Position numbers and translations under genes: made by a program. Shown piece by piece: positions 1 through 64,000 of a DNA stretch of 64,000 nucleotides. This stretch comes from Candidatus Woesearchaeota archaeon. GTDB taxonomy: Archaea; Nanobdellota; Nanobdellia; Woesearchaeales; DSVV01. How positions within the stretch are numbered: position 1 is the stretch's first letter; each line of letters starts with the position of its first letter. The stretch spans positions 1 through 64,000 of the forward strand of contig JACPTB010000013.1 of assembly GCA_016192995.1 (NCBI GenBank), written 5' to 3'. Under the pieces are notes generated by a model. It worked only from the letters and a program-made list of their open reading frames with translations, made no database searches and had not been told where the DNA came from.

Positions 1-2
1 AA

Positions 3-3000
3 CATTTGTATTATATCGCAATAGTTGATTTTGATAATCTCGTAGATGAAGAAAACGAAGAAAATAATATTGCTACTACTTTAGAAGCTGTTCCTACCCA
101 TGGAACACCAATATTAAACGCAACTGATCATCCTTTAAACAGATCTGATGCAAATTTAACTGTTTATAATCAATCAACATCACCAGGGGTAAAGAATATT
201 ATTGACTGGCGATTAAACACAACCTCCATCACATTATTAAACATGCCTTTTGAAAGCCATAAAAACAACAATTCATTTGCCATAGATTATTCTACCTTTA
301 ATAATGTTGGAACTGTCCAGGGAGCATTATTCAATGCAAGTATTGGTTATGACGGAAAAGCAGCATATGAATTTACTGGAACAAACACTGGTATTCTTGT
401 CCCCAATGTCAACGCAACAAATTACACCATTACAGCATGGATAAAACCAGATCAGGTAAATAATTATGAAAATTTATTTTATTGGCAAGGTTCAGGTACG
501 TATTTTGCGCTAACAAATGCAATCTGCGCGTATGTAACTTCGTGGAGCTGCACAGGAACAGCTCCAACTGTAGGAGCATGGATGCATCTTGCAATAACAT
601 CGCAAGGTAAAGTATACAAAAATGGAATTTACTTAGGCACAATTACCGTAGAACCAGTTAGCGGCAATCTGAGCATAGGCGATCGAGACACAGCAACATG
701 GGACTTTGACGGAGTTATAGATGAATTCCAATTATATAACAGGGTTTTGTCAGCAGAACAAATACAAGCATTATATAGAACTGAAACAAATATTTTAGTC
801 AGCCAGGAAACGCAACCATTAGAATCATGGACTGCTGGGATTACACCAAATGATGGTGTTGACGGAAAAACAGAGATAAGTAATAGTCTTTTTATCAATT
901 ACGGGCCAACTCCCCCAACCCATAACACTCCTTTATTGCTTGCAACTGATTATCCAAGTAATACAACCGCAGCAAATCTAACAGTATATAACCAATCAAC
1001 AAGTGATCTTAACAATGATGTTGTTAAGAATATCATAGATTGGCGATTACAGGGAAGTTCTATCGCCCTGATAAATTTCCCTTTTGAGAAATTATCCTCT
1101 TATCAAACAACAACTAAAGATTATTCAAGCTTTACTAGAAACGGAACTGTCAGCGGAGCTGTTTTCAATGCAACCGGAGGATATGATACTAGAGGAAGTT
1201 ACGAATTTGATGGTGTTAACGATTATATCAGCACTACTTTAACGTATACTAGTGGAACAAATATTTCAACTGGTGGATGGTATAAAAGTAGTGATAATCT
1301 AACCACAAATATGGTTATGGTTGGTGGAAATAACGATGGCAGATTTGAAGTATATGTGGATCAAGCTAAACCAGGTTGTCGTATTTGGGACACAGCTGAC
1401 AGGTCAATCTATGCACCAGAACCAGCGTCATCAGGATGGCACCATATTGTTTGTACACAAACATACAATTCAAACACTACAAAGTTATATGTTGATGGTG
1501 TTTTAAAAGCTTCAACAAATTACAACTCAATTTCAGCTGGAGGAACTTGGCAAATCGGCAAACCAGGATCAAGTGGAGCAAAATACTTCAATGGAACAAT
1601 AGATAAAGTGTTTATTATGAATAGATCACTATCTCAAGAACAAATACTATCATTGTATGTTAATGGAAGTTATGTTCTTGTTAATAATGAAACAAATAAG
1701 AATGATGTGTGGAGTGCAACTCTAACTCCTCATGATGGTAATGAAGAAGGAACAACTAAGACGAGCAATACGATTACTACACTTAATTCTCCTCCAACTA
1801 CTCCTCTGTTATTAATTGAACAGAATAATAGCCATACTAATGATAATACAACAACATTCACCTGGAGTCAAGCTAGTGATTACGATACTGATGCAGTTCA
1901 CTATGAATTTGTTATTGCCAACAATACTAATTTTAATCCAATAATAATTAATCCCACAAACATTATAGATACTAATTATACCCTGGTTCAGCAATTAAAT
2001 GACAGCATATATTATTGGAAAGTACGCAGCTGTGATATAAGTAATAAATGCAGCAGTTATCAAACACCGTTTGTTGTCGTTATTGATACTATTAACCCCA
2101 ATATCCAATGGATTTATCCGCAAACAGATAATTCAAGCAAAAATTATGAGCATAACATTAGTTGGGATATTAAAGTAAGCGATAGTAATCTCTATAATGT
2201 TCTCCTCAATGTAACGAATGCAACAGGATATTCTATGTACAGTGAATATGTAAGTAATATTAGTGGAACAACCTATAATTTCACCAATATCACTGATGTC
2301 GCGTCATGGTCAAAAGGAAATTATACTGTTGAAGCCAGTGCAGGAGATGATCATACCTATGGCTCATTGCATGATTTAACATATACCATCAATAGTGATG
2401 GTATTTTATTTAGTGATGGCAATGTTAATAAGAAAATTTCCATAGGATATTTCATTGGCGGAAATTATGTATTTGCTCAGGCTTCTGACATCCAATCTAA
2501 TAATATTCTGTTTAATGCGCAAGAGCTAAACAAAGAATACAAATGGGTAATGAATATTAAACGCCCGCAAAATGATATTCAATTAGGTTTTGCAATTCCA
2601 GCAGAAAAGGTAATCTTAAGAAATAAAGATAAAGCGCATTTTGTTTGGGATGATTGGTATATTGATTTTGAAGATTTAATTAGTAATGGATTTCCCATTA
2701 AGATCAACAAACAAACTATCAATAACGAAGAATACTGGATTGTGTCTACATCAACAAGTTATTGCAAAGCAAACAAAGGCCAGACATGTACATTTGATCC
2801 TGTCGTTGGAGGATTGAATATTGTTACACAATATAAAACAATCTATATTAATAAAAAACCAGTTCACAATCTTCCTATTCTCAATGCAACAGATTATCCA
2901 ACGAATTCAACCAATGCAAACTTAACAGTGCATAACCAATCTACAATTGATTTGGATGATGATTTAGTAAAAAATATTTATGACTGGCGATTGAATAGCA

Positions 3001-4691
3001 ATTCAATGAGTCTTCTTAATCTGCCATTTGAAAATAACAATGAACCTGCAACCTCAACAAAAGATTATAGCACCAATCAAAAGAATGGAACTATCAGTGG
3101 AGCAGTTTTCAATGCAACCGGAGGTGTTGATGGATTTAGCGCTTATGAGTTTGATGGAGTGAATGACTACATTAATACTCAACTTAATTATCTCAGCAGC
3201 ATTAATATCACGATCAGCGCCTGGTATAAAACATTCGATAATCTTACTGCTAAAATGGCAATTGTCGGCGGGAATAATAGAGGCAGGTTTGAATCTTATG
3301 TTAATCAAGGTAAACCTGGTTGCAGAATTTGGGATACAGGAGAGAGAAGTATTTATGCATCGCAGCAGTTTATTAGTGGATGGCACCATATTGTTTGTAC
3401 ACAAACATTTTTCCCTAATACTACTTCATTATATGTCGATGGAGTATTGCAAGCATCTGCAAATTATTCATCTATAAGTGCAGGAGGAACATGGAGAATT
3501 GGTTATCCAGGATCAAGTGGAGCAAAATACTTCAATGGAACAATAGATGAAGTAATGATAGTTAATAGATCATTATCTGCAGAGCAAATAAAATCATTAG
3601 CACAGCAACGAAATGATCTATTAGTAAGTGAGGAAACTGAAGCAAGTGATATATGGAGTGTTGTAATTACACCAAATGATAAACTTTCAGATGGGAATAC
3701 TAAAGCAAGCAATGCGATATCTGTTTTGGGTAAAAATGTATGGAATGGTGTAGCATATCTCAACACTTGTTCTATAACTATTAACAACACTGAGTCAATA
3801 AATCATATCTATGAACCACAAGCGATTGATCCTACAGTTAATTGTAATTTTACTAATTCACTGCAAGCAGATCGTGATGATATACGTTTAATTTATCAGA
3901 ATATAACTGAAATCCCAATTGCTGCAGAGACTGATGCAGACTATATCATCGCGCTTTTAAATTCAACAGCTCGCAACACCGATAGTAATTACACCTTATT
4001 TTGGGGTAATAGTATAGTAGAGAGAACAAACTACAGTGATTGTACACTCTATAAACCATGCACTTATGAATTCAGAGGTGATTTATTTAAAGTTCATGAC
4101 AGATTTGATGACCCAACAACAGGTTATAATATAACATTCTGGAATGTGCAGTCTGGAAATTGTGGACCAACAACCGTGCATGTGTATGAAGGAGTATATG
4201 GAGGAAATTGCACAAATGGAGGCTTATTATTTGTAGACATTAGCGCTCCAAATATTGATCCGACCTATAGCGGTGCAGTGATTTATGATGAAGGTGATAC
4301 TGGAGGCAGTAATGGGAATGCTTTTATGGACGCGAGTTCGGGAGAGGCAAGAATCAATGGTGCAGGTGAAAGAACCGATATACATAGCAGTAAGTATGTA
4401 TATACTCAGGAAACTGGCGGCTGGAACGCTTCTAATTTCACTCGATACACTGGTTGGAAGGCAGTCAATATGAAATCAACCTTTGCCAACAAAGAGATAT
4501 ATTTCAACACCACATTAATTGGAAATCTTACTCAGACATCAGCTGCAAATGATCCGAGTGAAATTGTGAGATATAAAATAGGAAATCCAACAACAGCTAC
4601 TAATAATGTATATTTTGATTTCTTTGCCTATGGTAAGAATGAATTTCACTTGTATGATACTAAGGCAAAAGTGATTGTGGGGGATAAATAA
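3..4691 (+). CDS. Large LamG-repeat surface/adhesin-like protein (5' partial)
   Basis: The frame is open to the left edge, so the N-terminus and any signal peptide lie outside the window; about 1562 residues are visible. Three homologous modules can be read at roughly residues 28-285, 298-595 and 955-1255. Each starts with a stretch like LNATDxPxNxxxANLTVxNQST followed by a concanavalin A-like LamG fold (DYS..., YEFDGVNDYI, GWHHIVCTQT, LYVDGVL, IGKPGSSGAKYFNGTID). Between modules 2 and 3 lies a fibronectin/Ig-like stretch (TFTWSQASDYDTDAVHYEFVI). The C-terminal 300 residues are not recognised. The protein is very rich in N-x-S/T sequons, fitting a glycosylated cell-surface protein. No C-terminal membrane anchor is seen. 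Binding of polysaccharide or protein is a family-level inference only. Confidence 0.8.
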   Translation, partial: HLYYIAIVDFDNLVDEENEENNIATTLEAVPTHGTPILNATDHPLNRSDANLTVYNQSTSPGVKNIIDWRLNTTSITLLNMPFESHKNNNSFAIDYSTFNNVGTVQGALFNASIGYDGKAAYEFTGTNTGILVPNVNATNYTITAWIKPDQVNNYENLFYWQGSGTYFALTNAICAYVTSWSCTGTAPTVGAWMHLAITSQGKVYKNGIYLGTITVEPVSGNLSIGDRDTATWDFDGVIDEFQLYNRVLSAEQIQALYRTETNILVSQETQPLESWTAGITPNDGVDGKTEISNSLFINYGPTPPTHNTPLLLATDYPSNTTAANLTVYNQSTSDLNNDVVKNIIDWRLQGSSIALINFPFEKLSSYQTTTKDYSSFTRNGTVSGAVFNATGGYDTRGSYEFDGVNDYISTTLTYTSGTNISTGGWYKSSDNLTTNMVMVGGNNDGRFEVYVDQAKPGCRIWDTADRSIYAPEPASSGWHHIVCTQTYNSNTTKLYVDGVLKASTNYNSISAGGTWQIGKPGSSGAKYFNGTIDKVFIMNRSLSQEQILSLYVNGSYVLVNNETNKNDVWSATLTPHDGNEEGTTKTSNTITTLNSPPTTPLLLIEQNNSHTNDNTTTFTWSQASDYDTDAVHYEFVIANNTNFNPIIINPTNIIDTNYTLVQQLNDSIYYWKVRSCDISNKCSSYQTPFVVVIDTINPNIQWIYPQTDNSSKNYEHNISWDIKVSDSNLYNVLLNVTNATGYSMYSEYVSNISGTTYNFTNITDVASWSKGNYTVEASAGDDHTYGSLHDLTYTINSDGILFSDGNVNKKISIGYFIGGNYVFAQASDIQSNNILFNAQELNKEYKWVMNIKRPQNDIQLGFAIPAEKVILRNKDKAHFVWDDWYIDFEDLISNGFPIKINKQTINNEEYWIVSTSTSYCKANKGQTCTFDPVVGGLNIVTQYKTIYINKKPVHNLPILNATDYPTNSTNANLTVHNQSTIDLDDDLVKNIYDWRLNSNSMSLLNLPFENNNEPATSTKDYSTNQKNGTISGAVFNATGGVDGFSAYEFDGVNDYINTQLNYLSSINITISAWYKTFDNLTAKMAIVGGNNRGRFESYVNQGKPGCRIWDTGERSIYASQQFISGWHHIVCTQTFFPNTTSLYVDGVLQASANYSSISAGGTWRIGYPGSSGAKYFNGTIDEVMIVNRSLSAEQIKSLAQQRNDLLVSEETEASDIWSVVITPNDKLSDGNTKASNAISVLGKNVWNGVAYLNTCSITINNTESINHIYEPQAIDPTVNCNFTNSLQADRDDIRLIYQNITEIPIAAETDADYIIALLNSTARNTDSNYTLFWGNSIVERTNYSDCTLYKPCTYEFRGDLFKVHDRFDDPTTGYNITFWNVQSGNCGPTTVHVYEGVYGGNCTNGGLLFVDISAPNIDPTYSGAVIYDEGDTGGSNGNAFMDASSGEARINGAGERTDIHSSKYVYTQETGGWNASNFTRYTGWKAVNMKSTFANKEIYFNTTLIGNLTQTSAANDPSEIVRYKIGNPTTATNNVYFDFFAYGKNEFHLYDTKAKVIVGDK

Positions 4692-4729
4692 TAGCTTCTC
4701 ACTAAAACATGAGGAGGAGCCGAATGGTC
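4692..4729. other. Intergenic stretch holding the left target-site copy of a MITE
   Basis: This short stretch follows the stop of the LamG gene. The nine bases CGAATGGTC at 4721-4729 recur at 4896-4904, directly flanking the inverted-repeat element between them. Confidence 0.7.
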
Positions 4730-4895
4730 GGCTTCATCCAAAAATAAGGTTAGCACCCTCAGGTCGAAACTCTTTGAAATATTCATCAAAAGAGGTCGGA
4801 GGGTTGGCTCCTTCGGAGCACGACCGTTTAAGCGAAGATAAGAATTGAAGTTTCGAAGGTGCTAACCTGGCGGCAGCCATTTTTTGGATGAAGCC
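4730..4895. mobile_element. MITE-like inverted-repeat element, copy F
   Basis: A 166-bp non-coding element with terminal inverted repeats GGCTTCATCCAAAAA ... TTTTTTGGATGAAGCC. A second nested inverted pair (AGGTTAGCACC / GGTGCTAACCT) lies just inside. It is flanked by a perfect 9-bp direct repeat, CGAATGGTC (4721-4729 and 4896-4904), as expected for a target-site duplication. There is no credible coding frame. The outline matches the other six copies in the window, but the central hairpin differs in sequence. It lies directly upstream of the TATA box of the 4941 operon. Confidence 0.85.
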
Positions 4896-4910
4896 CGAAT
4901 GGTCAAAAAC

Positions 4911-4919
4911 TATATAAAA
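4911..4919 (+). promoter_or_regulatory. TATA box of the 4941 operon
   Basis: TATATAAAA is centred about 27 bases before the ATG at 4941, the spacing of an archaeal leaderless promoter. It begins seven bases after the right target-site duplication of MITE copy F, so the insertion sits immediately against the promoter. Confidence 0.6.
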
Positions 4920-4940
4920 CAACTATCCTAATGGAAGAAT

Positions 4941-6191
4941 ATGGGTTTCCAGGTATTCAATGCTAAAAAAGCAGCTCTTAATATAACCTTTGACATGATT
5001 ATAGAAGCAGTGCTTATTCTCATAGTGGCATTTTTTTTCATAAATTATGTTGATAGTATCAGCAACAATACCTTATTTGAGCGAACATTCCTGGCAAAAG
5101 ACCTTGCATTGATAACAAACACTCTGCAAGCAGCTCCTCAAGATGCAGTTGTTTCTTATGAGCCAAAATATGGCGGACCAGCATATAAGCTCTATACCGA
5201 CACTATATTCCAGAGAAATCTGGATCTATCAAAGTATAGCTATGATTTTGGAGATAATTTTGTCAAGCTTCAATTGGAAAAATACGACGAAGAACAATTC
5301 AGGCTTGTTCCAGATAAATTATTGGTCAGCTACCCTATTCATTATAATAACAATCTTGCTCGTTATTATCCCCTTCTAGAAAGGCCATCGAGAATAGTAC
5401 TTGCTAATACTAATAATGTATTTACCGTTGATAGTCAAGGAATTGTTGCAAGTAGTCAAGATACCTCTCCAAAATCAGTTATTTCTTCATCAGCAGGGGA
5501 AATAACATTAGTAAAGATCGACTGCGGCAATGAAAAATCAACATTCCCTATAAATCAAATATTATTAGATGCAGATTCAGGTTATTATATAACTCAAAAT
5601 AGTAAGCCTGAATTACAGAAAGGCGTTATGAATCTCGCCCAAGACCAAATAGAAATGGATATAATTTGGGAGTTTATGAAATCTTTAGAAATTTCTTTAA
5701 AATCAACAGAAAAAGGGTATGTAGTGACAACCTCCCGAACCAAAAAAACACCCGATGAAAAATTTACCTACGAAGCAAGATTGAATAAAGTTACGCCTGC
5801 AACAGACCTTATACTTGTCTTAAAAAATTATTACACAGAAAGTCATAGTGACAACACGATCAAAATATATTATCCCATAAACAATAAAGAGAGCAAGAAA
5901 TTAGCATGTTATATACATAACGCGATTATTGATACAGCTGAGCAACTAAATCAACATGATGCAAATGATATTCAGCAGCCGATTATGACTGAGCTTGTTG
6001 ATGAAAAAACAAAACAATTATTGGAGAAAAACAATAAGCTTGGTTTGCAAATAGAATTTGGAAATATCGCAGTTCCTTCAAATAAATTATTTTCCTTGCG
6101 CATTCCTTTAGCAAAAGCAATAAAAACCGCTATTCGTCAGCATAATGATCATTATGCTGATGAAGATGAAGACAAAGGGCAATCACCATGA
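4941..6191 (+). CDS. Single-span membrane-anchored protein, pilin-like N-terminus, first gene of hydrolase operon
   Basis: 416 residues. A short basic N-terminus (NAKKAA) is followed by one hydrophobic span at about residues 18-38, then a long hydrophilic domain presumably outside the cell. The stretch LAKDLALITNTLQAAPQ after the span resembles, from memory, small membrane proteins of DPANN genomes found beside peptidoglycan-hydrolase genes. No enzymatic motif is seen. The start fits the TATA box 27 bases upstream. The stop overlaps the next start by four bases (ATGA), so it heads a translationally coupled operon running to 14477. A role as an assembly or pilus-like subunit is only inferred from topology and neighbours. 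A 24-bp perfect palindrome lies in the frame at 6137-6160. Confidence 0.75.
   Translation: MGFQVFNAKKAALNITFDMIIEAVLILIVAFFFINYVDSISNNTLFERTFLAKDLALITNTLQAAPQDAVVSYEPKYGGPAYKLYTDTIFQRNLDLSKYSYDFGDNFVKLQLEKYDEEQFRLVPDKLLVSYPIHYNNNLARYYPLLERPSRIVLANTNNVFTVDSQGIVASSQDTSPKSVISSSAGEITLVKIDCGNEKSTFPINQILLDADSGYYITQNSKPELQKGVMNLAQDQIEMDIIWEFMKSLEISLKSTEKGYVVTTSRTKKTPDEKFTYEARLNKVTPATDLILVLKNYYTESHSDNTIKIYYPINNKESKKLACYIHNAIIDTAEQLNQHDANDIQQPIMTELVDEKTKQLLEKNNKLGLQIEFGNIAVPSNKLFSLRIPLAKAIKTAIRQHNDHYADEDEDKGQSP
6137..6160. repeat. 24-bp perfect palindrome inside the 4941 gene
   Basis: TCAGCATAATGA is followed directly by its exact reverse complement TCATTATGCTGA. It is read in frame near the C-terminus of the protein. 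Confidence 0.85.
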
Positions 6192-6766
6192 AAAAATTAA
6201 TCCTCAATGCCATGATACTTTTAGGTAAAAACAAGCGAGCAGGTTCTGTTTACTTGCAGATGATGTTCGGCTTTTTCAAATTTTTTCTGGTACTATTTAT
6301 AGTCTTCAGTATTTTATTTGTAGTAAGATCGCATTTCAAAGCAAAAATAGATATACTTGATACAGAACTTACTCTTTTAGCACATAACATAATCTATGCA
6401 AAAGGCGGAGTTTCTTATCAAGATCCAATAACAGGAAGAGTTTATCCAGGTGTTATTAGTTTGGAAGAATTTGAAAATAGTTTTGCGATGAGTTCGCGGT
6501 TAAATCAGGCGTTTTTCTATGAAAAACAACCAGTGTTCGCAGCGGTTATTAATCTCAACCTGCCTGAACAGAACAAAAAAGTAGAGAGTGTTTATTATTA
6601 CAAAGAATGGTATGATAAATGGCATCCTTTAGGAGCATCAAGATTAATCGGTAAAGGTGCAGTCATTAAAAAAACAATGAGCTTCAATGTTTTAGTGCGG
6701 CAAAAAACATCCCCGCATGATATACCGGGAATATTAACTATGGAAATAGTAACTCCAAGACCATAA
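6188..6766 (+). CDS. Small single-span membrane protein of hydrolase operon
   Basis: 192 residues. A basic N-terminus with NKRAGS precedes one strong hydrophobic span at about 25-47, followed by about 145 exported residues containing DPITGRVYPGVISLEEF. It overlaps the preceding gene by ATGA and is followed after 15 bases by a third protein of the same layout. The family is not recognised by name. Position, topology and the N-K-x-A pattern before the span link it to the proteins at 4941, 6782 and 7365, suggesting co-assembly in the membrane. No catalytic residues are seen. Confidence 0.75.
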   Translation: MKKLILNAMILLGKNKRAGSVYLQMMFGFFKFFLVLFIVFSILFVVRSHFKAKIDILDTELTLLAHNIIYAKGGVSYQDPITGRVYPGVISLEEFENSFAMSSRLNQAFFYEKQPVFAAVINLNLPEQNKKVESVYYYKEWYDKWHPLGASRLIGKGAVIKKTMSFNVLVRQKTSPHDIPGILTMEIVTPRP

Positions 6767-6781
6767 GGTGCTTTAACAATT

Positions 6782-7375
6782 ATGCAATTCCTCAAAAAAT
6801 TACATAAATTAGATGGAAACAAGTATGCAGGGCCAGGAGATGCAATCGCTGATATAATGATAATAGCTATTATTGTCTTTGTCATTGCTGTTTTTTTTGT
6901 TTTTTTTGTCAAGTTTGCTGCTCAAGAAACAAAATTGAGTTTAGACGCAAATAGAATAAAACTCGATGTAACCTATGATCTGCTTTATTATCTCCGAACA
7001 CCAGTCGCAGATACTTCTGATAAAACATTTGCAGAAACAATAGAATCCTACATGGTAACTAAAAATCCACTCGAGTATGGACAATTACAGGAGTTTTATG
7101 AAAATAATATTATGAAAACTTCTTCGCGGTGTAAACTGATAACAATTGAACGGAAAAGTTCAACGCAACAGATAATCCCTGCATTCCCTTCGTTAAGTGT
7201 TGAACAAACAAGTCTTGGCTCTTGTAAAATAGTTGTCCCTTTAAGATCACAGGTGATTCTTCCCTTATATCATCAAGATGAATATGTAATTGTTGAATAT
7301 AGTGTAGATATTACGGGTGAAGTTACGCAAGAAGTAATTAAAAAATATTTTAATCTGGTTAACAATGACAAATAA
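6782..7375 (+). CDS. Small single-span membrane protein of hydrolase operon
   Basis: 197 residues. The N-terminal stretch KLDGNKYAGPGDAIAD precedes a hydrophobic span at about 24-46, then an exported alpha-helical region (KFAAQETKLSLDANRIKLDVTYDLLYYLRTP) of the kind that follows the hydrophobic helix in pilin-like proteins. An AAGGTG stretch lies about 12 bases before the ATG. The stop overlaps the next gene by 11 bases. Function is unknown. It may be a minor pilin-like or scaffold subunit, but no prepilin peptidase site is certain. Confidence 0.75.
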   Translation: MQFLKKLHKLDGNKYAGPGDAIADIMIIAIIVFVIAVFFVFFVKFAAQETKLSLDANRIKLDVTYDLLYYLRTPVADTSDKTFAETIESYMVTKNPLEYGQLQEFYENNIMKTSSRCKLITIERKSSTQQIIPAFPSLSVEQTSLGSCKIVVPLRSQVILPLYHQDEYVIVEYSVDITGEVTQEVIKKYFNLVNNDK

Positions 7376-9500
7376 AAAATATAACCTCCAGAGAAAAATA
7401 ACCCTCAGCAAGGATAAGCTTGCAGTGAGCGTATTTATGGTGTTGTTATTAGTGGTAGTTATGTATGCAGTATTCTCAATATGGGCTGCATTATTAAACA
7501 TAAGTTCGTTTTCCCATACTGTTGGCGATGATGCCTTTGCCCTTTTGCAAACCTATGAGACCGGAGAAAAAGTTTTGTTCTATGTTGATCAAGTAGGTGA
7601 ACAAACGTATCGGCAATCATTATTTGATCTCGGGAAAAAAGGAGGTTTTTACCAAGCAACTCCCGAGCAAAATAAATGCGGTACTTACAGAGGTTCTTCA
7701 CTCTGGTATGCAGAGCCAGAATATTGTTTTCCAGAAAAAGAAAAAGAGGCATTAGCTGCGATATTTGCTGAAAATATGAAACAAATGTTAAGCTTCACGC
7801 CTATTGATGAGGTTGAAGAGAAAAGCCCAGATATTAAATATAATTTATTCTCTCAAGAGAATAAATTCTTAGCAATTACTAAAGATAAAATCCCAATAAA
7901 ATCACAACCTTTGCAATTGTTAAACCAAGGCTTGCAAAGCTTCGCTGGATTTCCTGATTGCAATAAACCATCCTCAACCACCCTCCAAAACACCTATGGT
8001 GATGGAGGCAGGATATGGATTCCGCGAGAAGCGCAGTGTGGAGGAAGTTTCCCGATTATTATTCTGCTCCATGGCCAAAGTAATCCTGGTGTTTTCGAAG
8101 GTCAGAAAGTATATCAAACAGCTGAGCAATTAATAAGTGCTCGGCAAGTCTATCCGGTTATTCTTGTCGAGCAATATGCAAAAAAAGAGCATTGGGTTAA
8201 CGATAATCCATGGCCAGTAAGCAAGTATAATATTAATGATCATGTGGTAGAGATAGAAAAGCAGCTTGCTCAGTACAATATTCGGATTAAGCATGTTTCA
8301 GTGCTTGGCCACAGTGCAGCAAACTGTTATTCTTCAGGTGGTTTAAGAACCATCGCACGTGATAGAACGTTATTTTTACTAGGCATGCTTGACCCAACAT
8401 GCAATACTAATGTTCCAGCAAAACAAGATCCGAAGCAATGCCCTCAAGTGCAGGATTACGGAGAACCTCACATTGCAGCTATCGAAGGCAAAGGCACTAT
8501 TCTTGTTGGAGTAAATGGCAATAAAAAATGTTCTGATCAAATCTCATTTCCAACAATGGTTGGTCAAACTCCTGAAGATATTAAATCAAGTAAAAAAATA
8601 TTTGATCAGGAGCGTTTTATAGCAGCCTACAAAAATCCGCAATTACCTTATTATAATTTTCAAATCCATTCGGATTATTACAGTCATGGCAATGCAATAG
8701 GTATTGGATTTAAAGAAATTCTATTGCAATTTTTCAAGCCAGAATTACAGCAGCCTTTTACGATGGCGATTCCAGAGGATTATAATGGTCTTAAATGCAG
8801 ACTAACTCAATTTACTGTAGATTCTCAATCAATAGGTGATACGCATAGTGGGAGTTTAGCCAATGCAGCAGTGATGCCGGCAAGTGGCGACTTGCCGTAT
8901 ATTTCACAATATCGTTTTCGGGAAACGTATTACACTACTAAAGAATTTGCTGAAATTATTGAACGGGTGGCTTGTATCATGCAGGCAAATGGCTACGATA
9001 AATTGCGGTTTAATGATTTAAGCAAACAGCAAGGTGGCACTATATTTAAACCATCAGGTAAACCAGCGCATGTTTCTCATAAAAGCGGTCGTGACGGCGA
9101 TTTCGGGTTTTATTATTTTCCTGATGCTCAGGCTCAACAATCAAAAAATCAACTTGTTGACGTAGTTAATAATCCAAAAGGAAGTCCTTCTTTAAAATTA
9201 CTTGAAGGTACCAGCAGGCAAATGTTTGATGTTAAAGGCAATTGGATTTTAGCAAGAACTTTTGTGCAAGTAGCAGAACAACAAGGCACCCCTATCACAA
9301 AAATCATTGCTGATGAAATTCTTTATAATCTTTTAATTGATTACGGGCAGAAATATGAGCAGGATAAAACAGTATTTGAAAAAACGAAAAATGCTCTTTT
9401 TCCTGATACAACAGACCATGATCATTTTAATCACTTTCACATTCGTATTAAATGTCCTTTAAACGATAAAATAGGTGGAACTCCATGCATAGACGATTAA
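7365..9500 (+). CDS. Membrane-anchored alpha/beta hydrolase + MepA-like murein endopeptidase fusion
   Basis: 711 residues. One N-terminal span lies at about 21-46. The middle region (about 205-455) has an alpha/beta-hydrolase outline: IIILLHGQSN, then GHSAAN with Ser317 in the nucleophile elbow. The C-terminal region (about 470-711) matches LAS-type metallopeptidases such as MepA (penicillin-insensitive murein endopeptidase): H572-x6-D579 in SHKSGRDGD and a late H690-F-H692 followed by IRIKCP. These are the usual zinc and catalytic positions, so it is probably active. The family cleaves peptide cross-links of peptidoglycan, which archaea lack, so the target is more likely a bacterial wall. 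It is translationally coupled on both sides (11-base and 16-base overlaps). The esterase substrate is unknown. Confidence 0.85.
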   Translation: MTNKKYNLQRKITLSKDKLAVSVFMVLLLVVVMYAVFSIWAALLNISSFSHTVGDDAFALLQTYETGEKVLFYVDQVGEQTYRQSLFDLGKKGGFYQATPEQNKCGTYRGSSLWYAEPEYCFPEKEKEALAAIFAENMKQMLSFTPIDEVEEKSPDIKYNLFSQENKFLAITKDKIPIKSQPLQLLNQGLQSFAGFPDCNKPSSTTLQNTYGDGGRIWIPREAQCGGSFPIIILLHGQSNPGVFEGQKVYQTAEQLISARQVYPVILVEQYAKKEHWVNDNPWPVSKYNINDHVVEIEKQLAQYNIRIKHVSVLGHSAANCYSSGGLRTIARDRTLFLLGMLDPTCNTNVPAKQDPKQCPQVQDYGEPHIAAIEGKGTILVGVNGNKKCSDQISFPTMVGQTPEDIKSSKKIFDQERFIAAYKNPQLPYYNFQIHSDYYSHGNAIGIGFKEILLQFFKPELQQPFTMAIPEDYNGLKCRLTQFTVDSQSIGDTHSGSLANAAVMPASGDLPYISQYRFRETYYTTKEFAEIIERVACIMQANGYDKLRFNDLSKQQGGTIFKPSGKPAHVSHKSGRDGDFGFYYFPDAQAQQSKNQLVDVVNNPKGSPSLKLLEGTSRQMFDVKGNWILARTFVQVAEQQGTPITKIIADEILYNLLIDYGQKYEQDKTVFEKTKNALFPDTTDHDHFNHFHIRIKCPLNDKIGGTPCIDD

Positions 9501-10561
9501 TGTTATCGGTGTTATTATTATTATGTTTGGCATCCATCAACATAGTTTTAGCTGTACAAGAACCATTAATTATAATCAAAATTGAAGATAACAAAGTTGT
9601 TATGGCAAACATCATCGAAAAAAATGATTATTACGTTGCTCATTACCAAGATTTTTTTGAAGCGATTGAAGAACAAGATGCTTATTATCGTCTAAAACTC
9701 TATGCTAAAAACAAGCTTCTTGTTGATGCAGCACCATTTCCCGAGTTATTGATCTATGAATTTAATCCATCAACAACGAAGATACAAATAATAAATGAAA
9801 AAAATAATCTAATTATTTTTGAAAAAGAAATTAATGTATGTAATTATAATAATATTTGTGAACCATCGCGCCCCAAAGGCGCGATGAGCAGCAATTATGA
9901 ATCTTCATTACTCTGTTCAGATTGCAAGAAAAGTTCAAATGACAATTTCTGTGAAATCATACATGATGGTGTTTGTGATCCAGATTGTAATGGTCTTGAG
10001 TATGAATGCGATGAGAGAATATCGCAAAGCGATGGGTTATTAGATAATACGGAATTTAAATGCAGTTCTCAATTCAATGGTGAACTATGTAAGGAAAACC
10101 AAGAATGTTTAACTGAATCAATAATGCTAAACAACAAAGTTTGTTGTTTAGCTCTATGTTCAGAAAAATTTATGCTGAAAGAAGAGTTAGAAAAATTAAA
10201 TCAAGAAGATGGTAAAAGAGTTATCGAAGCTGAACAAGTCTATGTTGGCAAGCTAAAAAAACAGGAAACAGCTAACACCATGCCTATGACAACCATCATA
10301 ACTGTTATCAGTCTGATAACAATTATCTCATTAATAACCTTTTTGTTTATCAAAAAGAACTATATTAATAAAAAAATGTTTGCTGAAGTAAATGAGTTAA
10401 TTAACAACTACAACTATGGGCAAATAAGGAAACTATTAAGGAAAAAAGGATATAATGAATCCCAAGTAGAAAAAGCAATTAATCAGCATTATAACAGATA
10501 TAAATCATATTATGAACAGCAGTTCAAGCAACTTGAAAACAATGGCAATAACAAAAAATAA
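9485..10561 (+). CDS. Exported Cys-rich type I membrane protein of hydrolase operon
   Basis: 358 residues. A signal peptide is clear (MHRRLMLSVLLLLCLASI...). The exported part is Cys-rich, with CSDCKK, CEIIHDGVCDPDCNG and CCLALC, likely disulfide-bonded or metal-binding. A membrane span at about 262-287 is followed by a cytoplasmic tail of about 70 residues ending in a helical module (NNYNYGQIRKLLRKKGYNESQVEKA). It overlaps the MepA-like gene by 16 bases and the next gene by 20. The topology suits a receptor or anchoring partner of the hydrolases, but no function is known. A hairpin with 13-bp arms lies in the frame at 10126-10152. Confidence 0.75.
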   Translation: MHRRLMLSVLLLLCLASINIVLAVQEPLIIIKIEDNKVVMANIIEKNDYYVAHYQDFFEAIEEQDAYYRLKLYAKNKLLVDAAPFPELLIYEFNPSTTKIQIINEKNNLIIFEKEINVCNYNNICEPSRPKGAMSSNYESSLLCSDCKKSSNDNFCEIIHDGVCDPDCNGLEYECDERISQSDGLLDNTEFKCSSQFNGELCKENQECLTESIMLNNKVCCLALCSEKFMLKEELEKLNQEDGKRVIEAEQVYVGKLKKQETANTMPMTTIITVISLITIISLITFLFIKKNYINKKMFAEVNELINNYNYGQIRKLLRKKGYNESQVEKAINQHYNRYKSYYEQQFKQLENNGNNKK

Positions 10562-13500
10562 GTTTAAAAAAATAAAAAAAGAATGGTGTATCAGTTTCTT
10601 AATCATAGTGCTTTTTACCCTAGCTGCAGGTGCAGTATGGTATCTTGCCTCTTCTCATTTTTTTGAAAAAGATGTTATGGGTAAAGCTTCTGAAGCTCTC
10701 TTAAATCAGGAAGATAAATTCAAGTTTCTTGTCGTTGCAGACATCCCTGGTTCATTAAAAAATATTAACCCGCCTCCACATGCAGCTGCAGCAATTGCTT
10801 CTATGCAGGTCTTGCAAGCTCCGCCTGCAGAATTGATTGTTTTCAATGGAAATATGATTTCAGGGCTTGATGAAAGTCAGTATCGGGAAAGTGCAAATTT
10901 GCAAAACTATGAAGGTATTATTAATAATAAATGGCAGGCTTTTTATGAGCAAATATTTCAGCCATTATCAATACCAACAAAAGGAATTATACAGATTCCA
11001 GTGCCAGGAAGTCTTGATACTGTTTTGACAGAGCCAAAGCTTCTTTCTGAAGCCTATGCAAAATTCTGGAACAGCCATAAGCCTTCTCTTTCAATAAAAG
11101 GCAATTATCCTTGGTGGTATTCATTTAATTATAAAAATAGTTACTTCATAATTTTAGACACCTCAAATTTCGCAATAACAGAGGAGCAGGTATCATGGTT
11201 GGAAGCTGACCTTGAGTCAGCGAAATCAGAAAATATTTTTGTTTTCTCCCATGTTCCTCCTGAAGTGTTTTGTAGTGACGGAGGATGCGCATCTCTGCAG
11301 GGGATGCAAAAACAGTCTCTTTTTCAAATAATGAAAAAATATAACGTTAAAATATTATTTACCGGCAATAATCATGTTTATTATAAAGCCCGTTATCAAG
11401 GTGTTAATGTTGTTGCTTCAGGAGCAATAGGTGGCACCTTTAATCTTATAGCAGCAGAACCTGAAAAATATAAACAAAATCCATCATATACTGTAGTTGA
11501 TGTGCAGGGAATTGATATTCGTGTTGGAGCAATTACTGGCAATAATGGTCCGACATTCAGCAATGGTTATACCGAATCATTGCTTCCTTCTGCAATTCCC
11601 GGTTATGATGCTTATACAGAATTAACAAAAAACCCTATATCTATAATTCCAACAGTTATTTCTTCATCAGCAGCTCCTCTTAAAGCAACAGGATCTTCAG
11701 GAAACCCTCAAATGGATCAATGGAATGGATTAATTCTTGATGCCTGCAAACAAGAGCAAAACCAAAAAGAGTGTTTTGCTTTGGTAAAAGCTTTCATGTA
11801 TGTAGAATCAGGGGGAAACCCATTAAGAGTATCATCAACAGGATGTAAGGGATTGCTCCAATTTTGTTTGAGCACTGCAAAAGGTAAAAAATTTAGTGAA
11901 TTTTTTGATGAAAAAACATTAGACCAAGAAAATGACGATCGTTTTAATCCAGAAAAAAGTATTCGCGCAGGTAAAAAATATATTGTTGACATTCTGAAAA
12001 AGCAGATGCATATGGACAATCTGTTTATTATGTATGTTAGTTATAATGTAGGTCCCTCATATGGTCAAAAGGCAAGGGATTACTTTCAAGGCAAAGATCC
12101 AACACAAAGCGAAGTTGAAGCTTGGCTTGAACAAACAGATTTAACTAAGCAGAAAATAAATGAACCTAAAACAGCATTTCCTAAATTGATCACAAAATAT
12201 GGAGAATACATGGGTCAAGGCATAAGCTCAGTTAGTTATCCTGATGCTGCTGTTCCAAGATATGGCGCTTCTAATCTAGAAAGAATTAACGCGCCTTCTG
12301 CAATATCTTATTATATTACACCAAGCTTTACTCTCGAACATCCTAGTAGTGGTCAAGATGATGTAAGTGTTTATGGGAAACTTCGTGAGTATGTAAGATG
12401 GTATATAAAAAATACAGAATCATGCAGTAATAGCGGCAAACCATTAAATCAGTGCAGTGATGACGCACTGCAAAGTTTAAACAAAGAACCCTATTTTGCA
12501 AAAAATATTGGGGGTATAAGTGATTGTACGCAACAAGAATCAGATCTGGAAAAATTCTTTTACGATCTTGTTGAAGAGATAAGAGGATGCATAACTTTTC
12601 AACAGGAGAAAATGTGTGCAATAGCACTTAAAGCTCCCCCTCAAAAAGCAGATGAAAAATATAGTGTTGTTTTCAAGCAGCATGAAGGGAAAATAATTAT
12701 TGAATTACCGTTAAATAACAAGCTATTAACACAATTTACGCATGGGTTGCAAGAAACCATTGATAAAAAAGCAATAATGCTCACTGATGTACCTAATTTA
12801 GAAGGTTCAAAAACAATGCTCAATGAACTATACATTACTTTTGAGCAAGTAAACAATAATCTGATTCCTTTTATCTATTACAAAAAGCAAGGGACTGAAG
12901 ACGTGCAAGGGGTAGCAACATCTATGCTTTATCTGATGCCTGACCGCGAACAAAGCATTATTATTCTTGATCCAGTGATAGGAAATACACAAACAATTGA
13001 TACAAAAATATTGGATGCAGCGGAAACAACAAAACAAAATACCAAAAAACTCTGCATTACTTCTCTGAACGAACAACCAGTGCAATATCTTGAAGCAGTA
13101 AATCCATTGCAAGTGAGGCCTATAACCTATGAACTTGCGGTGAGATTCAACCCTGCACTTTCAACAACAAAGAATTTCTTTGATCCAATGCCGACCTTTC
13201 TAGATACAACTCCTTCAAAACTAAGTTTGGAGCAATTGCAGCTTGCATTAAAAGATAAAAAAATTGCAATTCTCAGTGATATCCAAGGACTTAAGGCACA
13301 GGAAAGTGATGGTTTTATTACTCAACTTAAAAAAAGCCTTCCCACAGTCTCAATCACAGCCTATGCTAAAGACGCTCGAGCTCAATGGCTAAAGGATAAT
13401 TATTTTCAACAGGAAATAATAACGCAAAATTATGATGTTTTAATTCTTGCATTGGGAAGCAGTGATGTTTGTGATAATATTGAATTCAGTAATTTGGTTA

Positions 13501-14477
13501 ATTCCATCAATATAATGGCAAAACAATTTAAAACAGCTCAGGAAACTAACAAAGTTTTTGTTGTTGGATTGCCAGGATCAGATGATAAAACCTGTAATAA
13601 TAATATTCTAATTTATAATGGGGCAGTCAGTAAAAATGATCAGAATAATAAGGTTATCATTAAACAATTGCAGGAGCAATTAGGAAAAGAGCTTTCATTA
13701 GAAAACATAGATGTAGGTTTAGATATTTATCCCGATGCAAATATAGTAACCGCAGAAGGAAAATATAAATACCATTATGGAACACTTGAAAAAAGAAAAG
13801 AATTGCTAATCACTCATCCTGCTGAAGGGCAATTACAAACAATTATAACACAAAAAATACTAGAAGGATTGCGCGGCTTCGAGCCTGAAACAAATAATCT
13901 TGCTTGTAAAAGTGTATTTGCGGTAGGAACCTCATCAATATATTTTGCAAAAAATAAGGGTGGTTTCATTGATAGACTTAAGGAACAGTTTCCACAAATT
14001 AAATTTGAAAGTAAAGGTTATCCTAATGAAGATTCAGGATTTGTAGCAGAAAAATTTGAAGCAGAAATCTTGCCAAGTATCAAGGAAGAGGTAGATTGCC
14101 TTATTGTTGGAGCAGGTTTAAATGATATTGGTAATCTAGCTTCGGTAAAAAAGAATTTACAATACATATATGCTCTTGCTCGTAAAAACAACATGAAAGT
14201 GATAGCAATTGAATTGCAACCTTACTTTCAAAAAGCGCAAAATCCAAAAGCATATGAAAATACGCGAGCTTTAAATGCTTGGTTTGCAGCTGAAGCAGAT
14301 GTTGAAGCTGTGGTTAAAATTTATGACTTAACGAATGATCCAGAGCATGAAGGCCGAATGCAGCCTAAATTTATTAGTACGGCTAATGGTGAGCCGGATT
14401 TTATACATTATAATTATGAAGAAGGCCATAAATTAGTAGCTGAGGAAATAGCTAAAACAGTCTTAGGTGCTGATTAA
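10542..14477 (+). CDS. Exported multidomain protein: degenerate metallophosphoesterase - SLT transglycosylase - two SGNH domains
   Basis: 1311 residues from the ATG at 10542; an earlier in-frame ATG at 10512 would add ten polar residues before the span. A membrane anchor lies at about 12-34. A calcineurin-like region (about 60-340) has lost most metal ligands (VVADIPG, NGNMIS, TGNNH), so it is probably inactive. An SLT lytic-transglycosylase domain (about 385-555) has Glu422 in YVESGGNP, GLLQF, FNPEKSIRAGKKYI and YNVGP. Two C-terminal SGNH-hydrolase-like domains follow. The first (about 905-1100) is weak. The second (about 1120-1311) keeps Ser1131, Asn1194 in GLND, and Asp1286/His1289 in DFIH. 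SLT domains cut peptidoglycan glycan strands, and SGNH enzymes include sugar O-acetylesterases. It closes the operon. The domain calls are motif-based. Confidence 0.85.
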   Translation: MAITKNKFKKIKKEWCISFLIIVLFTLAAGAVWYLASSHFFEKDVMGKASEALLNQEDKFKFLVVADIPGSLKNINPPPHAAAAIASMQVLQAPPAELIVFNGNMISGLDESQYRESANLQNYEGIINNKWQAFYEQIFQPLSIPTKGIIQIPVPGSLDTVLTEPKLLSEAYAKFWNSHKPSLSIKGNYPWWYSFNYKNSYFIILDTSNFAITEEQVSWLEADLESAKSENIFVFSHVPPEVFCSDGGCASLQGMQKQSLFQIMKKYNVKILFTGNNHVYYKARYQGVNVVASGAIGGTFNLIAAEPEKYKQNPSYTVVDVQGIDIRVGAITGNNGPTFSNGYTESLLPSAIPGYDAYTELTKNPISIIPTVISSSAAPLKATGSSGNPQMDQWNGLILDACKQEQNQKECFALVKAFMYVESGGNPLRVSSTGCKGLLQFCLSTAKGKKFSEFFDEKTLDQENDDRFNPEKSIRAGKKYIVDILKKQMHMDNLFIMYVSYNVGPSYGQKARDYFQGKDPTQSEVEAWLEQTDLTKQKINEPKTAFPKLITKYGEYMGQGISSVSYPDAAVPRYGASNLERINAPSAISYYITPSFTLEHPSSGQDDVSVYGKLREYVRWYIKNTESCSNSGKPLNQCSDDALQSLNKEPYFAKNIGGISDCTQQESDLEKFFYDLVEEIRGCITFQQEKMCAIALKAPPQKADEKYSVVFKQHEGKIIIELPLNNKLLTQFTHGLQETIDKKAIMLTDVPNLEGSKTMLNELYITFEQVNNNLIPFIYYKKQGTEDVQGVATSMLYLMPDREQSIIILDPVIGNTQTIDTKILDAAETTKQNTKKLCITSLNEQPVQYLEAVNPLQVRPITYELAVRFNPALSTTKNFFDPMPTFLDTTPSKLSLEQLQLALKDKKIAILSDIQGLKAQESDGFITQLKKSLPTVSITAYAKDARAQWLKDNYFQQEIITQNYDVLILALGSSDVCDNIEFSNLVNSINIMAKQFKTAQETNKVFVVGLPGSDDKTCNNNILIYNGAVSKNDQNNKVIIKQLQEQLGKELSLENIDVGLDIYPDANIVTAEGKYKYHYGTLEKRKELLITHPAEGQLQTIITQKILEGLRGFEPETNNLACKSVFAVGTSSIYFAKNKGGFIDRLKEQFPQIKFESKGYPNEDSGFVAEKFEAEILPSIKEEVDCLIVGAGLNDIGNLASVKKNLQYIYALARKNNMKVIAIELQPYFQKAQNPKAYENTRALNAWFAAEADVEAVVKIYDLTNDPEHEGRMQPKFISTANGEPDFIHYNYEEGHKLVAEEIAKTVLGAD

Positions 14478-14530
14478 AAACAACAATCATTAAATAGGAT
14501 GAGAAATTCCCTAGTAATGGTGTTAAGAAT

Positions 14531-15529
14531 ATGTTTCAAGTTAACTATGATACTATCATACAGCGTATTAAAGAAAAAACACAGCTTTCAGAAGTAGTTA
14601 TAGATGAAAAAATTAAAGAAAAAATGGCGCAGCTTTCCGGTTTAATTTCTAAAGAAGGCGCTGCTAATATCATTGCTAATCAATTAGGTGTTTCTTTAAC
14701 TCAAGAAAGTCCTTTAAAAATAAATCAGTTGCAGCCAGGGCTGAAAAATATTCAACTTCATGGAAAGGTGCTGAGGAAATATAATCTTTATGAATTTACG
14801 CGCGGAGATACTGTTGGTAAAGTTGCAAGTTTTCAGCTTGGTGATGAAACCGGATCAGTAAGAGTAACTCTATGGCACGATCAAACAGCATTGTTTGAAG
14901 AACTTAAAGAAAATGATACGATTAAAATAGATGATGGCTATGTCAAAGAGAATAATGGGTATAAAGAAATTCACCTTAACACGAGAAGCAAACTCCATAT
15001 TAATCCAAGTGATGTGTTTGTTGGGGAGATAAAAGCAAATGCTGGAATCACCAGAAAGAAAATTGTTGAGCTGCAAGATCAAGATAATAATGTTGAATTG
15101 CTTGGCACCGTTGTCCAAATTTTCGACATAAAATTTTATCCTATTTGTCCGGAATGCAATAAAAAAGTGCAAATGCACGAAGAAGGAGCTTTTTGTGCAG
15201 CCCATAACACCGTTATTCCTTCTCACTCATATGTTCTTAATCTTTTTCTGGACGATGGTTCAGACAACATTCGTGCGGTATTCTTTAAACAGCAGATTCA
15301 GCAGTTATTGAAGAAACAAGATCAAGAGATTCAGTTGTATCGGGAAGCGCCAGAAACATTTCTTCAAATAAAAAGTAATCTTCTTGGTGAAATGATAAAA
15401 GTTGCTGGTAGGGTAGTAAAGAACGCATTATTTGATCGTAAGGAGTTTGTCGTAAATATTCTTGAAACTAATCTTGATCCAGAAGATGAAATAAAGCGAT
15501 CTCTGCAAGAAGCTGCAGTGAAAACATAG
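14531..15529 (+). CDS. Archaeal RPA-type single-stranded DNA-binding protein
   Basis: 332 residues. An N-terminal helical segment (LSGLISKEGAANIIANQLGV) is typical of archaeal RPA. It is followed by an OB fold at about 75-165 (LHGKVLRKYNLYEF, ASFQLGDETGSVRVTLWHD, NDTIKIDDGYVKE) and a second OB region that contains a zinc-finger-like insert (CPECNKK ... FCAAH, about 200-220). It binds ssDNA in replication, repair and recombination, and would work with the RadA, RadB and PCNA encoded elsewhere in the window. It is separated by 53 bases from the hydrolase operon. No clear TATA box is seen before it. Identification is firm; paralog number is not determinable here. Confidence 0.92.
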   Translation: MFQVNYDTIIQRIKEKTQLSEVVIDEKIKEKMAQLSGLISKEGAANIIANQLGVSLTQESPLKINQLQPGLKNIQLHGKVLRKYNLYEFTRGDTVGKVASFQLGDETGSVRVTLWHDQTALFEELKENDTIKIDDGYVKENNGYKEIHLNTRSKLHINPSDVFVGEIKANAGITRKKIVELQDQDNNVELLGTVVQIFDIKFYPICPECNKKVQMHEEGAFCAAHNTVIPSHSYVLNLFLDDGSDNIRAVFFKQQIQQLLKKQDQEIQLYREAPETFLQIKSNLLGEMIKVAGRVVKNALFDRKEFVVNILETNLDPEDEIKRSLQEAAVKT

Positions 15530-15556
15530 TTTGCACGACCAAGTTTTAAGATGCCT

Positions 15557-15566
15557 TTATAAATAA
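15557..15566 (+). promoter_or_regulatory. TATA box of the DUF457 gene
   Basis: TTTATAAATA is centred about 25 bases before the ATG at 15586, indicating a leaderless transcript. Confidence 0.6.
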
Positions 15567-15585
15567 ATGAATTCAATGATAGTAT

Positions 15586-16050
15586 ATGCTTGCAAGAACC
15601 CATGTTTGTTTTGCGTTATTACTCGCTATTATTACAGATTATTATTTTTCGTTTGAAATCCCCTTCTGGTGGTATGCCACTATCATGATAGGATGTAGTT
15701 TTCTTCCAGATATAGATATACCTACATCAAAGCTTGGAAAAAGAATAAAATTAGTGGGCTATATCTTCGAACATAGGGGTATATTCCACACTATCTGGCC
15801 AATGCTTTTTATGTTTTACATTCTGAATAAATATTTCTCATTTGATCTAGCGGCGAGCGCTATCATGGGATATTTTTCACATCTCTTGTTAGATATGTTA
15901 ACCCCTAAAGGAATTCAACTGTTCTATCCATTAAAGTTAAAAATTAGAGGTTTTATCGAAACTGGTTCATTTTTAGAAAATATTGTTTGTATAATTCTAT
16001 TAATGATCGATGCTGGACTTGTTTTGTATTTATTCTCTACAGAAAAATAA
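15586..16050 (+). CDS. DUF457 / YdjM-family membrane-bound metal-dependent hydrolase
   Basis: 154 residues with about four hydrophobic spans. The pattern RTHVCFA near the N-terminus, then SFLPDIDIPTS, the basic segment FEHRGIFHT and YFSHLLLDMLTPKGI, match the His/Asp-rich signature of the DUF457 (YdjM) family of integral membrane proteins. These are annotated as metal-dependent hydrolases of unknown substrate. Transcribed alone from its own TATA box. The family call is good; the biological role is unknown. Confidence 0.85.
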   Translation: MLARTHVCFALLLAIITDYYFSFEIPFWWYATIMIGCSFLPDIDIPTSKLGKRIKLVGYIFEHRGIFHTIWPMLFMFYILNKYFSFDLAASAIMGYFSHLLLDMLTPKGIQLFYPLKLKIRGFIETGSFLENIVCIILLMIDAGLVLYLFSTEK

Positions 16051-16080
16051 GTATTTTTACTCGATGAGGCAGTTTTTCTC

Positions 16081-16647
16081 TCATGCTAGTTGGTAGTATT
16101 CTCCTTCTTTTTTAATCTTCTCTTCTTTTTCGAGTACATGGAGAAATTTAACCAGCATATTTTCAGGAATGCCAGTATCTTTAATAAGTTCCAGCTGGCT
16201 TTTCTTTCCTTGGCGTAAAATATGCTTAATAAAATTTTTAGCAACAACAATACCATTATCTTTTAATAATTTATTCTCGCCAGCTATATTGGTAAGAAGC
16301 ATATCAATATTATGGAGTTTTCCAAGCACATCGTTGAGGTAGTCATTTGCCTGTTGAATATCAAACAAGAGCTGGTCTGGTTCAACAATCTCAAGAGAAG
16401 CCGGTCGGTAATCAAAAGTAAACCACACCACTTTATCGAAACTATCGAACGTTAGTTCTAAATCAACAAATGTGCCGAAAAGTTTATCTGGTCGTTCTTC
16501 AGGTGGTGAGTAGTTTTCTTTAAGAACTCTAATACCTTTCTCCTTCTTCAATTTATCAATATATTGATGGAGTAAATTGTTAATATGATCTTTTGGTTTA
16601 CCAATAACTTCAATAATGCTCGTAACAATAATCCTTTGCTCTTCCAT
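16081..16647 (-). CDS. Conserved hypothetical protein with C-terminal winged-helix-like region
   Basis: 188 residues, no signal or membrane segment. The N-terminal half (RIIVTSIIEVIGKPKDHINNLLHQYIDKL) has an alpha/beta look. The last 55 residues (HILRQGKKSQLELIKDTGIPENMLVKFLHVLEKEEKIKKEGEYY) read as a winged helix with a recognition-helix pattern, suggesting nucleic-acid or protein binding. I recognise it only as a type of protein recurring in DPANN genomes. A TATA box on the minus strand at 16670-16678, inside the end of the upstream gene, sits about 26 bases before its ATG, so it can be transcribed independently. Confidence 0.7.
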   Translation of the reverse strand: MEEQRIIVTSIIEVIGKPKDHINNLLHQYIDKLKKEKGIRVLKENYSPPEERPDKLFGTFVDLELTFDSFDKVVWFTFDYRPASLEIVEPDQLLFDIQQANDYLNDVLGKLHNIDMLLTNIAGENKLLKDNGIVVAKNFIKHILRQGKKSQLELIKDTGIPENMLVKFLHVLEKEEKIKKEGEYYQLA

Positions 16648-16669
16648 TTCTCTAAAAAATTAGGCATAG

Positions 16670-16678
16670 TTTATATAG
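16670..16678 (-). promoter_or_regulatory. TATA box of the 16647 gene, inside the upstream reading frame
   Basis: On the minus strand this reads CTATATAAA, about 26 bases before the ATG at 16647. It overlaps the last codons of the lamin-tail gene. Confidence 0.55.
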
Positions 16679-18746
16679 TTTTTGACCGCCAAATAAAAAC
16701 TGCTCCTATACCTAATACTATTAAAAAACCAGCAAAGAAATAAGGAAGAAATTTTCTCTGCTGTTCATTTTTTGAGGCATACACGAACGTTCCTCCTTTT
16801 TCATAAATCTTTTCTTTTAACATCTGAAGATATTTTCTATTTTGGATATAACCTTGCACAGGTGTTTTTTGTTCAATATGGTTAATCGATGATTCTTTTA
16901 CTATTTCAAGCTCTTTAATGTCAACGGTCTTATTATTTTTAATCACTTGCAATAAATATAAATTATTTCCTTCGCTGGTATTAGCAAGAAAAGTAAATGT
17001 TTTTTCTTTTTGTAAATCAACACTTCTCTGCTCTTGATAGTTGAGGCCATGCAGTTTTAAAATAGCTGTCCCATTTCCATCAAGAGTAGCATATAATTTT
17101 AGGTGTTCACCTATCTTTTTAGTTCTGGTGTAAAAACTCTTTATAGAAATATCATGGTCATTTTTCTCTAGTTCTTCAAGGTGGTTACATCTATTTTTTC
17201 CTGTAACAGTAAATAATTTTCTTGAATTTAATCCTAATCCTTCAGCAACAAAAAAATAATCACCTTCTTCAATGCTGCAGTCATGACTGAGTTTAAGGCT
17301 TATATCAAAAAATGTTTCCTTATATTTTTCAAGAAAATTTAATTTAATAAGTTCGCTTATTTTCTTTCCTTTTGGTGAAGCAGCATAAACATGAACACTG
17401 GTTCGTGTTGTGTTGCCTTTATATGCATGAATTTTTGCTTTAATATATTGGCCTAACTCAATTCCATCTTTTGGAGTATATACCTCTTCGATTACTAAAG
17501 AAGAGTCTTCAAAACGCTCTCCTTTCACATAAAACAGATGACGAGTATTTGTTAAAGAATTGGTATTATTGCATAACACCGTAAGATTTGAGATTAGAAA
17601 GTAAATTTGAAGTTCATTTCTTTGTGGTATAGTCCAAGATTTTTTATCAGTATTAGTTGTTTGAGAGCTTTTCTTTACTATATTTCCATAAACATCTTCA
17701 ACCAAGTACTCAATAGTGTAGGGGAAAAAGCTGTCATTTTTGAAGGTAACTCTATGAAAAATTCCCACTTTTTGTCCAGAAGTATAGTTCAAAGCATCAG
17801 TAAAACTGGTAATACTAACATCGCAGGCAACACTGGCGCTTTCAAGAACATGTACCTCCTTACAAATAACACTCGTGGTGCCAATGCTATTTGCAAGGAT
17901 ATTAATGTTCCCGCAAATAAGATAATTTCCTGCTTGTTGAGAAAAGAAATAACCTAATTCGGTTCTTTTTGTTGATTTTAATGAAACAACAAAAGAATCC
18001 TCTCGGTAATGCTCTTGAGAACCAAGAGCATTAATCGTGTAATTGAAAGTAATATTTTTTGCTTCATCACCTTGTTTATAATCAAAATTAGCAATCTTAA
18101 AAAGCGAAGTATAATTAACGCTAGTGTAAATAACATCAGGAATAATAAATTCAAGAGTTACATTGATGAGAGTTATATTGATTTCAGAAGTATTACTTTG
18201 GTTCAGAATAGGATCTCCAATAATAGGTTGGGGTTCTGGTAGAAAATTGTTATCTTGGCATGGATTCCCTCCCTCTGTCAAAGATTCTTGCCAAGTATTG
18301 TTCATTAACTCAAGGCTTCTTCCATTGCCATTTGCTAAACTATTATTATAAACTAATGACGCAACAACACTTCCGTTATTATAATACATAAAAATAGTAT
18401 CACCGCTATTATCGAGATCATCTCCTATGCTTTTTCCAGCAGTGTATATGCTGCAATTTAAACCAGATAAACTGGTATAATTGAACCCTTCTTCAACAAT
18501 TATATGATAGTTGCTTGCAGCAGCGAGCAGCAAAGGTATAATGCTATCATTACTTTTTAAATCACCTAAAATAAAGTCGGAAAGATCAAGAGCATCATCA
18601 CTATACACCTCAACAAATTCATGGTTATTATCATTACCTGATGGATTGTACATTATTTCATTGAATACTAAGCTTGATACAGATGGTATTATAACTAGAA
18701 TAACTAAACAGAAGAGTAAGGGTAACAGCAAAAAATGAATTTTCAT
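16671..18746 (-). CDS. Exported lamin-tail-domain surface protein with C-terminal membrane anchor
   Basis: 691 residues. An N-terminal signal peptide (FLLLPLLFCLVILVIIPSV) is followed by a lamin-tail (LTD) domain at about 27-170: LVFNEIMYNPSGNDNNHEFVEVYS, LDLSDFILGD, GDTIFMYYNNGS, NGRSLELMN. The middle is a series of beta-rich segments with many N-x-S/T sites. A C-terminal span (YFFAGFLIVLGIGAVFIW) followed by RSKTI anchors it with most of the protein outside. LTD domains are common in exported archaeal and bacterial proteins; the function is unknown, probably cell surface. An in-frame hairpin with 11-bp arms lies at 18007-18033. The start agrees with a TATA box at 18770-18778. Confidence 0.85.
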   Translation of the reverse strand: MKIHFLLLPLLFCLVILVIIPSVSSLVFNEIMYNPSGNDNNHEFVEVYSDDALDLSDFILGDLKSNDSIIPLLLAAASNYHIIVEEGFNYTSLSGLNCSIYTAGKSIGDDLDNSGDTIFMYYNNGSVVASLVYNNSLANGNGRSLELMNNTWQESLTEGGNPCQDNNFLPEPQPIIGDPILNQSNTSEINITLINVTLEFIIPDVIYTSVNYTSLFKIANFDYKQGDEAKNITFNYTINALGSQEHYREDSFVVSLKSTKRTELGYFFSQQAGNYLICGNINILANSIGTTSVICKEVHVLESASVACDVSITSFTDALNYTSGQKVGIFHRVTFKNDSFFPYTIEYLVEDVYGNIVKKSSQTTNTDKKSWTIPQRNELQIYFLISNLTVLCNNTNSLTNTRHLFYVKGERFEDSSLVIEEVYTPKDGIELGQYIKAKIHAYKGNTTRTSVHVYAASPKGKKISELIKLNFLEKYKETFFDISLKLSHDCSIEEGDYFFVAEGLGLNSRKLFTVTGKNRCNHLEELEKNDHDISIKSFYTRTKKIGEHLKLYATLDGNGTAILKLHGLNYQEQRSVDLQKEKTFTFLANTSEGNNLYLLQVIKNNKTVDIKELEIVKESSINHIEQKTPVQGYIQNRKYLQMLKEKIYEKGGTFVYASKNEQQRKFLPYFFAGFLIVLGIGAVFIWRSKTI

Positions 18747-18769
18747 AAGAAAAACTATGACAAAAATCC

Positions 18770-18778
18770 ATTATAAAT
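18770..18778 (-). promoter_or_regulatory. TATA box of the lamin-tail gene
   Basis: On the minus strand the sequence reads ATTTATAAT about 26-30 bases before the ATG at 18746, which fits a leaderless transcript. Confidence 0.5.
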
Positions 18779-18823
18779 TGGCTGTCAAAAAAAGAGCAAA
18801 ATTTTCAGAAAAAGTCTAAAGGG

Positions 18824-19300
18824 TTACGGATTATTCGTAACATTTTCCGAAACAATTTCGACATCATTCCCAAGTTCTTTAAGCTCAGGCTTATGGGTCT
18901 TAAAAACTAAGTTATGGTTCTTAATAAATTCCTGAAAAGTCGTAGGAAATTCGGCTGTGCTTTGAACTCGAGTACAAGTTATTGCTTCGCCTTTGCCATT
19001 TTTCCGTTGCTTTATCCATTGAGTGTAAGCAGAATGGACGCTGTTTTCATATTTTTCATTAAACAGTTTTAACATCCATCCATCCCTTGTTGGTTTTTGT
19101 AAATAAATTCCAAAAGGTGCATAGACATACCTCTCAGCACCTTTTTCAAAATAGAAGAAATCATACTCACTATATACAGTATATCCCCCAAAATTACAGA
19201 GATATCGTACTCCTAAATTCTCCTGTTTTTTAATTTTTAAGCCAACACCAGCAACAACTATAAGTATAATCAGCAATGATAATGCAATCACTTTCTTCAT
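18824..19300 (-). CDS. Small exported or membrane-anchored hypothetical protein
   Basis: 158 residues from the ATG at 19300, chosen because a GGTGA ribosome-binding sequence lies just before it; an in-frame TTG at 19312 would place that site inside the gene. The N-terminus is a hydrophobic span (VIALSLLIILIVVAGVGL) followed by KIKKQ, a signal anchor. The rest (YLCNFGGYTVYSEYDFFYFEKGAERYVYAPFGIYL) is not recognised. A TATA box at 19333-19341 lies upstream, next to MITE copy E. Function unknown. Confidence 0.65.
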   Translation of the reverse strand: MKKVIALSLLIILIVVAGVGLKIKKQENLGVRYLCNFGGYTVYSEYDFFYFEKGAERYVYAPFGIYLQKPTRDGWMLKLFNEKYENSVHSAYTQWIKQRKNGKGEAITCTRVQSTAEFPTTFQEFIKNHNLVFKTHKPELKELGNDVEIVSENVTNNP

Positions 19301-19332
19301 ATCATTCACCAAGCAGCGAGAATTAAAGTTTA

Positions 19333-19341
19333 TTTATAAAT
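19333..19341 (-). promoter_or_regulatory. TATA box of the 19300 gene
   Basis: The sequence TTTATAAAT (palindromic core) lies about 36 bases before the ATG at 19300, leaving a short leader that contains the GGTGA ribosome-binding site. The left target-site duplication of MITE copy E begins six bases further upstream. Confidence 0.5.
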
Positions 19342-19355
19342 ATTATGATAAGAAA

Positions 19356-19519
19356 GGCGTTATTGAAAAGCTTGATGTTGCCATCAATATTGCGAAGCTA
19401 ATTGAAATCAAATTCGAGTACTTTTCGGAGTGCCAGAGAGAAAAGTACTATCTATGAACTATGCCAAAGCTGAGCCGATGGCAACCTTTGCTTTGCAAAG
19501 AGAGCTTTTCAATAACGCC
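19356..19519. mobile_element. MITE-like inverted-repeat element, copy E
   Basis: A 164-bp element with terminal inverted repeats GGCGTTATTGAAAAGCT ... AGCTTTTCAATAACGCC. It is flanked by the perfect 9-bp direct repeat GATAAGAAA at 19347-19355 and 19520-19528. The internal hairpin at 19417-19449 has stem AGTACTTTTC / GAAAAGTACT around the conserved loop CGGAGTGCCAGAGAG. Compared with copies A-D (stem GGATTTTTC / GAAAAATCC) both stem strands have changed together, so pairing is preserved. No coding frame is supported. Confidence 0.88.
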
Positions 19520-19550
19520 GATAAGAAAAGAGAAAATAAAAAGGAAAAAC

Positions 19551-19901
19551 TTAATGTTGTTCTTCTTCACCAAAATTCTCACTAGCTTCGCCTTCAGGAA
19601 CAAGATCTTCCTGAGGTGCTTCTTCTGCTGGTTGTTCTGGTGCAGGTTCTTGAGCAGGAGTTCCTTGAGCTTTACCAATCACTTCAGCAAAACCAAGTTT
19701 CTTTAAAACTTTAGTTACTCTAACTCTAACTTCATCCCCTTCATTGGTGTTAGGTACAAATAAGACAAACCCTCGCTTTTTCGCAATACCGTCTCCTTTT
19801 TCACCAACTGCCTCAATCTTTACATCCAACTCTTCTCCAACTTTCACTGGAGCAAAACTTCTTTGTGGCCTAAAACCACCATAGTTATTATTTCCATACA
19901 T
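19551..19901 (-). CDS. TRAM-domain protein with acidic C-terminal tail
   Basis: 116 residues. A TRAM domain spans about residues 16-72 (VKVGEELDVKIEAVGEKGDGIAKKRGFVLFVPN, GDEVRVRVTKVLKKLGFAEVIG). It is followed by an acidic, Pro/Gln-rich tail of about 40 residues. Stand-alone TRAM proteins are small archaeal RNA-binding proteins proposed to act as RNA chaperones; binding here is inferred from the fold. An AGGTGA ribosome-binding sequence lies about 8 bases before the ATG. It lies downstream of radA on the same strand, separated by a long perfect hairpin. Confidence 0.9.
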   Translation of the reverse strand: MYGNNNYGGFRPQRSFAPVKVGEELDVKIEAVGEKGDGIAKKRGFVLFVPNTNEGDEVRVRVTKVLKKLGFAEVIGKAQGTPAQEPAPEQPAEEAPQEDLVPEGEASENFGEEEQH

Positions 19902-19920
19902 ACTAAATTCACCTATCTAA

Positions 19921-19968
19921 CTTATTTTATTAAGCATTAACACGATTGTTAATGCTTAATAAAATAAG
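19921..19968. repeat. Perfect 22-bp-arm hairpin between the TRAM gene and radA
   Basis: Arms 19921-19942 and 19947-19968 are exact reverse complements with the 4-base loop CGAT. The arm starts CTTATTTTATTAAGCATTAA. It could end radA transcription or bind a regulator of the TRAM gene, whose ATG lies 20 bases downstream on the minus strand. It is not a member of the MITE family (no terminal GGC/GCC, no direct repeats). Confidence 0.8.
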
Positions 19969-20026
19969 ATTATAAAACTCTTTATAAAGTTATTGAAATG
20001 AAGGTAAAATTAAAAAAAATAAAGGA

Positions 20027-21085
20027 TTAAACATCCCTAATTCCTTCTTCTTTTACCACAAATACAGCTTCTGCATCAGCAAGATTAGGCGCATCTAATA
20101 ATTTAGCTACTCTAGTTCCTTTCTTGCCTTTTCGTAAGTAAATTCTGAAGGTGGAGTTATGGCCAACAATATGCCCGCCAATTGATTCAGTTGGGTCGCC
20201 AAAAAACTGATCAGGTCTAGCCATAACTTGATTGGTAACATAGACGCATAAGTTATAGACATCAGCAAGTTTTGCTAAAACATGCATATGTTTGTTTAAT
20301 TTTTGCTGCCGATCAGCAAGTGTCCCCCTTCCCACATATTCTGCCCTGAAATGCGCAGTTAAAGAATCAACAACTATTAGTTTTACATTAAGGTTTTTTT
20401 TGGTAATTAATTCTTCAACCTGCTCTGCTAACACCATTTGATGGTCAGAGTTATATGCACGCGCGACTTTGATTTGTTTCAAGACTCTTTCAGGATCCAA
20501 ACCAACACCTTTTGCGAATTGAATAATTCTTTCAGGTCTGAACGTATTCTCAGTATCAAGGTAAACAGCTACTGCATCAGGTATCTGTTTAATCATGTTG
20601 ACACATAATTGATGTGCTACTTGAGTCTTGCTGCTCCCATATTGACCATAACACTCAGTTATTGCACCAGTTTCAAACCCACCGGCAAGTATAGTATCAA
20701 AAGCATTGCTTCCGGTGCTAAGACGGATTACTTGCTCACGCTTTTTAAGAATATCTTCAGCGCTTTCAAATCCCATATCAATAGAACTTCGAGATGCTTG
20801 AATTAATTTTCTGGCAACAACTTCACTTATTCCTGCAGCATTGACCAATTCTCCGGGGGTTGCTACAGCAATAGCCATGACCGTATCAAAGCCGGCTAAG
20901 CGTAATTTTTCAGCAGTAGCTGCGCCAACTCCTGGTAAGGATTCTAATCCTTGGATCTTTCCAGGTTTTTTATCTTTGCCATCACTGACAAAATCTGTAG
21001 CCTCCTCACTAGTTGTATTGATATCTTCTTCCATATTCTCATACAAATCATCCTGTTCTTCTTCTGCCATTTTTTTTGCTAACAT
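20027..21085 (-). CDS. radA: RadA recombinase
   Basis: 352 residues from the ATG at 21085. That start follows an AAGGTGAT ribosome-binding site; an upstream GTG lies inside the site itself. An acidic N-terminal tail and a helix-hairpin-helix domain (LPGVGAATAEKLRLAGF) precede the RecA core. The core has Walker A at about 147-154, Walker B (LIVVDSL), the L2 region (TNQVMARPDQFFGDPTESIGGHIVGH) and STFRIYLRKGKKGTR. It forms filaments on ssDNA for strand exchange. Walker A reads GQYGSSKT: the usually invariant Gly before Lys153 is Ser152, checked directly in the codons. Otherwise the family features are complete and the length is near normal. Confidence 0.96.
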   Translation of the reverse strand: MLAKKMAEEEQDDLYENMEEDINTTSEEATDFVSDGKDKKPGKIQGLESLPGVGAATAEKLRLAGFDTVMAIAVATPGELVNAAGISEVVARKLIQASRSSIDMGFESAEDILKKREQVIRLSTGSNAFDTILAGGFETGAITECYGQYGSSKTQVAHQLCVNMIKQIPDAVAVYLDTENTFRPERIIQFAKGVGLDPERVLKQIKVARAYNSDHQMVLAEQVEELITKKNLNVKLIVVDSLTAHFRAEYVGRGTLADRQQKLNKHMHVLAKLADVYNLCVYVTNQVMARPDQFFGDPTESIGGHIVGHNSTFRIYLRKGKKGTRVAKLLDAPNLADAEAVFVVKEEGIRDV

Positions 21086-21284
21086 AGGTATCACCTTCTT
21101 TATTTTATATTTATTGAATTTTTAGTACCCTAAACTCCTTAATAAGCTCGACTGCGACTTTTCCGAAAATACGTATCCGTAATCCGAATATCTCTACAAA
21201 AAAAACAAAAAAACTCCCAAAAAACAAGGAGTTATAAGCTCATTTTCCGAAAATTTCGGAAAGGTTTTGTGCCTTTTTTATTCC

Positions 21285-21548
21285 TTATTGAGACAATGCA
21301 TGTTGTTCGTCATCATGTAGAATAAGGTATTCATAGGCTTTTCCTAAGGCAATCATTGCTCTTGGCAGATCATTGACGCGATAAGAATTCGTCCTTTGCC
21401 ATTGGCCTTGTTTATCCTTATAAACTCGGTCTAAGGAAATGGTCTTAAAATCTCCTTCTTCACCAAGTTTATTTTGCACAGGGTTTTTCCAGATCGTTGC
21501 TGAAATAGCTCCTGCTCTTATTTTCTTTAAAGGTTGGTTTTTTTCCAT
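21285..21548 (-). CDS. Small conserved hypothetical protein
   Basis: 87 residues from the ATG at 21548, chosen because a strong AAGGAGGG ribosome-binding site stands about 8 bases before it; an upstream in-frame start would include that site. The protein reads IRAGAISATIWKNP ... FKTISLDRVYKDKQGQWQRTNSYRVNDLPRAMIALGKAYEYLIL. I recognise the pattern [IF]RAGA-[IV]-[ST]AT-[IV]W ... SLDR-YKD ... W--TNS as a small family scattered through bacteria and DPANN archaea, without a named function. A beta-rich fold with a final helix is likely. Nothing indicates an enzyme. Confidence 0.75.
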   Translation of the reverse strand: MEKNQPLKKIRAGAISATIWKNPVQNKLGEEGDFKTISLDRVYKDKQGQWQRTNSYRVNDLPRAMIALGKAYEYLILHDDEQHALSQ

Positions 21549-21849
21549 AGTTGACTCCCTCCTTGCTTTTCGCATTTTATTTCATCTTCGCATAGAGCGA
21601 AGTGGAGTATGAATATAAGCCACAGAGCAGTTTCCTGCAAAGTGGTGTAGGGGTGTACATATTGTCCAGAATTTCTGAACAATAATTATATCAGTGAAAA
21701 ACTTGTTTATATACCTCACAACGCCATGTCCACTAATAACGCTAAATTGCTCTATAAATTAAGAATTCATGCTCATCAAGCTCTATAATCCACAAGACAT
21801 CGCGTGTCCAGTGCTTATAATAAAGTTATAATATTAGAATACCGAAAAC
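21549..21849. other. Divergent intergenic region with a near-palindrome
   Basis: This 300-base stretch between the 87-residue gene and scpB has no credible gene or tRNA. It holds ATTGTCCAGAA-T-TTCTGAACAAT at 21661-21683, an inverted repeat with 10 of 11 matching pairs that could be an operator, and AT-rich promoter sequence for both sides. Confidence 0.4.
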
Positions 21850-21857
21850 TATAAATA
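21850..21857 (+). promoter_or_regulatory. TATA box of scpB
   Basis: TATAAATA is centred about 27 bases before the ATG at 21880, giving a leaderless transcript. Confidence 0.6.
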
Positions 21858-21879
21858 ACTACCAACGCTTTGCAAGATC

Positions 21880-22671
21880 ATGCAAGACTTGCGTAATCAG
21901 CTTGAAGCATTATTATTTGCCTGCGGAAAGAAGATTTCTGTTGAAGAATTACAGTTTTTAATAGGTAATTTGCCGCTTGAAGTGATTAAAGAAAATTTAG
22001 AAGCATTGCAGCGTTCTTATGAAGAAAGGAACTCTCCATTAATGATCATGGAGGAAAATGATGGCTGGAAATTAACTGCGAGAGAGAAATATCTTCCTTT
22101 AGTGCAAAAGATCAATCCCCATACAGAATTGTCAAAAACTATTATGGAAACACTGGCAGTTATTGCTTGGAAACAGCCAATTATGCAAAGTGAAGTGATC
22201 CATATTCGTACGAATAAAGCATATGAGCATATTGACGAATTGGAAAAAATGGGTTTTATAGGTAAAGAAAAGTATGGAAGAACTTATATAATTAAATTAA
22301 CCCAGAAATTCTTTGATTATTTTGATTTGTCAAATAATGCAGCAGCTCGCGAAGTATTTAAAGATATCAAAGTAGATGAAGAACTGCAGAAGAAAATGGA
22401 TGAGTTTAAAGAAGAAGAATTAGCAAAAAACAAAGAAATTGAAGACACGGAAAAAACTGAAGACATCTACAAAAAAGATGAACGTGAAGAAATGCTTAAT
22501 GAAGACGAAATTGATGAAAAAGAAGAAGCATTTATTGAAGGCTACGAAGATAATAAAGCAGAAAATGCTGAAAAACAGCCAAAGACTGAAGAGAAAAAAC
22601 AACAAAAGGATCAAGATGCTTCAGATCAAATGCAAGAAATGTGGTCAAATAATGAACTACCAGCCTCTTAA
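21880..22671 (+). CDS. scpB: Segregation and condensation protein B (ScpB)
   Basis: 263 residues. The first 160 form the two winged-helix domains of ScpB (LRNQLEALLFACGKKISVEEL, WKLTAREKYLPLVQKI, LSKTIMETLAVIAWKQPIMQSEVIHIR, LEKMGFIGKEKYGRTYIIKLTQKFFDYF). The last 100 are a very acidic, low-complexity tail rich in E, K and D. ScpB dimers work with ScpA kleisin and SMC in chromosome condensation; neither partner gene is in the window, unlike the usual bacterial scpA-scpB pairing. The TATA box position supports this start. Confidence 0.92.
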   Translation: MQDLRNQLEALLFACGKKISVEELQFLIGNLPLEVIKENLEALQRSYEERNSPLMIMEENDGWKLTAREKYLPLVQKINPHTELSKTIMETLAVIAWKQPIMQSEVIHIRTNKAYEHIDELEKMGFIGKEKYGRTYIIKLTQKFFDYFDLSNNAAAREVFKDIKVDEELQKKMDEFKEEELAKNKEIEDTEKTEDIYKKDEREEMLNEDEIDEKEEAFIEGYEDNKAENAEKQPKTEEKKQQKDQDASDQMQEMWSNNELPAS

Positions 22672-22786
22672 GAACATTTCTTCTGCAACCATTAAAAAAT
22701 GTGTTTTTTGTAATTTTTCCATTAAGGTCAAAAAATATATCACCCAGGAAATTAAGAAAACAACTGGTTTGCCTTCTTTAACGTAG
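22652..22786 (+). CDS. Putative 44-residue CxxC microprotein overlapping the end of scpB
   Basis: An ATG at 22652 opens a 44-residue frame that overlaps the last 20 bases of scpB and ends in TAG at 22786, just before a hairpin. It reads MNYQPLKNISSATIKKCVFC followed by NFSIKVKKYITQEIKKTTGLPSLT. One CxxC knuckle and a basic character suggest a small metal- or nucleic-acid-binding peptide. Overlap with the preceding gene and the hairpin after its stop favour it being real. No family is recognised and the short length leaves doubt. Confidence 0.4.
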   Translation: MNYQPLKNISSATIKKCVFCNFSIKVKKYITQEIKKTTGLPSLT

Positions 22787-22793
22787 ATTTATG

Positions 22794-22824
22794 GAGAACT
22801 TTGCAAGTATTTTGCAAAGTTCTC
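22794..22824 (+). terminator. Hairpin after scpB and the microprotein
   Basis: GAGAACTTTGCAA (22794-22806) pairs exactly with TTGCAAAGTTCTC (22812-22824) around a 5-base loop. It begins eight bases after the microprotein stop, so it is a likely 3'-end structure of the scpB transcript, though no T-tract follows. Confidence 0.5.
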
Positions 22825-22838
22825 TAAGTAGAAAAGTA

Positions 22839-22881
22839 GAAAATTTTGCTCTGTCGAAATTTTCTGCGCAGCAAAATTTTC
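22839..22881. repeat. Inverted repeat upstream of the 22933 gene
   Basis: GAAAATTTTGCT (22839-22850) pairs exactly with AGCAAAATTTTC (22870-22881). It lies just before the ATATATAAA promoter sequence of the next gene and could be regulatory. Confidence 0.45.
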
Positions 22882-22932
22882 CCAAAAATATATAAACCCC
22901 TCTTCCTTTAAAAGACAAAAGAGGTTTTATAA

Positions 22933-23358
22933 ATGGAAAGAAATATGCTCTACCTATCAGGGATGGTGTTTTTAGTGCTTATGGTGGCTTTATTTACCAA
23001 TGCCAACACTCTTTCCACACCTACAGGAAATGTTATTGGTGGCAAGCTAGGGAATCTCAAAGGTCTTCCAGGAACTCATAATCTTGCAGTTCCTGATCAT
23101 TTAAACCAACCAGGAAAAGTGATATTTGAAGGAAGAGAATATAAAAACTACTGCCTTAGTGATGAGCATCCAGAGTATAAATATACTCAATCAAGAAACT
23201 ATCTTAAAAGATTTTTCATTGCAGATAATCAAATAAAATCAGCATGGACTAATTGCGAAGTTACTGATCAAATATGTGAAAAAGGTCGATGCACTGGTGC
23301 TTATGATCCTCGAAAAATCCCTAATAAAGATGAATTTCAGCGAGAGGTTTGGAAATAA
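22933..23358 (+). CDS. Small exported Cys-containing protein, tandem paralog 1
   Basis: 141 residues. The hydrophobic N-terminus (LYLSGMVFLVLMVALFTNA) acts as signal or anchor. It is followed by TPTGNVIGGK and a soluble part with YKNYCLSDEH, NCEVTDQICEKGRCTG. The Cys spacing and layout match the next gene, so the two are tandem duplicates. The TGN-[VS]-I stretch directly after the hydrophobic segment also occurs in the neighbour and recalls exported DPANN proteins. Function unknown; disulfides outside the cell are likely. Confidence 0.7.
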   Translation: MERNMLYLSGMVFLVLMVALFTNANTLSTPTGNVIGGKLGNLKGLPGTHNLAVPDHLNQPGKVIFEGREYKNYCLSDEHPEYKYTQSRNYLKRFFIADNQIKSAWTNCEVTDQICEKGRCTGAYDPRKIPNKDEFQREVWK

Positions 23359-23709
23359 ATGAAAACTACCCTGTATTATCTCAGCGCAATAGCTTTAATA
23401 GTACTAACGGTAAGCTTATTCGCAAAAGCAAACAATCAATCAATAACAGGTAATAGTATTTATGATAATCCGGCGCTTTTCTCAAACAGATGTGAAACTT
23501 ATTATGATAATAGCCTATTATTTGGTGGGACAATTTACCATAATTACTGTTATGTTAATAAAAACGATCTTAAAGAATATCTTCATAAATATGAATGTTT
23601 TGCAGGTCATATGATGACGCGTGATGTAGACTGCCAAGCATCAGGAAAAGTCTGTTCTAAAAACAGATGTATTCGCCCGCCAAAAACAAGGAAATATACG
23701 AATTCATAA
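23359..23709 (+). CDS. Small exported Cys-containing protein, tandem paralog 2
   Basis: 116 residues. The start codon directly follows the stop of paralog 1. Signal or anchor segment TLYYLSAIALIVLTVSLFAKA, then SITGNSIYDN and a soluble domain with YHNYCYV, CFAGHMM and CQASGKVCSKNRCI. The conserved Y-[KH]-NYC and C-x5-C-x3-RC elements align with paralog 1. No family name is recognised. Likely expressed with paralog 1 as a pair of surface or secreted proteins. Confidence 0.7.
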   Translation: MKTTLYYLSAIALIVLTVSLFAKANNQSITGNSIYDNPALFSNRCETYYDNSLLFGGTIYHNYCYVNKNDLKEYLHKYECFAGHMMTRDVDCQASGKVCSKNRCIRPPKTRKYTNS

Positions 23710-23743
23710 AGAGAGGGTAACTAGTATCTTAAAACATTGAATT

Positions 23744-23770
23744 CATCGTTTATACGGCGTATAAACGATG
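23744..23770. promoter_or_regulatory. Perfect palindrome upstream of gyrA
   Basis: CATCGTTTATAC (23744-23755) and GTATAAACGATG (23759-23770) are exact reverse complements around GGC. The repeat lies about 15 bases before the gyrA TATA box, a position where a regulator could act. It could equally end the preceding transcript. Confidence 0.5.
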
Positions 23771-23785
23771 TTCTAAAAGAAAAGA

Positions 23786-23797
23786 TTTTTAAATAAA
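23786..23797 (+). promoter_or_regulatory. TATA box of gyrA
   Basis: TTTTTAAATAAA is centred about 25 bases before the ATG at 23816, giving a leaderless start. Confidence 0.55.
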
Positions 23798-23815
23798 CTC
23801 CCTTTCGAAATCACT

Positions 23816-26800
23816 ATGAAACGAGATGAGAAAGGTTCTAATCTTAACCCTGAAAAAAGTGCTTCTCACGATGAAAATGTTCCGGTCTTAGATTCTCATA
23901 TTATTGAAAAACCTATTGAACAAGAAATGAAAACAGCATATCTTGATTATGCAATGTCAGTTATTATTGGAAGGGCATTGCCAGACATTAGGGATGGTTT
24001 AAAGCCTGTTCATCGAAGAATTCTCTATGCAATGTACGATATGGGGATGCTGCATAATAAGCCTTTTAAGAAGAGTGCAAGAATAGTTGGTGAATGTTTT
24101 GTAAAAGATACACTAGTAGCAACTTCTCGAGGATTAATTCCAATCCAATATATTGAGAAAGGAGATGTTGTATCTACGCAAAAGGGTGAGCATAAAGTTA
24201 CTGAATTATATGAAATGCCTGAGAAAAAATTATTAAAAATTATTCTAAAAAATGGAACTTCAAATACAGTTACACCATCGCAAAAATTTAAAGTGATTAA
24301 TGGGGAGTTAGAGTTTGTATGGAAGGAAGCAAAAGATTTGAATGAAGAAGATTATGTAATGGTCAAAAATGTTTATCCGAATATTAAAAAAGAGGTTTTG
24401 CTTGGTAAGTTCAATAATAAGAGAATTTATCTTAATAAAAATATTGCTTATGTATTAGGCCAATTATTATCAGATGGATGGGTAGAAAAAGGATATAATC
24501 ATAGGAAAGGCTTTCGTTGCGGCTTTTGTTCAAATTCTGTTGAAGTAATTACTAAAATCAAAGAAATTCTGCAACAGGAGTTTAATTATGAAGCAACAGT
24601 AGAATATAAAGAAAAAGAAATAATAACTGCTTCAGGAAGTCTTTTGTTAAGTAAACTTCAAACAGTGCGAATTAATGCGACTGCAATAAATCAATTCTTA
24701 GTGCAAGCATTTAACCTTGAAGGTGTAAATGCGTATACTAAAATAATTCCAAAACAAATATTTCAATCACCTCAGTCTGTAGTGTTTTCTCTTATTTCAG
24801 GTATGATTGATGGTGATGGCAGTGTTCACAACAAAAGGAATCAAATTCACTATGGAAGTATCTCAGAAAAAATGATTGACCAACTGCAAATATTGCTTCA
24901 GTCTCTTGGCGTTATGAGTAGAAAATCAGTAACTACCAAATTACTTGGGGGTGTCATTAATCAACGAAAAATAATGAGCAAGCATCCTTTTTATAATTTA
25001 GAAATAGAAGGAAGGTTTGCAGTGCAATTAGCCAAACAATTACAGCTTCAGCATGAAATAAAAGCTGAGAGGGTTGCTAATTTTAAAAAAAAAATGTTGA
25101 AGGTAAGTCATTTTGACGAAATTCCTTATGCAGGGAAAGTTCTTTTTGAGGAATTATCCAAGCATCATCTTGGTAGTGGTTGGTATAAGGATAAGATCAA
25201 TTCAAAATATTCTGACGTTATAAATCATATTTTAGAAAATAACATTTTCTTTTTAAAAATTGAAAAGGTTGCAGAAGCAAAGAGTGACAAAACATACGAT
25301 ATTCAAGTTGAACATGAACACGAATTTATAGCGAATGGTATGATCTCTCATAATTGTCTCGGAAAATATCATCCACATGGTGATTCAGCTGTTTATGAAT
25401 CATTAGTAAGAATGGCTCAGGATTTTTCACTGCGTTATTTATTAGTCGATGGTCAAGGTAATTTTGGAAGTATCGACGGTGATTCAGCAGCCGCAATGAG
25501 GTACTGCATTACCGGTGATAGTTTAGTTATTACTAATGATGGGTTAGTAAGAATTGATGAAATTTCAAAACAAGAAAATATTAACATCAAAGTTCTTTCA
25601 AAAGATAAACAGGTTCATGCAGCTTCAAAATGGTTTGATTCAGGTCAACACCCAACCTTAAAAATTATTACGAATAAAGGATATTCTTTAACTGGTACGT
25701 ACAATCACCCAGTACTTACTATGACTGCTAATGAAATAGGCAAGCCCATCTTTGAATGGAAACTACTTGAACATATCCACGAAGGAGAGTTTGTTGTTAT
25801 TGATCGTTCAACAGATACGTTCTGGCCAGAAAAGCAGAAAGAATTAGTATCTTATTATCCTGAAATTAGAAAAACAAGAAAACCAAGAACATTGCCGCAG
25901 TATCTTAATCAAGATCTCGGATATATTTTAGGATCTTTCATTTCAGAAGGAACGTTGAATGCTGATAATAAAATAGAGTTTTGTAATACAGATATAAATT
26001 GGATTAATGCATTATCAGCAGTGTGGAATAAATTATTTCCTGATACAAGGTTGCATTTTTTCAAGAGAAAACCAAGTTCGTATGGTAAAAAAGAATATTA
26101 TAGGTTAGAATGTCATGGTCGTTATACATTAGAGTTTCTCCGAAATATTGGTTTAACAGCAACTAAATCAGCCAAGAGAGCTGTTCCAAAACTGATATTT
26201 CAATCACCTAAAGAAGTTGTTGCTTCATTTTTAAAAGCATATTTTGAAGGAGATGGAAGTATAAGCTATGCTCATAAAATGATAGAACTAAGTTGCTGTT
26301 CAAAAAGTGAAGGATTAATAACAGAATTACAAATTTTACTGTTGCGTTTTGGTATTGATAGTTTCAAAAGATACGATAAATACAGAGAAATTTGGAAACT
26401 ATATCTCCGTGGAAAACGAAATGTTCTTAGATTTTACAAAGAAATAGGATTCTTGTCAGATTATAAAATGAAGAAATTAGAATATGTTCTTTATAACTAC
26501 AAAAAAGAGTCCTCAAGCACTGATTATGTTCCTTTTATCTCTGATTTTATAAGAAGCAGAACAGATGATTCATTTACTCAAAAAAACAATTTTGATCGTT
26601 ATGGAACAATGGAAAAAAACTATCATACTATTTCAAAAATTCTTTTAGAAAAAACAAAAGTTGATCATGCTTCATTATTTGAGTATTTTCTAACGTACAA
26701 TTATTTATTTGACAAAGTTCTTGCAAAGCAAGAAGCAGGTATTCAAAAAGTGTTCTCATTAAGAGTCGATAGCAATTGTCATTCTTTTATTAGCAATGGT

Positions 26801-28924
26801 ATTATCAGTCATAATACTGAGTCGCGAATGGCAAAACTCGGAGAAGAGCTTCTTCAAGATATTGACAAAGAAACAGTTACGTTTGTTGATAATTTTGATG
26901 GCAGTTTAAAAGAACCAAACGTACTGCCTGCTAAATTTCCTAATTTATTGGTTAATGGCAGCTCAGGTATTGCTGTAGGAATGGCTACAAATATTCCGCC
27001 GCATAATTTGGGCGAGATTAGTGATGGGATTGTCAAGGCAATAGATAATCCTGGTATTTCAATTACAGAATTGATGAATTCAATCAGAGGCCCTGATTTT
27101 CCAACAGGAGGTTTAATTTTAGGAAAAGCTGGTTTGGTAAGCGCCTATACCACAGGAAAAGGCAAGATCAAAGTTCGCGCTAGAACAAGCATTGAAACAA
27201 AAAAAGAGCGCGAAGCTATTATCGTCCATGAAATTCCTTATATGGTCAATAAGTCAACATTAATTACTGAAATTGCTGAATTTGTGAAGGATAAAGTTAT
27301 TGAAGGGATTTCAGATTTGCGTGATGAATCTGATAAATCAGGATTAAGAATTTATATTGAACTTAAAAAAGGAACTTCAGCAGATGTCGTATTGAATCAA
27401 TTATTCAAACATAGTAAATTGCAGGTTACTTTCGGTATAAATTTCCTCGCCATTGTTGATAACAAACCGCGAACATTGTCTTTGAAAGAGATGGTAGGCG
27501 AATTTATTAAACACCGTAAGGATGTGATTACAAAACGAACACAGTATGATCTAATAAAAGCAGAGGAAAGGGTGCACATTCTTGAAGGGTTAAGAATTGC
27601 GTTGGATAATATTGATGGAGCCATTGCATTAATCAAAAGCTCAAAAGAAACAAAAATTGCTCGTGATAAATTGATGGAGAAATATACACTAACTGAAATA
27701 CAGGCTGTAGCAATTCTTGATATGAAGTTGCAGCGTTTGACTGCTCTTGAGCAGGATAAAATAAGGCTAGAGCTTAAGGAACTTTTAACTAAAATTGTAG
27801 ATTACAAAGATATTCTTGCTCATGAAATAAGAGTGCTTACTATTATCAAAAATGAATTGCAAGAGCTTAAAAGCAGCTATAATGATGAGAGAAGAACAGA
27901 GATCACGAATATTGATGATGATAACTTAGAAATTGAAGATTTTATCGAAGAACAAGAGTGTGTTGTTACTATCACGCATGCAGGATATGTAAAGCGCTTG
28001 CCCGTTGATACGTATAAGTCCCAAGGGAGAGGGGGAAAAGGCATTGTTGCCACAACAACTAAAGACGAAGATGTTGTTGAACATCTGTTTATCGCTAACA
28101 CCCACGACTCTTTGCTGGTATTTACTAATGACGGCACGGTCCATTGGATGAAAGTATTTAAAATTCCTGAAGGTTCTCGCCAAGCAAGAGGAAAAGCAAT
28201 AGTTAATCTCCTTGCTATAGATGAAAAGACAAAAATTACTTCCTGTATCCCTATTAAAGAATTTGTTGCAGACAAATATTTAGTGATGGTAACTGAGAAA
28301 GGCGTGGTGAAAAAGACTTCGCTTGAAGCATATTCACATCCTCGTCAAGGTGGCATTAAAGCGATTACTTTAGATGAAGGTGATTGCCTAGTGAATGTAT
28401 TGCTCACTGATGGTGAATCTCAAATATTAATTGCAACCCGCGATGGGCAGGCAGTTAAATTTCATGAAGAAGATGCACGGGCGATAGGAAGAACTTCTCG
28501 AGGAGTAAGAGGTATAACCTTAAAGGGTGATGACACAGTAATTGGTGCAGTGATTGCGAAAGATGAAAAAACATTATTGACTATAACTGAGAATGGTTAT
28601 GGAAAACGGACACCCGTAAGTGAATATCGCCTCATTAATCGTGGTGGTTCAGGAGTTATCAATATCCAATGTTCTGAGCGCAATGGTAGAGTTATTGCAG
28701 TTGATGAAGTTAATGACGAAGATGAATTAATGTTCATCTCGAAAAACGGTATTATTATCCGTACTAGGGCAAAAGATATCTCGAGTATTGGGAGAAACAC
28801 CCAGGGTGTTCGTTTAATGCGTCTTGATGCAGATGACAAAATAGTAGCTACAGCAAAGATCGTTAATGAAGATAATCCAGAAGAAATGAAATTCACTTAT
28901 AATCCAAATCATCCTCATAAATAG
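23816..28924 (+). CDS. gyrA: DNA gyrase subunit A with two inteins
   Basis: 1702 residues, of which 857 are two inteins; the spliced product is 845 residues, normal for GyrA. The extein reads [33 protein letters not shown], then (after intein 1) [15 protein letters not shown] and GDSAAAMRY. Tyr563 is the catalytic tyrosine that bonds to DNA. After intein 2 follow [13 protein letters not shown], the tower/coiled-coil region and a C-terminal beta-pinwheel with a GyrA-box-like QGRGGKG. With GyrB (not in the window) it introduces negative supercoils. Archaeal gyrases are generally viewed as bacterial acquisitions. A leaderless promoter and an upstream palindrome precede it; MITE copy A follows it. 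Confidence 0.97.
24095..25354 (+). mobile_element. Intein 1 in gyrA (420 residues, LAGLIDADG endonuclease)
   Basis: Residues 94-513, inserted between VGE and [10 protein letters not shown]. It begins [13 protein letters not shown] and ends MISHN, with Cys as the +1 extein residue, so all splice-junction residues are present. Two DOD endonuclease motifs are visible: [13 protein letters not shown] and [12 protein letters not shown]. The usual block B histidine (TxxH) is replaced: the codons give TPSQKF. Splicing may therefore follow a modified course. The endonuclease motifs keep their acidic residues, so homing activity is plausible. Confidence 0.93.
25505..26815 (+). mobile_element. Intein 2 in gyrA (437 residues, LAGLIDADG endonuclease), at the catalytic tyrosine
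   Basis: Residues 564-1000, inserted directly after Tyr563 in AAMRY/TESR. This is the site known for the mycobacterial GyrA inteins, and the N-terminus [13 protein letters not shown] resembles theirs. Block B is intact ([10 protein letters not shown]), block F is [14 protein letters not shown] and the C-terminus is IISHN before Thr. Endonuclease motifs are [11 protein letters not shown] and [12 protein letters not shown]. Until it is removed, the gyrase active site is split. Confidence 0.94.
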
Positions 28925-28938
28925 GTGTTGTTTAACAT

Positions 28939-29099
28939 GGCTCTGGTGAAAATGTAGTTTTTGGCATCTTTTGGTGAGGCTCTTCAGTGTTATCAACGAG
29001 GATTTTTCGGAGTGCCAGAGAGAAAAATCCAGTCAAACTACACTTCAAAAGCCGAACTGATGCCAAAACCGAGGCTATGCCGAGATTTTCACCAGAGCC
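28939..29099. mobile_element. MITE-like inverted-repeat element, copy A
   Basis: 161 bp with termini GGCTCTGGTGAAAAT ... ATTTTCACCAGAGCC. The flanks GTTTAACAT (28930-28938) and ATTTAACAT (29100-29108) match at 8 of 9 bases. The core hairpin at 29000-29030 has stem GGATTTTTC / GAAAAATCC. The right flank contains the stop codon of the lipid-kinase gene, so the element sits exactly at that gene's 3' end, between it and the end of gyrA. Confidence 0.87.
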
Positions 29100-29101
29100 A
29101 T

Positions 29102-29965
29102 TTAACATATAATCTTAATTGCTTTCTCAAACATTGTTATCTTAACAGGAGTAGTTCCGTTATCTTCTGCATCAGTATGGTTAAGTACAGGTGTTTTTGA
29201 AGTAATGGTTAATTCCTTGCAAATAATGTGCTCAACATCTTTAAACAGATGATGTTTTTGCGCTAATACGCCATATAAATAGCGTAAATTATCTAACAGA
29301 TTTTTCTTTTGAAAAACAAGCACATCAAACTGACCATCGTACTCATTGCCCTCTTTAATCAAGGTAAAAAACTTATGAAATTTAACCACATTACAAACTA
29401 AAACAAAATACCCTGTTCTTTTTTTCCCGCAGCAATCTATGCTTAACTCTTGAGGTTTATAATCAATCATTGTTTTTAACAGAGAAATAGGGTACGCAGC
29501 TTCCCCCACCATTCTTTTTAGTTGAGGTTGAACATAATGATAAGCATGCGCATCAAATCCAATGCCTGAAGCAATAACAAAATACCTTTCATTTGCTTTG
29601 CCTACATCAATGTTTCTTGATCTTTCCGAAGCAATAAGTTCACCAAGTTCTTCAATAGATTTACCAGTAAGCCCTAAGCTTCGAGCAAACATATTCGAGG
29701 TTCCTAATGGCAAAATTGCCAAAGTAGGCTTCTGTTTTTTCTGTTTATTGAGCATGATGCCATTAATAACTTCATTTATTGTCCCGTCTCCTCCACCGGT
29801 AATAATAATATCATGGTTGCTGCCCTTAGCAAAGAGCAATGCATCACCTTTCTTTTCAGTAGAGATAACGTCAACGCAAGAAGAGAATCTCTCCTTAATT
29901 TTCTCAATAACAATCTCTTTATTCTTTTTCCCAGAATAAGGATTAATCAATAATAAATATCTCAT
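29102..29965 (-). CDS. Diacylglycerol/lipid kinase family protein (YegS/BmrU type)
   Basis: 287 residues. The DAGK catalytic domain is clear: LLLINPYSGKKN at the N-terminus, the nucleotide-binding loop GGGDGTINEVINGI, LAILPLGTSNMFARSLG and ASGIGFDAHAY. The length fits the bacterial/archaeal YegS/BmrU group, which phosphorylates lipid substrates with ATP. The exact lipid cannot be read from sequence; in archaea it could be an isoprenoid or archaeol-type alcohol. The start overlaps the tldE stop by four bases, so it is the third gene of the tldD-tldE operon. Its stop codon lies inside the target-site duplication of MITE copy A. Confidence 0.9.
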   Translation of the reverse strand: MRYLLLINPYSGKKNKEIVIEKIKERFSSCVDVISTEKKGDALLFAKGSNHDIIITGGGDGTINEVINGIMLNKQKKQKPTLAILPLGTSNMFARSLGLTGKSIEELGELIASERSRNIDVGKANERYFVIASGIGFDAHAYHYVQPQLKRMVGEAAYPISLLKTMIDYKPQELSIDCCGKKRTGYFVLVCNVVKFHKFFTLIKEGNEYDGQFDVLVFQKKNLLDNLRYLYGVLAQKHHLFKDVEHIICKELTITSKTPVLNHTDAEDNGTTPVKITMFEKAIKIIC

Positions 29966-31275
29966 GTTTTTAACCCTGCCACAGTACCTTTATGAAAACA
30001 AATAAGCTTAGGTCCAACATAGCTATCTAATGATATTTTCTCTTTGCTTAATGAACAGTTCTTAATTAAATCAAAGACATTGCCCGTAAACATGCCTCCT
30101 CTGAAAGGAGTCCGCAACCCATTTTTAATAAAATATCCAAGTCTTATCTCCGCAGAAAATGCTCCAGATATGGCATCAGGGACATACGATGCAAAAGAAA
30201 CAATCTCGACTCGATCTTTAGTAGTTAGTTCCGTTTCAGTTTTGCTTCCCGAAGCTACTTCAAGAGTTCCAAGGCTTCCTGTTGGCTGAATCGAAAGATA
30301 ATCAGCATATTGTTGTGAAGCAAAATAATTTTTAAACACACCTTCTTCAATTAAAGATAAAGGCTTTGAAACAACACCATCTTCGTCGAACAGCGCCGAG
30401 GCAGGATTATAATCTAGAAACGGATTTGTCGTTAAGGTGATTTTATCTCCTTTAAATGTGCCAAGTGATGTACCTTTTTTATAACAGCTTAAATCCATAT
30501 ATTTTAATTTAGCAGAACAATGCATAGTTAATGGTCCAAGCTGCAAATGCGGGACAAAAAATTCATGCAATGCATCTCCTTTAAGAAGTACGTTCCCTGA
30601 AAAGGTTGATGGTTGTTGCGCATGGAGAACATCTTTAACAATAGCAACTTTTTCTTGAACAAAATTTGCAATATCAAAATCAGCAAGCCTCGCATAGGAA
30701 GCGCTTGCAACAAATTCCTGCTCTTTGCTATCCTCAAATGCCGTGATAATAAATTCAACAAATACGTGTGTTTTTTCAGTGGAAAGATCCACACCGTTGC
30801 TGTTTAAAACATGGAATTTAGCTGTTGAAGTGTGCAGTTCCATGCTGTTTAGTTTAACATTTGAGTATTTTTGTAGTTCATTTTTAAAAGTACTAACCAA
30901 GGTAATGAATTGGTTAGTGGTAATTTGAGCAATTTCTTTATCCCATAATTTCGGAACAGCCATAAGCTGCTCGGGTTTTGGAAGAGTATATTTCTTCTTC
31001 CTGCTTAATGAGCAAATAAAAACAGCATCAGCTAATTGTCTCTGTAGCACTTTTTCATCATCAGTGGCAACAGGAAATTCGGCATCGCCGATCTCATCAC
31101 CAAAATATTTATACACTTTAACACTGATATCTTCTCGTTGTCCTTCGAGAATATCTTCTATTTCAAATTGTTTGAGAATATATATATTTTTACGCTCTAT
31201 TTTTCTTAAAAAGATTCTCCATCCATCTATTTCCTGATGAGATGAAAGTATATTCTGAATTTTTTTGAGGTTCAT
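29962..31275 (-). CDS. tldE: TldE/PmbA-type subunit of the TldD-TldE protease
   Basis: 437 residues. The TldE/PmbA-like layout is visible: an N-terminal alpha/beta domain (EDILEGQREDISVKVYKYFGD), then LKGDALHEFF, CSAKLKYMD, TTNPFLDYNPASALFDEDGVVSKPLSLIEEGVFKNYF, and a C-terminal domain with GYFIKNGLRTPFRGGMFTGNVFDLI. As in the family, no HExxxH is present, so it is the non-catalytic partner of TldD. The complex degrades unfolded peptides and, in other organisms, matures peptide antibiotics. It overlaps tldD by four bases. Confidence 0.92.
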   Translation of the reverse strand: MNLKKIQNILSSHQEIDGWRIFLRKIERKNIYILKQFEIEDILEGQREDISVKVYKYFGDEIGDAEFPVATDDEKVLQRQLADAVFICSLSRKKKYTLPKPEQLMAVPKLWDKEIAQITTNQFITLVSTFKNELQKYSNVKLNSMELHTSTAKFHVLNSNGVDLSTEKTHVFVEFIITAFEDSKEQEFVASASYARLADFDIANFVQEKVAIVKDVLHAQQPSTFSGNVLLKGDALHEFFVPHLQLGPLTMHCSAKLKYMDLSCYKKGTSLGTFKGDKITLTTNPFLDYNPASALFDEDGVVSKPLSLIEEGVFKNYFASQQYADYLSIQPTGSLGTLEVASGSKTETELTTKDRVEIVSFASYVPDAISGAFSAEIRLGYFIKNGLRTPFRGGMFTGNVFDLIKNCSLSKEKISLDSYVGPKLICFHKGTVAGLKT

Positions 31276-32663
31276 GATAAATGCAGCTCCTTAATCAATA
31301 AATGTGGTCCGCCTTCACAGACTCTAACCCATTCTTTATGTCCTTTGCCGCATCTTCCGCAGCCTGGTAGTATTAACTCATTGCCCACCATCATGATATT
31401 GGATAAAATGGTTGGTAAAAATCCCGTCATCCCTACTTCAAAAAATAGTTCTCCTGTTAATCTGCCGTGGATAACTCTTTCAGCAAGAATACCTTGGATT
31501 TGTGTGCCCCATCCTTTGGGATCTTCCATGCCTCCAGTTGAATAATGCAAATAATAACCATCATCAATAGATTCGAGCATTTTTCGAGGGTCGTCATTGC
31601 CAGGCATAAAATAGGTATTTGACATTCGCGCAAACACTTTGTGGTCATAACTTTCTGCTCGTGCATTTCCTGAGCGTAAAAAATTGCTCCGTGAAGCTGA
31701 ATACAAATCAGTAATTGGTCTATTAACCAAACCTTCCTTAACAAGGAAGGTTTGATCAGTTATCTGCCCTTCATCATCAAAAAAAAAGCTTCCGTTTTTT
31801 CCAGAAAATGAAGGATTATCAACAATAGAAACATAATCAGGGGCAATTTTCCTGCCAAGGTATTGTGAAGCCATAGCTCTTCCTTTGAACATAGTATCAG
31901 CTTCCATGCCATGTCCAAAACTTTCATGTGCTAACAAACCAGTGACAGGCGGCGTCAATAAACAAGTATATCGTCCTGGTTGAATCCTTTTTGCATCAAT
32001 AATCCGCAATGCCATAGTGCAAACATCATTAATATCTTGTTCTGAAATATCAGTTGCTTCATAACCAGGCTTAAAATAAGCTTTGTAATAATATCTTGTT
32101 TCTCCTTCTGCTGTTTGCACAAAGGGCAGAACCAGAATAAAACAACTATTAATGATTTGGCTGAGTTTTTTCTTGTTATTAACAAATATTTTGATCTCAA
32201 TGCCTTCTTCATATAAAACGCGAGTATTAATGATGCGCTTATCAAATGCCATGATTTGTTGTTGAAGTTTATTGACAAAAGCGACCTTTTCATTGATGCG
32301 GATAGCATGCTGATCAATAGTCCCTTTTTGTTCAAAATCATTTTCAAAAATACTGGTATCTTTAATCAGTTTAACAGTCTCCTTGTTGCTCATCACAGAA
32401 TCACGGAGTTCTTCAGCAGCCTTTTTAAGGCTGGTTTTATTAAAGCCGCTTATTCCCTTCTCAAGAAATTTTTCCCCATCAAACACCCGTAATTTTACTC
32501 CGATATCAGCATCATCATGAATGTCAATAATAGTTTTGTCTTTATTGATGGTTCTATCAGAAACAGCAGTATACAAACAATCAGCATAAAGAGCTTTTTC
32601 TTCCATAATCTTAACAAGTTGAGAAAAGAATTCTTTGATTTCTTTTATCTGCTTTTTCTTCAT
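31272..32663 (-). CDS. tldD: TldD metalloprotease
   Basis: 463 residues. The zinc-binding motif HESFGHGMEAD is intact, followed by SIVDNPSFSGKNGSFFFDDEG, TDLYSASRS, GNARAESYDHKVFARMSNTYFMPGNDD and the C-terminal GRLTGELFFEVGMTGFLP ... CGRCGKGHKEWVRVCEGGP. These are the conserved blocks of TldD. It forms a heterodimer with TldE, encoded directly downstream with overlapping start and stop, and degrades small unfolded peptides in the cytoplasm. A perfect hairpin with 12-bp arms lies in the frame at 31728-31754. MITE copy B lies 46 bases upstream of its start. Confidence 0.94.
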   Translation of the reverse strand: MKKKQIKEIKEFFSQLVKIMEEKALYADCLYTAVSDRTINKDKTIIDIHDDADIGVKLRVFDGEKFLEKGISGFNKTSLKKAAEELRDSVMSNKETVKLIKDTSIFENDFEQKGTIDQHAIRINEKVAFVNKLQQQIMAFDKRIINTRVLYEEGIEIKIFVNNKKKLSQIINSCFILVLPFVQTAEGETRYYYKAYFKPGYEATDISEQDINDVCTMALRIIDAKRIQPGRYTCLLTPPVTGLLAHESFGHGMEADTMFKGRAMASQYLGRKIAPDYVSIVDNPSFSGKNGSFFFDDEGQITDQTFLVKEGLVNRPITDLYSASRSNFLRSGNARAESYDHKVFARMSNTYFMPGNDDPRKMLESIDDGYYLHYSTGGMEDPKGWGTQIQGILAERVIHGRLTGELFFEVGMTGFLPTILSNIMMVGNELILPGCGRCGKGHKEWVRVCEGGPHLLIKELHLS

Positions 32664-32709
32664 GCTATTGAAGAAAAATCAATGTTTTAAAAATGTTATT
32701 ATCTCTAAC

Positions 32710-32871
32710 GGCTCTGGTGAAAATGTAGTTTTTGGCATCTTTTTGTGAGGCTCTTTAATTTCATAAGTGAGGATTTTTCGGAGTTCCAGAGAGAAAAATC
32801 CAATAAAATATACTCTTAACAAGCCGAACTGATGCCAAAACCGAGGCTATGCCGAGATTTTCACCGGAGCC
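32710..32871. mobile_element. MITE-like inverted-repeat element, copy B
   Basis: 162 bp with termini GGCTCTGGTGAAAAT ... ATTTTCACCGGAGCC. It is flanked by the perfect 9-bp direct repeat ATCTCTAAC (32701-32709 and 32872-32880). The core hairpin GGATTTTTC / GAAAAATCC is at 32771-32801. Its sequence is very close to copy A over most of its length. It lies between the divergent starts of tldD and the 32917 gene; the TATA box of the latter begins a few bases after the right duplication. Confidence 0.92.
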
Positions 32872-32885
32872 ATCTCTAACAGAAC

Positions 32886-32894
32886 ATTTTTATA
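32886..32894 (+). promoter_or_regulatory. TATA box of the 32917 gene
   Basis: TTTTTATAC is centred about 27 bases before the ATG at 32917 (leaderless spacing) and begins six bases after the right target-site duplication of MITE copy B. Confidence 0.55.
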
Positions 32895-32916
32895 CCCTTT
32901 CAAACAACCTCTTAAC

Positions 32917-33288
32917 ATGGGTAAATTAGGATTAACAGGATTGCTTCTCTCTGCTGCGTTATTAGTGTCAAAACCATCTGAAGCATTATTAACTTATGAA
33001 GATTTAGATAGACCTCCGCCAGTAACTGCTTATGGCACTTGTATCTATAAAAAAATGATTTGGACAGTAGATTGTTATCAAGGAAAAGGATGTAGAACTG
33101 AAAAAGTGACAGATCTTCAAGGAAATCCAGTTGAATACCCCCAAGGTCTTTGTCCCCCGGATGTTGCATTCAGAGGAGGACAGATTCTTTTCTGTTTAGA
33201 TCCACTGCCTGAAAAATGTTATACTCCTCCACTTCCAGATAAATGTCAAGAAAAGCCGACTATCTCTTTGGATTGTTTATGCTGTTAA
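32917..33288 (+). CDS. Small secreted Cys-rich protein
   Basis: 123 residues. A signal peptide (LGLTGLLLSAALLVSKPSEA) is followed by a proline- and cysteine-rich mature part with YGTCIYKKMIWTVDCYQGKGC, PQGLCPPD, FCLDPLPEKC and a terminal CLCC. Nine cysteines in about 100 residues suggest a disulfide-stabilised extracellular protein. No family is recognised. Monocistronic from a leaderless promoter next to MITE copy B. It could be a secreted effector or surface protein, but nothing in the sequence proves either. Confidence 0.7.
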   Translation: MGKLGLTGLLLSAALLVSKPSEALLTYEDLDRPPPVTAYGTCIYKKMIWTVDCYQGKGCRTEKVTDLQGNPVEYPQGLCPPDVAFRGGQILFCLDPLPEKCYTPPLPDKCQEKPTISLDCLCC

Positions 33289-33374
33289 TTTTGTACACAA
33301 ATAGATTTTCAAAACAATAGTTCTGAGACCTTTTTCACCTAAATGGTTTTAAAGGTAATAGCATATCTAAGAAC

Positions 33375-34037
33375 ATGCACCTTTTGCCTCAAAATTATGG
33401 TCCAGTAGTTCAGCCAGTTTACGCTGTTCCTAGAAAAAAATCTTCATATAGCATTGGAGCAAGGTTTCATCAATCTAAAAGAACACAAACAACAGAAATT
33501 ACTTTAGAAGTAGCTTTACAGCAAGAACTCGATCAAGTAAAACAAATTATCAGATATCATAAAAAACAAACAATTACCGAAGAATCTCTTGATGTTGTTC
33601 TTGCAAAACATGATCTTCCGGAAAAAGTGATTATTGAACAAATCCCTTCTTCAGATTACAAAACAATGGAGGTTAATGTCTATGCGCTCCCAAGTCCTCA
33701 ACATAAACCAGAACAGATTGCTTCCTACAATCTCTCTTTGCAGGAATATCAAGAACAAAGAAGGGATGACATTGCAGACACGACTCGATTTTTGCCAGTA
33801 AAACATCGGATTTTCGAACAAATGCCAGAAGGATTGTTTGGTTATACGTTTATTGGTTCTGATAAAGTCTACATAAACCAATCATTAGTTGGAGGAAGAA
33901 AAGAAGAAACCATTGTCCATGAATCAATACATACGCCAGATGAATACGAAACACGGGTGATTACATCGTGGATATTACATAAAGAAACAAATAAGTATAT
34001 GATGAAAGGAATGGTTATGCATAAACAAGAAAAATAA
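33375..34037 (+). CDS. Putative small HExxH metallopeptidase-like protein
   Basis: 220 residues, no signal peptide. The C-terminal region contains VHESIHTPDEYETRVITSWIL: an HExxH zinc motif followed shortly by a DEYE segment that could supply a third ligand, as in compact gluzincin-like peptidases. The N-terminal half is polar, with a helical segment (EVALQQELDQVKQIIRYHKKQ). I do not recognise the family; enzymatic activity is an inference from one motif. Preceded by an 86-base gap after the Cys-rich protein on the same strand. Confidence 0.6.
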   Translation: MHLLPQNYGPVVQPVYAVPRKKSSYSIGARFHQSKRTQTTEITLEVALQQELDQVKQIIRYHKKQTITEESLDVVLAKHDLPEKVIIEQIPSSDYKTMEVNVYALPSPQHKPEQIASYNLSLQEYQEQRRDDIADTTRFLPVKHRIFEQMPEGLFGYTFIGSDKVYINQSLVGGRKEETIVHESIHTPDEYETRVITSWILHKETNKYMMKGMVMHKQEK

Positions 34038-34075
34038 TAAATCTATCCAATAACAGTTAAATTATGGTGATAAAA

Positions 34076-34420
34076 ATGGATGAAATAAAAGATTACCCCT
34101 GTAGTTGCGGAGGAAAACTGAAAAAAAGTTTTTGTTCAGTAGAATTCTTTGGTATTGATTTTGGTGAAAGAGCTTGTGAAGTTTGTACTTCTTGTGGAAC
34201 AGAATTTCTAGACGATGCCACCCTCGAAGAAATTGAAAAGCAAGTTAAAGAGAGAAAAATATTTGGTTTGGAAAAACAGGTAAAGATAGGTAAATCAGGC
34301 AATTCTTTAGTTATTCGCATACCCCCTGAAATTGCAGCATTTACTAATTCAAAACCAGATACACCCGTGAGAATATTCCCTAAATCTAAGACTAAAATAG
34401 AACTAGAGCTAGTAACGTAA
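34076..34420 (+). CDS. Zinc-finger + SpoVT/AbrB-domain regulator
   Basis: 114 residues from the ATG at 34076, which follows a GGTGAT ribosome-binding site; an earlier in-frame ATG overlaps that site. The N-terminus has two CxCG/CxxC knuckles (CSCGGKL and CEVCTSCGTEF), as in the YgiT/MqsA-type zinc domain. The C-terminus is a SpoVT/AbrB DNA-binding element (IGKSGNSLVIRIPPEIAAF). This combination suggests a small transcription regulator, possibly antitoxin-like, but no toxin gene adjoins it. It is followed 18 bases later by the DUF255 gene. Confidence 0.75.
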   Translation: MDEIKDYPCSCGGKLKKSFCSVEFFGIDFGERACEVCTSCGTEFLDDATLEEIEKQVKERKIFGLEKQVKIGKSGNSLVIRIPPEIAAFTNSKPDTPVRIFPKSKTKIELELVT

Positions 34421-34438
34421 ATTTTAAGGAGAATAAGT

Positions 34439-36247
34439 ATGCTCAATCTTCAACGTAATAATCTCGATAAAGCAGCCTCGCCATATCTGCAACAGCATAA
34501 AGATAATCCAATATACTGGCAGGAATGGTCAAAAGAGGTTTTAAAAGCTGCTAAAACCCAGAATAAGCCAATATTAGCTTCTGTTGGCTATGCTACCTGT
34601 CATTGGTGCCATGTTATGGCAAAAGAATCCTTTAGTAATGAAGCAATAGCAGAGTATCTTAACCATTATTATATAAGTATTAAAATTGATCGTGAACAAC
34701 GTCCTGACATAGACAACTATTGTATGTCCTTTATACAAACAGTGCAAGGCCAGGGTGGTTGGCCATTAAATGTTATTTTCACACCAGATCTTAAACCCTT
34801 ATTTGCAGTAACCTATGTTCCTGCTGAACCAAAATATGGCATGCCAGGGTTTCTTTCATTATTACAGCAGGTGAAAAAAGCATATGATAAACATCAGGCA
34901 ACTATGGCAGCTTTTACGCCTTTGCATCCTCATCATCAATCGATTGATGATGATTCAATGATAAAAATAATTCAAGAATCATTTGATAAAATGTATGGTG
35001 GTTTTGGTCATGGTATGAAATTTCCCCCTCATAACACGTTATTATTCCTCCTTAGTTATTATGAAAAAACCAGAGATAATAATGTAAAAGAGATTATAGA
35101 AAAAACCCTTGATAGCATGGCAGTTTCAGGGTTGCAGGATCATCTGCAGGGAGGTTTTTTCCGCTATTGCACTGATCAAACATGGAGCATTCCGCATTTT
35201 GAAAAAATGCTGTATGATCAAGCAATGTTGCTATGGTGTTACAGTGCAGCGTTCAAACTCTTCAAAAAACCATTCTATAAAATGGTAGTAAAGAAAATTA
35301 TGATGTGTTTAGAAGAAACATTTGAAAATAATAATTTGTATTATGCAGCTCATGATGCAGACACAGATCATGAAGAAGGCAAAACTTATCTTTGGGGGTA
35401 TGACGAACTTAAACAGCTTCTCAATAAAGATGAGTTCAGAGAATTCACCGCGGTGTATGATATTTCAGAACAAAGTAATTTTGAAGAAAAAAATCATCTG
35501 ATAAAAAAACAATCTAAATTTCTTCCTGATATCGAACAAAAATTGCTGGATATCAGAAAACAACGTCCTCAACCTTTTACTGATAAAAAAATAATCACTT
35601 CATGGAATGCGTTGTTGGGAATAGCTCTCATACAGGCATGGCGTTGCTGTCAAGATAGGACTGCAAAACAAAAAGCAGAGAAACTGTTCAAAGCTTTAGT
35701 AAACAAGCATTATAATAAAGAAGAACTTATCCACACCTCATTAGGAGATAGCCTTCAACCACATGAATTTCTTGAAGATTATGGAGCGTTATTGTTATTG
35801 ACAACGTATCTCTATGAAGAAACAGGCAATTATAAACAACTTCTCAAACAATTATATAAGCAATTAGAGCAATTTAAACGGCAAGATCATTGGATAGAAA
35901 GCATAACTGATGATTTCAAAGAAATTCCTGCTCACCAATTTGATCATCCTTACCCAAGTTCAGCATCATTGGCAGAAGCAGCTCTTCTTCGTACAAACCT
36001 ACTGTTGAACAAAGAGCATACAACATTAGAGTACCGCTCGCCTTTTGAGTATGATTTCTACAACCTGCTAGCGTTTATCACTCAAGGAAATATTCCTATA
36101 ATTCATCTTCCCTATCGATTAGACTGGCAGCAGGTAAGTTATAACACTTTACAGGTGAAATCAGAACAGATACAATATTGCTATGAACGAAAATGCTTTT
36201 CTTATAATTCTCTTGATGATTTGAAGAAAAGTCTCGGCATATTCTGA
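34439..36247 (+). CDS. DUF255 (YyaL/SPATA20-like) thioredoxin-fold + six-hairpin protein
   Basis: 602 residues, somewhat short for the family (about 650-700). The N-terminal DUF255 thioredoxin-like domain is unmistakable: SPYLQQHKDNPIYWQEW, SVGYATCHWCHVM with a CHWC redox-like motif, and QGGWPLNVIFTPD. The remainder is an alpha/alpha six-barrel with HGMKFPPH, FFRYCTDQTWSIPHFEKMLYDQA and DADTDHEEGKTYLW. The molecular function is not established in the family. An AAGGAG ribosome-binding site precedes the ATG. A 24-bp perfect palindrome lies in the frame at 34930-34953. Probably cotranscribed with the zinc/AbrB gene. Confidence 0.9.
   Translation: MLNLQRNNLDKAASPYLQQHKDNPIYWQEWSKEVLKAAKTQNKPILASVGYATCHWCHVMAKESFSNEAIAEYLNHYYISIKIDREQRPDIDNYCMSFIQTVQGQGGWPLNVIFTPDLKPLFAVTYVPAEPKYGMPGFLSLLQQVKKAYDKHQATMAAFTPLHPHHQSIDDDSMIKIIQESFDKMYGGFGHGMKFPPHNTLLFLLSYYEKTRDNNVKEIIEKTLDSMAVSGLQDHLQGGFFRYCTDQTWSIPHFEKMLYDQAMLLWCYSAAFKLFKKPFYKMVVKKIMMCLEETFENNNLYYAAHDADTDHEEGKTYLWGYDELKQLLNKDEFREFTAVYDISEQSNFEEKNHLIKKQSKFLPDIEQKLLDIRKQRPQPFTDKKIITSWNALLGIALIQAWRCCQDRTAKQKAEKLFKALVNKHYNKEELIHTSLGDSLQPHEFLEDYGALLLLTTYLYEETGNYKQLLKQLYKQLEQFKRQDHWIESITDDFKEIPAHQFDHPYPSSASLAEAALLRTNLLLNKEHTTLEYRSPFEYDFYNLLAFITQGNIPIIHLPYRLDWQQVSYNTLQVKSEQIQYCYERKCFSYNSLDDLKKSLGIF
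34930..34953. repeat. 24-bp perfect palindrome inside the DUF255 gene
   Basis: TCATCATCAATC is followed directly by its exact reverse complement GATTGATGATGA. Confidence 0.85.
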
Positions 36248-36280
36248 TGTCGACGGTAGAAACTTTTGGAAAAAGAATAG

Positions 36281-36290
36281 CTTTTTATAC
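36281..36290 (+). promoter_or_regulatory. TATA box of corA
   Basis: CTTTTTATAC is centred about 26 bases before the ATG at 36311, giving a leaderless start. Confidence 0.5.
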
Positions 36291-36310
36291 CTCTACACCC
36301 CAAAAATACC

Positions 36311-37273
36311 ATGTTTACCATCCTTCAGAATCATAAAGGGAAAATTAAGGAAGTTACGGTAGATAATATCAAATCATTAGATACTGATTGGATTGATTGT
36401 TATAAACCAAATGACAAAGAACTGTCTTTACTGGTTGAGAAAACAGGGCTTCCTTTAACAAGGTTAAAATCATATCTTAATGATGAAGCACGACCGCACG
36501 TAGTGGAAATGAAGAATTTCTCCTTAATTATCTTTGCTGTTCCATTTTTTCAGAATAACAGGGTGCATATTAAAAACCTGAATATTTTTCTCTTTGGAAG
36601 CAATAATATTCTCACGCTGCACAATGAAAAACTTCTTCCCCTTCAAACAATAAATAGTCTGATTAAAAAAGATCAGCCAGGGCTTCTTGATAACCCAAGT
36701 CATTTTGTTTTTAATCTCATGACTGAAGTGGTCAATGATTATTTTGTTATTCTCGAACAACTCCATGCGAATGTTGATAATCTGGAAGATGAAGTATTAA
36801 ACCAGCCAAAATTTACGCAAACACGTGAAATACGTGATTTTAAAAGAAATATCCTCTATGTGCATCGGGGATTAACTGCTAATCGGGAAGTTATTGTCAG
36901 TATTGAAAAGGAATATCTCTCGCGAATTTCAAAGCAAGAGATTAAAAAATACCGTTTTATTTACAATGATTTAGTTCAGTTAATTGATATGAACGAAACC
37001 TATCGTGATATTTTAACAACAGCAATGGAGTTGTATTTAACTAATATTTCCAATAATCTCAATAACACCGTTAAACGCCTTACTGGTTGGGGTGGATTGA
37101 TTTTAATCCCAACATTAATTGCAAGCATTTACGGCATGAATTTCCACGACACAGCTTCAAAATATAACATGCCTGAATTACAATGGAAATTTGGTTATTT
37201 CTTTGCCTTGGGATTGATAATAGGATCAATAATTCTTCTCTATTATTATTTCAAGAAGAAGGATTGGTTGTGA
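36311..37273 (+). CDS. corA: CorA-family magnesium/divalent cation transporter
   Basis: 320 residues. The large N-terminal cytoplasmic domain ends in long helices (VILEQLHANVDNLEDEVLN, LYLTNISNNLNNTVKRLTGWGGLILIPTLIASIYGMNF). Two C-terminal spans flank the signature YGMNF, the selectivity motif of CorA channels, and the protein ends with basic residues (YYYFKKKDWL). It forms pentameric Mg2+ channels in the membrane. Monocistronic from a leaderless promoter, convergent with purA. Ion preference cannot be read from the sequence. Confidence 0.93.
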   Translation: MFTILQNHKGKIKEVTVDNIKSLDTDWIDCYKPNDKELSLLVEKTGLPLTRLKSYLNDEARPHVVEMKNFSLIIFAVPFFQNNRVHIKNLNIFLFGSNNILTLHNEKLLPLQTINSLIKKDQPGLLDNPSHFVFNLMTEVVNDYFVILEQLHANVDNLEDEVLNQPKFTQTREIRDFKRNILYVHRGLTANREVIVSIEKEYLSRISKQEIKKYRFIYNDLVQLIDMNETYRDILTTAMELYLTNISNNLNNTVKRLTGWGGLILIPTLIASIYGMNFHDTASKYNMPELQWKFGYFFALGLIIGSIILLYYYFKKKDWL

Positions 37274-37363
37274 TTATGGCAAAAACGTCAACTTTCTATA
37301 CTCCTGGCTCCAAAATACAATCTTTCGTATATTTTTAAATTTGCTTCTCAACTCTTGCAATAG

Positions 37364-38842
<1,479 letters not shown>

Positions 38843-38943
38843 TATTTTCTATGTATAATGAGGGGTGTTTTTAATAGTTTTGTATAATCTCAAAATAAAA
38901 ATGTAACTAGATGATAATAAAAACAACATTTTTTTTAGAAAAG

Positions 38944-38951
38944 TATATATA
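38944..38951 (+). promoter_or_regulatory. TATA box of the 38975 gene
   Basis: TATATATA is centred about 27 bases before the ATG at 38975, giving a leaderless start. Confidence 0.5.
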
Positions 38952-38974
38952 GATGTTTCACATTAAAAACAACA

Positions 38975-39226
38975 ATGGAATGGAAAAAGATAGTCCAGGT
39001 TTCTGTGATTATTGGAGTTGTTAGTTATTTTCTTACTTTCGCTTTAGGGACTTATGGATCTGTAACTCTCTACATTCGAGTAAATCATCTTCTTGGGGTT
39101 ATAGCTACAGGTTTGGTTTTACATAAAATGCTCAGGGTAAAATCTTCTTGGGGAATCTTCATCGGAATGATAATCACCGGTATTGTTTTAACTGTTATGG
39201 ATATGTTAGGTTGGTTATTATTTTGA
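38975..39226 (+). CDS. Small integral membrane protein
   Basis: 83 residues with three hydrophobic segments (VSVIIGVVSYFLTFALGTYG, LLGVIATGLVLHKML, GIFIGMIITGIVLTVMDMLGWLLF) and few charged residues. No family is recognised and nothing shows a transport or enzymatic motif. The leaderless promoter and clean reading frame support it as a real gene. It is followed 21 bases later by the 2OG-oxygenase-like pair on the same strand, so it may be cotranscribed with them. Confidence 0.65.
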   Translation: MEWKKIVQVSVIIGVVSYFLTFALGTYGSVTLYIRVNHLLGVIATGLVLHKMLRVKSSWGIFIGMIITGIVLTVMDMLGWLLF

Positions 39227-39247
39227 TAGGAATTTACTTGTTGATAC

Positions 39248-39844
39248 ATGGAAACGACAAATATCATCTCATTGAGAAAAACATTTTCCAATAACAAGCC
39301 ATTCCCTTATCTTATAATACCTAATTCTCTTGAAAAACAACAAGCGCAAAAAATCAAGGAAGCATTAATTCAAGAAACTTTTTATGAAAAACAATCAGAT
39401 TTATTCAAATTCAAGCAAACAAATGATCTCGCAAGTACAAAAAACAAGTATCTAATTGAATGTAGAAATTTTCTTAAATCAAAAGACTTCATCAAATATC
39501 TTGAATCAATAACGCAAGTCAAATTGAAAGAAAACTCTATTGATCTTGCAGGAACATTATATGAAGACACAGATTTCTTGCTCTGTCATGATGATAAACT
39601 TGAAGGAAGAAAAATTGCCTTTATCTATTATCTTTCAACCTTAAAAAAGAGCGAGGGAGGTACGCTTAATTTTTTTAAACACAACAACTATCATCAACCT
39701 ACAACGATTGCTATTAAAATTAAGCCTTTGTTTAACACCTTTGTTTTCTTCAAAGTTTGTCCAGAGTCATTTCATGAAGTTGAAGAGGTTATAGGCAAGA
39801 CAAAGCGGTATGCTTTGTCAGGGTGGTTTCATGGAAATAATTAA
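39248..39844 (+). CDS. 2-oxoglutarate/Fe(II) dioxygenase, Tpa1/Ofd1-like prolyl hydroxylase
   Basis: 198 residues. The double-stranded beta-helix is readable, with the iron ligands H-x-D in DFLLCHDDKLEGRKIAFIYYLS, GGTLNFF, a distal His in PESFHEVEEV and the 2OG-binding Arg in TKRYALSGWF. The sequence resembles the catalytic half of the Tpa1/Ofd1 family, whose members hydroxylate a proline of ribosomal protein uS12. That substrate is family knowledge and is not shown here. The stop overlaps the next gene, which resembles the second, non-catalytic half of the same family. Confidence 0.82.
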   Translation: METTNIISLRKTFSNNKPFPYLIIPNSLEKQQAQKIKEALIQETFYEKQSDLFKFKQTNDLASTKNKYLIECRNFLKSKDFIKYLESITQVKLKENSIDLAGTLYEDTDFLLCHDDKLEGRKIAFIYYLSTLKKSEGGTLNFFKHNNYHQPTTIAIKIKPLFNTFVFFKVCPESFHEVEEVIGKTKRYALSGWFHGNN

Positions 39845-40403
39845 TCCAGAATATAAACAAAATGAAACCATGACATCTATTAAAAAAATATTCGAGAAAA
39901 AAGCACCAATTCATGCAGTACAATTAGAAGATTTTTTCCAACCAAATATCTACAAATTGCTCAAGAAACAGATAACCTCATTAAAATATACTTTAAATTA
40001 TCAACCATTGCAGCATCATTATAAAGTAGCAGCTCCGAATAATATCATGACTAACATTTTTGAACATAAAGAATTTCTGTCAATAGTACGGGCAATTACA
40101 GGCTGCGCTATTAAACAAAGCTCGAGTTTAGCATTTCAATTATCATGGAAAGATTACGAGATTCTTCATGACAATAAAGCAGAAGAACAAGGAATAGAAT
40201 TAGTATTTGATGCAACAGATGCTTGGAACGAAGCTGCAGGTGGCGCTATCATCTATAAATCAGCTGCGTCATCAATAAGCATACCTTCAAAGCCAAATGC
40301 TATCACTATTATCAAGAAAACAAAACAGATAACGCGATGTATACAATATATTAATCATAACAGTATTAATAATAAAAAGTATCTTTTTATTATTAAACTT
40401 TAA
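39831..40403 (+). CDS. Second 2OG-oxygenase-fold protein (Tpa1/Ofd1 C-terminal-domain-like)
   Basis: 190 residues from the ATG at 39831 (in-frame upstream codons lie inside the previous gene). The core SWKDYEILHDNKAEEQGIELVFDATDAWNEAAGGAIIYK copies the strand order of a 2OG-oxygenase beta-helix, with LHD where the H-x-D would stand. The distal His/Arg region (TRCIQYINHNSINNKKYLFIIKL) is atypical. In yeast Tpa1 and fission yeast Ofd1 two such domains are fused, the second being inactive; here they appear as separate overlapping genes. Convergent with PCNA, with stops overlapping by four bases. Confidence 0.7.
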   Translation: MEIINPEYKQNETMTSIKKIFEKKAPIHAVQLEDFFQPNIYKLLKKQITSLKYTLNYQPLQHHYKVAAPNNIMTNIFEHKEFLSIVRAITGCAIKQSSSLAFQLSWKDYEILHDNKAEEQGIELVFDATDAWNEAAGGAIIYKSAASSISIPSKPNAITIIKKTKQITRCIQYINHNSINNKKYLFIIKL

Positions 40404-41146
40404 TCGCTTTCAACTCGCGGTGCAAGAATAAAATTCATGGCAACTCTATCAAGAACTTTGTATTCAAGTTTAAGAGGATAATCTTTATTGAATTTGATTG
40501 TAGCGTTTGGGGCAAGCTTCCCGGCGCTGATCATCTTTTTAAGGTATTCTATTGAATATTTTGCGCGGATTTTTTCCTGGGATTCGCTGACAATTTTGAT
40601 TTCTTCATTTTCAGGTAAAAATACATGTGCATCAGTTAAATCTCCTTCTGCGCTTACGGTGAATTTTCCATTTTCAACAGTAAATGCAACACTCTCTCCT
40701 ACAATATCAACATCTTCAACAGAATCATTGAGTACTGTTGAAGGTATAGTTACTGATAGGGGGAAATGTAGTTCAGGTACTTTTTGTTCGCGCTCGTCAA
40801 GTTCAATGAGCGGCAAAGAAAACCGTCGTTTTGAACCACCGCTTAAGGTAACAACAAGCTTATTTTTCTCATCAACTTCTAAAGTTATCATGTCGCTTGG
40901 CTTGGCTCGCTTAAGAATTTGTTTTAAATTGCTTAAATTAATAGCTAATTCCATATCTTGCGGCACGGTATATTCTACAAAACTGCTTGCTAAGAGTTGA
41001 AACATAACCATGGCAACATTAGCTGGATCCATAGCTACAAGTTCAATACCATTTTGATTAATCTTAAACCGAGCTTCATTAACAAGTTCACTGATAATCA
41101 TGATACTATCTTTTAGGTAACGTGGTTCTGCTAAAGTTAATTTCAT
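40400..41146 (-). CDS. pcn: DNA polymerase sliding clamp (PCNA)
   Basis: 248 residues, the normal size of a PCNA subunit. Visible features are LKDSIMIISELVNEARFKINQNGIELVAMDPANVAMV, LKQILKRAKPSDMITLEVDEKNKLVVTL, the interdomain connector region (RRFSLPLIELDEREQKVPEL) and the C-terminal LEYKVLDRVAMNFILAPRVESD. It is a trimeric clamp for replicative polymerases, ligase and FEN1. A TATA box lies at 41186-41194 and an AAGGGGTG ribosome-binding-like stretch just before the ATG. Confidence 0.97.
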   Translation of the reverse strand: MKLTLAEPRYLKDSIMIISELVNEARFKINQNGIELVAMDPANVAMVMFQLLASSFVEYTVPQDMELAINLSNLKQILKRAKPSDMITLEVDEKNKLVVTLSGGSKRRFSLPLIELDEREQKVPELHFPLSVTIPSTVLNDSVEDVDIVGESVAFTVENGKFTVSAEGDLTDAHVFLPENEEIKIVSESQEKIRAKYSIEYLKKMISAGKLAPNATIKFNKDYPLKLEYKVLDRVAMNFILAPRVESD

Positions 41147-41185
41147 ATGGCACCCCTTATGATGTGATAAGTGAACAAGAAACTA

Positions 41186-41194
41186 TTTATAAAT
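41186..41194 (-). promoter_or_regulatory. TATA box of the PCNA gene
   Basis: ATTTATAAA on the minus strand lies about 44 bases before the ATG at 41146, leaving a leader of roughly 15-20 bases. Confidence 0.55.
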
Positions 41195-41198
41195 AATT

Positions 41199-41263
41199 AT
41201 ATAGTTAAGTAGATACAACCCTTTCCTATGTAATAGGGAAGGGTTATATCTACGTAACTATAT
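41199..41263 (-). terminator. Long imperfect hairpin between the tRNA-Leu gene and the PCNA promoter
   Basis: Arms 41199-41229 and 41233-41263 pair at 28 of 31 positions around a 3-base loop. It begins a few bases after the T5 tract that follows the tRNA discriminator base, so it could stop read-through from the tRNA into the PCNA promoter. A regulatory role for PCNA is also possible. Confidence 0.55.
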
Positions 41264-41289
41264 ATGAAAGAAAAATGAGGGGATAGGGA

Positions 41290-41313
41290 CTTTCAACACC
41301 AATTATTGGTATT
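41290..41313 (-). other. 24-base bulge-helix-bulge intron in the tRNA T loop
   Basis: The fold is a textbook archaeal splicing motif: outer helix TAGGG/CCCTA (T stem), 3-base bulge AGT on the 3' side, central 4-bp helix TTCA/TGAA, 3-base bulge AAA on the 5' side, and inner hairpin ATACC/GGTGT. Cutting after the second base of each bulge joins TTCAAA to T, restoring a normal seven-base T loop. Confidence 0.85.
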
Positions 41314-41343
41314 TTTGAACCCTAGTAGGCACTAAGCCAATAG

Positions 41344-41433
41344 ATGGCCCATCGAGTATATCATTGATTTCTTGTGGAAACCTCATCACTCATAACTTGA
41401 GTTTGGACTTTTAAGCACCTTGGTGCCAAAAAA
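41344..41433 (-). other. Anticodon-loop region containing further tRNA intron sequence
   Basis: These 90 bases lie between the two strands of the putative anticodon stem and must hold 7 loop bases plus about 83 intron bases. Hairpins GCACC/GGTGC and GGTTTC/GAAATC are visible. A possible second bulge-helix-bulge pairs TCCA with TGGG, with bulges AAC and CCA. Removing one simple intron does not give a leucine anticodon, so probably two introns are nested or adjacent here. Confidence 0.5.
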
Positions 41434-41498
41434 CTATCCCGTTTGGCCACTCCGGCATCCCCTCATACTTCTAAGAACAAAGTAATAGTTTATAAAAT

Positions 41499-41858
41499 TT
41501 ATTTTATTACATTAATCTCTTTGAGCTTTACTGGTTCTATATTTTTAAGCTTCTTTTCAATATCATGAATTGATTCTTCCAATGCTTCAAGTTGTTGTGT
41601 ATATCGTATATCTTCCTTTTCTTCTTCAATATTTGCAAGTTTGATGCTCGGCAATGCAGTTCGTAATTTTACGGTTAATTTTGCAATTTCTTTTATTCTT
41701 TCTTTAATTGTTTCAATCTCAAGCTTTCTTTTTATTTGTAATTGCCTGATTTTTTCTGATCTCTGAAGTAATTCGACAAAAGCTTTTGAAAGAGTAAGGA
41801 GTTCATTCCTTAATTCCTTCTTTTGATCAACTTCTACAAAATATTCTATTTCATTCAT
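41499..41858 (-). CDS. Small coiled-coil protein
   Basis: 119 residues, almost entirely predicted helix with many charged residues (LRNELLTLSKAFVELLQRSEKIRQLQIKRKLEIETIKERIKEI ... LEALEESIHDIEKKLKNIEPVKLKEINVI). No signal or catalytic motif. The start overlaps the stop of the next gene upstream by four bases, forming a three-gene operon with 42094 and 42866. The family is not named; it resembles small helical proteins conserved in DPANN genomes. Confidence 0.65.
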   Translation of the reverse strand: MNEIEYFVEVDQKKELRNELLTLSKAFVELLQRSEKIRQLQIKRKLEIETIKERIKEIAKLTVKLRTALPSIKLANIEEEKEDIRYTQQLEALEESIHDIEKKLKNIEPVKLKEINVIK

Positions 41859-42094
41859 GGTCTATGCCCTGCATCAAAGAGTGTTTTATCCATACTATGG
41901 ATTCTCCGTTGAATATCTTGGATGCTATTATTCCATATTTCAATTTCAGCATCTTCTTCTTTTCTAATATTATTTGCTTTTTCAAGGCATACTTGTGCTT
42001 CAGCAACATTTTTTTTCATATCATCTAATAGTTTCATAACATCTTTATATTCATCTAATTTCACAAACATTGAATTTTCATTAACTCTTTGCAT
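41855..42094 (-). CDS. Small helical protein, paralog of the C-terminus of the next gene
   Basis: 79 residues: FVKLDEYKDVMKLLDDMKKN ... IWNNSIQDIQRRIHSMDKTLF. The pattern F-[VI]-x4-Y-[KR]-D ... IW-x2-S-[IL] ... MD-x2-LF also ends the 255-residue protein directly upstream, so the two share a domain by duplication. Charged helical hairpin, no membrane segment. Function unknown. It sits four bases after the upstream gene and overlaps the downstream coiled-coil gene. Confidence 0.65.
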   Translation of the reverse strand: MQRVNENSMFVKLDEYKDVMKLLDDMKKNVAEAQVCLEKANNIRKEEDAEIEIWNNSIQDIQRRIHSMDKTLFDAGHRP

Positions 42095-42098
42095 AGTC

Positions 42099-42866
42099 TC
42101 ACCTTACTTTGAATAATATATCATCCATCGCAGTAATTTTGTGATGGCCAGATTCAAGGCTTTGCTGCCATATAGTTAATAATAAATCTTTATCATTATG
42201 TAATTGCATCAGTCTGAACAAGGTATCATGGGTAGTGTCAAGAACATGTTTTAATTCATTATTTGCAACGACGGTGTCCCTATATTGACTCACTGAAATG
42301 AAAAAATGATCGAAAGATACAGTTTTTTGCTGTTCTTCATGGATAGGTTGTTTTGGAGCTGTTTTTACCGAGGTGCTAAACAAAGATGTAACTTCTTGAG
42401 GAGCAACTGCTGGTGTTTGTGGTGTGAATAAAGATTCTTTTTGACTAGTAAATGAGATCGGTTGTTCTAATTTTTCCTCAAAATTAATAGTTTCTTGAGC
42501 AGGAATTTCAGGAAATAATGGTGTGTTGTCAGGAGAAGTATCAAAAATATTCTTCTCAGCAGTTTTTTGTTGGGAAGTATATTGTTCTTCTAAAGCTTCT
42601 TTGTTTGAAGATGATGGCAAAGGAAATGAAGGGGGTGTTTCATCATGAGCTTCGAGATCAACTGGTGGAATTTCACCAATGTCGGGAATTTTTTGCGTTT
42701 GGCTATGAATTTCTGGTATTTCAGGAATCTCAAGCTCTTCTCCTTCAAATGTTTCGGGCATTTTAGGAAGTTCTAAATTCTCAGGTAATAATGGAGGTGG
42801 TGTGTCTAAGGGAAGTGTGCTTTTATCTGGAGAGGCTTTTTTGTTAGGTGAAGTAAATAATGGCAT
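42099..42866 (-). CDS. Proline-rich protein with C-terminal helical domain
   Basis: 255 residues. The first 180 are low-complexity and Pro/Glu-rich (LPLDTPPPLLPENLELPKMPETFEGEELEIPEIPEI), probably disordered. The last 70 form a helical domain (SFDHFFISVSQYRDTVVAN ... IWQQSLESGHHKITAMDDILFKVR) homologous to the whole 79-residue protein downstream. A long disordered linker plus a small helical domain suggests a tether in a protein assembly, but no partner is visible. Divergent from carA across a region with a perfect 22-bp-arm hairpin. Confidence 0.65.
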   Translation of the reverse strand: MPLFTSPNKKASPDKSTLPLDTPPPLLPENLELPKMPETFEGEELEIPEIPEIHSQTQKIPDIGEIPPVDLEAHDETPPSFPLPSSSNKEALEEQYTSQQKTAEKNIFDTSPDNTPLFPEIPAQETINFEEKLEQPISFTSQKESLFTPQTPAVAPQEVTSLFSTSVKTAPKQPIHEEQQKTVSFDHFFISVSQYRDTVVANNELKHVLDTTHDTLFRLMQLHNDKDLLLTIWQQSLESGHHKITAMDDILFKVR

Positions 42867-42938
42867 AGTGTCATCCTACTTTAATATGGTAATGGTAATA
42901 AGGAGACTATTAAATGTTTTGGTACTACTTAGTAGTAT

Positions 42939-42988
42939 AAAAACCACGCTGTTTAAAAAATAACTATTTTTTAAACAGCGTGGTTTTT
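42939..42988. promoter_or_regulatory. Perfect 22-bp-arm hairpin in the divergent carA promoter region
   Basis: Arms 42939-42960 and 42967-42988 are exact reverse complements (AAAAACCACGCTGTTTAAAA... at the left) with loop TAACTA. A smaller palindrome, TACTACTTAGTAGTA, lies just left of it at 42923-42937. The hairpin ends about 30 bases before the carA TATA box, between divergent genes, and could be an operator for pyrimidine control. It is not a MITE copy. Confidence 0.55.
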
Positions 42989-43016
42989 GATAGTATAGTT
43001 TTTATTGTAATAATGC

Positions 43017-43025
43017 ATATAAATA
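43017..43025 (+). promoter_or_regulatory. TATA box of carA
   Basis: ATATAAATA is centred about 28 bases before the ATG at 43049. This spacing supports that ATG as the real start over in-frame codons at 42980 and 43013, which would lie in the hairpin or the TATA box. Confidence 0.6.
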
Positions 43026-43048
43026 TCAGTAAGATTGCGAAGACATTA

Positions 43049-44161
43049 ATGGACAAAAAGGCAGTTTTAATTTTAGAAGATGGTTCTTGTTATGAGGGTT
43101 ATTCATTTGGTGCAGAACGTTCTGTTTCAGGCGAAGTTGTTTTTAATACAGGCATGACCGGTTATCCAGAAACTCTCACTGATCCTTCATATGCTGGCCA
43201 GATTTTAACGTGTACCTATCCTTTAATAGGTAATTATGGTGTTCCAACAGCATTAGAAGGAAATCAATTGCAGCAATTACAAGAACATTTTGAATCTGAT
43301 GCTATTCAAGTGAAGGGTTTACTGTTGTGTGGTTATCCAGAGCAGCACAATCATTGGAATGGAAAAAAATCTCTTGGAGCATGGCTTAAAGAGCATAATG
43401 TTCCTGGGTTATATGGATTAGATACTCGTTCTTTAACAAAGAAATTACGGGAAAAAGGAACCATGGTAGGTAAGATCATTGTAGGCAATCAAAATATTCC
43501 TTTTTTTGACCCAAGTAACGTAAATCTCGTTGCCGGAGTTAGCATTAAAGAAATAAAAACATTTAATGAAGCAGTCAACAACGACGAACATAATATTATG
43601 TTCGTCGTTGTTGACTGTGGAATAAAACACAATATTATACGCTGTTTAAACAAGTATGGTGTGAAAGTAGTTCTTGTGCCTTGGGATTTTGATTTTAATG
43701 CCTTAAAATATGATGGATTATTTATTTCAAATGGTCCTGGTGATCCAAAGCAGTGTGCTGTAACGATCAACAATCTTAAAAAAAATCTCGACAAGCAAAT
43801 ACCGACATTTGGTATCTGTCTTGGCAATCAATTATTGGCATTAGCAGCAGGAGCAGACACCTATAAATTAAAATATGGTCATCGTGGTCAAAATCAACCC
43901 TGCATTATTGAAGGGTCAGCAAGAGCTTTTATCACGACACAAAATCATGGATATGCAGTTGATGAAACTACATTGCCTTCTGATTGGGAAGTATGGTGGC
44001 GTAATTTAAATGATGGAACTGTAGAAGGCATAAAACATAAAACACTTCCTTTTTTTGGTTTTCAAGCTCATCCCGAAGCAAGTGCAGGTCCAACCGACAC
44101 TGAGTTTTTGTTTCAGGATTTTATTAACGTAGTCAAGGTGTACAAACATGGGAGAAAATGA
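43049..44161 (+). CDS. carA: Carbamoyl-phosphate synthase small (glutaminase) subunit
   Basis: 370 residues. The N-terminal domain (AVLILEDGSCYEGYSFG, GEVVFNTGMTGYPETLTDPSYAGQ, PGLYGLDTRSLTKKLREKG) and the class I glutamine amidotransferase domain are complete, with Cys257 in FGICLGNQ and the His-Glu pair in FQAHPEAS. It releases ammonia from glutamine for CarB. The start is set by the TATA box. A 46-bp perfect palindrome (43572-43617) encodes residues 175-190, the start of the amidotransferase domain (NNDEHNIMFVVVD), and slightly lengthens that linker. The stop overlaps the NUDIX gene by 14 bases. Confidence 0.95.
   Translation: MDKKAVLILEDGSCYEGYSFGAERSVSGEVVFNTGMTGYPETLTDPSYAGQILTCTYPLIGNYGVPTALEGNQLQQLQEHFESDAIQVKGLLLCGYPEQHNHWNGKKSLGAWLKEHNVPGLYGLDTRSLTKKLREKGTMVGKIIVGNQNIPFFDPSNVNLVAGVSIKEIKTFNEAVNNDEHNIMFVVVDCGIKHNIIRCLNKYGVKVVLVPWDFDFNALKYDGLFISNGPGDPKQCAVTINNLKKNLDKQIPTFGICLGNQLLALAAGADTYKLKYGHRGQNQPCIIEGSARAFITTQNHGYAVDETTLPSDWEVWWRNLNDGTVEGIKHKTLPFFGFQAHPEASAGPTDTEFLFQDFINVVKVYKHGRK
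43572..43617. repeat. 46-bp perfect palindrome inside carA
   Basis: The left half starts CAGTCAACAACGACGAACAT and the right half is its exact reverse complement, 23 bp per arm with no spacer. It is read in frame through the interdomain linker of CarA. The DNA or RNA would form a very stable cruciform or hairpin. Confidence 0.9.
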
Positions 44162-44534
44162 ATTAATAGATGTTATTGATGAACAGGAGCATATTATCAA
44201 AACTATTCCTAAATCACAAGTAAGAAAAGAAAAAAACACACAGCCAAATAAATGGGATATTACTGTTGGTGGTTGGGTTTTGGCAGGAGAATTTCCTGAA
44301 CGTGCAGCTTACCGAGAAACAGAAGAAGAAATTGGTGCAGAAAATGTTAAGCTTACCTTTTTGTTGAAGTATAAATTTGCGTATAATAATGAACAAAATA
44401 TGATATCATATCTCTACAAAACAGTTTATAATGGTAACATTATTCCTCAAATAGATGAAGTTCAAGCATTTGAGTGGGTAAATTTAAATGATTTAGCCAA
44501 AATAAAAACATATTATGAGGATACAAAAATATGA
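44148..44534 (+). CDS. NUDIX hydrolase between carA and carB
   Basis: 128 residues. The NUDIX box is complete at about 42-64: G-x5-E (GWVLAGE), x7, then RETEEEIG. The N-terminus (DVIDEQEHIIKTIPKSQVRKEK) and IPQIDEVQAFEWVNLNDL resemble IDI-like NUDIX proteins, but isomerase residues are not all evident. It overlaps carA by 14 bases and carB by four, so it is translated with the carbamoyl-phosphate synthase subunits. The substrate is unknown; hydrolysis of a nucleotide or its damaged form is a guess from context. Confidence 0.85.
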   Translation: MGENELIDVIDEQEHIIKTIPKSQVRKEKNTQPNKWDITVGGWVLAGEFPERAAYRETEEEIGAENVKLTFLLKYKFAYNNEQNMISYLYKTVYNGNIIPQIDEVQAFEWVNLNDLAKIKTYYEDTKI

Positions 44535-47500
44535 ATCATCTCAAAAAGATACTAGTTCTCGGCTCTGGTGCTCTTAAGATAAGCCAATCTGGTGAATTTG
44601 ATTATTCTGGGTCGCAATGTCTAAAAGCATTGAAAGAAGAAGGAATAGAATCAGTTTTAATCAATCCTAACATAGCAACTATTCAAACCTCAGAAGGCAT
44701 GGCAGACAAGCTTTATTTTCTTCCTATTACACCTTATTTTGTTGAACAAGTAATAAAAAAAGAGCAGCCTGACGGTATTCTTTTGTCGTTTGGTGGTCAA
44801 ACAGCATTAAATTGTGGTGTTGAACTACAGCAAAAAGGTATTTTGGCAAAATATAATGTTACGGTTCTTGGCACGCCAGTAGCTTCAATAATTGCAACAG
44901 AAGATCGAAAGCTATTTGCAGAAAAATTGCAAGAAATTCATGTGCCTATAGCTAAGAGTGTTTCAGTAACATCAGCTGAATCTGCTGCTGTTGTTGCTGG
45001 CCAGATAGGTTTTCCCGTAATGTTAAGATCTGCGTTCTCTTTGGGTGGGTTAGGGAGCGGAGTTTGTTATACAAAAGAAGAAGTAACAGCTTTAGCAAAA
45101 ACAGCATTAACAACAGTGCCGCAGATTTTAATTGAGGAATTTCTTGGCGGCTGGAAAGAGATCGAATATGAAGTGGTTAGGGACAAATACGGCAATTGCA
45201 TTGCGGTTTGCAATATGGAAAATGTTGACCCGATGGGTATACACACGGGAGAAAGTATTGTTGTTGCTCCATCGCAAACACTCGATAATAAAGAATATTT
45301 TGTTTTAAGGGAAACAGCGATTAAAGTAATTAAACATTTAGGTATTGTGGGTGAATGCAATATTCAGTATGCTCTGAATCAAAATTCAAGAGAGTTTCGT
45401 GTTATTGAAGTCAATGCGCGGCTCTCGCGAAGTTCTGCATTGGCAAGCAAAGCAACTGGCTATCCACTTGCTTATGTAGCAGCGAAATTAGCATTAGGGT
45501 ATGGGCTGCACGAAATTAAAAATTCAGTAACTAAAGTAACATCTGCATTTTTCGAGCCGTCATTGGATTACCTTGTGGTAAAAATACCGCGCTGGGATCT
45601 GCAGAAATTTAAGCATGTTAATCAGCAGATAGGTTCTGAGATGAAATCAGTGGGAGAAGTGATGGCAATTGGAAGAAATTTTGAAGAAGCATTGCAAAAG
45701 GGTTTGAGAATGTTGTATATTGGTGTGGAAGGTGTCATTGGTGCGATGAATGGTATTTCTTTTGAAGATCTGGAATCAGAGCTAAGCCATCCTACGGATA
45801 AGCGAATTTTTGCTATTGCTCAAGCATTGGCAGAAGGTTATGATATAGATTTTATTCATGCTCTTACGAAAATAGACAGATTTTTCTTGTACAAAATAAA
45901 AAATATAGTTGATACAGTAACTCTTTTAAAAGTTCAGTCATTAAATATAGAGTCAATAAACGGTGAATTGCTGAAGCTTGCAAAACAACAAGGTTTTTCA
46001 GATAAAGCAATTGGAATATTGCTCAATAAAACTGAATTAGAGATTCGTCTTTTAAGGAAGGAGTATAAGATTGTGCCGTGTATAAAACAAATTGATACTA
46101 TGGCAGGTGAATATCCAGCGCAGACAAATTATTTGTACCTTACTTATAATGGTTCAGAACACGATATACGGAGAAGTAAAAATGCAATTATAGTGCTTGG
46201 TTCAGGTCCTTATAGAATTGGATCGAGTGTTGAATTTGATTGGTGTTGTGTTAATACGATTAATACTATACGAAACGTAAAAAATACAGCTATTATGATT
46301 AATTGCAATCCTGAAACAGTTTCAACAGATTATGATGTATGTGATAGACTTTATTTTGAGGAGTTAACGCTTGAAAGGGTTCTTGACATCTATGAATTTG
46401 AGGATCCGAATGGTGTGATACTTGCAATGGGTGGGCAAATTCCTAATAATCTAGCATTGCCTCTTATGAAGAATGGGGTGATTATTCTTGGTACAAGTCC
46501 TTTGCATATTGACCAAGCTGAAAACAGGCATAAATTTTCTCAATTATTGGATCAGCTTAAGATTGATCAGCCAGAATGGAAAGAGCTTACAAATATTGAA
46601 GAAGCAAAAATATTTTCACATAATGTTGAGTATCCAGTATTAGTAAGGCCAAGTTATGTATTAAGCGGAGCAGCTATGAATGTGGTTTATTCTGATGAAT
46701 ATTTAGAAAAATATCTTCAGCAGGCTGCAACGATTAATCCAGAACATCCCGTAGTGATCAGTAAATTCATCCAAGATGCTAAAGAAATAGAAATTGATGC
46801 TGTTGCAAAAGAAGGAGAGATATTACTATATGCTATTACTGAACATATAGAAAATGCTGGTATTCATTCAGGCGATGCAACGATGATCTTACCAGGTCAA
46901 AAACTGTATCTAGAAACAGTGAGAAAAATAAAAACAAGAGCGCAAGCAATTGCAAGGGCATTGAATATTACTGGTCCATTCAATATTCAGTTTATTGCAA
47001 AAGATAATCATGTAAAAGTAATAGAATGCAATCTAAGAGCATCACGGAGTTTTCCTTTTTGTTCAAAAACATTTAAAATTAATTTTATAGAACTGGCGAC
47101 AAAAGCAATTCTTAACTATAACGTTGAAAAAGTGGACAAGTCTATATTTGACTTAGGGTACGTGGGTGTAAAAGCATCACAGTTTTCATTTTCGCGATTA
47201 AAAGGAACAGATCCAGTTCTTGGAGTGGAAATGGCATCAACAGGAGAAGTAGCTTGTTTTGGTGATAGTGTTGAAGAAGCTTTATTAAAATCTTTAATCT
47301 CTGCAGGTATTGAACTTCCGCAGCAAAATATCCTTATCAGTTTAAGCGGCAGACAGGTACGATTAAAACTTCTTCCCCAAATTGAAAAATTACAAACAAT
47401 GGGATTTCACTTATTTGGAACACCGACAACTGCAGAATATTACAACGAAAATGGAATTAACATAACAACTCTTTACAAAATACATGAAGAAAAAGATCCT

Positions 47501-47722
47501 AATGTTATCGAGTATATTGCAAACAAAAAAATTGATTTTGTTATTTGTATGTTTGACGAAGGTATTCCTGAAAAGAAAAAAGATGCTGTTCTTATCAGGC
47601 AGAAAGCAGTAGAATGTTCAATACCTTTGATGACAAATTATCATTTGGCAAAACTTTTTATTGATGCAATGTATGATCTCAAAACAGAAGATCTGGTAAT
47701 CAAAGAATATCATGAGTACTAG
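44531..47722 (+). CDS. carB: Carbamoyl-phosphate synthase large subunit
   Basis: 1063 residues, full length and unsplit. Two homologous ATP-grasp halves are visible: the first with LGSGALKISQSGEFDYSGSQCLKAL, FGGQTALNCGVEL and IEVNARLSRSSALASKATGYPLAYVAAKLALGY; the second with LGSGPYRIGSSVEFDWCCV, MINCNPETVSTDYDVCDRLYFEELT, MGGQIPNNLALPL and VIECNLRASRSFPFCSKTF. A C-terminal MGS-like domain (about 920-1063) binds allosteric effectors in the family. It makes carbamoyl phosphate from bicarbonate, ATP and CarA-derived ammonia. Its final codons lie in the left target-site duplication of MITE copy D. Confidence 0.97.
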   Translation: MNHLKKILVLGSGALKISQSGEFDYSGSQCLKALKEEGIESVLINPNIATIQTSEGMADKLYFLPITPYFVEQVIKKEQPDGILLSFGGQTALNCGVELQQKGILAKYNVTVLGTPVASIIATEDRKLFAEKLQEIHVPIAKSVSVTSAESAAVVAGQIGFPVMLRSAFSLGGLGSGVCYTKEEVTALAKTALTTVPQILIEEFLGGWKEIEYEVVRDKYGNCIAVCNMENVDPMGIHTGESIVVAPSQTLDNKEYFVLRETAIKVIKHLGIVGECNIQYALNQNSREFRVIEVNARLSRSSALASKATGYPLAYVAAKLALGYGLHEIKNSVTKVTSAFFEPSLDYLVVKIPRWDLQKFKHVNQQIGSEMKSVGEVMAIGRNFEEALQKGLRMLYIGVEGVIGAMNGISFEDLESELSHPTDKRIFAIAQALAEGYDIDFIHALTKIDRFFLYKIKNIVDTVTLLKVQSLNIESINGELLKLAKQQGFSDKAIGILLNKTELEIRLLRKEYKIVPCIKQIDTMAGEYPAQTNYLYLTYNGSEHDIRRSKNAIIVLGSGPYRIGSSVEFDWCCVNTINTIRNVKNTAIMINCNPETVSTDYDVCDRLYFEELTLERVLDIYEFEDPNGVILAMGGQIPNNLALPLMKNGVIILGTSPLHIDQAENRHKFSQLLDQLKIDQPEWKELTNIEEAKIFSHNVEYPVLVRPSYVLSGAAMNVVYSDEYLEKYLQQAATINPEHPVVISKFIQDAKEIEIDAVAKEGEILLYAITEHIENAGIHSGDATMILPGQKLYLETVRKIKTRAQAIARALNITGPFNIQFIAKDNHVKVIECNLRASRSFPFCSKTFKINFIELATKAILNYNVEKVDKSIFDLGYVGVKASQFSFSRLKGTDPVLGVEMASTGEVACFGDSVEEALLKSLISAGIELPQQNILISLSGRQVRLKLLPQIEKLQTMGFHLFGTPTTAEYYNENGINITTLYKIHEEKDPNVIEYIANKKIDFVICMFDEGIPEKKKDAVLIRQKAVECSIPLMTNYHLAKLFIDAMYDLKTEDLVIKEYHEY

Positions 47723-47946
47723 GGCTCCGGTGAAAATGTATTGCGTAGCAATATACCATCAAAGAAAGTCAAATATTATTCAATCTTTCTTTGATTCGTA
47801 TAGTTTTTGGCATCTTTTGGTGAGGCTCCTTAAGTTTAGGTGTGGGGATTTTTCGGAGTGCCAGAGAGAAAAATCCAATGAAATCTACTCATCAAAAGCC
47901 GAACTGATGCCAAAACCGAGGCTATGCCGAGATTTTCACCGGAGCC
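47723..47946. mobile_element. MITE-like inverted-repeat element, copy D, with internal insertion
   Basis: 224 bp with termini GGCTCCGGTGAAAAT ... ATTTTCACCGGAGCC. The flanks GAGTACTAG (47714-47722) and GAATACTAT (47947-47955) match at 7 of 9 bases. The core hairpin GGATTTTTC / GAAAAATCC is at 47846-47876. Compared with copies A and B it carries about 60 extra bases after GAAAATGTA, including a hairpin ATCAAAGAAAG / CTTTCTTTGAT. It begins directly after the carB stop codon. Confidence 0.85.
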
Positions 47947-47951
47947 GAATA

Positions 47952-49106
47952 CTATTGAAGCACCTTAGGTGTTTCATGGCTTGTTAATTTTTCTAACAAA
48001 GCTAAGGCAAAATTTTCATCACCAGCTTTCCTGCTCCATGCTAATGCTTCATGGTACATTCTAGCTTTATCATAATTAGTCATAGCAGCATTGGCAAATT
48101 CAACATTAGGGAAATTTGAATAAGCACGTACAGCAGTTTCAGCAGCTTTTAAAGGATTAGGTCGTTTAATCTCTCTTGCAACATTTAATCCATATTCAGC
48201 ATGATACTCAATATTCTGTCGATACACTTTGATTAATTGATCATCATCTGCAACTGCTTCAGCTAATTCTAAGGGGATTTCAATATTTGGTTGTCGCAAG
48301 AGCCATTCTAAATGATGTTTTCTTGTCCTCAAAAGTAAATCATGGTCATCAAGAAGCAAACAAAGTTCAGTCATAAGCTGGTATCTCTGGTCGCTCTTTT
48401 TATCGCTTGCTATTCTATCATAAGCCGCACGGTAAAATGAAGTAAGAGTATCTCCTTCTAACAGTTCTTGGCCGCGGTCAACCGCAATTTCGTAATTACC
48501 ATTTTGCAAATGAATTCCTAGTTCTAAATCCTGCTGATGATAACGTTGAGCAAGAGGAATCAGTGTACGGGTTAATCTCTTTCTAGTTTCAGAGTCAGCA
48601 AGAGCAAAGCGTGTGCTTAAGTCTTGTAATGCTTTTACACCGAAAGAATCAGCGTCTTGATAATCATGAATATATTCTAACAAATTAATAACAGTTAGTG
48701 TATATTTCGCAGGTTCTTTGGCAAGTTTGTGTACAACAGCATGAACTAGCTGAACATCCTCTTGAGTACAATCATCATGAGGGACCATTTCTTTAATCAA
48801 TGCTTCAATATCATCTGGATTTTCATGAGCAAGAATATATCTTCTAAGAAAAGACTGTCGTTTTCGCGCTATAGTCCAATCAAACCATCCTGTTGCTTGT
48901 TCTAATTCTTGATTAACAATACTTTTTAGTGTAGCGCTTCGTGCATCACGTCTGCTACCTATTGAATGTGGTGTAGCAAGCTCGCGTAATAACCAATATC
49001 TATACGTAGAAGGATCAGTGCGGTATCCTCTTAATAAAGCAGTTAAATGGTCAATTTGTTCTTCTTGTACATACTTTTTTACAGCTAAATCAGGTAGTAT
49101 AGACAT
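47952..49106 (-). CDS. Large all-helical repeat protein of unknown function
   Basis: 384 residues from the ATG at 49106; a further in-frame ATG lies at 49115. Sequence and spacing of short amphipathic helices (YTLTVINLLEYIHDYQDADSFGVKALQDLSTRFALADSETRKRL, NAAMTNYDKARMYHEALAWSRKAGDENFALALLEKL) suggest TPR/HEAT-like alpha-hairpin repeats. No signal, membrane span or active-site motif. It lies on the opposite strand between carB and pyrB, with a TATA-like ATTTATTTAAA at 49125-49135 giving a leaderless start. A scaffold role is the most that can be inferred. Its stop lies beside MITE copy D. Confidence 0.7.
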   Translation of the reverse strand: MSILPDLAVKKYVQEEQIDHLTALLRGYRTDPSTYRYWLLRELATPHSIGSRRDARSATLKSIVNQELEQATGWFDWTIARKRQSFLRRYILAHENPDDIEALIKEMVPHDDCTQEDVQLVHAVVHKLAKEPAKYTLTVINLLEYIHDYQDADSFGVKALQDLSTRFALADSETRKRLTRTLIPLAQRYHQQDLELGIHLQNGNYEIAVDRGQELLEGDTLTSFYRAAYDRIASDKKSDQRYQLMTELCLLLDDHDLLLRTRKHHLEWLLRQPNIEIPLELAEAVADDDQLIKVYRQNIEYHAEYGLNVAREIKRPNPLKAAETAVRAYSNFPNVEFANAAMTNYDKARMYHEALAWSRKAGDENFALALLEKLTSHETPKVLQ

Positions 49107-49172
49107 ATAAATCAAGAATCTCCTATTTATTTAAAAAGTTATCTCTCTTTAGTAGCAATTTAACCATGATAG

Positions 49173-49190
49173 TTTATAAAGATTTATAAA
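49173..49190 (+). promoter_or_regulatory. Double TATA element upstream of pyrB
   Basis: Two TTTATAAA boxes stand in tandem at 49173-49180 and 49183-49190. The second is about 35 bases before the GTG start at 49222, giving a short leader. Each box is palindromic, so divergent use is possible. Confidence 0.55.
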
Positions 49191-49221
49191 CAACCCTTTC
49201 TCTCCTAGATTGGTGTGAGCT

Positions 49222-50142
49222 GTGGAGTTTAAAGGGAAACATATTATCTCAATTCATGATCTAACAAAACAAGAAATTCTCCATATCCTTTCTATTGCTT
49301 CTGAGTTTGATGCATTACAACAGTCTTTTCTTTTAAAAGGCAAAATTCTTGCCACACTATTTTTCGAGCCAAGCACAAGAACAAGATTAAGTTTTGAAAC
49401 TGCTATGCATCGTTTAGGTGGCAGTGTTATTGGTTTTGGTTCAGCAGCTATTACTTCAGTGCAAAAAGGAGAGACACTAGCAGATACTATTAGTATGATT
49501 CATGGATATGCTGATGCTATTGTGATCAGGCATCACATAGAAGGTGCTGCTCGGTTAGCATCTCAAATTTCAAAAGTGCCGGTAATCAACGCCGGAGATG
49601 GCGCTAATCAGCATCCTACACAGACGTTAGTTGACCTTTATACTATTCGTAAGGCACAGAACACGATTGATGGTTTATCAATTGCAATGGTTGGTGATTT
49701 AAAATATGGAAGAACCGTCCATTCTTTAGCAGTAGCTTTAGCGCATTTCAAAGTAAAATTATATTTTGTCGCTCCAGATGAACTAAAAATGCCCACAAAA
49801 GTAATTGAGCATGTGAAAAAAAATAATATTGAATATTTTGAATCCACCCAAATTGAAGATATTCTTGGCAAAGTTGATATTTTATACATGACTCGAATAC
49901 AAAAGGAGCGTTTTCCCGATTTAAAAGAATATGAAAAAATAAAAAATGTTTACATATTAACCGCAAACATGTTAAAGAGTGGCATGGTTAAAGACAATCT
50001 AAAAATACTTCATCCTCTTCCGAGGATTAATGAAATTACACCAGATGTTGATGCAACAAAATATGCGTATTATTTTCAGCAGGCGCATAACGGTATTCCT
50101 GTGCGAAAAGCGATATTGGCGTTAGTGATGGGTGCGGTTTAA
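49222..50142 (+). CDS. pyrB: Aspartate carbamoyltransferase, catalytic subunit
   Basis: 306 residues. The carbamoyl-phosphate-binding STRTRLSFETAMHRLGG, the loop with KGETLADTISMIHGYADAIVIRH, VPVINAGDGANQHPTQTLVDLYTI and HPLPRINEI are all intact. The start is a GTG; the frame is closed by a stop two codons upstream, so no other start is possible. It condenses carbamoyl phosphate and aspartate, the first committed step of pyrimidine synthesis. The next gene begins at its stop codon and encodes the regulatory subunit. Confidence 0.97.
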   Translation: MEFKGKHIISIHDLTKQEILHILSIASEFDALQQSFLLKGKILATLFFEPSTRTRLSFETAMHRLGGSVIGFGSAAITSVQKGETLADTISMIHGYADAIVIRHHIEGAARLASQISKVPVINAGDGANQHPTQTLVDLYTIRKAQNTIDGLSIAMVGDLKYGRTVHSLAVALAHFKVKLYFVAPDELKMPTKVIEHVKKNNIEYFESTQIEDILGKVDILYMTRIQKERFPDLKEYEKIKNVYILTANMLKSGMVKDNLKILHPLPRINEITPDVDATKYAYYFQQAHNGIPVRKAILALVMGAV

Positions 50143-50600
50143 TGGTAAAAGAAATTAAAATAGCATCAATTAAAGATGGTACGGTTCTTGATCATTTAAA
50201 TACGAGCATGGTGTTTAAAATAGTTCAATTGCTCAATTTAGATAAAACAAATAATGGAATATCGTGCGCAACCAATCTTGAGAGTACAAAATTGGGAACT
50301 AAAGGTATCATCAAAGTAAGTGATAAATTTCTGACAAGAGAAGAAGTGGAAATGATTTCAATTATTTCTCCGGCAGCTACACTTGTTATTATCCAAGACT
50401 ATGCTATCCAATCAAAAAGAAAATTGGACCTTCCAGAAACAATTAGAAAGATTATCAAATGCAGTAACCCAAAATGCATAACCAATATGGAGTCAGTAAC
50501 AACACAGTTTGATGTCCTTGAAAAGAAACCGTTACTCATCAAATGCGTCTATTGCGAGCATATTATAGAAAATAATCAAATCCACATCTTTGGTGAATAA
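50142..50600 (+). CDS. pyrI: Aspartate carbamoyltransferase, regulatory subunit
   Basis: 152 residues. The N-terminal nucleotide-binding domain (IKDGTVLDHLNTSMVFKIVQLL) precedes the zinc domain with ligands in CSNPKC and CVYC. It carries allosteric sites for CTP/ATP in the family and links PyrB trimers into the holoenzyme. Overlaps pyrB by one base. A 43-base gap separates it from pyrC, without a clear promoter, so the operon probably continues. Confidence 0.96.
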   Translation: MVKEIKIASIKDGTVLDHLNTSMVFKIVQLLNLDKTNNGISCATNLESTKLGTKGIIKVSDKFLTREEVEMISIISPAATLVIIQDYAIQSKRKLDLPETIRKIIKCSNPKCITNMESVTTQFDVLEKKPLLIKCVYCEHIIENNQIHIFGE

Positions 50601-50643
50601 GAGACCTTTGCAAAATGATGGTTACGGTGCCTAAATCATATTC

Positions 50644-51864
50644 ATGGAGTTATCAATCAAAAACATCAACATAGTAGCTGAAGACGGCAATCTTCAAATA
50701 ACAAATGTATTTGTTATTGATGGTATAATTAAAAAAATAGGCTCCTATGTTTCTTGTAATAATACGATTGAGGGAAATTTCAATATTCTTTTGCCAGGGC
50801 TTATTGATCCGCATGTTCATTTTCGCGATCCTGGGTATCCGCATAAAGAAGATTTCTCAAGTGGCAGTAAAGCTGCTGCTGCCGGTGGGGTAACAACAGT
50901 TCTTGATATGCCTAATACCAACCCTCCTACTTTTACTTTAAATAGCTTAGAGCAGAAACGGAGCATTGCAAAAGAAAAAAGTTTAGTTAATTATGGATTT
51001 TATCTCGGTTCTGATGCCGCAAACATACCTGATCTGATTAATGCTAAAAATATTGCAGGTGTTAAATTATATTTAAATCAAACAACAGGCAATCTTATCA
51101 TCAACAATGATCAGATGATAAAAAATATATTCTCTGTAGGAAAACGCTGTTGTTTGCATGCTGAATGGTTAACCTATCAGCATACACTTAAGCTCCATGA
51201 AGAATTTGATACTCCTTTATATCTTTGTCATGCATCCTTGAAAGAAGAAATAGCCTTAATAAAAAAAGAAAAACAAAAAGGAAAAAAATATTACCTTGAG
51301 GTTTGTATCCCTCATCTATTTTTAACTGAAGCTTATCTTAAAGATAATAAAGATAATCAAGGTTTAGGAAAAGTAAAGCCTCCTCTTTCAAGCAAAGAGG
51401 ATCAAGATGCATTATGGCAGGCAATTGATGAAGGCATAGTTGATGTTATAGCAACAGATCACGCTCCGCATACCATCTACGAAAAGCAGTCAGATAATGC
51501 TCCTTTCGGGTTGCCAGGGGTTGAACTTCGTTTGCCATTGTTATTGCATGAAGTGAATAAAGGGAGGTTAACCTTAAGCCAGGTAAGTAAGCTTACTTCA
51601 GAAAATCCAGCAAAGATATTTGGTATCAAGAATAAGGGAAAAATTAAAGAAGGTTATGATGCTGACTTAGTTATTATTGATCTCAACAGGGAGAAAACAG
51701 TTAAAAATACTGAACAATATACACGATGTAAATGGTCGCCATTTCACGATCTCAAACTTTGTGGCTGGCCAATAATGACCTTCGTCAATGGAAACCTTGT
51801 TTATAATCAAGGAGAAATAAACACAGACTATGGAGGCAATGAGGTGGAGTTTGAAGATGTTTGA
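50644..51864 (+). CDS. pyrC: Dihydroorotase
   Basis: 406 residues, amidohydrolase fold. Metal-binding DPHVHFRDPG is near residue 57, followed by HKEDFSSGSKAAAAGGVTTVLDMPNTNPP, the candidate carbamylated lysine in GVKLYLNQTTG, a CHA motif (LYLCHAS) and ATDHAPH near residue 275. It cyclises carbamoyl aspartate to dihydroorotate. The length and PxxHFRD motif fit the type I enzymes. Its last eight bases overlap the chosen pyrE start. Confidence 0.95.
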   Translation: MELSIKNINIVAEDGNLQITNVFVIDGIIKKIGSYVSCNNTIEGNFNILLPGLIDPHVHFRDPGYPHKEDFSSGSKAAAAGGVTTVLDMPNTNPPTFTLNSLEQKRSIAKEKSLVNYGFYLGSDAANIPDLINAKNIAGVKLYLNQTTGNLIINNDQMIKNIFSVGKRCCLHAEWLTYQHTLKLHEEFDTPLYLCHASLKEEIALIKKEKQKGKKYYLEVCIPHLFLTEAYLKDNKDNQGLGKVKPPLSSKEDQDALWQAIDEGIVDVIATDHAPHTIYEKQSDNAPFGLPGVELRLPLLLHEVNKGRLTLSQVSKLTSENPAKIFGIKNKGKIKEGYDADLVIIDLNREKTVKNTEQYTRCKWSPFHDLKLCGWPIMTFVNGNLVYNQGEINTDYGGNEVEFEDV

Positions 51865-52531
51865 TCAGGAAAAATTTAATCAATTTTTAATAAAGCATGA
51901 AATTATCAAGCTTTTTTCTGAACCGATTACATTAGTTTCAGGAAGAAAAACCTATATGTATGCAAATTGTCGTAATTTATTAAATACTGTAGGTGATATT
52001 GATAGGCTTAGTGATTATATTCTTGATTTTATAGAAGAGAAAGGATTAAAATATGATTATTTTTTTGGTGTTCCTGAAGGTGCAACAAAATTAACAGATA
52101 TATTAAATTACAAATATGGTAAGCAAAATCATAATCCTGACCAGCGTTTAGTGATGGGAAGGGGAAAAGCTAAAGAGCATGGTATAGTTGTTGATAAATA
52201 TTTTATTGGTAATGTTAAACAAGGGGATAGAGTTATTCTTATTGAAGATGTTACAACAACAGGAGGTTCTTTAATTAAATCTGCTCATCTTTTAAGAGAA
52301 TCTGGTGTTGACATCATTGCTGCAGTTGTTATAGTTAATAGGATGCAGAAAACTGAAGAGAATTTAAGTGTTGAGGAAAAATTAAGTCAGGAAGGTATTC
52401 GTTGTCTGTATTTATCAGATGCAACAGCTATACTTCGTGTTTTAGTAAAAGATGGAATTAAAGATCCCCAAATAGTAAATAACCTGCAAAAAGAATTCAA
52501 ACAGTATGGTGTTAAAGAACTAACCTGGTGA
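51857..52531 (+). CDS. pyrE: Orotate phosphoribosyltransferase (stand-alone)
   Basis: 224 residues from the ATG at 51857; upstream in-frame codons lie inside pyrC. The PRTase binding loop VILIEDVTTTGGSL is clear, with SEPITLVSGRKTYMYANCRNLLN and FGVPEGATKLTDIL before it. It adds ribose-phosphate from PRPP to orotate, giving OMP. It is the first of two consecutive OPRT-type domains in this operon, the second being fused to OMP decarboxylase. One of the two may prefer another base or be regulatory; this cannot be settled by eye. Confidence 0.88.
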   Translation: MFDQEKFNQFLIKHEIIKLFSEPITLVSGRKTYMYANCRNLLNTVGDIDRLSDYILDFIEEKGLKYDYFFGVPEGATKLTDILNYKYGKQNHNPDQRLVMGRGKAKEHGIVVDKYFIGNVKQGDRVILIEDVTTTGGSLIKSAHLLRESGVDIIAAVVIVNRMQKTEENLSVEEKLSQEGIRCLYLSDATAILRVLVKDGIKDPQIVNNLQKEFKQYGVKELTW

Positions 52532-52536
52532 TATTC

Positions 52537-53973
52537 ATGTTTGACCGATTAAAACAACAATACATCGATGGCATTTATCAGTCAGGAGCTTTTTTGATTA
52601 AAGAGGAGCCTTTCACCTTGCGTTCAGGAATTAAAAGTCATATCTATATCGATCATAAAAGGTTTTTGACAAATCATACAGGCTTAAAAATAGTTATTAA
52701 TAATTTTTTTTTGATGTTAAAGGAAAAAGTTGATCATTTTACATTTGTAGTTGTTGACTCTATTATGAGTCCGATTCTTGGAAGTACCATGGCAACGATG
52801 TTGGATAAAGATCTCGTGATTATTAAAGAAGAGCAAGCTCTTCATGGTACGAGGGAAAAAACCTACGGCATAATTCATCCTAATCAAGAATATGTTATTA
52901 TTGATGATTTAATCTCAACAGGCAGCTTGGTGATGAATGCTGCTAAACCAATTAGGGAGTTAGGTGGTATTGTGAGATATGCAGTCGTTTGCACAGTGCG
53001 GGAAGACGCTGTAATTAAAGAGCTTAATAATCATGGAATTGAAGTTATATACATCTCAACAATTAACGAAATTCTCGAATATTTAAAACCAACCTTAACA
53101 CAACAAGAACAGCAAATAGTTGAAGACAAACATCAATGTACTACCTCATACCTGTACGAACGAATGAAAATGTCATATCAAGAGCGAAGTGAGCTTGCTA
53201 AAAACAGTGTTGGTAGAGCGTTGTACAGAATTATGGAAAAAAAGAAAACAAATTTAATCCTGTCTGCGGATGTAACTAAAGCAGATAAGGTAATAACAAT
53301 TGCCCGTGAATTAGGCCCATTTATTGTAGGATTGAAAACTCATATTGATATTATAGATGATTTTAACCAGCAAATGATTAATGATTTGCAAACTATTGCA
53401 GATGAGTATGAATTTTTAATTTTTGAAGATCGGAAATTTGCTGAAATTGGAAATACTGCGCAGCTGCAGTATAAACATGGTGTGTATCATATCATTACTT
53501 GGGCAGATATAGTCAATGCACATAGTGTTCCTGGGGAAGGTGTTGTGCAAGGATTATGTACTGCAGCTAAAGAGCACTATGAGCCGCGAGGTTGTTTATT
53601 AATTGCACAGATGTCGAGTAAGAATAATCTTGTTACTCGTGAATATTCTCAAAAAACATTGGAAATAGCAGAGTTATTTCCTGATTTTGTTATAGGATTT
53701 ATTGCAACAGGCGGTGATCCTTTAAAGCTGCGTTCTTTTGCCCATAAAGTTCCGCCGCATTATCTTTTAATAACACCAGGAATTAGGTTTGGGAGTAAAG
53801 CAGATACTATGCAGCAGAGTTATGGAACACCTGAAGAAGCAATACATGCTGGGTCTGATATTATTATTGTTGGTAGGGGCATTTACGAATCGCAGGATAT
53901 GAAGGAGACTGCGAAACAATATAGGGACGCAGGATGGAAAGCATATGAAGAAAGAAAGAATATTGTTCCCTAA
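52537..53973 (+). CDS. Eukaryote-like UMP synthase: OPRT domain fused to OMP decarboxylase
   Basis: 478 residues from the ATG at 52537; an in-frame GTG three codons earlier overlaps pyrE. Residues 1-200 form a PRTase domain (FTLRSGIKSHIYIDHKRFL, PRPP loop VIIDDLISTGSLV). Residues about 215-478 are OMP decarboxylase of the eukaryotic type: NLILSADVTKADKV, GLKTHIDII, FLIFEDRKFAEIGNT, AHSVPGEGVVQGL, LITPGIRFGS. In the catalytic D-x-K-x-x-D array, Asp298 and Lys300 are present but the last Asp is Glu303, read directly from codon GAA. It would convert orotate to UMP through OMP. Stops overlap with the convergent subtilase by four bases. Confidence 0.93.
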   Translation: MFDRLKQQYIDGIYQSGAFLIKEEPFTLRSGIKSHIYIDHKRFLTNHTGLKIVINNFFLMLKEKVDHFTFVVVDSIMSPILGSTMATMLDKDLVIIKEEQALHGTREKTYGIIHPNQEYVIIDDLISTGSLVMNAAKPIRELGGIVRYAVVCTVREDAVIKELNNHGIEVIYISTINEILEYLKPTLTQQEQQIVEDKHQCTTSYLYERMKMSYQERSELAKNSVGRALYRIMEKKKTNLILSADVTKADKVITIARELGPFIVGLKTHIDIIDDFNQQMINDLQTIADEYEFLIFEDRKFAEIGNTAQLQYKHGVYHIITWADIVNAHSVPGEGVVQGLCTAAKEHYEPRGCLLIAQMSSKNNLVTREYSQKTLEIAELFPDFVIGFIATGGDPLKLRSFAHKVPPHYLLITPGIRFGSKADTMQQSYGTPEEAIHAGSDIIIVGRGIYESQDMKETAKQYRDAGWKAYEERKNIVP

Positions 53974-56900
53974 CGCTGATATTCCCATAGATAATCTTGT
54001 GTTACTTTTCTAAATTCATACCCTCTCCCAGGTTCAAAGCAGTCAAGAGTGCCTTGCCATGATCCATCGCTTTGTTTTACTGCAGTATCATACGTTTTAG
54101 AGGCACTATTATAAGCAAAAATACTATCTCCACTTTTGGCTTGGGATAATAATGTTGAAAATCCACATTTTTTCTGGCTGCTAAACCAACCAGCTAAATT
54201 GACTTCCCTTCCAGTTCCTGGAATTCCAGAACTCTGAACTAAAGAAAGAGTATAATTATTTGTTGGAACAGTGCCGATTAAAGTAATATTATAATCAGCA
54301 GTAGGTTTAAATACATACGCTTTATCATAACTCACTAAAGAAAAATCTCCATACCAGTTTTGATTGATACGCTGAACTGCAACAGTTTTATTTAATGCAG
54401 TATCATAAGAATAAATCATATCGTTTTCATTCCCATTATCAAATGCTTTAGATATGTTGAGATCATCGAGGATTAATGGTAGAGAAATAATTGTTTGTGG
54501 TGCAGTTATAGCAAGATCAAATCTTGCTATAACTGCACTAGATAAATTTTTATTAGTCCCATTAATTGCAGCAATAGCATAATAACGCTGCCCAACAAGT
54601 TCTGAATCTAGATAATAACTATCTGTCAACCCACTAACTTGTGGTTGAGCAGTAGCAAGAGCAAGTTGAAGTAAGACTGTTGCATTATCATTATAGTAAA
54701 TATTATAACTTACTGCATCAGCAACAGGATTCCATGAAAGAGTAATCGTAGTATTGTCTGTTTTTTTAATACGGAGGTTTTCAGGAGCATGAGGAGTAAA
54801 GATTATTGAATCTAAAACAGTGATATTTCCTGTTGCATTCAACATATCAAACAAAGGATGACTGCAACTTACATTGTAAGTAAATATTCCACTTTCAGGT
54901 AAAGTATCAGTAAATTCATAGAGATTTTTAGTTGCATTGAATTTCATAGGTACATTTGTACCTATGAAATTCAATGAACAATTTGCATCAAGTAATGGTG
55001 TTCCATCAGTTCTATTAGTAAAATTAGCAAGAATAGTTGCTTGTTGAAATTGGTAGATAGTGTTGTTTCCAAAAGGCTTGTCATCACCACTATCCCATAT
55101 ATCTAATACGCTGGTCGCGCCTTCAATAACACTATAATTACTAAAACTCTTGACGTTAAAGGTAACTTTGTTATCAACATAACTTTCAACAACACAGTCA
55201 TTGCATATAGTGCCGTCTTTCAAGATATGGGGAATAGCAAATGAAATATTTTCTAAGCTGACAGTTGCGCTTTTATTAAAAGAACTATGCAAACTATTGC
55301 TGTTTACATAAACAAAATTATTTTGAATGATTATATTGTTTGAAAGATCTTGGTCAAGAACATAAACAGATTTATCCCAAACAATCTTCCCAAATTTACT
55401 TTTTTCAAGCGTTAAGTTTTGAACTTGTTTTAAATCAGAAACTGTTTCAAAGATTGTGGTGGTTCCATCAAATCCATTTATTGTTGGTAATAAGTACAAC
55501 GCTCCACGAACAACTAAAGCAAATGGCTGCGGTCCTTGGGGGATATTAAATCCTTTGATCTTAACAGTATAACTTCCTTGTTCAGGTATATTGATTACTA
55601 TTTGTTCAACATTATTTAATACATCGACAACATCATTAAATGGAGATATAAAATCATTGCCATAGTAAATAGTTCCAGAGGGGGAAATAACTTCTAAATT
55701 AAGATCATTAACTAACAAAGGGTTGTTATTAACATTTGCTGGTGTTGCATCAGTCCAAACAAGAGTAATTTTCAAAGGTTTGTCAGTTGCAACATTATAG
55801 GGATAGTTTTTTTCTTGAGTTGTTTGTATACCTAACTGTTCGTCAACATATTTAATATAAATATTTCCTGTGGGTAAAAGTGTATTAGTTAAATTAATTC
55901 TTCCCCAACCGCTTGCATTGCTTGGTAAGCTATGGCCAGGCAATTGAACTGCGCCGTTGATTAATAATGCTTTAATTAATGCAGCACTTGGATTGGAAAA
56001 TTTTTGATTCAGCAGTAAATCTTGCCTTACTAATGCTCCAACGCCAGCAGCTAAGGGCGTAGCCATGCTTGTGCCAGAACAATAACTATAATCATTAGTA
56101 GCGCCAGAACTCACACAGGGTTGCGCAATACTGCTTTTCAAAGAATAAATAAACTGCCCAGGTCCAACAAGATCAGGTTTAACTCTTCCATCATCAGTTG
56201 GTCCTCTACTGCTTGAGCTGGCAATGACATCTGGATCGTCATTGGTTCCACTTAATGTTTTGCTCAAAACAGATCCAATAGTTAAAGTGTTTTTTGCTGT
56301 TGCAGGATAACCAACCGTATTATCTCCATTTCCCCCGCTATTTCCTGCAGCAAAATAAATAAGAATATCCTTATTATTCCACATGAAATCATCTACTTTT
56401 TGAGAAAGTGAATTATAACTGCCATCAGGGAATTTATGCCCCCAGCTATTACTATGAATTCGTGTATTCTTATCGTAAGCATCGTTTAATGTTTTTTGTA
56501 ATTGTCCCGGAGTGCTAAGGCTAAGTCCTTGTCCATCATCAGTGCCCATAGCAGTAAAAAAAAGTTCTGCTTGAGGTGCAGTTCCCTTGTATAACAAATT
56601 GGATTTATTTCCATCGCCTAATGCAGATCCTGTAACATGCGTTCCATGGCCATTCTCATCATCTGGTGAACTGCAACCAGAACACCCGTTGATCAGGGAT
56701 AAACTAATAACTCTTCCTCTAATATCAGGATGAATTGTTTGAAGATCACCAGTGTCTAATCCGGTATCAAGAATCCCAATAATTTGCCCTTCTCCATCTA
56801 AGCCCAAATCATTTTCAACACCGGGAACTTGGAGAACTTCTCTGCCGCGATCGTTATAAACACTAAGTTCAGGTAGTTGTTCAACATAAGCAATCTCTGG

Positions 56901-57491
56901 TTGCTGCGTCAATGAAATCAACTGTTTTTTTGTTGCATGTATCTGGAGATTATTTTCTTGGCTGGTAACAACAGAATTGCCTAATGCCTGAATAATCTTT
57001 TCAGCATCTTCTTTTTTATGGAGAAAAACATTGACTAAAAATGTTTGATCTTCTTGAACAGTATCTAGTTTCAGCTGAACATCAGCAGGCACTTTATAGG
57101 CAGGTTTATACAGCGTAATGCTTTTAACAAAGTTTATTTTTCTTATATCCTCAAGTTTTTCAGGATTCATCTGAACTTTAAAGGTATAGTGGGGAATATA
57201 ATAATAAAACATAACGCCATATTCTTTCAGATATTGTTTCCATGATTCTTGTACAGGCCCAATAAATTGGAGGAGGTAATATTCTTGAGCTGAAACTGCA
57301 GAAACTTCTTCTTTTTCTATTCGGTGATTATCAATAATCACTGAAGTATCATACTGTTGGTATTCAGTAAGATTGAGTTCGGCATTAACCTCTTCAATAG
57401 ATTTCATCTTTTTTTGAGAGTTGCAGCTTACAAGAAATAGGAGTACTAACGATAATAAACCGACAAGAATCACTAAGCTCTTTTTTTTCAT
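53970..57491 (-). CDS. Subtilisin-like serine protease, probable surface lipoprotein
   Basis: 1173 residues. The N-terminus is a lipoprotein-type signal (LLSLVLLFLVSC; Cys23). After a propeptide-like region comes the S8 domain (about 230-560): Asp in GQIIGILDTGLDTGD, His in DENGHGTHVTGSALG, oxyanion Asn in YFAAGNSGGNGD and Ser in CSGTSMATPLAAGVGAL. A P-domain-like beta region follows, then a fibronectin III module (PHAPENLRIKKTDNTTITLSWNPVADAVSYNIYY) and a C-terminal beta-rich part. It likely degrades or matures proteins outside the cell. Two perfect palindromes (18-bp arms at 54500-54538; 20-bp arms at 54935-54976) lie in the frame. Confidence 0.94.
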   Translation of the reverse strand: MKKKSLVILVGLLSLVLLFLVSCNSQKKMKSIEEVNAELNLTEYQQYDTSVIIDNHRIEKEEVSAVSAQEYYLLQFIGPVQESWKQYLKEYGVMFYYYIPHYTFKVQMNPEKLEDIRKINFVKSITLYKPAYKVPADVQLKLDTVQEDQTFLVNVFLHKKEDAEKIIQALGNSVVTSQENNLQIHATKKQLISLTQQPEIAYVEQLPELSVYNDRGREVLQVPGVENDLGLDGEGQIIGILDTGLDTGDLQTIHPDIRGRVISLSLINGCSGCSSPDDENGHGTHVTGSALGDGNKSNLLYKGTAPQAELFFTAMGTDDGQGLSLSTPGQLQKTLNDAYDKNTRIHSNSWGHKFPDGSYNSLSQKVDDFMWNNKDILIYFAAGNSGGNGDNTVGYPATAKNTLTIGSVLSKTLSGTNDDPDVIASSSSRGPTDDGRVKPDLVGPGQFIYSLKSSIAQPCVSSGATNDYSYCSGTSMATPLAAGVGALVRQDLLLNQKFSNPSAALIKALLINGAVQLPGHSLPSNASGWGRINLTNTLLPTGNIYIKYVDEQLGIQTTQEKNYPYNVATDKPLKITLVWTDATPANVNNNPLLVNDLNLEVISPSGTIYYGNDFISPFNDVVDVLNNVEQIVINIPEQGSYTVKIKGFNIPQGPQPFALVVRGALYLLPTINGFDGTTTIFETVSDLKQVQNLTLEKSKFGKIVWDKSVYVLDQDLSNNIIIQNNFVYVNSNSLHSSFNKSATVSLENISFAIPHILKDGTICNDCVVESYVDNKVTFNVKSFSNYSVIEGATSVLDIWDSGDDKPFGNNTIYQFQQATILANFTNRTDGTPLLDANCSLNFIGTNVPMKFNATKNLYEFTDTLPESGIFTYNVSCSHPLFDMLNATGNITVLDSIIFTPHAPENLRIKKTDNTTITLSWNPVADAVSYNIYYNDNATVLLQLALATAQPQVSGLTDSYYLDSELVGQRYYAIAAINGTNKNLSSAVIARFDLAITAPQTIISLPLILDDLNISKAFDNGNENDMIYSYDTALNKTVAVQRINQNWYGDFSLVSYDKAYVFKPTADYNITLIGTVPTNNYTLSLVQSSGIPGTGREVNLAGWFSSQKKCGFSTLLSQAKSGDSIFAYNSASKTYDTAVKQSDGSWQGTLDCFEPGRGYEFRKVTQDYLWEYQR
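54500..54538. repeat. In-frame perfect palindrome (18-bp arms) in the subtilase gene
   Basis: GTGCAGTTATAGCAAGAT (54500-54517) is followed by CAA and its exact reverse complement (54521-54538). Confidence 0.88.
54935..54976. repeat. In-frame perfect palindrome (20-bp arms) in the subtilase gene
   Basis: CATTGAATTTCATAGGTACA (54935-54954) is followed by TT and its exact reverse complement (54957-54976). Confidence 0.9.
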
Positions 57492-57546
57492 AGGAATCTA
57501 TCAACACAAGGGTATAAAGATATTTATAAATATTGTTTTTACCGTG

Positions 57547-57568
57547 CCTAAGATTTATAAATCTTAGG
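57547..57568. promoter_or_regulatory. 22-bp palindrome centred on the coaE TATA box
   Basis: CCTAAGATTTA and TAAATCTTAGG are adjacent exact reverse complements. The centre, TTTATAAAT at 57554-57562, is about 25 bases before the ATG at 57583, so the palindrome surrounds the TATA box of a leaderless promoter. A repressor bound here would block TBP; that is an inference. Confidence 0.55.
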
Positions 57569-57582
57569 TGCTACCTATAACT

Positions 57583-58146
57583 ATGATTATTGGCATTACA
57601 GGGTATATAGGAACAGGAAAAACCACCATAGTTCAATGGTTTGAACAAGCAGGTTTTACCAAGCTTGATGTTGATGCTATTAGCCATGAATTGTTGAAAG
57701 ACCAAGAAATTCGCACGAAAATCACTGCAACATTTGGTGAGAGCATTCTTGATAGAAGAATGCAGATAGATCGGAAAAAATTGTCAAGCCTGGTTTTTAA
57801 TAATCCTCAACAACTGCATCGTCTCAACAATATGGTGCATCAGAAACTGCGCCAGTCAATTCTCAATGTCCTCAAAGAGATGAAGAAAAAACATAATAAC
57901 ATCATTATCGACGTTGCGTTGTTGGAAGAACTAGGGTTAGTACCGTATGTTGATAAAGTCATCATAGTGAAAGCAAGTCTAGAATTGTTATACCGCCGGC
58001 TTGCTCCACGTTATACTCAACGAGAAGTATTAACAGCTATTAACAATCAAAAAATACCATCACATGCAGATAGTATCATTGAAAACAATGGTAGTTTAGA
58101 AGAACTAGAGCAAAAAGTGCAGCAAGTAATCCGTGATATTTTATGA
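57583..58146 (+). CDS. coaE: Bacterial-type dephospho-CoA kinase
   Basis: 187 residues from the ATG at 57583; an earlier GTG lies at the edge of the promoter palindrome. The P-loop GYIGTGKTT, LDVDAISHELL, FGESILDRRMQIDRKKLSSLVF and LLYRRLAPRYTQRE are those of bacterial CoaE. Typical archaea use an unrelated GTP-dependent enzyme. It phosphorylates dephospho-CoA in the last CoA step. It overlaps coaD by four bases (ATGA); the two consecutive last steps of CoA synthesis are thus translationally coupled. Probably acquired from bacteria. Confidence 0.92.
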   Translation: MIIGITGYIGTGKTTIVQWFEQAGFTKLDVDAISHELLKDQEIRTKITATFGESILDRRMQIDRKKLSSLVFNNPQQLHRLNNMVHQKLRQSILNVLKEMKKKHNNIIIDVALLEELGLVPYVDKVIIVKASLELLYRRLAPRYTQREVLTAINNQKIPSHADSIIENNGSLEELEQKVQQVIRDIL

Positions 58147-58616
58147 AAACAGTGATTTATCCAGGAAGCTTTGATCCTATTACCAACGGTCATCTTGATA
58201 TTATTCAAAGGGCTTTAAAGCTGTTTGATAAAGTAGTTATCGCAGTTCTTGAAAATAATACTAAAAAAACACTGTTCAGTACTGAAGAGAGAATAAGACT
58301 CATCAAAGGGTGTACCTTTAATTTAAATGTTGAGGTAGAAAGTTTTTCAGGCTTATTAGTTGGGTTTGCTAAACAAAAGAATTGTAATGCTATTATCCGT
58401 GGTTTGCGCGCAGTCTCAGATTTTGATTTTGAATTCCAGATGAATGTGATTAATAATTCGATAAACAAAGAGCTTGAAACAATCTTTTTGATGACGAGTA
58501 AGGAATATTTTTATTTAAGTTCCAGTGTTGTCAAAGAATTAGCGTCAAAAGAAGGAGATGTTAGCAAGTATGTGCCTGATGAAGTAAAGAAAGCATTGAA
58601 AGAAAAATTTAAATAG
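58143..58616 (+). CDS. coaD: Bacterial-type phosphopantetheine adenylyltransferase
   Basis: 157 residues, the normal bacterial CoaD length. Motifs: YPGSFDPITNGHLDIIQRA, KTLFSTEERIRLIK, CNAIIRGLRAVSDFDFEFQMN and SSSVVKELASKEGDVSKYVP. It transfers AMP to phosphopantetheine, giving dephospho-CoA for CoaE. Many archaea carry a distinct PPAT lacking this set of motifs, so this pair again looks bacterial. Confidence 0.94.
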   Translation: MKTVIYPGSFDPITNGHLDIIQRALKLFDKVVIAVLENNTKKTLFSTEERIRLIKGCTFNLNVEVESFSGLLVGFAKQKNCNAIIRGLRAVSDFDFEFQMNVINNSINKELETIFLMTSKEYFYLSSSVVKELASKEGDVSKYVPDEVKKALKEKFK

Positions 58617-58637
58617 ACTGATCACGCCGTATAGATA

Positions 58638-59042
58638 ATGCAGCGAATTATTAAAGAAAATATTTTCAAAAATATTCTAATCCTAATTAGTTTAATATTT
58701 CTATTTCCTTTAATAAACAAGTATGTTATGAACAGTACTTTAATTGTTGATAAATCATCTGCAGGTGATATTATTGTTGCAATGTCTCTTATTGCAGTAA
58801 TTGGATGTTTTGGCAATTTTGCTTTTACCTATGAAAAGATGAATCAAAACAAGATTTTTGAACGATATTTAGCTCATATTACAAGCGCGCTTCTAATGTT
58901 TGTTATTGGCGTCAGTCTGATTTTTACCAGTCTTTTAATCAATATCTTAATGGGTCATTTCATCTTAATAGATATAACCTTGGTATTACTATACCTTGCT
59001 TGTATAGGATATGATCTATGGGATTTATTAAAAGTTCAATAG
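58638..59042 (+). CDS. Small polytopic membrane protein
   Basis: 134 residues with four hydrophobic segments (ILILISLIFLFPLI, IIVAMSLIAVIGCFGNFAFTY, ITSALLMFVIGVSLIFTSLLI, FILIDITLVLLYLACIGYDLWDLL). No motif or family is recognised. It starts 21 bases after coaD on the same strand and may belong to that transcript. Function unknown. Confidence 0.65.
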   Translation: MQRIIKENIFKNILILISLIFLFPLINKYVMNSTLIVDKSSAGDIIVAMSLIAVIGCFGNFAFTYEKMNQNKIFERYLAHITSALLMFVIGVSLIFTSLLINILMGHFILIDITLVLLYLACIGYDLWDLLKVQ

Positions 59043-59051
59043 CACGTTTTT

Positions 59052-59459
59052 TTAGAATTTCTTCAATAATGCCATGCTCTTTTCAGCTTTTTCAAAAGGC
59101 ACAAACAGATGATCATGATAATAGGCAGAAACAGCATTGACACTAATACCCTGTTGTGCAAGCTTTGCAGTTATTGCTGCTAGAAATCCAACAGCGTTTA
59201 AATCAGAATGAACCGTTAACGTAATCATTGCCCAAATGCTCGTATACGCAAACTTAAGTTTCTCAGCAACACTCTTCTGTAAAATCAACGTAATGCCTTC
59301 TGTCTCTTTAAACAGCATTAAGGGTTTGGTTTTAAGTCTATGGTATTGTTGCTGAGAAACAGTGCAAAACACATATTTGCCTTTAATCAGTTGAGGGTTC
59401 ATGGATTCTAACAATGTTTTCAAATCTTTAACGCTCGGCATGGTCTTTCTTTGAGTCAT
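59052..59459 (-). CDS. ACT-domain protein (DUF2241-like)
   Basis: 135 residues. The layout matches the family of small paired ACT-like proteins: LKTLLESMNPQLIKGKYVFCTVS, LMLFKETEGITLILQKSVAEK, then an ACT core (MITLTVHSDLNAVGFLAAITAKLAQQGISVNAVSAYYHDHLFVPFEKAEKSMALLKKF). ACT domains bind small ligands, often amino acids; no catalytic domain is attached. Convergent with the membrane-protein gene at 58638 and divergent from rps2. Confidence 0.85.
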   Translation of the reverse strand: MTQRKTMPSVKDLKTLLESMNPQLIKGKYVFCTVSQQQYHRLKTKPLMLFKETEGITLILQKSVAEKLKFAYTSIWAMITLTVHSDLNAVGFLAAITAKLAQQGISVNAVSAYYHDHLFVPFEKAEKSMALLKKF

Positions 59460-59533
59460 AAGTTTTTAAATTATTGTATTTCAATTTTTAACAATCATAT
59501 AACGAGAGAAGAGTTCTTAGCGTAACAACAATC

Positions 59534-59674
59534 TTTATAAATAAACTCTCTATTCCCTCTTCCATTACCCTGTATAAGGAACAGCGTTAACTAACCGACC
59601 TTATGCAAGCTTTTTAGGGTGAGAATATAAAAGGCAATGAGATGAATTCTTATTGCATATTAGGTGAAATAAAT
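59534..59674 (+). promoter_or_regulatory. Promoter and long structured leader of rps2
   Basis: The TATA box TTTATAAATA is at 59534-59543, about 130 bases before the ATG, so unlike most genes here rps2 has a leader of roughly 110 bases. Nested complementary segments are visible (ACCCT ... AGGGT enclosing ATAAGG ... CCTTAT), then an AGGTGA ribosome-binding site at 59662-59667. Autoregulation by S2 or another factor is possible but unproven. Confidence 0.45.
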
Positions 59675-60346
59675 ATGAGTGAACGAAGAGAAGAAAGAAG
59701 GGAGCAGGCTATGGAGCAGCCGCCATCAATTGAAGAGGAAGATATTGCAGCGACAGAAAACAGTTTAGTTCCTACAAAAATCTATTTAAAATCAGGGATT
59801 CACATAGGAACTAAATTCAAAACAAAATATATGGAGAAATTTATTTACAAAACAAGGCCTGATGGTTTAAGTGTTCTTAATCTGCAAAAAATTGATGAAC
59901 GATTAAGAGTTGCAGGCAATTTTCTCAGTCAGTACAAGCCAGAAGATATAGTGATTGTTTGCCGAAGGGAAAATGGTTGGAAATCAGTAAAAGCATTTCA
60001 TAATGCTACGGGTGTTCGTGTTTTTGCAGGAAGATATCCTCCTGGAATCTTGACTAATCCAATTTTAGAAACATTTATGGAAACCAAATTAATGATGGTT
60101 GTTGATACTTGGGCAGATAGAAACGCAATTAACGATGCTATGAATATGGGTATCCCTATTGTTGCGTTATGTGATACCAACAATCAATCCAATAACATTG
60201 ATCTTGTTTTGCCCTGTAACAACAAAGGTAAAAAAAGTCTTGGATTAATATTTTATGTTTTGGCGCGTGAGTTTCTTCTGAAAAAACAACTGATCAACAC
60301 AGAGGCAGAAATGAAATATAAATTAGAAGACTTTGAAGAAGAGTAA
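59675..60346 (+). CDS. rps2: Small ribosomal subunit protein uS2
   Basis: 223 residues from the ATG at 59675, eight bases after AGGTGA; an earlier in-frame ATG at 59642 precedes that site. Archaeal uS2 features: YLKSGIHIGTKFKTKYMEKFIYKTRPDGLSVLNLQKIDERL, ATGVRVFAGRYPPGILTNP, DTWADRNAINDAMNMGIPIVALCDTNNQSNNIDLVLPCNNKGKKSLGLIFYVLAREFL. An acidic/basic N-terminal extension (SERREERREQAMEQPPSIEEED) precedes the core. It binds the body of the small ribosomal subunit. Convergent with radB. Confidence 0.96.
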   Translation: MSERREERREQAMEQPPSIEEEDIAATENSLVPTKIYLKSGIHIGTKFKTKYMEKFIYKTRPDGLSVLNLQKIDERLRVAGNFLSQYKPEDIVIVCRRENGWKSVKAFHNATGVRVFAGRYPPGILTNPILETFMETKLMMVVDTWADRNAINDAMNMGIPIVALCDTNNQSNNIDLVLPCNNKGKKSLGLIFYVLAREFLLKKQLINTEAEMKYKLEDFEEE

Positions 60347-60366
60347 ATATTTTTTAACTATTTTTC

Positions 60367-61080
60367 TTATTTAGTTGTTATTTCTTTTTCGTATTTAACA
60401 GAATCTTCAACTAGTTCAAGCCCTTCTTGTTTTATCGTGAAAATGGTTTTCTTCCCTTCAGGGATACTTCTATGCTTTTTGACAAGAGCTAGTCGTTTTG
60501 TTCTAAATTTTTGTAATTCAATAAGGCATTTGCTTCCATATTGAAGCAAATCTCCGCCAACCATCCTGACACTATCTCGCTCGTCAAAGTCTGAATAAAC
60601 TTGGTTGGTTATAAGGACAGGAATCATATGCTTTCGGGCAATTTCAGTTAAATACCCTAATTGAATGCTGAGTTGGTTATTAACCTGCTTAACTTCACTA
60701 TGTTTGCCGAGTTCTAACCTATACAACATTGCAATAGTGTCAACAATAATTAATCCAATTTTATCATTAATAAGGCTCTTTAGTTTAAGAATATCTTGCA
60801 TTTGTTCTTGGAAATTAGTAGGTTTCAAGACAAAAATATGCTGAAATAAGTCTAGATTATCGCAAAGTTGTTTAAACCGGGCAATAGAAAATCCGCTTTC
60901 AGTATCAACAAAAATAATCTTTTTGCCTTTTTTCGCAGCATCGATTGCTGCCAACATGCACAAGGTTGTTTTGCCGCAACCGGCAGGGCCATAGATCGTA
61001 GTAATAACATCAACTTCATACCCTCCATTAAGAAGCTGGTCCATAACTGTTGAACCACTAGAAATTATTTGATCATCCAT
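60367..61080 (-). CDS. radB: RadB recombinase paralog
   Basis: 237 residues from the ATG at 61080, which gives the usual short RadB N-terminus; an in-frame TTG at 61122 adds residues that run into MITE copy G flanks. Walker A is YGPAGCGKTTL, then FVDTESGFSIARF, Walker B IGLIIVDTIAML and the RecA-core TNQVYSDFDERDSVRMVGGDLLQYGSK. There is no N-terminal HhH domain, as usual for RadB. It assists RadA-mediated recombination in euryarchaea. A small in-frame hairpin (9-bp arms) lies near 60528-60551. Identification is firm on motifs and length. Confidence 0.92.
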   Translation of the reverse strand: MDDQIISSGSTVMDQLLNGGYEVDVITTIYGPAGCGKTTLCMLAAIDAAKKGKKIIFVDTESGFSIARFKQLCDNLDLFQHIFVLKPTNFQEQMQDILKLKSLINDKIGLIIVDTIAMLYRLELGKHSEVKQVNNQLSIQLGYLTEIARKHMIPVLITNQVYSDFDERDSVRMVGGDLLQYGSKCLIELQKFRTKRLALVKKHRSIPEGKKTIFTIKQEGLELVEDSVKYEKEITTK

Positions 61081-61125
61081 ACTATTGGTGAACGATGCAT
61101 GGTTTAAATAATTTGTTGCCAATGG

Positions 61126-61287
61126 GCTCTGTCCCGAATAAAGTTTTTGGTGCCATGCTGGTGATTATCCTTCTAATTAATAAGTGGGAAAAAAGGGAAT
61201 TCCAATGGGAATTTTTTCCTTCTTATAGGCCAGTGGGATAATCACGGCACCAAAACCGAGGCGTTAGCCGAGATTCGGGGCAGAGCC
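61126..61287. mobile_element. MITE-like inverted-repeat element, copy G
   Basis: 162 bp with termini GCTCTGTCCCGAAT ... ATTCGGGGCAGAGCC. The flanks TGCCAATGG (61117-61125) and TGCGAATGG (61288-61296) match at 8 of 9 bases. It shares the inner pair TTTTTGGTGCC / GGCACCAAAA and the adjacent CCGAGGC...GCCGAGATT box with copies A, B and D, but its central hairpin (GGGAATTCCAATGGGAATT region) is different. It lies between the divergent radB and GT-C genes. Confidence 0.85.
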
Positions 61288-61336
61288 TGCGAATGGTACA
61301 ATAACACTTATAAACAATAATGCCCTTTTTAGTCCT

Positions 61337-62836
61337 ATGCTTAAGCCTAAGCCAGTAGTCATTTTAATAGCATTAGCTGTAATTACTTTAAGTATTAGAT
61401 TATATATCTCTTTTCAAACTCCTTATTTTTCAGATGATACTGCTTATTTTCATCTCCGCCAGGTTGAACATATACGAGAAACAGGAATTCCACTCTATAA
61501 TGATGAATTAAGTTATGGAGGAAGAACGTATATTTTTATGCCGTTATTTCAGTATGTGATTGCATTCTTTGTAGGTTTAACAGATTCTCTTGTCGTAGGT
61601 AAAATTATTCCTAATCTTGCTGCAGTCCTCTTAATGTTTATTGTTTTTTCCATAGTTAAGCATATGACTAAAAATGAACAGGTAGCGTTATTTACTGGCT
61701 TCATCTCAGGATTTATTCCCATTTATTTTGTAGAAACCGTGAATAGCCTTTCAGTATATACCTTCTCAATACCTTTAACATTTCTGTTATGCTATTTTAT
61801 GTTAAGGATAGATGAAAGAAAGTATAGGTATTGTTATCTCCTTTTCTTTATAATTTTCATTATTCTTCATCCCTCATTATTCCTCTTTGTGATGGGTTTT
61901 ATTATTTACTTTATTATTACCAAAACTGAGCAGATTGCAGTTAAGAAAGGTGAAATTGAAATATTATTCTTTTCGGTAATTGTGATTATATGGACTTATT
62001 TCATTGTTTTTAAAAAAGCATTTTTATCCCATGGTTATGGTTTGATCTTCCAAAATATTCCTCAACAATTATTGGTTGACTTTTTCAGGCAAGTTTCGCT
62101 TTCGCAAGCATTAAATCTGATAGGTTTTCTCCCAGTAATTATAGGAATTTGGATGATCCATTACATCATTTTTTCAACAAAGGATCGGGATCTTTATTTT
62201 CTTACCAGTTTTATCATTATTATTACATTAGGGATGTGGTTTAAATTGCTAGAGCTTAATCTCGCATTGATATATTTGGGAGTAGGTCTTGTTATTTTAT
62301 TTGGAAAAGCTCTTGCTCTATTAACAGAGTATATAGCAACAACAAAAGTTCATAGGCACGGTAAAATACTCTATGCATTATTAATCATTTTTTTTATAGT
62401 AACCTCAGTAGTACCTTCAATAATTCTAAGCCTTGATAAAGTGGATAAAGCAACATCCAAAGATGTTATCAGCGCATTATCATTTGTTAAAGAATTTTCT
62501 CAGAACCCTGAAAGTACGGTACTTTCTACGCTTGATGTTGGGCATGCAATCACCTATTTTACCAAGAAAAAGAATGTTATTGATAAGAATTTTCTGATGA
62601 TTGATGAAATCAACGAGCGTATGGCTGATATTGAAACTATTTTTTCAACACAATCAACAACTATTGGCACACAGCTATTAAACAAGTATAATGTCGAATT
62701 TGTCATCCTTAGTGAAACCGCTAAAGAAAGGTACGGAAGCAATGAGCTTCGTATGTATGCTGAGAGTTGTTTTGAAAGAATAAATTTCAATGAAGTTACT
62801 CTCTATAAAAACCTATGTACCGTCGTGAAAACATGA
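61337..62836 (+). CDS. GT-C family membrane glycosyltransferase-like protein (STT3/AglB/PMT superfamily)
   Basis: 499 residues with about 11 hydrophobic spans and a short exported C-terminal domain. The first loop after span 1 carries SDDTAYFHLRQVEHIRETGIPLYNDELSYGGRTY, the acidic-pair motif of oligosaccharyltransferase-like GT-C enzymes. The C-terminal region (AHSFVKEFSQNPESTVLSTLDVGHAITYF-type stretch, VEFVILSETAKERYG) resembles the region after the membrane part of AglB/STT3, but no WWDYG motif is seen. It probably moves sugars from a lipid carrier at the outer membrane face. It overlaps the next gene by ATGA. Confidence 0.8.
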   Translation: MLKPKPVVILIALAVITLSIRLYISFQTPYFSDDTAYFHLRQVEHIRETGIPLYNDELSYGGRTYIFMPLFQYVIAFFVGLTDSLVVGKIIPNLAAVLLMFIVFSIVKHMTKNEQVALFTGFISGFIPIYFVETVNSLSVYTFSIPLTFLLCYFMLRIDERKYRYCYLLFFIIFIILHPSLFLFVMGFIIYFIITKTEQIAVKKGEIEILFFSVIVIIWTYFIVFKKAFLSHGYGLIFQNIPQQLLVDFFRQVSLSQALNLIGFLPVIIGIWMIHYIIFSTKDRDLYFLTSFIIIITLGMWFKLLELNLALIYLGVGLVILFGKALALLTEYIATTKVHRHGKILYALLIIFFIVTSVVPSIILSLDKVDKATSKDVISALSFVKEFSQNPESTVLSTLDVGHAITYFTKKKNVIDKNFLMIDEINERMADIETIFSTQSTTIGTQLLNKYNVEFVILSETAKERYGSNELRMYAESCFERINFNEVTLYKNLCTVVKT

Positions 62837-64000
62837 TTTTTAAACTGTTAAAGCAATGTTTTGAAAGTAAAAAGAGTATAATCTATCTATCAATTATTTC
62901 TTTAGTAGTGCTGTTATTGCCTATGATCTTGCGGTTTATGTTATTTCATCAGCATATTGTTCCTGGTATTGATGCCTATGATGACCTTAATGTAGTGAAA
63001 AAATTTTCTCAAGAACAGAGAGTAAATAGTGATGGAGCTTATAATCCCTATCACTATTTACTCTCTGTTCTTTCAAAAAAAATTCCTCTTGAAATACTTG
63101 CGCTTATCTTACCAGTGATATTAGGTATAATAAGTATGGTGTTGTGGTATTTAATTTTAGAGCAAACAGAGCTCAAAACTACAACAAAACTAATGAGTTG
63201 TTTGTTATTGTTATTTTCACCCATATATATCTATGTTTTTACTATTTCAAGTTTCTTAAGCTTATTAGTTTTTCTAACCCTGCTGGCATTTTTTCTTATA
63301 ACGAACAAAAATAAATGCATGCATTATTCATCAATTATTTTCTTGCTGGCGATAGGGACTTTGAGCTTATTTACACCGGTGCTGATCATCAGTTTATATC
63401 TTTATCTCACGTATGTGCGTAAGCAAAAAGCGAGGTATCACAACATTTTTTTGTTGATATTTTGGGTAATAATAGCGGCATTCATCTATTTAGCAAGTTT
63501 TTTCGTATTCAAAACACCAGCAATCACTACCTACCATCTTGAAAATATGAATCTCCTTCAAAATAATATCTCTGATCTTGGTGCAGTGATGGGTTTCGGT
63601 GTATTTACGCTGTTATTGTTAGGTATAGGGTTATATTACATGATCAAAGAACGAAGAAATATATTTCTTTGGTTTATAATTTTAAGCTTCTTAACTCTAA
63701 TTTCATGGTATTATAATAAATATCGAAGTTTATTGAATTTTATTGTTATCTTATGGGGAGCGTATGGCTATAGTCGATTGTGGTATCGTAAATGGGATAT
63801 TCCTCTCTTGAAAAAAACCTGTTTATTTATGTTGTTGCTGGGAGTAGTCTTTTCAGGGTTGTCCTTTGTTAATAGGCTTGTTGCTTTGCAGCCAACGCAA
63901 GGAGCAGTAGAACAGCTGCAATTGATACAAGAAAATCTCCAAAATCTTCCTGAAGGAAAAATATTATCACACGAAGAAAACGGATTTTTTATTAATTATT
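62833..64000 (+). CDS. Second GT-C-like polytopic membrane protein (3' partial at window edge)
   Basis: 389 codons visible, open to the right edge; the ATG at 62833 overlaps the preceding stop (ATGA). About ten hydrophobic spans. After span 1 the loop VPGIDAYDDLNVVKKFSQEQRVN has the spaced acidic residues typical of GT-C enzymes, and the sequence continues with a soluble-looking segment (LQPTQGAVEQLQLIQENLQNLPEGKILSHEENGFFINY). It is probably a diverged homolog of the upstream gene, the two acting together on surface glycosylation. A perfect palindrome pair (22-bp arms, 63012-63033 and 63050-63071) lies in the frame just after that loop. Confidence 0.75.
   Translation, partial: MIFKLLKQCFESKKSIIYLSIISLVVLLLPMILRFMLFHQHIVPGIDAYDDLNVVKKFSQEQRVNSDGAYNPYHYLLSVLSKKIPLEILALILPVILGIISMVLWYLILEQTELKTTTKLMSCLLLLFSPIYIYVFTISSFLSLLVFLTLLAFFLITNKNKCMHYSSIIFLLAIGTLSLFTPVLIISLYLYLTYVRKQKARYHNIFLLIFWVIIAAFIYLASFFVFKTPAITTYHLENMNLLQNNISDLGAVMGFGVFTLLLLGIGLYYMIKERRNIFLWFIILSFLTLISWYYNKYRSLLNFIVILWGAYGYSRLWYRKWDIPLLKKTCLFMLLLGVVFSGLSFVNRLVALQPTQGAVEQLQLIQENLQNLPEGKILSHEENGFFINY
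63012..63071. repeat. In-frame inverted repeat (22-bp arms) in the GT-C-like gene
   Basis: AGAACAGAGAGTAAATAGTG... (63012-63033) and its exact reverse complement (63050-63071) are separated by 16 bases. Confidence 0.88.

Follow-up and report, generated by a model that had tools for sequence, protein, structure and literature searches.

The window analysed here is a stretch of 64,000 nucleotides from a Candidatus Woesearchaeota contig. Six tightly packed ORFs, G1 to G6, were confirmed at positions 4941-14477, all on the plus strand, in agreement with a preliminary description that had presented them as an archaeal six-gene assembly of peptidoglycan hydrolases. The genes and features of the locus are as follows.

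4908..4919, + strand: TATA-like stretch ACTATATAAAAC (possible promoter), identified by eye, ~22-33 nt upstream of the G1 ATG
4941..6191, + strand: G1, 416 aa, pilin-like minor subunit 1
6188..6766, + strand: G2, 192 aa, pilin-like minor subunit 2, overlapping G1 by 4 nt
6782..7375, + strand: G3, 197 aa, pilin-like minor subunit 3
7365..9500, + strand: G4, 711 aa
7365..7904, + strand: conserved N-terminus of G4 (aa 1-180), a module with a membrane helix and a domain modelled as mostly helical
7947..8790, + strand: G4 middle region with the alpha/beta-hydrolase-like motifs LHG and GHSA, kept in two sister genomes
8829..9467, + strand: Peptidase_M74 domain of G4, a murein endopeptidase of the LAS group (MepA type) that contains HxxHx6D and HxxHxH
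9485..10561, + strand: G5, 358 aa
10512..14477, + strand: G6, 1321 aa, membrane-anchored
10713..11561, + strand: calcineurin-like phosphoesterase domain of G6, degenerate and, judged by eye, lacking most of its metal motifs
11769..12098, + strand: SLT domain of G6 (lytic transglycosylase, GH23); the catalytic Glu, within ESGGNP, is encoded at ~11805
14531..15529, + strand: RPA (replication factor A) gene, a conserved neighbour of the cassette that is not counted as part of the device

The archaeal nature of the locus is supported by the archaeal genes alongside it and by the same gene order in independent assemblies, and the base composition of the window is even. A sigma-70 promoter scan of the window returned approximately chance numbers of hits, the sigma-70 model not being applicable to archaea. 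The contig begins within the gene that precedes G1.

Recognizable catalytic domains are found in G4 and G6. The C-terminus of G4 matches Peptidase_M74 (PF03411) with 43.5 bits against a Pfam cut-off of 25 and aligns with MepA (1tzp) at E=1e-14, and the zinc and active-site residues of HxxHx6D and HxxHxH are invariant in six sequences. In G6, the SLT domain (PF01464) scores 54.5 bits against a Pfam cut-off of 21.3 and aligns with EmtA, including the catalytic Glu in ESGGNP. Sequence profiles and catalytic residues thus bear out the LAS and SLT identities proposed earlier, and both domains are predicted to be genuine peptidoglycan hydrolases with intact catalytic residues. An alpha/beta-hydrolase had been placed in the middle region of G4; LHG, GHSA and a conserved His are indeed present, but the region has no Pfam match and no significant PDB match, so that this assignment is based on the motifs. 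The SGNH domain assigned to the C-terminus of G6 was not supported, as Pfam returned nothing for this region and PDB searches nothing significant. The calcineurin-like domain at the N-terminus of G6 was absent from the preliminary description, as were the pilin-like subunits. G5 consists of a signal peptide, a Cys-rich ectodomain and a C-terminal membrane span.

The first four genes, G1-G2-G3-G4, form a cassette that is conserved among Woesearchaeota and also beyond them within the class. In 53 of 75 loci the cassette has RPA as its neighbour, and an alignment of RPA found matches among the named genomes; G2 served as the subunit for a class-wide census that detected it in 213 of 281 genomes. 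The order G1 to G4 is intact in 69 of 79 loci (many exceptions are contig ends) and was seen in independent assemblies from many families; a gene order unique to this contig had been named as a result that would speak against the locus, and the order recurs in dozens of genomes. The full six-gene order, with a G6 homologue at the same position, was found again in two sister genomes, and nine other loci have a G5 homologue after G4, one of these homologues with a GH25 muramidase domain. A scan of the named genomes with the whole of G4 as query gave no match because only the N-terminus of G4 is conserved. This membrane-anchored module of ~180 aa is common to the class and the remainder of the protein varies.

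In 28 of 49 Woesearchaeota loci, the G4 N-terminus is fused to peptidoglycan hydrolases. The fused domains were observed to belong to seven Pfam families (M74, M15, M23, SLT, NlpC/P60, Amidase_2 and Amidase_3), and almost no other enzyme type occurs on Woesearchaeota G4 proteins. Some loci encode single G4 proteins with two or three different hydrolases, and no hydrolase above cut-off was recognised in 21 of the 49. Outside the Woesearchaeota order, G4 carries a hydrolase in just 1 of 26 cases and is otherwise bare. Hydrolases are also borne by one G1 homologue and one G5 homologue, and SLT and M23 genes are present away from the cassette as well. The families that make up the G4 cargo are present in bacterial control genomes and absent from archaeal controls. 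The earlier description is thus supported in its two hydrolase domains and its conserved order, but the hydrolases look like interchangeable cargo, and the six-gene hydrolase assembly appears to be one local form of a class-wide system linked to filaments.

The small proteins and the G4 N-terminus look like pilin-type subunits of this class-wide filament system. A K/R-K/R-G/A/S motif precedes the membrane helix in 63-91% of the G1-G4 families versus 35% of other N-terminally anchored ORFs, and a stricter prepilin motif is found in 40-55% versus 26%; the motifs of G2, G3 and G4 in the window depart from the class III prepilin consensus. In G1, K-K-A precedes a single hydrophobic helix, and the C-terminal part is enlarged in the Woesearchaeota order (median 300 aa versus 130 aa outside the order). 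Of the three small single-span proteins of the preliminary description, G1 with its 416 residues is not small. G3 has a weak Pilin_N match in Pfam (E=0.065), and because iteration made the G3 model shift towards other prepilins, so that it also marks upstream pilins, position was used to identify G3. In G1-G4, Pfam finds no pilin or TadE-type family above its cut-off, and the TadE, TadF and TadG families gave no match up to E=1. The G2 model (pLDDT 91) has a long N-terminal helix (18-50) and a C-terminal sheet. Foldseek searches of the PDB with this model and with the mostly helical G4 N-terminal model matched no solved pilin (matches non-significant), and the G2 profile matched no PDB sequence.

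Genetic linkage connects the cassette with a type IV filament machine, a finding that is new here. Canonical archaeal pilin ORFs lie upstream on the same strand in 56 of 79 loci, and in 32 genomes that do not belong to the Woesearchaeota order a TadC-like gene precedes G2 at a distance of at most ~9 kb. This TadC-like family is present in 270 of 281 class genomes and aligns with ordinary T2SSF proteins (hhalign 87%, E=4e-6). An unbroken series of ATPase, TadC-like gene, prepilins and G1-G4 was observed in relatives (genomes G145 and G135; loci L112 and L113). In Woesearchaeota the ATPase/TadC-like pair is unlinked to the cassette, and in the window genome it lies on a different contig. An A24 prepilin peptidase is encoded in 14 of 14 genomes, the copy of the window genome being located at G000:C5:171175. 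A major pilin was found in 9 of 10 genomes searched and was not detected in the window genome at E<=1e-3.

A type IV filament machine probably acts on bacterial walls here, and the locus would encode its cargo-bearing minor subunits, as a tip or a pseudopilus cap. G1-G4 would enter the membrane as prepilin-like single-span proteins, would be processed by the prepilin peptidase and would be assembled into a filament by the dedicated ATPase/TadC-like pair, with G4 presumably at the tip. In Woesearchaeota, peptidoglycan hydrolases, singly or in combination, would be displayed on the outside of the cell by G4 and at times also by G1, G5 or G6. The displayed enzymes would cut the walls of neighbouring bacteria, and the archaeon could in this way attach to these cells, break into them or lyse them.

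With machine and cargo unchanged, the purpose could be attachment and not attack, the filament-borne hydrolases mainly binding or lightly loosening peptidoglycan of a bacterial host on which the archaeon lives as an episymbiont. This is quite possible, and we would sooner doubt it than adopt it. Woesearchaeota are DPANN archaea of wide distribution that have not been cultured. All cultivated DPANN members are ectosymbionts of archaea according to PMC11291902, and PMC8204110 proposes murein transglycosylases of Woesearchaeota and Pacearchaeota as attachment proteins. However, the intact M74 and SLT catalytic residues and the presence of two or three different hydrolases per protein suggest cutting over mere binding. 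A complex without any filament, in which membrane-anchored G1-G4 keep the enzymes at the surface for scavenging wall debris and the pilin genes merely share the region, is unlikely. It would agree with the G2 and G4 N-terminal models matching no solved pilin fold, with the unlinked ATPase/TadC-like pair of Woesearchaeota and with the major pilin not found in the window genome, but would leave the linked pilins and TadC-like genes and the prepilin-like N-termini of G1-G4 unaccounted for. Moreover, G4 is bare outside the order, and the cassette therefore has a role without enzymes.

Pseudopili import DNA in bacteria, and one of the competence type could serve here to breach bacterial walls and take up DNA or nucleotides. 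This would fit the position of RPA beside the cassette and of RadA at a greater distance downstream, both in the window and in locus L112. This explanation is considered improbable, as RPA and RadA are housekeeping genes whose linkage may be passive and the window genome encodes pyrimidine synthesis. Bacteria apply the same enzyme families to their own wall, but remodelling of the archaeon's own wall is highly improbable and was rejected. No peptidoglycan synthesis set (MurC-F) was found in 17 genomes, in which four Mur ligases would be expected and at most one Mur_ligase_M protein per genome was found, with none in six; the absence of peptidoglycan assumed at the outset is upheld by this count. 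A chimeric contig or bacterial contamination was also rejected and has a negligible probability. The hydrolase families do occur in bacterial and not in archaeal control genomes, but the cassette recurs in independent genomes in the same order, within an even base composition and alongside archaeal genes.

Beyond the cargo-bearing filament itself, Woesearchaeota may have converted a near-universal type IV filament machine of this DPANN class into a weapon used on contact with bacteria, or a tool for entering them, as one tip subunit was fused again and again with unrelated peptidoglycan hydrolases, and many Woesearchaeota may be predators or episymbionts of bacteria and not of archaea. This wider proposal is tentative and is regarded as slightly more doubtful than convincing. 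If true, a swappable bacterial-wall hydrolase on a filament would suggest that the hosts or prey are bacteria, the cargo would be a genome-readable marker of a bacteria-directed lifestyle, and customised pilus tips would extend from predatory bacteria to archaea.

A literature search of incomplete coverage found no description of the cassette and no paper that joins Woesearchaeota, pilin and peptidoglycan. The closest parallel is the Kil/Tad Tip of Myxococcus xanthus (KilL-KilM-KilN, TadEFG type; PMC12075869), which likewise combines a type IV filament, a small cluster of minor subunits and one large subunit with a variable exposed domain, as in the G4 C-terminus, and whose interchangeable tips are used on other bacteria. 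It differs in being bacterial and in having three subunits versus four in the cassette, and G1-G4 have no TadE-type match in Pfam. The words peptidoglycan and hydrolase do not appear in PMC12075869, so that no wall-cutting Kil/Tad tip is described there. The archaeal type IV pili and archaella in the census of Makarova and colleagues (PMC4858521) share the secretion ATPase, TadC-like platform, class III prepilins and A24 prepilin peptidase. The cassette-linked platform family is in contrast divergent (~740 aa), additional membrane and coiled-coil genes are present, and four genes for minor subunits form a cassette that bears hydrolases in one order; the census mentions neither peptidoglycan nor hydrolases. 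Strock et al. 2025 (PMC12352652) reported that archaea without peptidoglycan encode enzymes that cut it, and two such enzymes of Halogranum kill a bacterium; they are not linked to a filament there, and M74, MepA and SLT are absent from that text. Large murein transglycosylases of Woesearchaeota and Pacearchaeota (Castelle 2021, PMC8204110; Vigneron 2022, PMC9723730) come from the same archaea, contain GH23-type domains and have a proposed action on bacterial walls, but the available portions of both papers treat single enzymes and report no cassette, filament link or exchange of seven families on one subunit. MepA (Peptidase M74) and EmtA/MltE (GH23) of E. coli have homologous catalytic domains with conserved active-site residues, but act on the bacterium's own wall and are not fused to a pilin-like subunit.

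Inspection of the sequence verified the six closely packed open reading frames of the preliminary description, and a TATA-like stretch was found to precede the first of them, G1. The window genome consists of 16 contigs (1.62 Mb, completeness 99.6%, contamination 1.66%). Nearly all relatives found via the neighboring RPA gene are named Candidatus Woesearchaeota, Nanoarchaeota or other DPANN, and on this basis the taxonomic order was taken to be Woesearchaeota. The window contains the following features:

6-4691, plus strand: surface protein with three LamG-type domains and a length of at least 1561 aa, directly 5' of the cassette, its start lost at the contig end; no homolog among the other cassette loci compared
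4730-4895: nested inverted repeats directly 5' of G1 (a perfect one of 15 nt and one of 14 nt matching at 93%), which may represent a small mobile element or a cruciform adjoining the promoter
4941-14477, plus strand: the cassette of G1-G3 (pilin-like minor subunits) and G4 (conserved N-terminal module plus cargo), then G5 (Cys-rich) and G6 (large anchored protein)
14531-16050 and 20027-21094: RPA, a YdjM-type membrane protein and, further on, RadA, downstream of the cassette
23816-28924, plus strand: GyrA-type open reading frame of 1702 aa with two apparent intein-like insertions (by eye)
53970-57491, minus strand: large secreted subtilisin-like protease (by eye)

Relatives share the gene order G1-G2-G3-G4. 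It is complete in 69 of 79 loci; of the other ten, many are truncated by contig ends, and in the remainder a subunit has diverged or could not be assigned. With a deeper profile, G2 was detected in 213 of 281 class genomes; among the 158 best genomes, 127 were positive. In most relatives, similarity to G4 is limited to residues ~1-180 and protein lengths differ greatly. An arrangement confined to this contig, which the preliminary description had considered, does not apply, since two sister genomes of the same family, G001 and G006, likewise have G5 and a large sixth gene after the cassette. The sixth gene of G006 is homologous to residues 68-740 of G6 (BLASTP E=1e-23), and Pfam detected no SLT domain in it despite a retained ESGGNP motif. 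A large subtilase (Pfam S8) is located directly upstream of the G006 cassette (L022:1741-5460, minus strand). RPA, the YdjM-type gene and RadA also lie 3' of the cassette in a distant member of the class (L112:16438-19901), a conserved neighborhood with recombination genes.

The MepA-like part proposed for G4 corresponds to a C-terminal Peptidase_M74 domain (Pfam), and an alignment with five relatives and E. coli MepA (1tzp/1u10) verified that all HxxHx6D and HxxHxH residues are kept. For the middle of G4, described as an alpha/beta-hydrolase, the motifs are present but profile support was not obtained. Pfam and alignment bore out the SLT domain of G6, including the Glu of ESGGNP, and a degenerate calcineurin-like domain, absent from the preliminary description, precedes it; searches did not confirm a C-terminal SGNH domain. 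The window genome holds no other SLT domain and no M23.

Pfam matches above the cut-off identify a peptidoglycan hydrolase (M74, M15, M23, SLT, NlpC/P60, Amidase_2 or Amidase_3) in 28 of the 49 G4 proteins from Woesearchaeota loci, window included. Some of these proteins have two or three such domains each, and other enzyme families are nearly absent. Outside Woesearchaeota, a hydrolase was found on only 1 of 26 G4 proteins (Fisher P=3e-6, relatedness uncorrected), and the median G4 length is 247 aa (n=26) versus 522 aa in Woesearchaeota. Hydrolase domains also occur on G1 of one relative (M15_4), on one G5 homolog (GH25) and directly downstream of G4 in two genomes, G054 and G023 (SLT; coordinate comparison). 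As SLT and M23 genes are also present elsewhere in cassette-bearing genomes, the cassette is a preferred hydrolase site and not the sole one.

Several observations link the cassette to a filament machine. Short canonical archaeal pilin-type open reading frames ([K/R]GxxLSxNVIIIA) lie upstream on the same strand in 56 of 79 loci. In genomes G145 and G135, one run comprises three membrane proteins, two coiled-coil proteins (opposite strand), a T2SSE-type ATPase, a TadC-like protein of ~700-730 aa, several prepilin-like frames, G1, G2, G3, a bare G4 and RPA. In many genomes of the class, the filament ATPase is accompanied by three related multi-span membrane proteins of ~180 aa and by two coiled-coil proteins, as at L112:4128-6789 and L113:3238-5805. 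The ATPase was present in all 14 genomes examined, nearly always adjoined by the TadC-like gene, and all 14 genomes tested also have a gene for an A24 prepilin peptidase. The TadC-like family occurs in 270 of 281 class genomes, and hhalign matched it (87%, E=4e-6) to two ordinary T2SSF proteins that the window genome encodes. By manual coordinate comparison, 32 genomes, none of them from Woesearchaeota, have it on the strand of G2 and within ~9 kb upstream of that gene; the ATPase/TadC-like pair of the window genome is on a different contig from the cassette. The ATPase gene of this genome (L114:7043-10909) is broken by an intein with a LAGLIDADG domain.

Foldseek found no likeness to solved pilins for the models of G2 (pLDDT 91) and the G4 N-terminal domain (pLDDT 80), and G1-G4 show only moderate enrichment of the class III motif. 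The window genome, where the cassette contig starts within the gene before G1, yielded no major pilin, and 21 of the 49 Woesearchaeota G4 proteins have no recognized hydrolase at the Pfam cut-off. For these reasons G1-G4 are termed pilin-like, and we infer their tip position and filament assembly. Most likely, the subunits would cap or initiate a filament and would hold the hydrolases outside the archaeal cell. Since the genomes tested encode at most one Mur-ligase-type gene each, the substrate should be foreign, i.e. bacterial walls, and cutting them may serve killing, entry, feeding or attachment.

Wall-cutting enzymes are already known from archaea (PMC12352652), and passages in two reports note large murein transglycosylases in Woesearchaeota and Pacearchaeota (PMC8204110, PMC9723730); no report connecting such enzymes with a conserved filament cassette turned up in the literature searched. 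The cassette was not assigned to the Tad family because no TadE-type family matched G1-G4. The closest functional parallel is the Myxococcus Kil/Tad pilus, in which interchangeable minor-pilin tips serve predation (PMC12075869).

Follow-up and report, generated by a model that had tools for sequence, protein, structure and literature searches.

A conserved, covarying hairpin module inside MITE-like elements of a Candidatus Woesearchaeota genome

The hairpin at 19417-19449 is part of a folding module that recurs inside MITE-like elements, which typically measure about 150-165 bp. Its helices covary, its sequence is conserved while the adjoining spacers vary freely, and it is spread over 23 families and found behind outer ends of several types, with target duplications of 9, 8 or 4 bp. 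The best reading of these elements, although in our judgement one for which belief and doubt are about evenly balanced, is that they carry a selected, cis-acting module of folded DNA. The cutting and joining of such outer inverted repeats by DDE transposases is established, and here such enzymes would act on the ends in trans, while the conserved module inside, consisting of P2, P2b with its tandem G-A mismatch and P3 with its fixed 13-nt loop, would work as folded DNA, be it as a hairpin formed by one strand or as an extruded cruciform. The module would in this manner aid proliferation in cis and might be usable by several transposases or by a host factor; copies with a broken fold would leave no offspring, and template switching across the arms would help to keep these matched. 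Against the notion of a selected folded-DNA module weigh the facts that no transposase partner turned up in the host genome among the protein families sought, that the overlap of the module with IS5 proteins is at expectation, that the GA mismatch is dispensable and that the folding z-scores are moderate.

The element and its copies

The window, meaning the whole stretch of 64,000 nucleotides that was analysed, contains five copies of the module, all of them on the + strand. The first is a complete mini-element of 164 bp at 19356-19519 with E-type ends (GGCGTTATTGAAAAG...), flanked by the target duplication GATAAGAAA on the left (19347-19355) and on the right (19520-19528). Its left and right terminal inverted repeats (19356-19372 and 19503-19519) are the arms of an outer helix, P1, within which are found P2 (GTTGCCATC at 19377-19385 and GATGGCAAC at 19477-19485), P2b (GCGAAGCT at 19392-19399 and AGCTGAGC at 19468-19475, with a tandem GA mismatch) and the core hairpin P3, made up of the left arm AGTACTTTTC (19417-19426), the loop GGAGTGCCAGAGA (19427-19439) and the right arm GAAAAGTACT (19440-19449). 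The unpaired loop is 13 nt long, since the C that closes the loop forms a pair with the right arm's first G. A small hairpin, P4 (CTTTGC-TTT-GCAAAG, 19486-19500), is found on the right side only; it was read from the sequence and is paired in the predicted centroid fold.

Copy 2 has G-type ends, GGCTCTGGTGAAAAT, and occupies 28939-29099 (inner arm 28960-29071), while copy 3, likewise of the G-type and with the flanking duplication ATCTCTAAC, is found at 32710-32871 (inner arm 32731-32843) and copy 4, with the Y-type ends GTACGTAATAAGTC, at 38690-38842 (inner arm 38710-38821). Copy 5 (47723-47946, inner arm 47806-47918) is again of the G-type and reaches 224 bp by a hairpin-rich insert of about 60 bp between P1 and P2. 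This insert (ATTGCGTAGCAAT... CAAAGAAAG...CTTTCTTTG, window 47735-47800) recurs at an identical position, between P1 and P2, in the copies L031, L033, L048, L054 and L067, and another insert of about 50 bp, CCTGAATCCGAAGGATCTCAGGG...TTTTTAATAAAA, occurs at one constant place between P2 and P4, on the right side of the module, in L010, L023, L030, L044, L046 and L141; the latter look as if small hairpin modules get added at the junction. The genes around the window copies are unrelated and encode for instance gyrase A, a TldD-type protease, adenylosuccinate synthase and carbamoyl-phosphate synthase. The gyrase A frame (23816-28924) is 1,702 aa long and contains intein splicing and LAGLIDADG domains, probably from more than one intein.

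The loop pattern, with up to two mismatches allowed, has five matches in the window (19426, 29008, 32779, 38760 and 47854, each on the + strand) as compared to 0.10 expected in shuffles, the largest count in any shuffle being 1. The earlier note had described the loop as the same in all five copies, and the five matches bear this out except for a T in place of a G (CGGAGTTCCAGAGA) at 32779 and 38760, two of the four copies that it had called A-D. The exact loop word is found 59 times in the host genome, its reversed control not at all, and the 23-nt core with up to three mismatches has 159 matches in the 1.6 Mb of that genome, in comparison with which 103 copies were fetched and analysed. Copies are present in both orientations, and the arms that flank the loop in those fetched fall into four main classes, GGATTTTTC, AGTACTTTTC, GCAATTTTC and ATGCTATCC. 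Chance matches in coding sequence (L101, L115, L124-L127, L129 and L132-L134) were excluded as elements, with L115 still among the 75 items of the end-matching test given below. Self-pairing of the loop in a kissing interaction was considered and dropped by eye, the GAGG and GGAGTGCC alleles breaking the pairing.

Covariation, conservation and arm copying

In an alignment of 24 subfamily representatives from seven genomes the module comprises three helices, and RNAalifold unaided recovers the identical three. P2 is GCCATC/GATGGC with variants, P2b appears as GCGAAGCT/AGCTGAGC, GTGAGGCT/AGCCGAAC, GTGAGCAT/ATGCGAAC and others around a GA/GA tandem mismatch (one AA among the 24 representatives), and P3 is the core stem. 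All three covary: 17 of the 23 pairs change on both sides, and the cells changed on both sides number 98, compared to 30.0 for shuffles and 0-8 for slid controls, with 94.0% against 77.8% paired cells in this test, figures for which it should be borne in mind that the copies are related and the cells hence not independent. Furthermore, the 12 distinct 7-nt arm pairs have a mean of 6.92 Watson-Crick pairs out of 7, whereas 5,000 re-pairings of the arms averaged 4.62 and did not exceed 6.08. This test drew on own and related copies together (150 rows, each 100 nt or longer, of which 133 had a stem of at least 6), and counted among the latter only rows with an AGA/CCAG loop. The notion that stem bases change together on both strands, put forward in the earlier note along with a statistical covariation check on the copies, is thus in agreement with both tests, and changes in the arms preserve pairing far beyond what chance would give. 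The termini were said there to behave in the same way, and paired ends are indeed seen, but this is merely what terminal inverted repeats do.

The cleanest test is a search with the loop only, no stem being required, since the alignment set had partly been collected by way of the core. It gave matches in 13 of 352 genomes, with one genome for the reversed control, and the flanks of the loop pair in all seven genomes that have real elements, while coding chance matches are unpaired. The six genomes with paired arms other than the host (G051, G057, G141, G151, G154 and G273) include new arms such as GGCAAAATTC/GAATTTTGC and CTGTTC/GAACAG. The tandem GA/GA is retained in 98 of 103 own rows and in 38 of 42 related rows; it is nonetheless not indispensable, since in one family Watson-Crick pairs take its place in the three genomes G274, G275 and G276, at loci L233, L231 and L234 (GCGAACAC/GTGTTCGC, GCAAACAC/GTGTTTGC). 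Distant members retain P2 and P2b and have the core loop in other forms (GGAGATTGCAAGAGA, GGAAATTGCAATGGGA and a TACGGGGA class).

For identities within the host genome, as for the pairing counts of the next section, 10 of 113 own covariance-model matches were left out as partial or identical, leaving 103 distinct copies. In the 84 copies with the main stem the P3 arms are 95-99% identical and the loop and P2b about 95%, as opposed to 53-54% for both spacers, and in the 52 Y-type copies P2b reaches 99-100%, P3 95-99% and the loop 94%, with spacers at 54-57%. The left and right spacer clusters furthermore occur in 42 combinations among the 103 copies, indicating that the halves are shuffled by recombination; that spacers are shuffled but ends hardly mixed is what one would expect were onward movement restricted to copies whose arms and ends match. 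These values bear on the view that the elements are plain decaying MITEs, derivatives of lost insertion sequences whose conserved core reflects shared ancestry and recent amplification. Short length, inverted ends, target duplications and many copies all fit such an origin, but spacers that in the very same copies have diverged to about 55% identity do not, nor does the presence of the module in 50 of 352 genomes and 23 families and behind different ends, and we find this explanation improbable.

Matched arms may also arise with no selection at all, if one arm is rewritten from the other during replication by template switching (quasipalindrome correction). Indeed, in the copy L053 the loop is inverted relative to the sister L014 and the right arm is a copy of the left, giving a perfect stem of 22 bp, and L047 has a stem of 16 bp, compared to 9 bp in 52 of the 59 exact-loop copies, or 52 of the 57 besides these two. 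Their footprints match those described for template switching in PMC8794818 and PMC8604942, where the mechanism itself is set out. L047 and L053 are template-switch products, the latter a clean case within a hairpin, for which a parent resembling L014 supplied the left arm. Arm copying is therefore a contributor, yet it is not the whole explanation: copying pairs changes without making them rare and leaves the unpaired loop unprotected, so that selection is needed besides. Within a type the arms, the loop and P2b are nearly invariant beside spacers of about 55% identity, the unpaired loop is conserved as well, and the GA mismatch, which would be easily corrected, is retained. Arms that change clearly more slowly than spacers, as the present identities suggest, speak against the sufficiency of copying, and template switching alone is accordingly a rather unlikely account of the fold. 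The alternative of inverted duplication, named by the earlier note itself, does then occur but fails as a full explanation, and the selection on structure that the note proposed is supported, loop, P3 and P2b being 94-99% identical in the main stem type as opposed to about 53% for the spacers.

Pairing as DNA or as RNA

Selection on the fold might act on a transcript, the module being a small RNA or part of a host transcript, and the covariation, the conserved loop and the tandem G-A motif are all typical of structured RNAs. Where selection acts on a helix of RNA, G-U pairs are tolerated on the strand that is transcribed, whereas A-C mismatches are not. Counted in 144 rows and 3,082 cells, from which one of 42 related matches and the outermost, mostly unpaired P3 pair had further been omitted, the module has 3,037 Watson-Crick pairs, 17 G-T, 12 A-C and 16 other, whereas seven tRNAs from the same loci, admittedly a small control of 151 cells, have 136 Watson-Crick pairs, 15 G-U, no A-C and no other. 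The RNA reading is made less likely, and pairing at the level of DNA is favored, by this nearly pure Watson-Crick composition and by the absence of any excess of G-T over A-C. Template switching could mask wobble intermediates (PMC8794818), and as the tRNA control is small besides, the comparison lowers the standing of the RNA reading and does no more. Rfam likewise had no match at the gathering score in the window, and in 20 related loci it returned tRNAs and one sub-threshold match overlapping a tRNA, with nothing at the element; the sole match at the element, mtPerm-5S, scored 22 bits against a cut-off of 39 and was dropped as chance. Furthermore, copies are present in both orientations, and those of the window lie between unrelated genes. 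We consider a structured RNA unlikely, and the small RNA or transcript end that the earlier note had offered as a reason for the fold finds little agreement with these counts. Predicted folds of single-stranded DNA for the five inner arms of the window have z-scores of -2.2 to -4.5 relative to shuffles, which is moderate, and a 140-nt stretch of the E copy has -1.7.

Outer ends, transposases and spread

When copies were sorted by their outer repeats and the flanking direct repeat was scored at each length for a value standing out, every end type proved to have a preferred duplication. The G-type (GGCTCTG..GAAAAT, n=32) has a target duplication of 9 bp with a mean identity of 0.73, compared to about 0.3 at other lengths, the Y-type (GTACGTAATAAGTC, n=51) one of 8 bp (identity 0.79, 25 perfect), the N-type (GAGAACTTTGCAAAAT, n=10) one of 4 bp (0.80, 5 perfect) and the E-type, to which the element at 19356-19519 and its relatives belong (n=9), one of 8 bp (0.76, 4 perfect, and one perfect at 9). 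Typical elements measure 151-164 bp, and in 51 of 75 items their two ends agree at 11-14 out of 14 positions. They combine short length, terminal inverted repeats, a fixed duplication length for each type and a high copy number, as MITEs do. Both ends are of one type in most own copies; among 90 items compared, 8 of which had an end outside the recognised patterns, opposite types are joined in one clear copy only, L026, and no target duplication of L026 was found. One transposase does not usually produce duplications of 9, 8 and 4 bp, and probably at least three types of transposase are therefore involved.

These lengths are in poor agreement with transposase recognition, likewise raised by the earlier note, in the form in which the hairpin is the site read by one structure-reading transposase and the outer repeats need pairing but no fixed sequence. 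Such an enzyme would account for outer repeats that vary widely between types around a fixed loop, but the duplication length follows the outer repeat, with the same core accompanied by 9, 8 or 4 bp, and this largely refutes it. In addition, insertion sequences lacking the module have G-type ends and a 9-bp duplication as well, and we give a single enzyme of this kind very little credence. The insertion sequences in question are of the IS5 family and occur in related genomes, where ends of the G-type class such as GGCTCAGTAGAAAGTC and GGCTCTGTCCTGAATC are found with exact 9-bp duplications; among 30 loci examined this combination is present at L265, L269, L267, L247, L248 and L259. Judged from these ends, an IS5-type transposase is a likely kind for the G-type, the enzymes matching PF01609 in the Pfam search being DDE transposases that we take to be of the IS5 family. 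None of 40 IS5-type transposase loci contains the module, the two matches of the covariance model falling outside the transposase genes, and these 40 loci thus give no sign that the interior of the G-type elements derives from an IS5-family insertion sequence.

The host genome has no protein matching PF13610 (IS6-type), PF00872 (IS256-type) or PF01609 (IS4/5-type), nor one resembling the IS5-type protein of G141. A missing insertion sequence was sought at the contig ends as well (C1-C12 and C14 at their ends, C13 at its far end, C15 throughout and 12,000 of the 14,868 bases of C16), which revealed no sequence common to contigs and no pair of ends at kilobase spacing with a transposase. The start of contig 1 (G000:C1:1-2500, L147) contains internal direct repeats of about 300 bp that are 75-88% identical. 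Across 352 genomes the module and IS5 proteins co-occur in 16 as compared to 12.5 expected (P=0.145), which is not significant. At the Y-type ends of other genomes no transposase was seen, the reading frame of 422 aa next to one of them (L284) has no Pfam match, and a look for viral contigs gave none. In other genomes of the order there are short elements (L283, L292, L294, L295, L300 and L304) that lack the module but have Y-type ends and perfect duplications of 8 bp.

A more specific version of the folded-DNA reading, which we offer tentatively as a possibility and no stronger, is that the module is self-contained and tied to no single transposase, that it moves, in the form of matched arm pairs, between differently ended mini-elements and that it drives their spread in a single-stranded or cruciform state, perhaps with a host protein bound to it. 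In that case it would be a hitch-hiker on several transposon families. MITEs are usually considered to require only their ends, and a fold that is kept while ends, duplication length and spacers vary would mean that the interior of a MITE can be under selection and would imply a folded-DNA step common to different transposases. The family would also be a clean natural case in which selection on structure can be separated from arm copying by template switching, more than 100 copies in one genome offering arms, loop and spacers for comparison.

Similar multi-copy intergenic repeats with conserved hairpins are the BOX elements of Streptococcus pneumoniae, ERIC and the REP/RAYT hairpins, likened here by description only, and REP/RAYT elements are not known to make a target duplication. 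In integron attC sites, again likened by description only, it is likewise the folded single strand and not the sequence that is conserved, but the present elements are dispersed and have target duplications and a fixed loop. The IS5-family insertion sequences of G141, G149, G246 and G317 share with the G-type the ends GGCTCTGTxxxGAA.. and the 9-bp target duplication, but differ in encoding a transposase of 270-300 aa and in lacking the module. Bacterial and archaeal MITEs, as portrayed in PMC10969869, are likewise short, AT-rich and intergenic, with terminal inverted repeats, target duplications, many copies and stem-loop folds, whereas here one covarying module with a fixed loop is common to elements with different ends and duplication lengths. 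Among the titles listed by searches of the literature on Woesearchaeota or Woesearchaeales, DPANN and archaeal MITEs, subscription papers being set aside, none concerns such a family.

None of the ten other genomes of the host's own family carries the module, so its spread is patchy. A covariance model of the inner arm (R1) nonetheless has matches with E up to 1e-4 in 50 of 352 genomes of the archaeal order, distributed over 23 families, and the related genomes include JAUYGA (Nanoarchaeota archaeon) and JACOUX (Candidatus Woesearchaeota archaeon). G125 has nine matches with one and the same score, several of them at contig ends, as fresh copies would. All 24 matches among 371 sampled genomes of the phylum, genomes of this order included, fall within the order.

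Follow-up and report, generated by a model that had tools for sequence, protein, structure and literature searches.

The locus described here lies within a 64,000-nt stretch of DNA from a Candidatus Woesearchaeota archaeon (contig JACPTB010000013.1; this whole stretch is referred to as the window), where a tRNA-Leu(CAA) gene on the minus strand is interrupted by three predicted archaeal introns with bulge-helix-bulge (BHB) splice motifs. Its parts are arranged as follows:

41276..41464, minus strand: tRNA-Leu(CAA) gene with three predicted introns (precursor 189 nt, mature 84 nt; from ARAGORN on the spliced sequence)
41434..41464, minus strand: exon 1, tRNA positions 1-30
41403..41433, minus strand: predicted intron 1, 31 nt, at 30/31, relaxed BHB (from BHB pairing; absent in the orthologue of genome G004)
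41396..41402, minus strand: exon 2, ACTCAAG, positions 31-37, with anticodon CAA (from ARAGORN on the spliced sequence)
41346..41395, minus strand: predicted intron 2, 50 nt, at the canonical site 37/38 (from BHB pairing)
41314..41345, minus strand: exon 3, positions 38-59, with the long variable arm, the 5' strand of the T stem and TTCAAA
41290..41313, minus strand: predicted intron 3, 24 nt, in the T loop at 59/60 (from BHB pairing; 59/60 introns also occur in tRNA-Leu genes of G002, G003 and G004)
41276..41289, minus strand: exon 4, with U60, the 3' strands of the T stem and acceptor, and discriminator A
41489..41497, minus strand: TATA-box-like TTTTATAAA, some 25-33 nt upstream of the tRNA start

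Excision of all three introns leaves a canonical tRNA in which every stem is intact. ARAGORN calls this 84-nt sequence as tRNA-Leu(caa), with an acceptor stem of 7 bp, a D stem of 3 bp, an anticodon stem of 5 bp closing the loop CTCAAGA, a long variable arm, and a T stem of 5 bp closing the loop TTCAAAT; it makes no call on the unspliced precursor. Neither ARAGORN in default mode nor Rfam at its gathering threshold finds a tRNA in the window, which is to be expected because the gene has three introns. When intron 3 is removed and introns 1 and 2 are kept, ARAGORN returns a false tRNA-Gly(gcc). AT boxes like TTTTATAAA also precede several of the genome's other tRNA genes, near -30 to -34.

The original prediction had described the T-loop intron of this gene, in which it was correct to the base, and had overlooked the two introns at 41433-41403 and 41395-41346. 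The T stem that it proposed is present on the minus strand as TAGGG (41324-41320) and CCCTA (41288-41284), the central helix TTCA (41319-41316) with TGAA (41295-41292) is Watson-Crick at 4/4 pairs, the bulges are AA↓A and AG↓T (arrows, predicted cuts), the inner hairpin has seven contiguous pairs, and taking out exactly 41313-41290, that is the 24 nt between tRNA positions 59 and 60, restores the T loop TTCAAAT. Intron 3 is accordingly a strict hBHBh' motif, with an outer helix of 5 bp that is the T stem itself and an inner helix of 7 bp. When the intron is dinucleotide-shuffled 100,000 times with the exon held fixed, 0.033% of the shuffles give the full central helix together with at least five contiguous inner pairs. 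Folding the RNA on its own puts the BHB form at -12.0 kcal/mol, 1.6 kcal/mol less stable than the fold of lowest energy (-13.6 kcal/mol); that fold has a 6x6 internal loop in place of the central helix, and the pair probabilities of the central helix are only about 0.1. Intron 3 is almost certainly spliced, and it is a known kind of intron in an unexpected setting.

The central helix is complete (4/4 pairs) in all three introns, with one G-U pair each in introns 1 and 2. Intron 1 has the central helix GGAT/GTCC (one G-U), bulges AG↓T and AA↓A and an inner helix of 4 bp; tested as a strict hBHBh' motif it fails, the outer helix being only 1 bp. Intron 2 has the central helix CTCA/TGGG, and its outer helix measures 1 bp while intron 1 is present and 6 bp once intron 1 has been removed. 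Because the anticodon stem forms as the outer helix of intron 2 only then, intron 1 probably leaves before intron 2. The same logic of splicing order is set out for other multi-intron tRNAs in a section of the tRNAscan-SE 2.0 paper (PMC8450103).

Orthologues were sought by DNA search of the family's 11 genomes and read by eye. In G004, which belongs to another genus, the Leu(CAA) gene is missing intron 1, and the exon reads GGGATAGACTCAAG unbroken, exactly at the predicted junction. On this unbroken 30/31 junction we reject a single long anticodon-loop intron in place of the 30/31 and 37/38 pair. The G004 gene does have an intron at 37/38 and another in the T loop, the latter with a core unrelated in sequence, and its inferred mature tRNA is identical to that studied here at 84/84 positions. 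Other Leu(CAA) genes have introns in the D loop, at 37/38 and at 59/60 (G002), in the D loop and at 37/38 without a T-loop intron (G001, locus L037), at 37/38 alone (G010), or none at all (G008, L042). The Leu(TAG) genes of G001-G006 have a 30/31 intron with GGAT/GTCC every time (six measured: L038, L039, L040, L044, L045 and L053), and those of G002 and G003 have a 59/60 intron. Two 37/38 introns, that of G004 L034, with 3/4 central pairs, and that of L044, whose central helix is broken at the boundaries tried, were left out of the argument. Because introns come and go while exons stay, the inserts, on this comparative evidence, behave like introns and not like decay.

The original prediction had placed non-canonical archaeal tRNA introns chiefly in certain crenarchaea and a few further archaea, too narrow a range for what this lineage shows. 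The 59/60 motif, written as the pattern GGTTCRAAN{12,40}TGAANGTCC, has 348 matches in 165 of the 287 genomes of the order, and its control, the reversed pattern (counted by hand), has 14 matches in 13 genomes. In a draw from the phylum the pattern is present in 68 of 147 genomes; by hand count these are 62 of 103 within the order and 6 of 44 outside the order in the class. The surmise that the intron belongs to a DPANN genome is borne out, and the one relative found among named genomes for the neighbouring PCNA is from a Woesearchaeota MAG (63% identity). Predicted excision was examined at 59 sites in 58 loci, made up of the 30 best pattern loci, 20 partly chosen for intron similarity and 8 from the phylum draw. 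With the predicted intron deleted, ARAGORN calls a tRNA across the junction at 55 of the 59 sites, compared with 2 of 59 when it is left in place; at the remaining 4 of 59 no tRNA appears after excision. When the boundaries are shifted by 4 nt, 52 and 43 of the 59 are still called, and at 6 nt 20 and 14, so that ARAGORN supports the place of the intron and not the exact base; for the boundaries to the base we rely on the BHB and the identity of the exons. The tested inserts measure 18-46 nt and fall under 17 isotype labels, some of which may be wrong where other introns remain. Since 57 of the 59 unspliced sites give no ARAGORN tRNA even when anticodon-loop introns are allowed, such genomes can seem to lack tRNAs that they have.

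Within the genome that carries the window, an Rfam tRNA search gives 31 matches with E no higher than 1, of which 27 score above the gathering cut-off (hand count), and further introns were found by eye among these loci; tRNAs with complicated introns were probably missed. There are two more T-loop introns, in tRNA-Phe(GAA) (31 nt) and tRNA-Asp(GTC) (39 nt), and other non-canonical introns in Asn(GTT) at 53/54, Arg(TCT) at 28/29 and Gln(TTG) at about 10/11. All five have 4/4 central pairs. The Phe and Asp introns have an outer helix of 5 bp and no inner helix directly at the bulge, and the outer helix of a strict hBHBh' motif is not found in Asn 53/54, Arg 28/29 or Gln about 10/11 (0-1 bp). 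For an insert in the D loop of tRNA-Cys(GCA) (L026, G000:C5:140296-140362) none of the four registers tried gave a clean 4-bp central helix. A D-loop insert is also seen in a Gly(TCC)-like tRNA (L029, G000:C7:133155-133205). At L025 (G000:C5:78856-78913), a tRNA-Val(TAC)-like locus, the 3' half of the acceptor does not follow the T arm, which may mean that the gene is broken or hides one more intron.

Several T-loop introns recur in different tRNAs. In G195, near-identical introns of 41-42 nt occupy the T loops of four genes, three of them Arg(TCT), Ser(TGA) and Gln(TTG), and for the pairs among these three the core identity is 91%, with 0 of 1000 shuffles as good. Near-identical T-loop introns in different tRNAs of one genome point to transposition or conversion between tRNA genes; intron transposition between tRNA genes has been reviewed for Thermoproteales (PMC4033280, in the part concerned with these introns). 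Within one genus the introns of G003 Leu(TAG) and G004 Leu(CAA) are 87% identical in the core, and G004 Leu(TAG) has no T-loop intron. Related T-loop introns are also found in G001 Ser(GCT), G002 Leu(TAG), G004 Glu(TTC) and G028, and between the Leu(CAA) T-loop introns of G000, the genome studied here, and of G002 the likeness is weak (5 of 1000 shuffles as good). The three T-loop introns within G000 are not alike (458 of 1000 shuffles as good for Leu vs Phe, 455 of 1000 for Leu vs Asp), and recent copying inside this genome is therefore not claimed. In one family outside the order, G290 and G325 share near-identical T-loop introns at several sites, apparently a mobile intron family.

The genome encodes one EndA, of 182 aa, on contig 15, with the N- and C-terminal domains PF02778 and PF01974, and an RtcB (E 5e-172). 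Searches with PF01974, PF02778, TIGR00324 and a beta-subunit model find no second EndA gene in this 99.6%-complete genome. The type of endonuclease, which the original prediction had proposed to identify, is thus given by a single one-unit EndA of alpha4 length with both domains and no paralogue, and would be alpha4, the oligomer being predicted from sequence; an acidic DDEGD segment at residue 167 is only suggestive for a homotetramer. Against PDB sequences the protein matches the Nanoarchaeum equitans catalytic subunit (3iey_A) and the M. jannaschii alpha4 enzyme about equally well (E-values 2.7e-33 and 2.9e-32). Tyr118, His128 and Lys159 are kept and align with the M. jannaschii catalytic triad. 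The enzyme resembles M. jannaschii alpha4 EndA (PDB 1a79) in length, in domains, in its aligned catalytic residues and in having no loop insertion. Across the order an EndA match is present in 259 of 287 genomes and is the only one in 252 of those 259 (hand count), in open frames that, as listed with start codons unchecked, are mostly 173-270 aa. No insertion of the ARMAN type, at the site of ARMAN-2 Lys161, was seen among the aligned EndA sequences of the order (n=149, 6 unmeasured): the turn at this site is 8-10 residues long in the order, compared with 8 in M. jannaschii and 12 in ARMAN-2 (135 sequences measured 8-10 by regular expression, 8 overshot and are 9 by eye, and 6 were missed).

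A basic residue at EndA position 45 was considered as a determinant of T-loop introns and rejected. A hint came from the first 29 of 37 sequences, where the T-loop pattern was present in 16 of 24 genomes with Lys or Arg and 0 of 5 others. In 112 further sequences the figures were 52 of 89 and 13 of 23 (one of the 23 being an incomplete sequence with a gap; p = 0.53), and for all 149 they are 71 of 118 and 13 of 31 (p = 0.053). By phmmer residue 45 stood opposite ARMAN-2 Lys161; in the final alignment ARMAN-2 has Asn in that column.

Collectively, these results make it very probable that the locus is a functional tRNA-Leu(CAA) gene with three archaeal BHB introns, spliced by a single-gene EndA of the alpha4 type together with RtcB. 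EndA would cut each 3-nt bulge after its second base and RtcB would join the exons. For the T-loop intron, the T stem would serve as outer helix and the near-invariant T54-T55-C56-A57 would pair with the TGAA of the intron, making 59/60 a ready-made splice site that does not depend on isotype. As T54-T57 are nearly uniform, an intron ending TGAANG could presumably be spliced from any tRNA, and since a complete BHB can be built from sequence that almost every tRNA has, related T-loop introns could spread between tRNA genes.

Set against this is the idea that the locus is a decayed pseudogene, a former tRNA-Leu broken by insertions whose UUG codons are decoded by other tRNAs. The genome does have a tRNA-Leu(TAA) (L022) that might in principle wobble-read UUG, so that the essentiality of Leu(CAA) is unproved. 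However, every stem is intact after excision, the exons match those of another genus at 84/84 positions despite diverged introns, the three separate insertions each have a matching 4-bp BHB at their ends, and a TATA-like box lies at the usual distance. The original prediction had named a complete intron-free tRNA-Leu set, together with lack of expression, as grounds for calling this gene a pseudogene, and these grounds do not hold: searching the genome (99.6% complete, 16 contigs) with the spliced 84-nt sequence finds no second Leu(CAA) gene, returning only two exon pieces of the gene itself and tRNA-Leu(TAG). Pseudogene status is on these grounds unlikely, indeed very improbable. Still harder to credit is removal of the T-loop insert in some other way, for instance by self-splicing as a ribozyme or by nucleases other than EndA. 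A group I core needs more than 18-46 nt, and the inserts are too short for one; they bear the BHB complement of the exon, and Rfam has no match in the window at its gathering threshold. This route is brought to mind by group I introns, which part of one account reports in Woesearchaeota rRNA (PMC6125680).

A more serious competitor to splicing by a lone alpha4-type EndA concerns the enzyme, which could be a heteromeric or loop-bearing endonuclease of broad specificity whose beta subunit falls into a gap of the assembly or has diverged beyond detection. The relaxed motifs of several introns of the genome would suit such an enzyme, as would the best PDB match, since 3iey_A comes from a two-subunit enzyme. 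Nevertheless, profile searches give one gene in a 99.6%-complete genome, 252 of the 259 genomes with a match have exactly one, Y118, H128, K159 and the acidic DDEGD segment are retained, and the ARMAN loop site is without insertion in the sequences examined from the order; we consider this alternative unlikely. The original prediction had held that a broad-specificity endonuclease is needed, which finds no support for intron 3 with its strict BHB, a single EndA of alpha4 length being present and a beta subunit not found with the model used. The position of intron 3 alone needs no relaxed specificity because the strict BHB uses the T stem as its outer helix. It is the relaxed introns beside it that make the specificity of this EndA the question worth testing.

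In crenarchaea, including Thermoproteales, non-canonical BHB tRNA introns number up to three per tRNA according to parts of several accounts (PMC8450103, PMC4033280, PMC6379350). More widely, many such introns are described, in the sections consulted, from crenarchaea, Thaumarchaeota, ARMAN and two Asgard groups, and T-loop BHB introns, three introns per tRNA and intron transposition are all known (PMC6379350, PMC8450103, PMC4033280, PMC12397907, PMC11291895). As far as the relevant parts of the reviews go, non-canonical introns are tied to enzymes with gained loops or extra subunits and alpha4 enzymes cut canonical BHBs only (PMC4033280, PMC6379350, PMC4090602), relaxed motifs being poorly handled by the latter (PMC6379350, PMC4033280). 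The introns described here resemble those of Thermoproteales and other crenarchaea in the BHB at the junction, the T-loop and other non-canonical sites, the three introns in one gene and the transposition between tRNAs. However, the crenarchaeal systems, in the accounts cited, have (alpha-beta)2 heteromers, which in Crenarchaea carry a loop insertion, whereas here there is one alpha4-type gene without ARMAN-type insertion, in a DPANN order in which 59/60 is recurrent. ARMAN-2 (Micrarchaeota) is likewise a DPANN archaeon with non-canonical introns; its epsilon2 enzyme is described, in part of the source, as a three-unit fusion with an ARMAN-specific loop that carries Lys (PMC12397907), whereas the present enzyme has one unit without insertion at the aligned site. 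The Asgard Atabeyarchaeia and Freyarchaeia, from a different phylum, similarly have many non-canonical tRNA introns, with multiple introns in over half of their tRNA genes by the portion of that study concerned (PMC11291895), which does not bring up the T-loop site, the type of endonuclease or families of introns. Alpha4 enzymes, in the passages that treat them, are described with canonical strict BHBs only (PMC4033280), unlike the T-loop and relaxed introns found here.

This makes an order in which a genome usually has a single alpha4-type gene, and in which T-loop introns are common, an exception that tests the rule of co-evolution between intron and enzyme. In the open-access literature, the search of which left subscription papers, including the 2003 and 2008 intron surveys, mostly outside, we came across no account of Woesearchaeota with BHB introns in their tRNAs. 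Within that literature the abundance of such introns in a DPANN order, the recurrence of the T-loop site and their occurrence beside a single alpha4-type enzyme appear to be new. More tentatively, and with slightly less than even confidence, we propose that the alpha4 endonuclease found throughout the order is broad-specific with none of the known auxiliary loops, and that mobile BHB introns can land in the T loop of any tRNA. Such an enzyme would support multiple, relaxed and non-canonical introns, and the invariant TTCRA would, in each tRNA, supply half of the splice motif. That conserved tRNA sequence supplies this half suggests a simple reason for the spread of the introns.

Other features of the window lie outside the tRNA gene. 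An inverted repeat with 32-nt arms (91% complementary) and a 3-nt loop stands at 41198-41264, between the 3' end of the tRNA-Leu and the start of the PCNA gene, and has only sub-threshold, miRNA-like Rfam matches. At 53970-57491 an ORF of 1173 aa has matches to subtilisin-like (S8) proteases below curated cut-offs, and at 39248-40403 two adjoining ORFs have Pfam matches of the 2OG-Fe(II) oxygenase type (PF13661 and PF10637).
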